The position numbers and the translations under genes were made by a program. Positions 1 through 18,254 of a stretch of DNA of 18,254 nt are shown one piece after another (positions within the stretch are counted from its first letter, which is position 1; each line of letters begins with the position of its first letter). Below the pieces are notes generated by a model. That model made no database searches and was not told the origin of the DNA. It was given only the letters and a program-made list of their open reading frames with translations. The stretch is from Chloroflexota bacterium (GTDB taxonomy: Bacteria > Chloroflexota > Chloroflexia > QHBQ01 > JADMIH01), in NCBI GenBank assembly GCA_015478675.1, contig JADMIH010000069.1, positions 1-18,254 on the forward strand, written 5' to 3'.

Positions 1-73
1 CCCTCTCCCCTTGTGGGAGAGGGGCATGGGGTGAGGGGAGGGACACCCCTGCACCCCAACTCTGAACACCTAC
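1..73. repeat. Right-hand part of a MITE-like repeat, cut by the window edge
   Basis: This stretch closely matches the right half of the intact element at 17944-18152. It has the same CCCTCTCCC/GGGAGAGGG hairpin (1-9 with 15-23), the same GGGGTGAGGGGAGGGACACCCCT core, and a right terminal sequence that reads GTAGGTGTTCAGAG on the opposite strand. The left half lies outside the window, so its target duplication cannot be checked. It has no coding capacity of its own. Confidence 0.8.
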
Positions 74-82
74 ACTTTGTTG

Positions 83-280
83 ATGAGTGTTCAGAGTAAA
101 CCATGACCCTGCGGGCCACCATTACGAATGAAAATACGAGTGATTTAGCACCCCTCTATACTACTACCCTTCTCATTTCTAGAGGAGTTGTGGTGGGGCA
201 GGGCATATGCGCGGGCGTGCCCTCACCTGCCCGCGCATATGCCCCAAGAAGGTTGCCCCACCCCGACTCTGAACGCTTAC
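83..280. repeat. Degenerate second copy of the MITE-like repeat
   Basis: The right end (about 254-280) is well preserved and reads GTAAGCGTTCAGAGTCGGGG on the minus strand. The left end at 83-97 keeps only the GTGTTCAGAG core. The span of 198 bp is close to the 209 bp of the intact copy at 17944-18152. The 8-bp flanks (75-82 and 281-288) do not match, so this copy is old, rearranged or composite. The interior differs from the intact copy and is dominated by a long palindrome, listed separately. Confidence 0.5.
192..262. repeat. Long two-part inverted repeat
   Basis: A 16-bp arm at 201-216 (GGGCATATGCGCGGGC) is perfectly complementary to 229-244 around a 12-nt loop. Outside it, 192-200 (GGTGGGGCA) pairs with 254-262. 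The structure lies inside the degenerate repeat, about 90 nt before the Rieske gene. The transcript would fold into a very stable hairpin. Without a U-tract it is not a classical terminator for either strand. Confidence 0.75.
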
Positions 281-317
281 AGCACACCTGCGGCTCGTAT
301 TTTTCAGCCTTCCCGCC

Positions 318-323
318 TATAAT
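318..323 (+). promoter_or_regulatory. Candidate -10 box (TATAAT) for the Rieske gene
   Basis: A perfect TATAAT lies 30 nt before the start codon at 354. No convincing -35 hexamer is seen 16-18 nt upstream. A ribosome-binding site AGGAG lies at about 338-342. The upstream repeat ends at 280, so the promoter is just outside the mobile sequence. Confidence 0.45.
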
Positions 324-353
324 AGAGCAGACCTGCCAGGAGAAGGGAGTTAT

Positions 354-716
354 ATGAGCGACGAAGTATCAATCGAACAATGGGTGGAAGTGGCGACGGT
401 AGATGACGTGCCGCCAGGGTCGTGCATTCGCATCAGCCACGAGGGGATAGATATAGCCATCTTCAATGCTGATGGCGACTTCTACGCGATAGGCGACACA
501 TGCACGCACGCCCAGGCATCGTTATCAGAGGGCGACTTCTACGAGGATATGAGAGGTTGGGTGGTGGAGTGCCCGCTCCACGGCTCTATCTTCGATGTGA
601 CCAGCGGCAAAGCCATATCTCTCCCCGCCACCGGGAACGCGGGCCAGTACGCACTGATGATAGAAGATGGCGTTATTTACCTCAACCCCGAGCCTCTAAT
701 GCCCTTTCACGAATAA
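354..716 (+). CDS. Rieske-type [2Fe-2S] ferredoxin
   Basis: This 120-residue soluble protein has one Rieske domain and matches the size of the small ferredoxin partners of ring-hydroxylating dioxygenases and of stand-alone Rieske ferredoxins. The cluster ligands are visible as C50-T-H52 and C73-P-L-H76, with the usual G-x-x-F-D-x-x-x-G-K segment after the second pair. No signal peptide or membrane segment is seen. The ATG at 354 is preceded by AGGAGAAGGG, which supports this start. It is the only clear gene on the plus strand and converges on the ABC importer operon. No oxygenase is nearby, so the electron partner is unknown. Unlike the Rieske domain at 9210-10142, this one keeps all four ligands. 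Confidence 0.9.
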   Translation: MSDEVSIEQWVEVATVDDVPPGSCIRISHEGIDIAIFNADGDFYAIGDTCTHAQASLSEGDFYEDMRGWVVECPLHGSIFDVTSGKAISLPATGNAGQYALMIEDGVIYLNPEPLMPFHE

Positions 717-773
717 GTAACCATCTCAAAACTCGGATGATAAGGCATAACCACCTGCAAAAAGGAGATGCAG

Positions 774-866
774 ATGGGTAAAGATACAAGAGCGACGGAT
801 CGGCACTGCTTTCATAAATCGTGCCCCAGTATCACTGCCAAATGCACAGGGTCGAATACACCCTGA
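774..866 (+). CDS. Possible 30-residue Cys-containing small protein
   Basis: A strong ribosome-binding site (AAGGAG, 762-767) lies six bases before an ATG that opens 30 codons ending in TGA. The product is basic and contains H-C-F-H-K-S-C plus a third Cys near the end. It follows the Rieske gene by 57 nt on the same strand and could be cotranscribed. I recognise no family. The same bases can fold into a cloverleaf-like set of stems, so the region may be a structured RNA instead. The call rests on the ribosome-binding site alone. Confidence 0.25.
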   Translation: MGKDTRATDRHCFHKSCPSITAKCTGSNTP

Positions 867-993
867 TCCATCATTACACACAGTGTAAACCCTCTCGACT
901 GCTGCAGGTGGCCTGCGCCAGTACTGTGCGCTTATGCCCTCGTGTGCCTTCGTATTCCCGGCCGCATCAGGTGGGGCTTTCGATTGTGGCTCT

Positions 994-1026
994 CAAATCC
1001 GGCCTCAGTCAGGCGCACTGGATTTG
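994..1026 (-). terminator. Stem-loop downstream of the ABC importer operon
   Basis: CAAATCC (994-1000) pairs with GGATTTG (1020-1026), and an inner GCCT/AGGC hairpin lies between them. It sits 43 nt past the stop of the last permease gene on the minus strand. No U-tract follows, so it may be a weak terminator or a 3'-end stabiliser. Apart from this and the stems noted at 797-869, I see nothing recognisable in 867-1068. Confidence 0.35.
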
Positions 1027-1068
1027 TATTCGCGTCCATGTCCGCCTGGTTTAACATAGTGACCTGGC

Positions 1069-2016
1069 TCAACGCCCTGACAAACGAGGATCGAATGCCT
1101 CGTTCAGGCCATCAGCCACGAGGTTCATCGCCAGTACGGTCAGGGTGATGGCAAGCCCGGGAAAAGCTGAAATCCACCAGGCCTGACGCACGAACTGCTG
1201 CGCGTCGTTGAGTATAATACCCCAGCTCATGACGTTGCGATCGCCCAACCCCAGGAAGGAGAGACCCGCTTCCGTGAGTATGGCCCCTCCCACCTGGAGT
1301 GCTGCTTGAGTGATAACCGGGGGGAGCGCTGCGGGTAGCACGTGGCGTATCAGTATACCCGGCTCACTCACACCGATAGCACGCGCGGCCACAACGTAGT
1401 CGCGCGTGCGTAGCGATAGCACCTGAGAGCGTAGCAGCCGCGCTGTGCTCGGCCACATCGTCAGGCCGAGCACCAGCACAATCAGCCATATGCTTCCTCC
1501 GAAGAGGGACACGACGACCAGTACCAGGAAGAAGCGAGGCACCACCATGAACACTTCAGTCAGGCGCATCAGCACGTCGTCTACCAGGCTACCGGCGTAA
1601 CCGGCCAACCCGCCGACCAGCACCCCAATGAGGGTAGCTGTAAGGGCGGAGACGAGGCCCACCAACAGCGAGACACGAGCGCCGTGTACCACTCCGCTAA
1701 AGACGTCTCGACCCAGATCATCGGTGCCGAACAGGTGCACAGCCGAAGGCGGGCGGAATGCCTCGGTCGAGGTGCTGAACGGATCGTGCGGCGCGATCAC
1801 GTCTGCGCCCACGGCTGTGACTATCAGCACGAGCATTATGATAGCCCCGACCGCTGTAGCAGGCTGCCGCAGTATCCGCGGCAGTATCCGCGGCAGTATC
1901 CGCGACCAGAATCGTGCGCTCGCTCCGGAGCCACGACGCCCGCCCACTCCAGGCGCTGAAGCGGTCAGGGGCCCGGCAGTCTCGCCTTGCACGTCTCTAA
2001 CCTCTCCGACCGCCAT
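1069..2016 (-). CDS. ABC transporter permease, DppC/NikC type
   Basis: Inner-membrane permease of the dipeptide/oligopeptide/nickel importer class, 315 residues, full length. It has a first membrane segment near residues 55-75 and further hydrophobic spans. The cytoplasmic EAA loop that docks on the ATPase is readable (RDYVVAARAIGVSEPGILIR). The protein ends in the family-typical D-P-R-L. The start codon follows the stop of the partner permease after a single base, so the two are translationally coupled. The N-terminal tail holds a tandem R-I-L-P repeat encoded by three identical 12-bp units. Substrate cannot be read from the sequence: peptide and nickel-chelate transport are both possible, and the nickel hydrogenase nearby is only contextual support. 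Confidence 0.9.
   Translation of the reverse strand: MAVGEVRDVQGETAGPLTASAPGVGGRRGSGASARFWSRILPRILPRILRQPATAVGAIIMLVLIVTAVGADVIAPHDPFSTSTEAFRPPSAVHLFGTDDLGRDVFSGVVHGARVSLLVGLVSALTATLIGVLVGGLAGYAGSLVDDVLMRLTEVFMVVPRFFLVLVVVSLFGGSIWLIVLVLGLTMWPSTARLLRSQVLSLRTRDYVVAARAIGVSEPGILIRHVLPAALPPVITQAALQVGGAILTEAGLSFLGLGDRNVMSWGIILNDAQQFVRQAWWISAFPGLAITLTVLAMNLVADGLNEAFDPRLSGR
1869..1904. repeat. Three perfect 12-bp tandem repeats inside the permease gene
   Basis: The unit GCAGTATCCGCG occurs three times head to tail. On the coding (minus) strand it adds copies of R-I-L-P to the cytoplasmic N-terminal tail, just before the first membrane segment. Copy number may vary by slippage without breaking the frame. 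Confidence 0.95.
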
Positions 2017-2017
2017 C

Positions 2018-3043
2018 TTAGCTGTACCTCACACGTGGGTCGAGCCATACATATGCCAGGTCTGTGAGCAGATTGGCTACCACAACGGTCACTGAGACCA
2101 TGATAAAGATAGCCATCAAGAGTGGGTAGTCGCGGCTGAGGGTCGCGCCCAGGAGCAACCGCCCCAGGCCCGGCCACGCGAAGATCACCTCGGTGAGCGC
2201 CGCACCGGTGAGCATCGTACCGACGTGCCCGCCTACGACCGTTACAACAGGCAGCAGAGCGTTACGCAGGGCGTGGCGCGTCAGCACAGCCCGCTCCGAA
2301 AGCCCTTTGGCGCGGGCTGTACGCACAAAGTCCTCGCTCAGCATCTCTCGCAGGCTGGTGCGCGTCAAGCGTGAGGTGACACCAAGCTGCAACATACCCA
2401 GTGAGACTGCGGGCAGCACGAGGTGGTTCAGCACGTCTCCTACTGCCTGTAGGCCCGTGTAGCTCTCTCTGACAGATGAGATACCCTGTACCGGGAACCA
2501 CTTGAGCCACACCGCGAAGACGATTACAAGCAGTTGGCCGAGCCAGAAGACCGGCATCGAGTAAGCCGCCAGCGTAGCAGCGGTGATGCAGTAGTCGAGT
2601 GGCGTGCGCGGACGCCTGGCGGCGAGCACCCCAAGTAGCAACCCGACGGTTGTCGAGAAGAGAAGCGCACTCCCCATGAGCAGCAGCGTTGCGGGCAGCC
2701 GGCTCAGGATCACACTGAAGACCGGCTGCTGGTAGCTGAACGAGTAGCCGAAGTCGCCATGTAGAACCGCAAAGAGGTACCGCACGAGCTGCTCAGGCAG
2801 CGAGCGGTCAAGGCCGTAATAGGCATGCATCTGTGCGTAATAGGCTGCGTCTCCGCCGTCGCCCGCCAGTATGTAGATAGGATCGCCGGGGGCGAGGTGG
2901 ATGAGCATGAAGGTGAGCACCAGCACACCAAGCAGCACGGGTACGGCCTGCAACATGCGGCGGAGCAGATACCTGCCCAGGAAAAAGCCTCTTACGCTTC
3001 CTCTATCCAACGTGCCTGCTCTACCCTGTGCGCTGGTGCTCAC
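2018..3043 (-). CDS. ABC transporter permease, DppB/NikB type
   Basis: Inner-membrane permease partner of the gene at 1069-2016, 341 residues, normal for the family. The N-terminal R-Y-L-L-R-R-M-L-Q-A-V-P start of the first helix and the L-I-H-L-A-P-G-D-P segment after it are typical of DppB/NikB. The EAA loop reads EDFVRTARAKGLSERAVLTR. The protein ends with the family-typical W-L-D-P-R-V-R-Y. The start is a GTG 12 nt after the stop of the binding-protein gene, with a purine-rich AGTAGAG before it. The permease pair would form the heterodimeric channel. Confidence 0.9.
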   Translation of the reverse strand: MSTSAQGRAGTLDRGSVRGFFLGRYLLRRMLQAVPVLLGVLVLTFMLIHLAPGDPIYILAGDGGDAAYYAQMHAYYGLDRSLPEQLVRYLFAVLHGDFGYSFSYQQPVFSVILSRLPATLLLMGSALLFSTTVGLLLGVLAARRPRTPLDYCITAATLAAYSMPVFWLGQLLVIVFAVWLKWFPVQGISSVRESYTGLQAVGDVLNHLVLPAVSLGMLQLGVTSRLTRTSLREMLSEDFVRTARAKGLSERAVLTRHALRNALLPVVTVVGGHVGTMLTGAALTEVIFAWPGLGRLLLGATLSRDYPLLMAIFIMVSVTVVVANLLTDLAYVWLDPRVRYS

Positions 3044-3055
3044 CTCTACTTATCT

Positions 3056-5209
3056 CTACTTACCGGCATCCGTCGTCCAGGCCGTCTCAACAAGGGGGCC
3101 TTTGGAAACCTGGAAGCCCTTGAACACAGCGCGATATGCCCTGTACCCCTGGGAGTCTACGAGCCAGAAGTATGGCAGGTCGCCGGTGATGATCTTTTGA
3201 ATCTGGGCATATATCGCGGCGCGCTGCGTCCGGTCAGTGAGGGCTGCTGCCTGATCGAACAACTGGTCTACTGTAGGATTCTTGTAGCCCGCGCCGTTGG
3301 AGAAAGCGATTGGCCCTATGTTGCTCGAAACATACGCGCGGCGCACGCCGACCTCCGGGTCCGACCCGTTGCAGTAGGAGGCAATACCCAGGTCGAAGTT
3401 CTTCTTTACGAAGACTTTATCCACCGCCGTATTGAAATCCAGGCTTTCCTGGTTGAGAGTAATACCCACCTGCTTCAGTTCGTCGGCCATCGCCGCCCCT
3501 AGCTTATCGAATGAGGTAGCATGCGTGAAGGTAATGGCGAATCGCGTGCCGTCAGCGCCGCGAGGGTAGCCCGCCTGGTCGAGCAGTTGGTTAGCCATAG
3601 CTACATCGTAGGGGTACGTGGTCACATCGGAGGTATAAGCCCACACCATCTGCTTGCTTATCGGCCCTGTCGAGAGCGTGCCCTGGTTGAAGTACACCTG
3701 GTTGAGGATGAACTGCCGGTCCAGAGCCATGTAGAAGGCCTGCCGCACCTGTAGCTTATCGAAGGGCGATTTGGTCAGGTTGGGGATAAGTGTGTCCTGG
3801 CATACGCTCCCTCCTGAACCGCCGTAGCCTTGCGCAAGGGTGATCTCTTTGTTATTTTGCAGGCGCTGAAGGTCAGAACCTTGCACTGAGCCGATGTAGT
3901 CCACCTCTCCCTGTTCGAGGGCCTGGGCTGCGGTGCTCGCGTTCGGTATGATACGGTAGATTACTTTATCGAGGTATGGCAGCCCTGCTCTGAAGTAATC
4001 AGGGTTGCGCTGTAGCGTTACATTGTCGCCTTTCACGTAGCCCACAAACTTGAAAGGCCCTGTGCCGATAGGCGTGAGATTGGCGGGGTCGTTTTGCACA
4101 TCCTTGCCCTGGTAGATGTGCATCGGGATGATCGGCGCTTCCACCACATCCAGGCGTTGCAGCAACGGGCCGTAAGGCTGCTTCAGACGGAACACCACAG
4201 TATTAGTATCGGGCGTATCTATGCCGTCGAGCACCGGCGCAAGCCCAGCCTTCGTGCGCGCATGGTACTTCAGCAGGGCCTGCTCGAAGCTGAACTTAAC
4301 ATCGGCAGAGGTAAAAGCTACGCCGTCGTGCCACTTCACGTTCGGTTGCAGGTGAAACGTGTATGTTTTGCCGTCAGAGCTGATCTCCCAACTCTTCGCC
4401 AGCTCAGGGATAGGATTGAGGCTGTCGTCGAGGCCGACCAGGCCGTTATAGATTTGGTCTGCTACCGAGTGAGTGTTACCCGAGGTGGTGATGGCAGGGT
4501 TGAGTTGGCCGGGATCGGTGCCTATCGCTATGACTGCTGTGCCTCCGTACTTGGGTGTACCGGCGGCATACTTACGACCGTACTGGAAGCGGCCCAGCAG
4601 CGAGAGGAGCACGTCGTTAGGAGCCGCATTTTCCGGGTGCGCCTCGAATACCGCACGCTCGAAATACTGTACAGTGTAGGTCTTGCCGTCTGTCTGGCTG
4701 ACCTCCTGGAACTCGTTGGTGAGGGGATAGCCCATCTGTGCCAGGCCCCCGTGAGACTCCCAGTAGGTGCGAAACTTGCCGCCCACCACTTTGCTCGTCT
4801 TATCGAACTTCAGTGGATTGTCGGTGCTGGCCTTCTCACCCGGCACACCCAGAGGGTGTGAGAGCTTGAGTTGGGAGACGCCGAGGAGGGAGAGGAGTAT
4901 ATCGTAGGGGGCCTGGTTCTCCGGGTGCGCCTCGAATACCGCACGCTCGAAATACTGTACAGTGTAGGTCTTGCCGTCCGTCTCCGACTTCTCCTGCATC
5001 TCTGACGAGATAGGCAGTCCTTGCTGCGCCAGCCCTCCGTGGCTGTTCCAGTAGGTGAGGAACTTGCCTTGTACCGTTTTGCCGGTCTGCGGAAACGTCT
5101 GAGAGCCGCTTTGCGCATGGCTTGTGCTCCCATCAAAGGCAGGAAGTGCAAGCGCTGCAAGCATAAGGGCGGCGAGTATAGATACCCACTTTGATGTCCA
5201 TCTGACCAT
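3056..5209 (-). CDS. Extracellular solute-binding protein (family 5) with two N-terminal repeat domains
   Basis: First gene of the importer operon, 717 residues, much longer than the roughly 500-550 residues usual for family 5. Residues 1-33 form a Sec-type signal with no lipobox Cys. Two tandem repeats follow at about 38-110 and 133-206. Each carries a Y-W-x-S-H-G-G-L-A-Q core and a shared T-D-G-K-T-Y-T-V-Q-Y-F-E-R-A-V-F-E segment. The binding domain starts near residue 220 (YGGTAVIAIGTDPGQLNPAI) and keeps the family motif around L-A-K-S-W-E and W-H-D-G-V-A-F-T-S-A-D-V. The repeats may act as a wall- or membrane-associating module in place of a lipid anchor. That is inference. Ligand unknown: peptides, nickel chelate or other small molecules. 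Confidence 0.88.
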   Translation of the reverse strand: MVRWTSKWVSILAALMLAALALPAFDGSTSHAQSGSQTFPQTGKTVQGKFLTYWNSHGGLAQQGLPISSEMQEKSETDGKTYTVQYFERAVFEAHPENQAPYDILLSLLGVSQLKLSHPLGVPGEKASTDNPLKFDKTSKVVGGKFRTYWESHGGLAQMGYPLTNEFQEVSQTDGKTYTVQYFERAVFEAHPENAAPNDVLLSLLGRFQYGRKYAAGTPKYGGTAVIAIGTDPGQLNPAITTSGNTHSVADQIYNGLVGLDDSLNPIPELAKSWEISSDGKTYTFHLQPNVKWHDGVAFTSADVKFSFEQALLKYHARTKAGLAPVLDGIDTPDTNTVVFRLKQPYGPLLQRLDVVEAPIIPMHIYQGKDVQNDPANLTPIGTGPFKFVGYVKGDNVTLQRNPDYFRAGLPYLDKVIYRIIPNASTAAQALEQGEVDYIGSVQGSDLQRLQNNKEITLAQGYGGSGGSVCQDTLIPNLTKSPFDKLQVRQAFYMALDRQFILNQVYFNQGTLSTGPISKQMVWAYTSDVTTYPYDVAMANQLLDQAGYPRGADGTRFAITFTHATSFDKLGAAMADELKQVGITLNQESLDFNTAVDKVFVKKNFDLGIASYCNGSDPEVGVRRAYVSSNIGPIAFSNGAGYKNPTVDQLFDQAAALTDRTQRAAIYAQIQKIITGDLPYFWLVDSQGYRAYRAVFKGFQVSKGPLVETAWTTDAGK
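4632..4978. repeat. 59-bp identical pair inside the binding-protein gene
   Basis: Bases 4632-4690 and 4920-4978 are identical over 59 bp, with a 288-bp offset. They encode the same stretch of the two N-terminal protein repeats, while the DNA around them has diverged. This includes identical synonymous positions, which points to recent duplication or local gene conversion rather than protein-level constraint alone. Confidence 0.9.
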
Positions 5210-5310
5210 TTAGGGTTCTCCTTTGGTGAAATAGGGCCGGTAAATAAGTATGTTCCGTACTCTGTTGCCACTTTACGTCCCATTTGACCCTCGATCCGGG
5301 TCGTCTTGGT

Positions 5311-5326
5311 TATTAGCCAGCTAGTA
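5311..5326. promoter_or_regulatory. Candidate operator, near-copy of the palindrome at 6946-6961
   Basis: TATTAGC-CA-GCTAGTA is a 7-2-7 inverted repeat with one mismatch. It lies about 100 nt upstream of the importer operon start (5209). It matches the perfect palindrome TATTAGC-TG-GCTAATA found at a similar distance upstream of the YkoE-FmdE operon. A TATACT sequence overlaps its edge on the minus strand and could be the -10 box. The rest of the 5210-5496 gap shows nothing else I can name. Confidence 0.55.
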
Positions 5327-5496
5327 TAACTGGCCGTTAGTTCTCTTGCATGAAAGGTGCGGAACAGCATACATACCTTGATAGGTTGTACTCAATAACA
5401 GGCGAGCAAAGAACCTGTATATGCTCCCGGGCCACTATGGGCTGCTCTCTATTACTTCATGCTACAGCAGTGGAAATTTTTAATCAGGAAGCGTGC

Positions 5497-6093
5497 TTAA
5501 CGCGCCTCGAACTGCTCAAAACAAGGGATGCACAGATTTTGCCCATCGTAGCGGCGGAGGCGCGTCTCCATCGTCATCTCCCCACACTTATCGCACTGTA
5601 CCGACTGGTGCATCCGCGCTTGCCTGGGCACTTGAGCTTCGATCTCCCTGGTTTCGAATAGCTGCTCCTCAGGCACGCTCAAAATCGAGAGGGCGCGTTC
5701 TTCCTGGAGTTCCCAGTAGCGGCGCTGCTCGGCTTCGGTAGCAGCGCCCGCCCGCACCTTCTGAAAGAGAGCCGCACGCTCCGGGTTGTCCTGCCCCCAG
5801 GCATTCGGGCGTGTGACTATGCGCACCGCCTTACCGTCAGCACGACGTATAAAGGTGTAGGCGTTCTTGCCGTAATCGCGGTGTATAAGGTTGCCCTTGC
5901 CGAATGTGCAGCCGGTCAGCATCTGTATAGCATCCACAGCACACATGTCGGTTTCAACGATAGCGACCACTTCTTCGTCCTCGGAGTGAGGACCAATCTC
6001 GCGGAGGGCGATTTGCGCTGCCCGCACTCCCATCGTCAGACCGCCACACAAGTGCCCATGGAAATCGCGGACCTTCTGGATTGTTTCGTCCAT
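5497..6093 (-). CDS. FmdE-family protein with C-terminal zinc ribbon
   Basis: 198 residues. The N-terminal part is the FmdE domain, named after formylmethanofuran dehydrogenase subunit E. It shows F-H-G-H-L-C16-G-G, then T-D-M-C51-A-V-D-A-I-Q and T-G-C62-T-F-G-K-G-N, the conserved Cys/His set of the family. Residues 167-191 form a zinc ribbon (C-D-K-C ... C-I-P-C). FmdE-like proteins occur widely outside methanogens, often beside molybdate, tungstate or other metal genes; their biochemical role is not settled. The start is supported by GAGGAG before the ATG. It lies 33 nt after the YkoE-like gene on the same strand and is probably cotranscribed. No formylmethanofuran dehydrogenase subunits are present. 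Confidence 0.85.
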   Translation of the reverse strand: MDETIQKVRDFHGHLCGGLTMGVRAAQIALREIGPHSEDEEVVAIVETDMCAVDAIQMLTGCTFGKGNLIHRDYGKNAYTFIRRADGKAVRIVTRPNAWGQDNPERAALFQKVRAGAATEAEQRRYWELQEERALSILSVPEEQLFETREIEAQVPRQARMHQSVQCDKCGEMTMETRLRRYDGQNLCIPCFEQFEAR

Positions 6094-6126
6094 CGTACTC
6101 CTCTATCTCCAGCCTGGAGCAGACTT

Positions 6127-6828
6127 CTAGCCTGGTAGTTGCGGCACGTGAGCAGGAGTGTGGTCTAGACGAGATTGAAGCCTCTCTACCAGCCCGGTAC
6201 GCTCGATCAATTTGGCGAGCGCCCAGCCTACCAGGCCGCTCAACACGCCGACGACAAGCAGCGCCAGTATCTCGCCGCCAAGGAACGTTTGCCACGGTGC
6301 AAACTGCTCGGCCTGCGCGTTGCTCATACCGGCCATACCGCCCATCTTCATTTGTGCGCCGGTGCCAACACTGCCGGTGGCGACGGCGTTGGTGCCGCCA
6401 ATTGCCGAGGTCACCATGGCCCACAGGTTTTCGAGCGTCTTCGCCCCGATTCCTCCCGCCAAAAACGCGCTCAACGCATCAAACCGGCGGTAGCGGAAAA
6501 AGGCAAAAGCAACTTCAGCCCCTGTGCCCTCAAGTAGGCCGAAAAGGAGATTGCTGAGGTCGCCATTTGCGATTGCCTGAACGCTGCCGTAAATCAGAGC
6601 AGTGGCAAGCGCCACGCCTGGCTTACGCAACAGCAGCATCACTATTACAGGGGCCATTGTAAAGAAGGAGCCATATGGCACCCTTGCGCCCCAGAGCATA
6701 AAGTGGTTGTGCACGATAGAAGAGATGGTGACATTGACGATGCCACCCAGGATGCCGAATGCCAACACAATTGCGGCATCAGAAACTGTATAACTTGCAA
6801 CTCGTTGTAACTGCTTCACGGCTGCCAT
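6127..6828 (-). CDS. YkoE-like ECF transporter S-component
   Basis: Integral membrane protein of 233 residues from the chosen ATG. That start (M-A-A-V-K-Q) is preferred over one 51 nt upstream because a perfect AGGAGG (6835-6840) sits six bases before it. Five to six hydrophobic spans are visible. The segment L-R-K-P-G-V-A-L ... N-G-D-L-S-N-L-L-F-G-L-L-E-G-T-G-A-E-V-A-F-A resembles YkoE-type substrate-binding components of energy-coupling-factor importers. No EcfA or EcfT gene is adjacent, so it would borrow a shared module or work alone. A loop before the last membrane spans is rich in Met (QMKMGGMAGM), which may bind a soft metal. YkoE itself is linked to thiamine precursors, so a metal role here is inference from neighbours. 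Confidence 0.65.
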   Translation of the reverse strand: MAAVKQLQRVASYTVSDAAIVLAFGILGGIVNVTISSIVHNHFMLWGARVPYGSFFTMAPVIVMLLLRKPGVALATALIYGSVQAIANGDLSNLLFGLLEGTGAEVAFAFFRYRRFDALSAFLAGGIGAKTLENLWAMVTSAIGGTNAVATGSVGTGAQMKMGGMAGMSNAQAEQFAPWQTFLGGEILALLVVGVLSGLVGWALAKLIERTGLVERLQSRLDHTPAHVPQLPG

Positions 6829-6846
6829 GTGATACCTCCTGTTGGT

Positions 6847-6866
6847 TACAGGGCGACCACCCTGTA
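6847..6866 (-). promoter_or_regulatory. Leader hairpin before the YkoE-like gene
   Basis: TACAGGG (6847-6853) pairs perfectly with CCCTGTA (6860-6866) around a 6-nt loop. It ends six bases before the AGGAGG ribosome-binding site of the gene starting at 6828. It could be an operator half or an RNA structure that tunes translation. I see no known riboswitch consensus. Confidence 0.4.
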
Positions 6867-6945
6867 TCGACGTATTCACTTATCGCCATCTTCCATAGGC
6901 ACTCTCTCTTGTTCGTCATCTCGCGCCTGCAAGACCCCAAACCTC

Positions 6946-6961
6946 TATTAGCTGGCTAATA
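6946..6961. promoter_or_regulatory. Perfect palindromic operator candidate TATTAGC-TG-GCTAATA
   Basis: A 7-2-7 inverted repeat lies about 118 nt upstream of the YkoE-FmdE operon start at 6828 and about 40 nt past the end of the CooC gene at 7000. A near-copy lies before the ABC importer operon at 5311-5326. Two such sites at similar distances suggest one regulator for both operons. The half-site TTAGC vaguely resembles DtxR/IdeR-type boxes (TTAGG), but the protein is not identified. Confidence 0.6.
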
Positions 6962-6999
6962 TCACCTGCCCAAAAATAGCCAGTGGCGCCCAGTCGAGT

Positions 7000-7785
7000 T
7001 CAGAGCCGTCTCTGTTGAAGCAAGTCGGCCAGCGCGCCGATTGCCTGTACAGCCTCGCTCTGCGGAACAAAATCCACTGGCGCGACCCCGCTCTGCTCCG
7101 CCTCTATGACTGCCTCATCATAAGGGATAGAGGCTAGCAGCTCCAGGTCGTGGCTGCGACAATATTGCTCTACAGCTTCCCTGTCGTGGGTTGTGCGGAT
7201 ACTGTTCGCAACTACTGAAAGCTGGGGAATGTGCAGTTGAGCCGCGAGGTCACGGATGCGCACACCTGCTTCTAACGCTCTGTAGTATGGCTCAACCACG
7301 ATAAGCAATACGTCTACATGTTCGACAGTGCCCCGCCCCAGGTGCTCAAGCCCCGCTTCCATGTCAAGCAGCGTAACGTCGGCTACCCTCTCGCCACCTG
7401 AGAGCAGGTGGTCGGTTATACCTCGTGCCACTGCGTGCGCTTCGCAGCGACATCCGATGCTGGCCCGCAGCACCTGGCCCATAACCAGCAGCCGCACCCC
7501 ATCAGGCGCGTGCATGCCGTACCTGGCTATGAGCTCCTCTACAGGCTTGTGCAGATGCACATGGGCCTCACCATCTTCGTCGTCTACCCATTCGGTCAGG
7601 CCCTGGGGCACCTCAGGTGCTGCTGCTGCTTGTTCCCTCGGGATTCCCAGCGCAAGGGCAAGGTTGGGGTTAGAATCGGCGTCGAGCGCCAGCACGCGCT
7701 TGCCTCTCTGTGCAATCACACGTGAGAGCGTGCCCGCGATAGTTGTTTTACCGACGCCACCTTTACCTGCTATAGCTATCCTCAT
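7000..7785 (-). CDS. cooC: CooC-type nickel-insertion ATPase (CxC form)
   Basis: 261-residue MinD/ParA-class ATPase of the CooC family, which uses ATP-driven dimerisation to load nickel into CO dehydrogenase and related sites. The deviant Walker A (GKGGVGKTT) is at residues 7-15, the D-A-D-S-N-P-N-L switch at 35-42, and the family C112-R-C114 nickel-binding motif follows G111. The D-M-E-A-G-L-E-H-L-G-R-G-T block is diagnostic for CooC. The ATG at 7785 is preferred over a start 117 nt upstream because the conserved N-terminus begins there and GGGGAG precedes it. No CO dehydrogenase is in the window, so the client may be the hydrogenase or an enzyme encoded elsewhere. It aligns without a gap around the motif with the gene at 16641-17435. 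Confidence 0.9.
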   Translation of the reverse strand: MRIAIAGKGGVGKTTIAGTLSRVIAQRGKRVLALDADSNPNLALALGIPREQAAAAPEVPQGLTEWVDDEDGEAHVHLHKPVEELIARYGMHAPDGVRLLVMGQVLRASIGCRCEAHAVARGITDHLLSGGERVADVTLLDMEAGLEHLGRGTVEHVDVLLIVVEPYYRALEAGVRIRDLAAQLHIPQLSVVANSIRTTHDREAVEQYCRSHDLELLASIPYDEAVIEAEQSGVAPVDFVPQSEAVQAIGALADLLQQRRL

Positions 7786-7946
7786 TATTCTCCCCTGTCC
7801 TCTCGCCACCGACGCGTTACAGTAATCCTCTGTCTTGTCTTCTGTGGCCGCACCTTGCCGCGCCTTACACCGGCAAGCAACCGCAGCTATATAGCATACC
7901 ATACGATTAGCGACTGTTCTACCCGCGAGCGGTTTCGGCCTATCCT

Positions 7947-8264
7947 CTAGCTTCTCGAATTGCTGTCATCGGCGCTACAGGCGCAGCCCGCGCAGGCACA
8001 TCGCCCCTCGAAAAGAGAGCGTTCCAGCCGTAGCACACGCTGTAGCAACTCACGTTCTCGCCCTTCGAAGCTCTCAATGATCTGGGGAAGCTCCAAAGCA
8101 AGGACGATCAGGTGCTCAACTGTGGGCGCTTCTGTGCCGTTCTCCCAGAACGAAATAGTGCCCTGACTGACCCCCAGGCGCATACCGAGGTCGCCTTGCG
8201 TCAGCCCGCGCTCGATCCTGGCTGTCCTGATTGCCTGAGCTGTATGATAACTGGTCGCTCCCAA
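7947..8264 (-). CDS. XRE-family regulator with a CxCxxCxC tail
   Basis: 105-residue DNA-binding protein. A lambda-repressor-like helix-turn-helix spans about residues 9-62 (A-I-R-T-A-R-I-E-R-G-L-T-Q-G-D-L-G, then G-V-S-Q-G-T-I-S-F-W-E-N-G). The C-terminus holds C89-A-C91-A-G-C94-A-C96, a likely metal or redox site. The TTG at 8264 is preferred because GAGGAA lies seven bases before it and the codon follows the upstream stop (8266-8268) after one base. An ATG at 8300 or a GTG at 8309 would instead overlap the previous gene. It could be the nickel or redox sensor of this locus and a candidate binder of the palindromes at 5311 and 6946. That link is inference. Confidence 0.8.
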   Translation of the reverse strand: MGATSYHTAQAIRTARIERGLTQGDLGMRLGVSQGTISFWENGTEAPTVEHLIVLALELPQIIESFEGRERELLQRVLRLERSLFEGRCACAGCACSADDSNSRS

Positions 8265-8265
8265 G

Positions 8266-8586
8266 CTACAGTTCCTCTTTTCCCTGCCCCTCGCCGTCAT
8301 TGTCCGCACAATCGCACGCTTGCTGTGCGTTCAGCAAGCGCACCATGACCGATATGACCAGGGCTTCTGCCTCTTTGATAATGGCCTGCGCTTCGGGTGG
8401 TTGGGCGGCCCAGCCGTCCATCAGCTTCACGTCCGCCAGGTACGAGGCTGCTATCATGAGGCGGCCCGGCAGCACTCCCATCTCCCGCTCGTAGTAATCT
8501 ATCAGCGGCGCTATCTCTGCCAGGGTAACTTCCGCTGAAGCGCCGACCCCCTGCCCGAAGATAGCAACGTCCCGGTATGCTTCCAT
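8266..8586 (-). CDS. Small helical protein of unknown function
   Basis: 106 residues, predicted mostly helical, soluble, with an acidic C-terminal tail that includes A-C-D-C-A-D. I recognise no family. It lies between the maturation endopeptidase and the XRE regulator, tightly spaced on both sides (35 nt and 1 nt), so it belongs to the hydrogenase operon. GGGGAG before the ATG supports the start. The leader carries a short direct repeat (GGAGTTACC twice). It may be an accessory factor of hydrogenase maturation. Confidence 0.75.
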   Translation of the reverse strand: MEAYRDVAIFGQGVGASAEVTLAEIAPLIDYYEREMGVLPGRLMIAASYLADVKLMDGWAAQPPEAQAIIKEAEALVISVMVRLLNAQQACDCADNDGEGQGKEEL

Positions 8587-8621
8587 AGGTAACTCCCCGG
8601 TAACTCCAAACTGACCACCAG

Positions 8622-9203
8622 CTAACTACCTGTGTGCTTCTCACACCCCGCTGGCGTGGGCGCAGACGCGAGGAGGCGGACTTCCCGCACCAGCCGCTCG
8701 ACACTCGGCTCCACTGCTGCCGCTACCGGCTCGCTCAGGCCGATCTCAAACTCGTCTATATGGTGTGGCTGGCAGCCGAATATGTAGACTAGAGGAGGCA
8801 GCACGCCCAGGCTCTTTGCCAGCACGAAAGCCCGCGACGGTGTTGCCAGGTGTATATCTGCCATCAACTCCTGCTGGTGCTCAAGAGGCATGTCGATGAG
8901 GTTGGGCACCTCCGCTTCTAATAAGTAAGTCGTGCCGGGTTCTCCGCCGCGATCTACAGCATCTACAACAACCAGTGCATCGTAACCTGCAAACAACTCC
9001 TGCACCATGCTCATCCCACCTATGCCCACCTCCATCACGGTGACGCTGGGTGGCACATCTGCGCGCATGAGCCGTTGCGCAACTTCGACGCCGAAGCCGT
9101 CATCGCCCTGTAGCACATTCCCCACGCCTACAACCAGCACGCGACGCGGCGCAGTAACCTCTGGAGCCGTGACCGCTTCTTCTTCTACAGCTTCTACAGG
9201 CAC
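8622..9203 (-). CDS. [NiFe]-hydrogenase maturation endopeptidase (HycI/HupD family)
   Basis: 193-residue protease that removes the C-terminal tail of the large subunit once nickel is in place. The glycine-rich start V-V-G-V-G-N-V-L-Q-G-D-D-G-F-G (25-38) and the V-V-V-D-A-V-D-R-G-G-E-P-G strand (78-90) are family hallmarks. The expected nickel-sensing ligands are D35, D81 or D84, and a His in the 109-118 region. The first 20 residues are an acidic extension ahead of the conserved core. The start is a GTG six bases after the stop of the NifU-Rieske gene, so they are coupled. The substrate is most likely the large subunit at 11409-13286, which keeps a 23-residue tail after its last His ligand. 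Confidence 0.9.
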   Translation of the reverse strand: MPVEAVEEEAVTAPEVTAPRRVLVVGVGNVLQGDDGFGVEVAQRLMRADVPPSVTVMEVGIGGMSMVQELFAGYDALVVVDAVDRGGEPGTTYLLEAEVPNLIDMPLEHQQELMADIHLATPSRAFVLAKSLGVLPPLVYIFGCQPHHIDEFEIGLSEPVAAAVEPSVERLVREVRLLASAPTPAGCEKHTGS

Positions 9204-9209
9204 AGCAGC

Positions 9210-10142
9210 TTATCCTAACGCCACCGGCTCGACGTTGAGGGCGAGTTGAATTGTGCCATCGCGCACAGCTACCGGGATCACCTGCAACCTGCCTTCTCCC
9301 TTATCGACGCGCCGCCCCGTGCGTGCGTCAAAGGCGCAGTTGTGCCAGGGACAAACCAGCACCGTGCCGTTGAGCACCCCCTCATCGAGCGGCAGGTTGG
9401 AGCCTGGGCACTCGTTGCCGTAAGCATATACCTCGCCTCCTACGTTGCACAGCAGGATGCGTTTTCCATCTACTTGCACAGCCCTCATCGACTGGGGAGG
9501 CAATGCTTCGATATAGCCGACGGTTGTGAAGACCGGGCGATTGAGCGTTCTTGCCTCCGCCCCGACCTGCTGCAAAGGGATGAAGCTAGCGGGTAACTTT
9601 CTTTGCGCCACGTCTACAGGCTCATGGACCTCGATACTCTGGAAACCCGGAAAGCCCTCTTGCAGTGCTGCCTCGATACCGCGCTTCAGCGTCATCGCGG
9701 AGCCTGCACAGCCCTGGCAGGCCCCGCTGAGGCGTATATGTACCACGCCGTCCACCACGTCGAGGATCTCTACAGCACCGCCATGGGACTGGATGTAGGG
9801 CCGAACTCCCTCAAGCGCCAGTTCGGCTTGCTCTCGCGGCTCTGGCTCTCCGGGCCCCAGGTCGTAGAGTTGGAGAAGCATATCAATCGCAGGGTCGCCT
9901 AGCGCTTTTTCGAGCACTGCCGGGCTACCCGTCCAGAGTAGCTCCACCAGGCGGTACACGCCGTCGCGGTGGAGTGCGTCTATCAGGCTGAGCATCTCAA
10001 GAGCGTCGCTACGCACCGCTTCTATCGGGTGCTGCTCAAAACTCTGCACCAGGGCGTCCAACCGCAGAGCGATCTGTGAAAGGCTCTCCTGGGAGGTCTG
10101 AGAGGTAATCTCTGTTGTACCGTTTTCCATGGATCTGCTCAT
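9210..10142 (-). CDS. NifU-like/Rieske-like fusion protein of hydrogenase operons
   Basis: 310 residues in three parts: a helical N-terminal region (about 15-110), a NifU C-terminal-type domain (about 105-170) with C142-Q-G-C145 after a G-G-A-V-E-I-L segment, and a C-terminal Rieske-like domain (about 205-305). The NifU motif is the kind that holds a transient [4Fe-4S] cluster for delivery. The Rieske part keeps C264-P-W-H267, but the first pair is C245-P-G247, so one His ligand is missing and a standard [2Fe-2S] cluster is unlikely. Similar fusions accompany group 1h hydrogenases, and a role in cluster assembly or electron transfer is inferred. The ATG at 10142 has AGGTGG six bases upstream. 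Confidence 0.85.
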   Translation of the reverse strand: MSRSMENGTTEITSQTSQESLSQIALRLDALVQSFEQHPIEAVRSDALEMLSLIDALHRDGVYRLVELLWTGSPAVLEKALGDPAIDMLLQLYDLGPGEPEPREQAELALEGVRPYIQSHGGAVEILDVVDGVVHIRLSGACQGCAGSAMTLKRGIEAALQEGFPGFQSIEVHEPVDVAQRKLPASFIPLQQVGAEARTLNRPVFTTVGYIEALPPQSMRAVQVDGKRILLCNVGGEVYAYGNECPGSNLPLDEGVLNGTVLVCPWHNCAFDARTGRRVDKGEGRLQVIPVAVRDGTIQLALNVEPVALG

Positions 10143-10147
10143 TTAGC

Positions 10148-10162
10148 CACCTGATCTAGGTG
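10148..10162 (-). promoter_or_regulatory. Hairpin covering the ribosome-binding site of the NifU-Rieske gene
   Basis: CACCT and AGGTG form a 5-bp stem with a 5-nt loop, and the 3' arm on the minus strand is the AGGTGG ribosome-binding site itself. Folding would hide the site. The 129-nt gap 10143-10271 is the largest break inside this part of the operon, so local translational control or a separate promoter is possible. I see no clear promoter boxes. Confidence 0.35.
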
Positions 10163-10271
10163 AATAGCTCTTCGACCGCCATATACCAGCCTGGCAGAGC
10201 GGGTTCAGCTTCAGCCGTCTGATCTCGCCCGTATACGTCCGAATTTCCCGGGCTCTCCGCCCTATATACTT

Positions 10272-10730
10272 TCACAGCCTGACCTCAGAAGCTATGCTAC
10301 GGCAATGCACGCAGTCCTCGGGTGGAAGGTCTTTGCAGATAGGGCAGTTGGGGGGGCAGTCGCCATGGCCTTGCTTGGTAATATCCGCGAACTCGTCAGC
10401 GAAGCGGCGTGCGCCCTCCCTGGCACCGAATTCGGTGAAGGAATAGTGCGGCACGTCACCCTGGCTATGCCTTTGCAGGAAACCCGCCTTTACCATCTGC
10501 TCCAGGTGGCCGCCGATGGCCTCTTCATCGATCGCCGTGAGGAAAGTCCGCAGCTCACGCGCCGCGATTTCAGTGCCGAAGCCCTCGCCCTGGTACCAGT
10601 ACATCATTTGCAAGATCTCGTCACGCCAGAAGAGGTCCGAGAGCAGCGGCCTGCTCTCGCCTCCGTACTCTCCGCCCTCCATGTTATCTCCGGCGCTGCT
10701 GTTGTGCACTTGCTTCTCATACTCCTGCAT
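10272..10730 (-). CDS. Winged-helix-like protein with a C-terminal Cys cluster
   Basis: 152 residues. Residues 28-110 look like a winged-helix fold: F-W-R-D-E-I-L-Q-M-M-Y-W-Y, a helix pair ending in H-L-E-Q-M-V-K-A-G-F-L, then a short H-Y-S-F-T-E-F-G wing typical of small transcription factors. The C-terminus holds H122 and C125-x3-C129-x2-C132-x7-C140-x2-C143, a likely zinc or iron-sulfur site. The ATG at 10730 overlaps the stop of the gene before it (TAATG). It may be a metal- or redox-responsive regulator of the locus or an accessory factor. I cannot name a family. Confidence 0.75.
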   Translation of the reverse strand: MQEYEKQVHNSSAGDNMEGGEYGGESRPLLSDLFWRDEILQMMYWYQGEGFGTEIAARELRTFLTAIDEEAIGGHLEQMVKAGFLQRHSQGDVPHYSFTEFGAREGARRFADEFADITKQGHGDCPPNCPICKDLPPEDCVHCRSIASEVRL

Positions 10731-11416
10731 TATCTTTGCGCCTCCACGACACTACCCGCGGGAGTTTCGGGTACAGAGGCTCTATCCTGAATCTCGTTGG
10801 TGAAATTGCTGACGTCATGCACGCCAGTTGCAGCCTGCACCCCGAATGGGCTTGCTGGCAATCCGTCCAGAGGCCCCAGAGCCATCTTGCGCACAGAGGA
10901 TAAGATAGCGGGCACAGCGGCTGCTACGCGGTCGCTCAACTCTGCACCGAACTCCTCCTCACACGGCTCTACCTCTATTACAGCTACCTCAGCAGGCCAT
11001 ACCCCAAAATACTCACCTATAATCAGCAGATTATCCAGGCCGATTATGCCGGTCACCGCCTCGCATACGCGCTGCTGTATCTCGTCCGCAGCCGGCAGCG
11101 TCCCGTTCCATCTGTACGTGTAAACGGCCCCAGGCTCGCGGTTCCGGGTGACACCCGACAAGAGAATGATTCGGCTGTAGTAGCCAGGCTTCTCCTGGAG
11201 CCACTGCATGACGTGGATCGGCCCGAAGTGGATGTCGTAAATCTCCACGCCCTCCGGCCATTCCAGCTTCTGTAGGGCGGGCACGAGCGTGGGGCCAACC
11301 GAGACATCCCGCAGGAAGGGGTGCCCCACACCACCGATCAGGGTGTGCCCTCCTTGATACTCCCTACCTCCCTTATCGCACCGGTCTACCCGATCCTCTT
11401 GTGCTCTGTCAGTCAT
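10730..11416 (-). CDS. Divergent HycI-fold protein, probably not a protease
   Basis: 228 residues. The layout follows the hydrogenase endopeptidase family: a glycine strand L-I-G-G-V-G-H-P-F-L-R-D-V-S-V-G-P (27-42), a second strand L-L-S-G-V-T-R-N-R-E-P-G-A-V-Y (85-99), and an E-V-E-P ... L-S-D-R-V-A-A-A-V-P ending typical of the fold. The acidic residues used to sense nickel are replaced: the G-D-D/E-G position reads R-D-V-S, and the V-D-A strand reads L-S-G. It is therefore likely a catalytically dead or repurposed paralogue beside the intact protease at 8622-9203. It starts eight bases inside the 3' end of the large-subunit gene, so it is translationally coupled. A chaperone-like role for the large subunit is inferred. 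Confidence 0.75.
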   Translation of the reverse strand: MTDRAQEDRVDRCDKGGREYQGGHTLIGGVGHPFLRDVSVGPTLVPALQKLEWPEGVEIYDIHFGPIHVMQWLQEKPGYYSRIILLSGVTRNREPGAVYTYRWNGTLPAADEIQQRVCEAVTGIIGLDNLLIIGEYFGVWPAEVAVIEVEPCEEEFGAELSDRVAAAVPAILSSVRKMALGPLDGLPASPFGVQAATGVHDVSNFTNEIQDRASVPETPAGSVVEAQR

Positions 11417-13286
11417 CTATGCCACAGGCGCATGTATTGACCTCTCTCGTGATCACCCGGTCCGAGCCGCTCACATGAACGTGGGTGGTGCAGGGCATAC
11501 AAGGGTCAAAGCTGCGTATGGTACGCAATATATCTATGCCTTTGTATTCTGCTTCGCTGGAGAAGTTCTCAAGAATAGGAGTGTTGAGCACCGACTCCTC
11601 GTAAGGTCCCGGCTGGCCCCAGGGGTCCTTGGGGCTAGCGTTGAAGGTCGAAGGCGTCAATATCTGGTAGTTGCTGAGCGCGCCGTGATCTATAGTGGCG
11701 TGATGGGTCAGGAATCCTCGTCCCGCACCCCAGAAGCCGACGCCGATCTGCGAACCCTTGCGCGGCGTCTCAAACGGAGTATGCACCTGCGTTTTGCCTT
11801 GCTTGAGCAAGTCCATGCACACAAGCCAGTTGTCGAGGGCCACCACCGTAGTCATCACCAGGTGGTAAGCGCGGCCCCGGTTGCGCTCAAAAGCGTTCCA
11901 CACATCGGGTATATGCCACTCCATGTCCATAGCGGGGAGAGTGCTCTCCGGCACGTGCATTCGCAGGCTCGTGCCCGTAGGCTCCAGGAACCGAGTGTGG
12001 GGCAGCACACCGCCTGCCGCCGTGTTCCACAGGCGAGCCGAACATTCGGCCTCCATTACCTTGCGGTCCCAACGAGGTGACGTGGACCACGAGTACTTTT
12101 CGCGCCAGTTCTGGCCGACAGGGCGGGGCTTGGTCTCCTTATTCCACATGTGATAAGGGCTGATGGGGTTGCCCACAGGATCGGTTTGGAAGCGTGGAGT
12201 GTCCCAGTTCTCGTAGTACGAATGCTCTACGAACTCTTCGAGGCCGATATTGAGCGCCTGGAGCTTGGTGGTAACCAGCTGCCCGTCCACGATCACGCCG
12301 GGTGTAGCCCAGCGACGCTCGCCCCACTCGTTGCAGTTGGCGTAGGTGCCATCGTAGGAGAACGGATCGTCCCATATGCCGGTGTCTATCATGTTGGCGG
12401 GCCGCACGCCGGTCTTCTTGTAATCGGGGTTGGCATCGTAGAAAAAATCTACTATATCGTCCCATATACAGGCTGTTTTCTTGCAGTAATCGAACAGTTG
12501 GCGCAGATGGGTGTATACCTCGTTGAAGACGGTGAGGCTTATCGTAGTGCTCATACCACCGGGGATCACCGTTTCGGGGTGCGGGTACTTTGCGCCTATC
12601 AGCACGTATGCTTCGCGTGCGGTGCGCGTCATGGCAAGCCCCGCCAGGTACAGCGCGCCTGTGAGGGGGTTGAGATCGGTCATGATATCACCGACCGTTT
12701 TGTAGCCGTGCACCTCGGCGTGCGGCGCTGGGGTGTGCCGGGCCTTCTCCCAAACCTCTGGATTGGTCGTCTGCACTATAGCTTGCGAGTAGTCAGGCCC
12801 CGCCAGCAAGAATAGGTGCAGCGGGTTGTCGTACCAAAACTCAAGGGCCATCATCAGGTTACGCAAGGCGATGCCCAGAGGAGGCGGGGCCACGGGGAAG
12901 GCCATCTCCATACAGAGGGCCGACACCGTGGAATGCACACCGCCGCACACGCCGCAGGCCCGGCTGCTGATAAAAGCGGCATCGCGTGGATCTCGGCCTT
13001 TGAGGATGACCTCGTACCCTCGGAAAAGGGTAGCCATCGAGTTCGTCTCGATCACCCGCCGCTCTTTCAGGTCTACTACCGAGTGGAACGCAAGCGCGCC
13101 CGCCACTCGCGTAACAGGGTCGAAGTTGACCGACTTGATATGGCCATTACGCTCCAAAAGGTCTTTGATCCGGTCGGCCTGCTCGTCGAGGGACCGCGTT
13201 TCGTAGGAGTATGGATTACGCACTCCCTCTTTGAGGTATGCTTTGCCATTCGCATCAAATTCTATCGGCAGATTCTTGAAGCACAT
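11409..13286 (-). CDS. hhyL: [NiFe]-hydrogenase large subunit, group 1h
   Basis: 625-residue catalytic subunit that splits H2 at a Ni-Fe(CN)2CO site. The N-terminal L1 motif is R109-A-C111-G-V-C114-G-G-V-H118, and the C-terminal L2 motif is D594-P-C596-M-P-C599-T-T-H602. The four metal-binding Cys are all Cys, with no selenocysteine here. A 23-residue tail follows H602 and would be cut off by the endopeptidase at 8622-9203. Insertions in the middle and the tail ending T-C-A-C-G-I-D-D resemble high-affinity group 1h (formerly group 5) enzymes that consume atmospheric H2. AGGAGAGC precedes the ATG. The small subunit lies upstream at 15092-16462, separated by five small membrane-protein genes rather than being adjacent. 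Confidence 0.95.
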   Translation of the reverse strand: MCFKNLPIEFDANGKAYLKEGVRNPYSYETRSLDEQADRIKDLLERNGHIKSVNFDPVTRVAGALAFHSVVDLKERRVIETNSMATLFRGYEVILKGRDPRDAAFISSRACGVCGGVHSTVSALCMEMAFPVAPPPLGIALRNLMMALEFWYDNPLHLFLLAGPDYSQAIVQTTNPEVWEKARHTPAPHAEVHGYKTVGDIMTDLNPLTGALYLAGLAMTRTAREAYVLIGAKYPHPETVIPGGMSTTISLTVFNEVYTHLRQLFDYCKKTACIWDDIVDFFYDANPDYKKTGVRPANMIDTGIWDDPFSYDGTYANCNEWGERRWATPGVIVDGQLVTTKLQALNIGLEEFVEHSYYENWDTPRFQTDPVGNPISPYHMWNKETKPRPVGQNWREKYSWSTSPRWDRKVMEAECSARLWNTAAGGVLPHTRFLEPTGTSLRMHVPESTLPAMDMEWHIPDVWNAFERNRGRAYHLVMTTVVALDNWLVCMDLLKQGKTQVHTPFETPRKGSQIGVGFWGAGRGFLTHHATIDHGALSNYQILTPSTFNASPKDPWGQPGPYEESVLNTPILENFSSEAEYKGIDILRTIRSFDPCMPCTTHVHVSGSDRVITREVNTCACGIDD

Positions 13287-13346
13287 AAAGCTCTCCTAAC
13301 TTCCGGGTCCTCTGTTCGCTATTTCTTTACAGTAAAGAGTGACGGG

Positions 13347-13616
13347 TTAGCTCTGAACGGCTTGTATTACTTTCACAAGGTTAACGTCCACAGAAGTCAG
13401 CCCATCTCGCAACGCGACAGCTGCGCCGTTGATGGCAGTAAGGTCTTCGGCCAGAGGCGCTGTATTGTCACGGATCGCCACAAGACCGCCATCGAGCTTC
13501 GCCAGGTTGCTATTGGCGTGCAGTAGGGCCACCGCGATCTGCACTAGGTAAAACGCCACCACGCCGACGACGGCGGTGGCAACGAGGAGCGTCAATCGGG
13601 TCAGCAGCGTCTTCAC
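13347..13616 (-). CDS. Small membrane protein, fifth of an array (E)
   Basis: 89 residues: one N-terminal membrane span (about 8-30), then an amphipathic helical tail with hydrophobic residues at heptad-like spacing. The tail reads I-R-D-N-T-A-P-L-A-E-D-L-T-A-I-N and ends V-D-V-N-L-V-K-V-I-Q-A-V. It pairs best with array member C (13960-14259), with which it shares the T-x6-L/V-T-x-I/L-N and V-D-x-x-L-x-x-V spacing. It starts with GTG inside the stop of member D (GTGA overlap). A 60-nt gap with a ribosome-binding site separates it from hhyL. No known family; a membrane scaffold for the hydrogenase is inferred from context. Confidence 0.75.
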   Translation of the reverse strand: MKTLLTRLTLLVATAVVGVVAFYLVQIAVALLHANSNLAKLDGGLVAIRDNTAPLAEDLTAINGAAVALRDGLTSVDVNLVKVIQAVQS

Positions 13617-13963
13617 AGTTGGACCTCCTCTGTCTTGCCGTTTCCGGTACCGTTGCCTGAGTTGGCGCTCGGTTGCGGGACAGCAGCCGGAGCAAGGGCC
13701 GCTGCGATTGTAGCTGTATGCCCTTCAAGGGAGCCTGCTGCCGCCAGCAATCCTGTGGCCGCAGAGATCGTATCCTTGAGAGCCGCTACATTAGCGGTGT
13801 TTTCGGCTATCCTGACACCCCCATCGAGCGCCTCTGCTGTGTACCGCTCGATGTTACGTGCGGCGTCAAGCGCGCGTGACAACAGTGTTACGGCAGCAGG
13901 CACTACAGCCGCGACAGTAGCGATGAGCATACCCCACCAGATAAGAGCGATTCCACGATTCAC
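13613..13963 (-). CDS. Small membrane protein, fourth of an array (D)
   Basis: 116 residues: one membrane span (about 6-28), a helical tail, and a Gly/Asn/Thr-rich polar C-terminus (about 98-112). The tail carries I-A-E-N-T-A-N-V-A-A-L-K-D-T and L-E-G-H-T-A-T-I-A-A-A-L, which align with array members A and B. Its GTG start overlaps the stop of member C by four bases, and its own stop overlaps the start of member E, so C, D and E are translated as a coupled set. The unusual flexible C-terminal tail is absent from the other members. Confidence 0.75.
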   Translation of the reverse strand: MNRGIALIWWGMLIATVAAVVPAAVTLLSRALDAARNIERYTAEALDGGVRIAENTANVAALKDTISAATGLLAAAGSLEGHTATIAAALAPAAVPQPSANSGNGTGNGKTEEVQL

Positions 13964-14259
13964 AGGGCGCCCTCCTTCCCTTTTGACAAAGCCTGCGCCA
14001 CCGGTCCGAGATGGCCGTCAACTACCCCCAGGTTCCCCGCCAGCGTGGTTAGCCCCGCATTTAGCTGCGTTACCTGTGGAGCCAGATAGCTGGTCTCCTT
14101 ATCTATGGCGCGCACGCCATAACCGAGCCGCGCCAGGTAGCTGTTGGCAGAGCCTCCAATACTTTCCAGGGCAGAAACGATCCGGCCCAGGAAATAGACC
14201 AAAGCGCCTGCGAACGCAAGTACTTCCAGGGCTGACAGAATGGTGAGTCGAATGCGCAT
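13960..14259 (-). CDS. Small membrane protein, third of an array (C)
   Basis: 99 residues: one N-terminal membrane span (about 7-28) and a helical tail with I-D-K-E-T-S-Y-L-A-P-Q-V-T-Q-L-N and V-D-G-H-L-G-P-V-A-Q-A-L. It is most like member E and less like A, B and D. AAGGAG lies seven bases before the ATG. No Cys or heme motif is present, so it does not carry a redox cofactor by itself. Confidence 0.75.
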   Translation of the reverse strand: MRIRLTILSALEVLAFAGALVYFLGRIVSALESIGGSANSYLARLGYGVRAIDKETSYLAPQVTQLNAGLTTLAGNLGVVDGHLGPVAQALSKGKEGAL

Positions 14260-14288
14260 TGGGTAGCTCCTTGTCAGGCTTGTCAGGT

Positions 14289-14627
14289 TTATTGGGCCTC
14301 TGCCTGCTCGCCTTCGCCTACTACCACTGCCGCTTGAATGCGGCTGGTGGCCCCCGCGATCCCCTCGCTTGTCGCCACTATATTGGCGGCGACCTGGTTT
14401 GTGCGGGCCAGCATCGGTATATGGACGGTGTTGTTGGCGATCAGCTTGCCGGTTTCCCAGACTTGAGCAGCGCCGCCGTTGATCTGCTCTGCTGTGCGGG
14501 TAAGCGTATTCAGCAGCAAGGCGACTACCCCCACCACCACAGCCCCCAGCGTGAGGCTGATACCCCAGTATTTTGCTATCGCCCCGTCAAGTGCGCGCTT
14601 GTCTGCGCTCTTCTTTGCGTGCTTCAT
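14289..14627 (-). CDS. Small membrane protein, second of an array (B)
   Basis: 112 residues from the chosen ATG. A GTG 21 nt upstream is also open, but it would overlap the GGGGAGG ribosome-binding site. A basic N-terminus (K-H-A-K-K-S-A-D-K-R) precedes the membrane span (about 21-40), which predicts the tail outside the cytoplasm by the positive-inside rule. The tail reads I-A-N-N-T-V-H-I-P-M-L-A-R-T-N-Q-V-A and aligns closely with member A. A 29-nt gap leads to member C. Confidence 0.72.
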   Translation of the reverse strand: MKHAKKSADKRALDGAIAKYWGISLTLGAVVVGVVALLLNTLTRTAEQINGGAAQVWETGKLIANNTVHIPMLARTNQVAANIVATSEGIAGATSRIQAAVVVGEGEQAEAQ

Positions 14628-14686
14628 AGTAAGTTGGTTCCTCCCCACACTGGCGTCAATAGGCTCGACACTGCTGATGTCAGCTA

Positions 14687-14983
14687 TCAGCGCGCGGCAG
14701 GAGCTGGCGCTTCGAGAGCATCAGCTATCTGCGTAGCGTGTTGCTCGATAGCTTTGGCACCCTCTAGAAGCTCATTGGCAACAGAGTTAGTCTTTTCCAG
14801 GTCCCAGATCGGCTGCGTATTGCTGACGATTTCCTTAGCAACGCCAAGCGCGTGCGTGGCGTTTCGGAGGATGCTGCGCGCCACGCCGATGATCGTGAGC
14901 AAAAGTGCCGCTACAACGGCCACCACCGCACCGGCAATGCCCATGCCCAGATACCAATTACCCAGAAACTTCCGCTTGGTCAT
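14687..14983 (-). CDS. Small membrane protein, first of an array (A)
   Basis: 98 residues with a basic N-terminus, one membrane span (about 11-33) and a helical tail: I-V-S-N-T-Q-P-I-W-D-L-E-K-T-N-S-V-A followed by I-E-Q-H-A-T-Q-I-A-D-A-L. GAGGAGG lies five bases before the ATG, the strongest ribosome-binding site of the array. It follows the small-subunit gene by 108 nt. That gap contains a short CCCAC/GTGGG hairpin (15049-15062) that may separate the small-subunit message from the array. No homologous family is known to me. Confidence 0.75.
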   Translation of the reverse strand: MTKRKFLGNWYLGMGIAGAVVAVVAALLLTIIGVARSILRNATHALGVAKEIVSNTQPIWDLEKTNSVANELLEGAKAIEQHATQIADALEAPAPAAR

Positions 14984-15091
14984 GCCGCCTCCTCAACTGC
15001 TCTGAAATGGACTGTATGCGCCCGGATAGCGAAGGATGCCAACCTGTACCCACCACTGTGGGAGCCTTGTAGCCCTCGGTCAGGGTGCTGT

Positions 15092-16462
15092 TTAGTCCTC
15101 AGGGCCCGGCTCCGGATGATGTGGCTGTAGCCCCTCGTGCACGGGTGGTGCGCCCGTCTGCCCAGGCCGCGTACCCGGCGCTTTATAGCCGTCACGGTAC
15201 TGCTCATAGGAGTGGGTGCGCCCTGGGGTCTCGGTGTCAAAGTGCTGCAATTTTTCATAGAAAAAGTGCGTGACCTTCTTCAGGGGTCCCGGGTCATCAA
15301 TGTGGCCCCAGCCGCTCGGCACCTGGTCCTTCAAGTCCCACAGCGGCTCGCGGTTCTGAAACTGCATCGTGAGGCGGCGGAGCGGGCGAATGAACGAGCC
15401 AGTAGTCCGTGAGGCCGTGGAAGAGACAGTAGAACCCGGGGAGCGTTTGTAGAATGGCGCGAAGCGGTCGGGGAAGCCAGGCATGGTGCAGCCGATGCAG
15501 ACGCCCCCGGTATTCATGCAGCCGCCGTAGTGGTTTATAGCGCCGCGCTTGGTGATGTTGCACTGCACGACCGGCCCCCAGCAACCGATCTCCACCAGGC
15601 ACTCCTTGTCGCCGTAGTGATGTGCGAAAATGCCCTCCTCGTAGAAGCCGCCGCGCACACACTGCTGGTGTACCGTGTCCTTGAAGAGCCAGGAAGGGCG
15701 ACCCAATTCGTCGAACTCAGGCAAGGGGCCGAGACCATTGAGGAAGAGCAAAACGGCGTTCACAGTCTCGGTGAAGTTGTCACCTATCGGTGAGCAACCG
15801 GGCACGTTGATGACGGGAAGCCCCAGAGCGCTAACGTAGTCTTGTCCTAAAAAGTCCATCACGCTCATTGCACCTGTAGGATTGCCGTAGGCAGCCGGTA
15901 TGCCTCCCCACGTCGCACAGGTGCCGATGGCAAGCACCGCCGCAGCGCCGGGGGCCAGGCGCTTGAGCCACGCGGAGGTGGGAATGGGTTTGTTCTGGCC
16001 GTCCACTGTTTCGACACCCATACCGCACCAGTACCCGCCTGTTTCAGAGGCAAGGCTTTCGTTGGCGATTGACCCTTCGTATATGACAACATAGGGTGTG
16101 TTGAGCTTGCCTTCAGCCGCAAGCTCGTAATTGTGCATAAACGCTTCGCCCGATTCCACTGAGGTTACAGGATGATGTAACACAACGCGCGGCACACCCG
16201 GTATTCGTCCGATCAGCAAGTCCTCGACGCTGGGAGCGGTCGCGCCCGTCACGGCCACTGTGCAGCCGTCGCAGCTCATCCCCGCGAGCCAATAGGCATG
16301 CACCACCTTCACCGGGCCAAGCAGCGCACCGGCACGTTCCTCTCCTGGGGCCTTCTTCATTTCTCGATCGGCACTGGAGGTCAGCCAATCAACTGCCCCT
16401 ACTCGCTCCTCAACATCGGCCTCAATGAGGGGCGAGGCGGGTGTTGTTACTTGCTCGGCCAT
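15092..16462 (-). CDS. hhyS: [NiFe]-hydrogenase small subunit, group 1h
   Basis: 456-residue electron-transfer subunit with three Fe-S clusters. Proximal ligands are C64-D-G-C67, C182 (G-T-C-A-T-W-G-G) and C223 (V-P-G-C-S-P-I-G). Distal ligands are H265-x2-C268, C288 and C294. Medial ligands are C301 and C322-I-G-C325, with C315 as a possible extra ligand that would fit a [4Fe-4S] medial cluster. There is no twin-arginine signal, so the enzyme is made on the cytoplasmic side. A roughly 90-residue C-terminal extension rich in charged residues and Pro follows the last cluster; such extensions help pack group 1h enzymes into larger assemblies. GGAAGGGAG precedes the ATG. Confidence 0.93.
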   Translation of the reverse strand: MAEQVTTPASPLIEADVEERVGAVDWLTSSADREMKKAPGEERAGALLGPVKVVHAYWLAGMSCDGCTVAVTGATAPSVEDLLIGRIPGVPRVVLHHPVTSVESGEAFMHNYELAAEGKLNTPYVVIYEGSIANESLASETGGYWCGMGVETVDGQNKPIPTSAWLKRLAPGAAAVLAIGTCATWGGIPAAYGNPTGAMSVMDFLGQDYVSALGLPVINVPGCSPIGDNFTETVNAVLLFLNGLGPLPEFDELGRPSWLFKDTVHQQCVRGGFYEEGIFAHHYGDKECLVEIGCWGPVVQCNITKRGAINHYGGCMNTGGVCIGCTMPGFPDRFAPFYKRSPGSTVSSTASRTTGSFIRPLRRLTMQFQNREPLWDLKDQVPSGWGHIDDPGPLKKVTHFFYEKLQHFDTETPGRTHSYEQYRDGYKAPGTRPGQTGAPPVHEGLQPHHPEPGPED

Positions 16463-16479
16463 TGTATGCTCCCTTCCAT

Positions 16480-16498
16480 GAACCTTACGGAACCTTAC
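16480..16498. repeat. Tandem GAACCTTACG repeat in the hhyS leader
   Basis: GAACCTTACG at 16480-16489 is followed directly by GAACCTTAC at 16490-16498. It lies in the untranslated leader, about 20-40 nt before the hhyS start at 16462. It could be a protein-binding site or a slipped duplication. I recognise no regulator for it. Confidence 0.5.
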
Positions 16499-16550
16499 GC
16501 GCGTCTTACTCGATGTCCGGTTCGCTTACATGTTCTATATCTATTCCTCC

Positions 16551-16556
16551 ATTATA
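16551..16556 (-). promoter_or_regulatory. Candidate -10 box for hhyS
   Basis: The minus strand reads TATAAT here, about 89 nt before the hhyS start. The -35 region at the usual distance (CTGGTA) is poor, which would fit an activated or alternative-sigma promoter. The 178-nt gap 16463-16640 separates hhyS from the upstream cooC, so hhyS probably has its own promoter. Confidence 0.4.
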
Positions 16557-16640
16557 CGCTGTTCTGCATACCTTACCAGCAGCATAAATCTTGCCACACT
16601 TCAGGTACCCAGACCAGTAGGGCGGCCCAAGCCGCACGAC

Positions 16641-17435
16641 CTAGCCGGTGGTCGCTTCTGAGGGGGACTCTTGAAGCAGCCTGTCAACCAGTTGGTCAAC
16701 CAGGCCGACGTAGCCCGGCTGAGGCTGGCGGTCGAGGACAGGAGTGCCCGCGTTATCGGCCTGCCGCACGTCGTCGTCAAAGGGGAGCACAGCGATGATC
16801 TCAAGGTCGCGCTCGGCGCAGTAATGGCGGATAGCTTCTTCATCCTGGATAGACCGCACTTTGTTCGCCACCACGTAGACCTTCTTAATGCCCAGGCCAC
16901 GAGCCAGATTAGCTGTGCGCCCCGTGGTCTCCAGCGAGCGGTAATATGGCTCGGTGACTATGAGCATCACATCGGTATAGCGAACGGTGCCACGGCTCAT
17001 ATGCTCTATTGAGGCTTCCATATCCACGATAGTAAGCTCGTCTGCCTGCTCCATAAGCTGGCTCAACATGCCACGCACGGTGGCATGCGCTCCGCAGAGT
17101 CAGCCGGCGCCTGGGTGATCAACGTGAGCCGTAAGCAGCAGAGTGACGTTATCGGGGCCGACTACACCGTGCTCGGCGGTAACGTCGGACATCGGCTGAG
17201 TGAGGGTCAGCTGCTTTGCGCCGTAGGGGTCTGCATGCTCTTGGAGGATCGTGCGTGGGAGCGCATGGAGGGAAGAAAGTCCTTGCTGCGTGATACCGAG
17301 GGCCACCCCCAGGTTGGGGTTGGGGTCGCCGTCTATCGCCAGCACGGAGTATCCGCGCCGGGCAAACAGACGCGCAAGGGTCGCCGAGAGCGTTGTTTTA
17401 CCTGAGCCACCTTTACCAGAGACAGCCAGCTTCAT
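16641..17435 (-). CDS. cooC: CooC-type ATPase with an in-frame TGA, candidate selenoprotein (U-x-C)
   Basis: The reading frame is open from ATG 17435 to 16641 except for one TGA at 17102-17100. Read through, it gives 264 residues, matching the 261-residue CooC at 7000-7785. Walker A (GKGGSGKTT) is at 7-15, D-G-D-P-N-P-N-L at 35-42, and T-I-V-D-M-E-A-S-I-E-H-M-S-R-G-T lies after the TGA. Both halves are clearly CooC and need no frameshift. The TGA is codon 112, between G111 and L113-C114. The sister protein has G111-C112-R113-C114, so TGA replaces the first Cys of the nickel-binding CxC motif. A stem-loop follows directly. Selenocysteine is the best reading. A single-base error (TGC to TGA) or a recent nonsense mutation are the alternatives. 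AAGGAG precedes the start. Confidence 0.8.
17056..17105 (-). promoter_or_regulatory. Candidate bacterial SECIS element
   Basis: In the mRNA, CAUGCCAC (17087-17080) and GUGGCAUG (17074-17067) form a perfect 8-bp stem closed by the loop CGUGC (17079-17075). The loop begins 20 nt after the UGA. A lower stem, GGCUG-A-CUC with GAG-C-CAGCU (17105-17097 with 17064-17056), brackets the UGA itself with one mismatch. The bacterial SECIS description I recall asks for an upper stem of 4-16 bp, a 3-14 nt loop with G among its first two bases, and a 16-37 nt distance from UGA. All are met by hand folding; no energy calculation was done. Confidence 0.6.
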
Positions 17436-17485
17436 AGCTTTCTCCTTTACGTCGTTGTACGGCGAGGTACACCCTGGTTCAATGA

Positions 17486-17514
17486 CAGGCTATCCCGCTC
17501 AGCTGAGTAGCCTG
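17486..17514. promoter_or_regulatory. Dyad CAGGCTA-N15-TAGCCTG upstream of cooC
   Basis: CAGGCTA (17486-17492) and TAGCCTG (17508-17514) are perfect inverted half-sites 15 bp apart, and the spacer contains a second palindrome, CTCAGCTGAG (17498-17507). The site lies 50-80 nt before the cooC start at 17435. Widely spaced half-sites are typical of NikR-like regulators, but the half-site differs from the known NikR box. It could also be a leader hairpin. Confidence 0.45.
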
Positions 17515-17639
17515 ATAGTGCAGCTAGCGCCTGTACTTATATATTACGTCCATCAACGAGTCGTAAGTTTCGGCTCTACCATCGGCCTCTTGCGACTGTA
17601 GAGCGTCCGTAACGCAGTGTTCGAGGTAATTTCTGGTGA

Positions 17640-17943
17640 ACCAGTGTACTGACCTGGGAGAGAGCTTCCTGCGCGGCAGATAGCTGCATCAGCACGGACG
17701 GTTGTCTATCATCTGCTCGGACCCCGCACCTATCCCTCGCTCGCGCTGAGTTTACGCCTAATCTGGTGGGTGCGCTCGGCTCCGAAGCGTTGCTAAGACA
17801 CGGCATTGTCATTCATGCGCTTGCTCCTCGGGCACAATTTGCAACGGGTAGAGAGTATAGAGTTGAGGCTACCTTGAACACACTCCTGGAGGGTAAAGGT
17901 ATTATACCTCTGGCCGTGGTAGGCGTCAAGACGGTAAAAATAA
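17640..17943 (+). other. Gap with an open but unrecognised frame, possibly a gene remnant
   Basis: A plus-strand frame is free of stops from about 17640 and continues into the mobile element at 17944. From a GTG at 17766 it reads G-A-L-G-S-E-A-L-L-R-H-G-I-V-I-H-A-L and later L-L-E-G-K-G-I-I-P-L-A-V-V-G-V. That looks protein-like, but I know no match. It has no convincing ribosome-binding site, and the MITE insertion cuts it. It may be the remnant of a gene interrupted by the element, or chance. In 17436-17640 I see only the dyad and the cooC ribosome-binding site. Confidence 0.2.
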
Positions 17944-18152
17944 GTAACTGTTCAGAGTTAGGGTGGAGGGGCGTACCCTCACGCACCCCATGCCCCTCTC
18001 CCATGAAGGGAGAGGGGGCTTTAATCACCTTTGTAACCCCGTCAGGGGCCTGCCCCTGTGCACTCAGCATGCACAAAGCCCCCTCTCCCACAAGGGGAGA
18101 GGGGCTGGGGTGAGGGGAGGGACACCCCTCCACCCTAACTCTGAACAGTTAC
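17944..18152. mobile_element. Intact MITE with IS66-like ends
   Basis: 209 bp with perfect 28-bp terminal inverted repeats (17944-17971 and 18125-18152) that begin GTAACTGTTCAGAG. It is flanked by an exact 8-bp direct repeat, AAAAATAA (17936-17943 and 18153-18160), so insertion was recent enough to leave both intact. The interior holds G/C-rich hairpins (CTCTCCC with GGGAGAG near 18083-18104) and no gene. Ends starting GTAA with an 8-bp duplication are the hallmark of the IS66 family, so an IS66-type transposase probably moves it. Related copies lie at 1-73 and 83-280. Confidence 0.9.
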
Positions 18153-18160
18153 AAAAATAA

Positions 18161-18254
18161 GGTAGCTCCTCTCCACATTCCCTCCCCAACCCACCGACTA
18201 GGGGAGTGTGCCGCGTGCGGAGAGAGGTTGGAGTATTTCCATCGCACAGTAGTG
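18161..18254. other. Right edge, nothing recognised
   Basis: The last 94 bases after the target duplication show no start codon with a ribosome-binding site, no RNA gene and no repeat shared with the rest of the window. Confidence 0.6.

Follow-up and report, generated by a model that had tools for sequence, protein, structure and literature searches.

CooC1 of Carboxydothermus hydrogenoformans, which serves CO dehydrogenase, is the closest described relative of the protein reported here. In CooC1, zinc is bound at the dimer interface by Cys112 and Cys114 of both subunits, and nickel competes for this site with a Kd of 0.4 uM, one nickel being bound per dimer. The protein dimerizes with ADP and/or zinc, and metal binding seems to be promoted by ADP (PMC6006190). 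In [NiFe]-hydrogenase assembly, the nickel-insertion step is reported to require HypB-type GTPases, which act with HypA (PMC12134894). Hydrogenase clusters of group 1l contain five genes for short predicted transmembrane proteins between the subunit genes, and a CooC-type nickel-insertion ATPase has been named in the clusters of group 1m (PMC9561532).

Selenocysteine (Sec) is inserted at TGA codons, and bacterial SECIS elements are stem-loops located immediately 3′ of the TGA (PMC9312934). The table of 119 prokaryotic selenoprotein families in a 2026 review lists no CooC; it includes a cobalamin synthesis CobW-related selenoprotein, which belongs to a different family and has the motif UxxC (PMC13188914). 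The term ‘CooC’ is absent from the main texts of four papers (PMC13188914, PMC12013277, PMC9312934 and PMC5029168). No report of a selenoprotein CooC was found among the papers listed in full-text literature searches, which reach only a minority of subscription papers, preprints, supplements and annotations present in databases alone; a preliminary description of this locus likewise knew of none. The CobW-related family is related to metal-chaperone NTPases.

Here we analysed an 18,254-nucleotide stretch of DNA from a Chloroflexota bacterium (hereafter, the window), which carries a cooC gene interrupted by a single TGA. From the sequence comparisons described below, we consider it highly probable that the product is a CooC-type ATPase in which TGA112 is read as selenocysteine, and that this ATPase likely acts as a chaperone inserting nickel into the group 1l-type [NiFe]-hydrogenase encoded next to it.

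The TGA-bearing cooC gene and its neighbours

The gene, referred to as cooC(U), occupies positions 16641–17435 on the minus strand (264 codons) and is the first gene ahead of the hydrogenase small-subunit gene. Read-through translation of 17435–16641 confirmed the full-length frame reported in the preliminary description: the sole internal stop is the TGA at codon 112 (17100–17102, minus strand), a predicted selenocysteine codon at a position occupied by Cys in nearly all of the homologues listed, and the gene ends in TAG. The local sequence is G-[TGA]-L-C-G-A-H-A, in which codon 114 (TGC, 17094–17096, minus strand) is, by alignment, the second residue of a U-x-C metal motif. A second cooC gene in the window (7785–7000, minus strand; alternative ORF start at 7902) shares 41% identity with cooC(U) and, as had been described, encodes Cys at codon 112 (TGT); its codon 114 is TGC. 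No second TGA-interrupted gene was seen among the listed frames of the window, and no tRNA gene was found in it.

The genes following cooC(U) on the minus strand encode a hylS-like [NiFe]-hydrogenase small subunit (15092–16462; Pfam PF14720 and PF01058), five small consecutive proteins resembling HylTM1–5 (13347–14983), a hylL-like large subunit (11409–13286; Pfam PF00374), a hydrogenase maturation protease-like protein (10730–11416), a protein with NifU and Rieske domains (9210–10142; Pfam PF01106 and PF00355) and a hydrogenase maturation protease (8622–9203), with both protease-type proteins matching TIGR00072 over its cut-off. The five small genes, for which no NCBIfam match was found, lie between the subunit genes, which is the arrangement of group 1l; judged from this gene arrangement, the cluster is of the group 1l type. 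It resembles the group 1m clusters in having a CooC-type gene within a high-affinity hydrogenase cluster, but differs from them in its 1l arrangement and in the selenocysteine predicted here, which is not mentioned in the part of that report concerned with the group 1m CooC (PMC9561532).

A peptide/nickel-type ABC importer, consisting of two permeases and a substrate-binding protein, is encoded at 1069–5209 (minus strand), and its matches to nickel and oligopeptide families were all under the curated cut-offs. In the substrate-binding protein (3056–5209, 717 aa), a tandem pair of repeats, each about 70 residues long, was seen by eye ahead of the binding domain. Between the Cys-type cooC and the importer are genes for a protein with an FmdE domain and a zinc-finger tail (5497–6093) and an ABC_cobalt permease-like membrane protein (6127–6879). 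Upstream of cooC(U), an inverted repeat at 17944–18152, whose 52-nt arms are 85% complementary and separated by 105 nt, resembles a small MITE-type transposable element.

Recurrence of the TGA codon in related genes

A genome-contig scan for relatives yielded 80 loci, and the matches were read codon by codon in 85 homologous stretches including the window. Codon 112 was TGA in 27 of these, Cys in 57 (TGC in 36 and TGT in 21) and Pro (CCG) in one divergent stretch; neither TAA nor TAG was found at this position in the 85 stretches. The 26 TGA loci other than the window (L001–L022, L027, L080 and stretches in L044 and L046) originate from Chloroflexi, Herpetosiphonaceae, Thermomicrobiaceae, Rubrobacter, Acidobacteria, Pyrinomonadaceae and Chloracidobacterium, so that the TGA form is present in at least three phyla (Chloroflexota, Acidobacteriota and that of Rubrobacter). 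Two of these loci, L009 and L010, are identical, and L010 and L014 share one genome.

Surveys for cooC matches at E 1e-40 covered 400 genomes from the L002 phylum (Chloroflexota), 396 from the L019 phylum (Acidobacteriota) and 39 from the L006 class (Rubrobacteraceae), of which 25, 2 and 10, respectively, contained a match. These surveys added seven TGA genes (L123–L126, L129, L156 and L157) and three close relatives with Cys (L122, L127 and L128), bringing the TGA-bearing genes to 34. The homologue search proposed in the preliminary description thus found TGA/Cys pairs at position 112 in many relatives, and the presence of the same TGA in 26 other fetched loci and seven survey loci is beyond chance.

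Predicted metal site and function of CooC(U)

Residues 1–247 of CooC(U) align with CooC1 of C. hydrogenoformans (PDB 3kje; E 8.1e-33), which is the best sequence match, and residues 112 and 114 align position-for-position with the metal-binding Cys112 and Cys114 of that structure. The deviant Walker A motif (KGGxGKTT) is found as GKGGSGKTT at residues 7–15, aligned to GKGGVGKTT of 3kje, and the C-x-C metal-ligand pair is invariant in 49 aligned rows, in which C112 of the query stands for the TGA. An AlphaFold2 model of CooC(U), with Cys placed at 112, had a mean pLDDT of 87.7, and its best Foldseek match was again 3kje (E 6.2e-15; TM 0.75 by query length), with MinD-type and nitrogenase Fe-protein folds ranking close behind. 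CooC(U) is therefore like CooC1 in its deviant Walker A motif, ligand positions and fold, but CooC1 has Cys at 112 and serves CO dehydrogenase instead of a hydrogenase.

Each of two paired CooC(U) subunits would contribute one U-x-C motif, so that one Ni(II) would be held by two selenolates and two thiolates. Binding of ATP would then open the site so that nickel passes to the hydrogenase large subunit, and hydrolysis would reset the chaperone. Compared with a thiolate, a selenolate ligand is softer and more acidic, and selenium, once oxidized, is more readily returned to its reduced state. Either property could help an aerobe to keep the nickel site usable.

We analysed the presence of the known nickel-insertion partners in 49 genomes carrying these CooC genes. 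HypD was over the cut-off in 40 of the 49, while HypB was over the cut-off in only seven; 36 genomes had some HypB-family match, 29 of these being weaker. HypA exceeded its cut-off in two genomes and was detected under the cut-off in six more. The combination of HypD over and HypB not over the cut-off was found in 15 TGA genomes and 19 Cys genomes. In nine genomes the best HypB-family matches (60–87 bits) are presumably UreG. The draft state of the genomes explains some of the gaps in Hyp proteins, but hardly the whole pattern. Since HypD is common and HypB over the cut-off is rare, CooC, in its Sec or Cys form, probably takes the HypB step in these genomes. In the proposed mechanism, the Sec-containing CooC would replace HypA/HypB, because most of the genomes have HypD without canonical HypB. 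It would act at the same step of [NiFe]-hydrogenase assembly and would likewise be nucleotide-driven (PMC12134894), although HypB is a protein of a different kind.

The selenocysteine could be correctly predicted and the role different, with CooC(U) handling another metal, serving another nickel enzyme or having a redox or storage function. In L002, L044 and L046, the TGA gene is located upstream of a peptide/nickel-type importer with no hydrogenase in the stretches examined, the second, Cys-type CooC of the window also lies near such an importer, and the solved CooC1 structure contains zinc (PMC6006190). On the other hand, genes matching the hydrogenase small or large subunit were found in 19 of the 26 TGA loci; of the seven loci that show no hydrogenase, four (L005, L018, L020 and L080) break off no more than 431 bases from the gene, while L002, L044 and L046 extend further. 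Together with the pattern of HypD and HypB, and with the binding of one nickel per CooC1 dimer at the same site (PMC6006190), these observations make a different role unlikely. The putative nickel-inserting, hydrogenase-related role of CooC(U) is the best reading.

Selenocysteine machinery in the genomes of relatives

To search for the selenocysteine machinery, we compared the 25 genomes behind the 26 TGA loci, which are relatives of the window and not its own genome, with 24 genomes carrying a Cys-type cooC. The latter correspond to 25 of the 54 Cys-only loci of the contig scan, with L030 excluded. SelB and SelA were each over the cut-off in 17 of the 25 TGA genomes, a tRNA-Sec of more than 60 bits was detected in 20, and SelD over the cut-off with an internal TGA was found in 19, whereas each of these four was found in none of the 24 Cys genomes; SelD without a TGA was present in eight of the Cys genomes. 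At least one of SelA, SelB and tRNA-Sec was present in 22 of the 25 TGA genomes and all three in 11, and when TGA-bearing SelD was also counted, every TGA genome (25/25) and no Cys genome (0/24) had at least one component. In three TGA genomes (G004, G015 and G016), no SelA, SelB or tRNA-Sec was found over the threshold, and in G266 SelA was not over the cut-off. The sel genes that the preliminary description had proposed to look for were therefore detected in the relatives, including SelA, SelB, tRNA-Sec and TGA-bearing SelD. One Rubrobacteraceae genome (G014) carries HypD, the TGA-type cooC, tRNA-Sec, SelB and a partial SelA on a single 49-kb contig.

ARAGORN reported tRNA-SeC for all eight tested of the 20 hits in TGA genomes. 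Candidate tRNA-Sec genes in six Cys genomes, near 50 bits and over the Rfam cut-off, were rejected, as ARAGORN identified the best hits as tRNA-Ser (five) or tRNA-Leu (one); this check covered the best hit per Cys genome, with three lesser over-cut-off hits (47–48 bits, in two genomes) lying outside it. Four Cys genomes gave weak SelA matches of about 40 bits, far under the cut-off, which were likewise set aside.

Among 35 genomes examined subsequently, SelA exceeded its cut-off in six of seven genomes with a TGA-type CooC, in one of three with a near Cys relative, in 14 of 17 with a distant Cys-type CooC and in all eight genomes of the Rubrobacter class without a cooC match (8 of 29 such genomes were taken). 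Taken together, 15 of the 20 surveyed genomes with Cys in their listed CooC match have SelA. The relation between TGA-type cooC and the selenocysteine machinery is thus one-way, in that possession of the machinery does not force a Sec-containing CooC.

The SelD genes of 17 TGA-cooC genomes (L158–L174) contain a TGA, and a hairpin was predicted after this TGA in 17 of the 17 stretches. We claim no common loop between the SelD and CooC hairpins of the same genomes from the 17 SelD stretches compared.

Predicted SECIS element downstream of the TGA

In the window, a hairpin that we regard as a predicted SECIS element is located at 17067–17087 on the minus strand, 13–33 nt after the TGA. It has an 8-bp stem (17087–17080 paired with 17074–17067) and a 5-base loop (17079–17075), with 20 bases from the TGA to the loop. 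Taken by itself, this hairpin does not reach significance (27 of 200 shuffles were as good, z −1.14; p = 0.087 against synonymous shuffles), and the evidence for it lies at the level of the group. When the folding energy just past codon 112 was compared with synonymous shuffles, the mean z was −1.18 for 33 TGA genes and −0.25 for 62 Cys genes, from which those under 38% identity had been excluded (Mann–Whitney p = 9e-6, with genes treated as independent despite their relatedness). At other offsets, the same test gave p values of 0.47 (−51), 0.74 (+51), 0.11 (−99), 0.04 (+99) and 0.086 (+150). Similarly, a first version of the test gave a mean z of −1.20 for 26 TGA genes and −0.32 for 54 Cys genes.

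Covariation was analysed in 23 aligned non-Rubrobacter TGA genes, of which 22 were distinct. In the 5-bp core stem, 96.4% of the cells were paired and 19 cells were changed on both sides, and the covariation score was 0.443, compared with at most 0.116 when the stem was slid. Only two of the five pairs covaried. Of five covariation measures, two (the count of covarying pairs and the count of pair types) did not exceed shuffles. In the 8-bp version, the outer three pairs were less conserved, with two of them unpaired in 7 and 12 of the 22 rows, respectively. The complete core stem was found in 21 of 24 non-Rubrobacter TGA genes and in none of 82 Cys genes. The Rubrobacter-type genes have a different 6-bp stem, in another register and picked after viewing the rows, which was present in nine of nine such genes and also in two of the 82 Cys genes. 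Both stems were picked from the TGA sequences, and these counts therefore favour them. The compensatory hairpin right after the TGA, seen across the relatives as a group, is in line with the selenoprotein reading; it would recruit SelB with Sec-tRNA, so that the TGA is decoded as selenocysteine.

Selection, phylogeny and alternative readings of the TGA

In ten pairs of near relatives, dN/dS was 0.006–0.205 before the TGA and 0.049–0.297 after it; low ratios on either side of the TGA are not expected of a broken gene. An eleventh pair, L007/L156, was omitted: its 21% identity and ratio of 1.9 downstream of the TGA arose because the two genes were compared without gaps across a small insertion, and both translations of this pair keep an open frame. 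The loss of purifying selection downstream, named in the preliminary description as evidence against selenocysteine, was accordingly not seen in the relatives.

In a tree of 123 rows, seven label changes were sufficient to account for the Sec, U-x-U and Cys forms, compared with a mean of 29.6 for shuffled labels. Most TGA genes were located in one weakly supported part of the tree (84/30), with L125 falling outside. The Cys forms inside this part, namely, Ktedonobacteraceae-type proteins and L122 with L127 and L128, look like losses of selenocysteine. The tree and the hairpin counts exclude duplicates of earlier loci (L121, L146 and L148–L155) and matches under about 200 residues, including L157; in the tree labels, the database protein P0006 was counted with Cys.

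If the TGA were a true stop, the gene would be broken or would encode two separate proteins. A GTG is located eight codons past the TGA, and four database proteins of 145–148 aa, which match only the residues after the TGA, begin there (P0036, 97% identity; P0095, P0097 and P0104, 85–86%). We infer that these four pieces were cut off at the same TGA. The same TGA, however, is found in 34 genes of distant phyla, with Cys at the site elsewhere, and the aligned frames are free of other stops except the second TGA of L044 and L046. In conjunction with the low dN/dS on both sides, the selenocysteine machinery and the hairpin, these results make a true stop very improbable.

Reading of the TGA as tryptophan or another standard residue, or unspecific readthrough, is extremely improbable. 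Among the 120 homologues listed, four stop short of position 112, and the residue is Cys in 115 of the 116 that reach it; the exception is P0006, with Trp. This protein, identical to L001 at 224 of 254 residues, groups with the TGA-bearing L001 in the tree, and its Trp is thus probably an annotation of the TGA under another genetic code. The same genomes contain a TGA-bearing SelD and tRNA-Sec. Moreover, TGA still serves as a stop near cooC(U), as had been described: hylL, the second cooC and three of the five small array genes end in TGA, while hylS and the other two array genes end in TAA. A sequencing or assembly error is refuted for the family by the recurrence of the codon in 26 other fetched and seven survey loci, and its probability is negligible. 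The pseudogene, tryptophan and sequencing-error readings were accordingly rejected on the basis of recurrence, selection, machinery and nearby TGA stops.

Selenocysteine at position 112 of CooC(U) is about as well supported as sequence data allow: the interpretation given in the preliminary description agrees with the TGA/Cys pairs, the selection, the machinery in relatives and the hairpin.

CooC genes with two TGA codons

Three CooC-family genes contain two TGAs. In L044 (6891–7640) and L046 (3759–4508), both codon 112 and codon 114 are TGA, and the U-x-U cooC of L044 is located directly after a Cys-type CooC gene (6001–6765). The third gene, in L129 (84–758, minus strand), is a distant CooC paralogue of 34% identity with TGAs at its own codons 104 and 106, giving G-TGA-P-TGA-C-G (G-U-P-U-C-G) where the L066 paralogue has G-C-P-C-C-G. 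Considered with L044 and L046, it places the double TGA in two branches of the CooC family, and the L129 branch is probably a second CooC branch using selenocysteine. The U-x-U forms would provide four selenium ligands for the metal.

A broader proposal, to which we give an even chance, is that these genes represent a CooC lineage with Se2S2 nickel sites, and in some Chloroflexota all-selenolate Se4 sites, which loads high-affinity hydrogenases without HypA/HypB, such that selenium would be required for assembly of the enzyme that uses trace hydrogen from air. If the selenocysteine reading is true, CooC(U) would represent a new selenoprotein family in which selenocysteine acts as a transient metal ligand and not as a thiol-type catalyst. 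It would also connect selenium with the way in which soil bacteria assemble their trace-gas hydrogenases, offer a HypA/HypB-free route for nickel loading into [NiFe]-hydrogenases and account for the C-terminal pieces in the databases (four among the 120 homologues listed). Because one protein occurs naturally in Sec, Cys and U-x-U forms, how selenium affects nickel handling can be tested directly. In L046, at 434–2821 and upstream of its U-x-U cooC, ORFs like the RuBisCO large subunit and phosphoribulokinase (named by eye) were observed.
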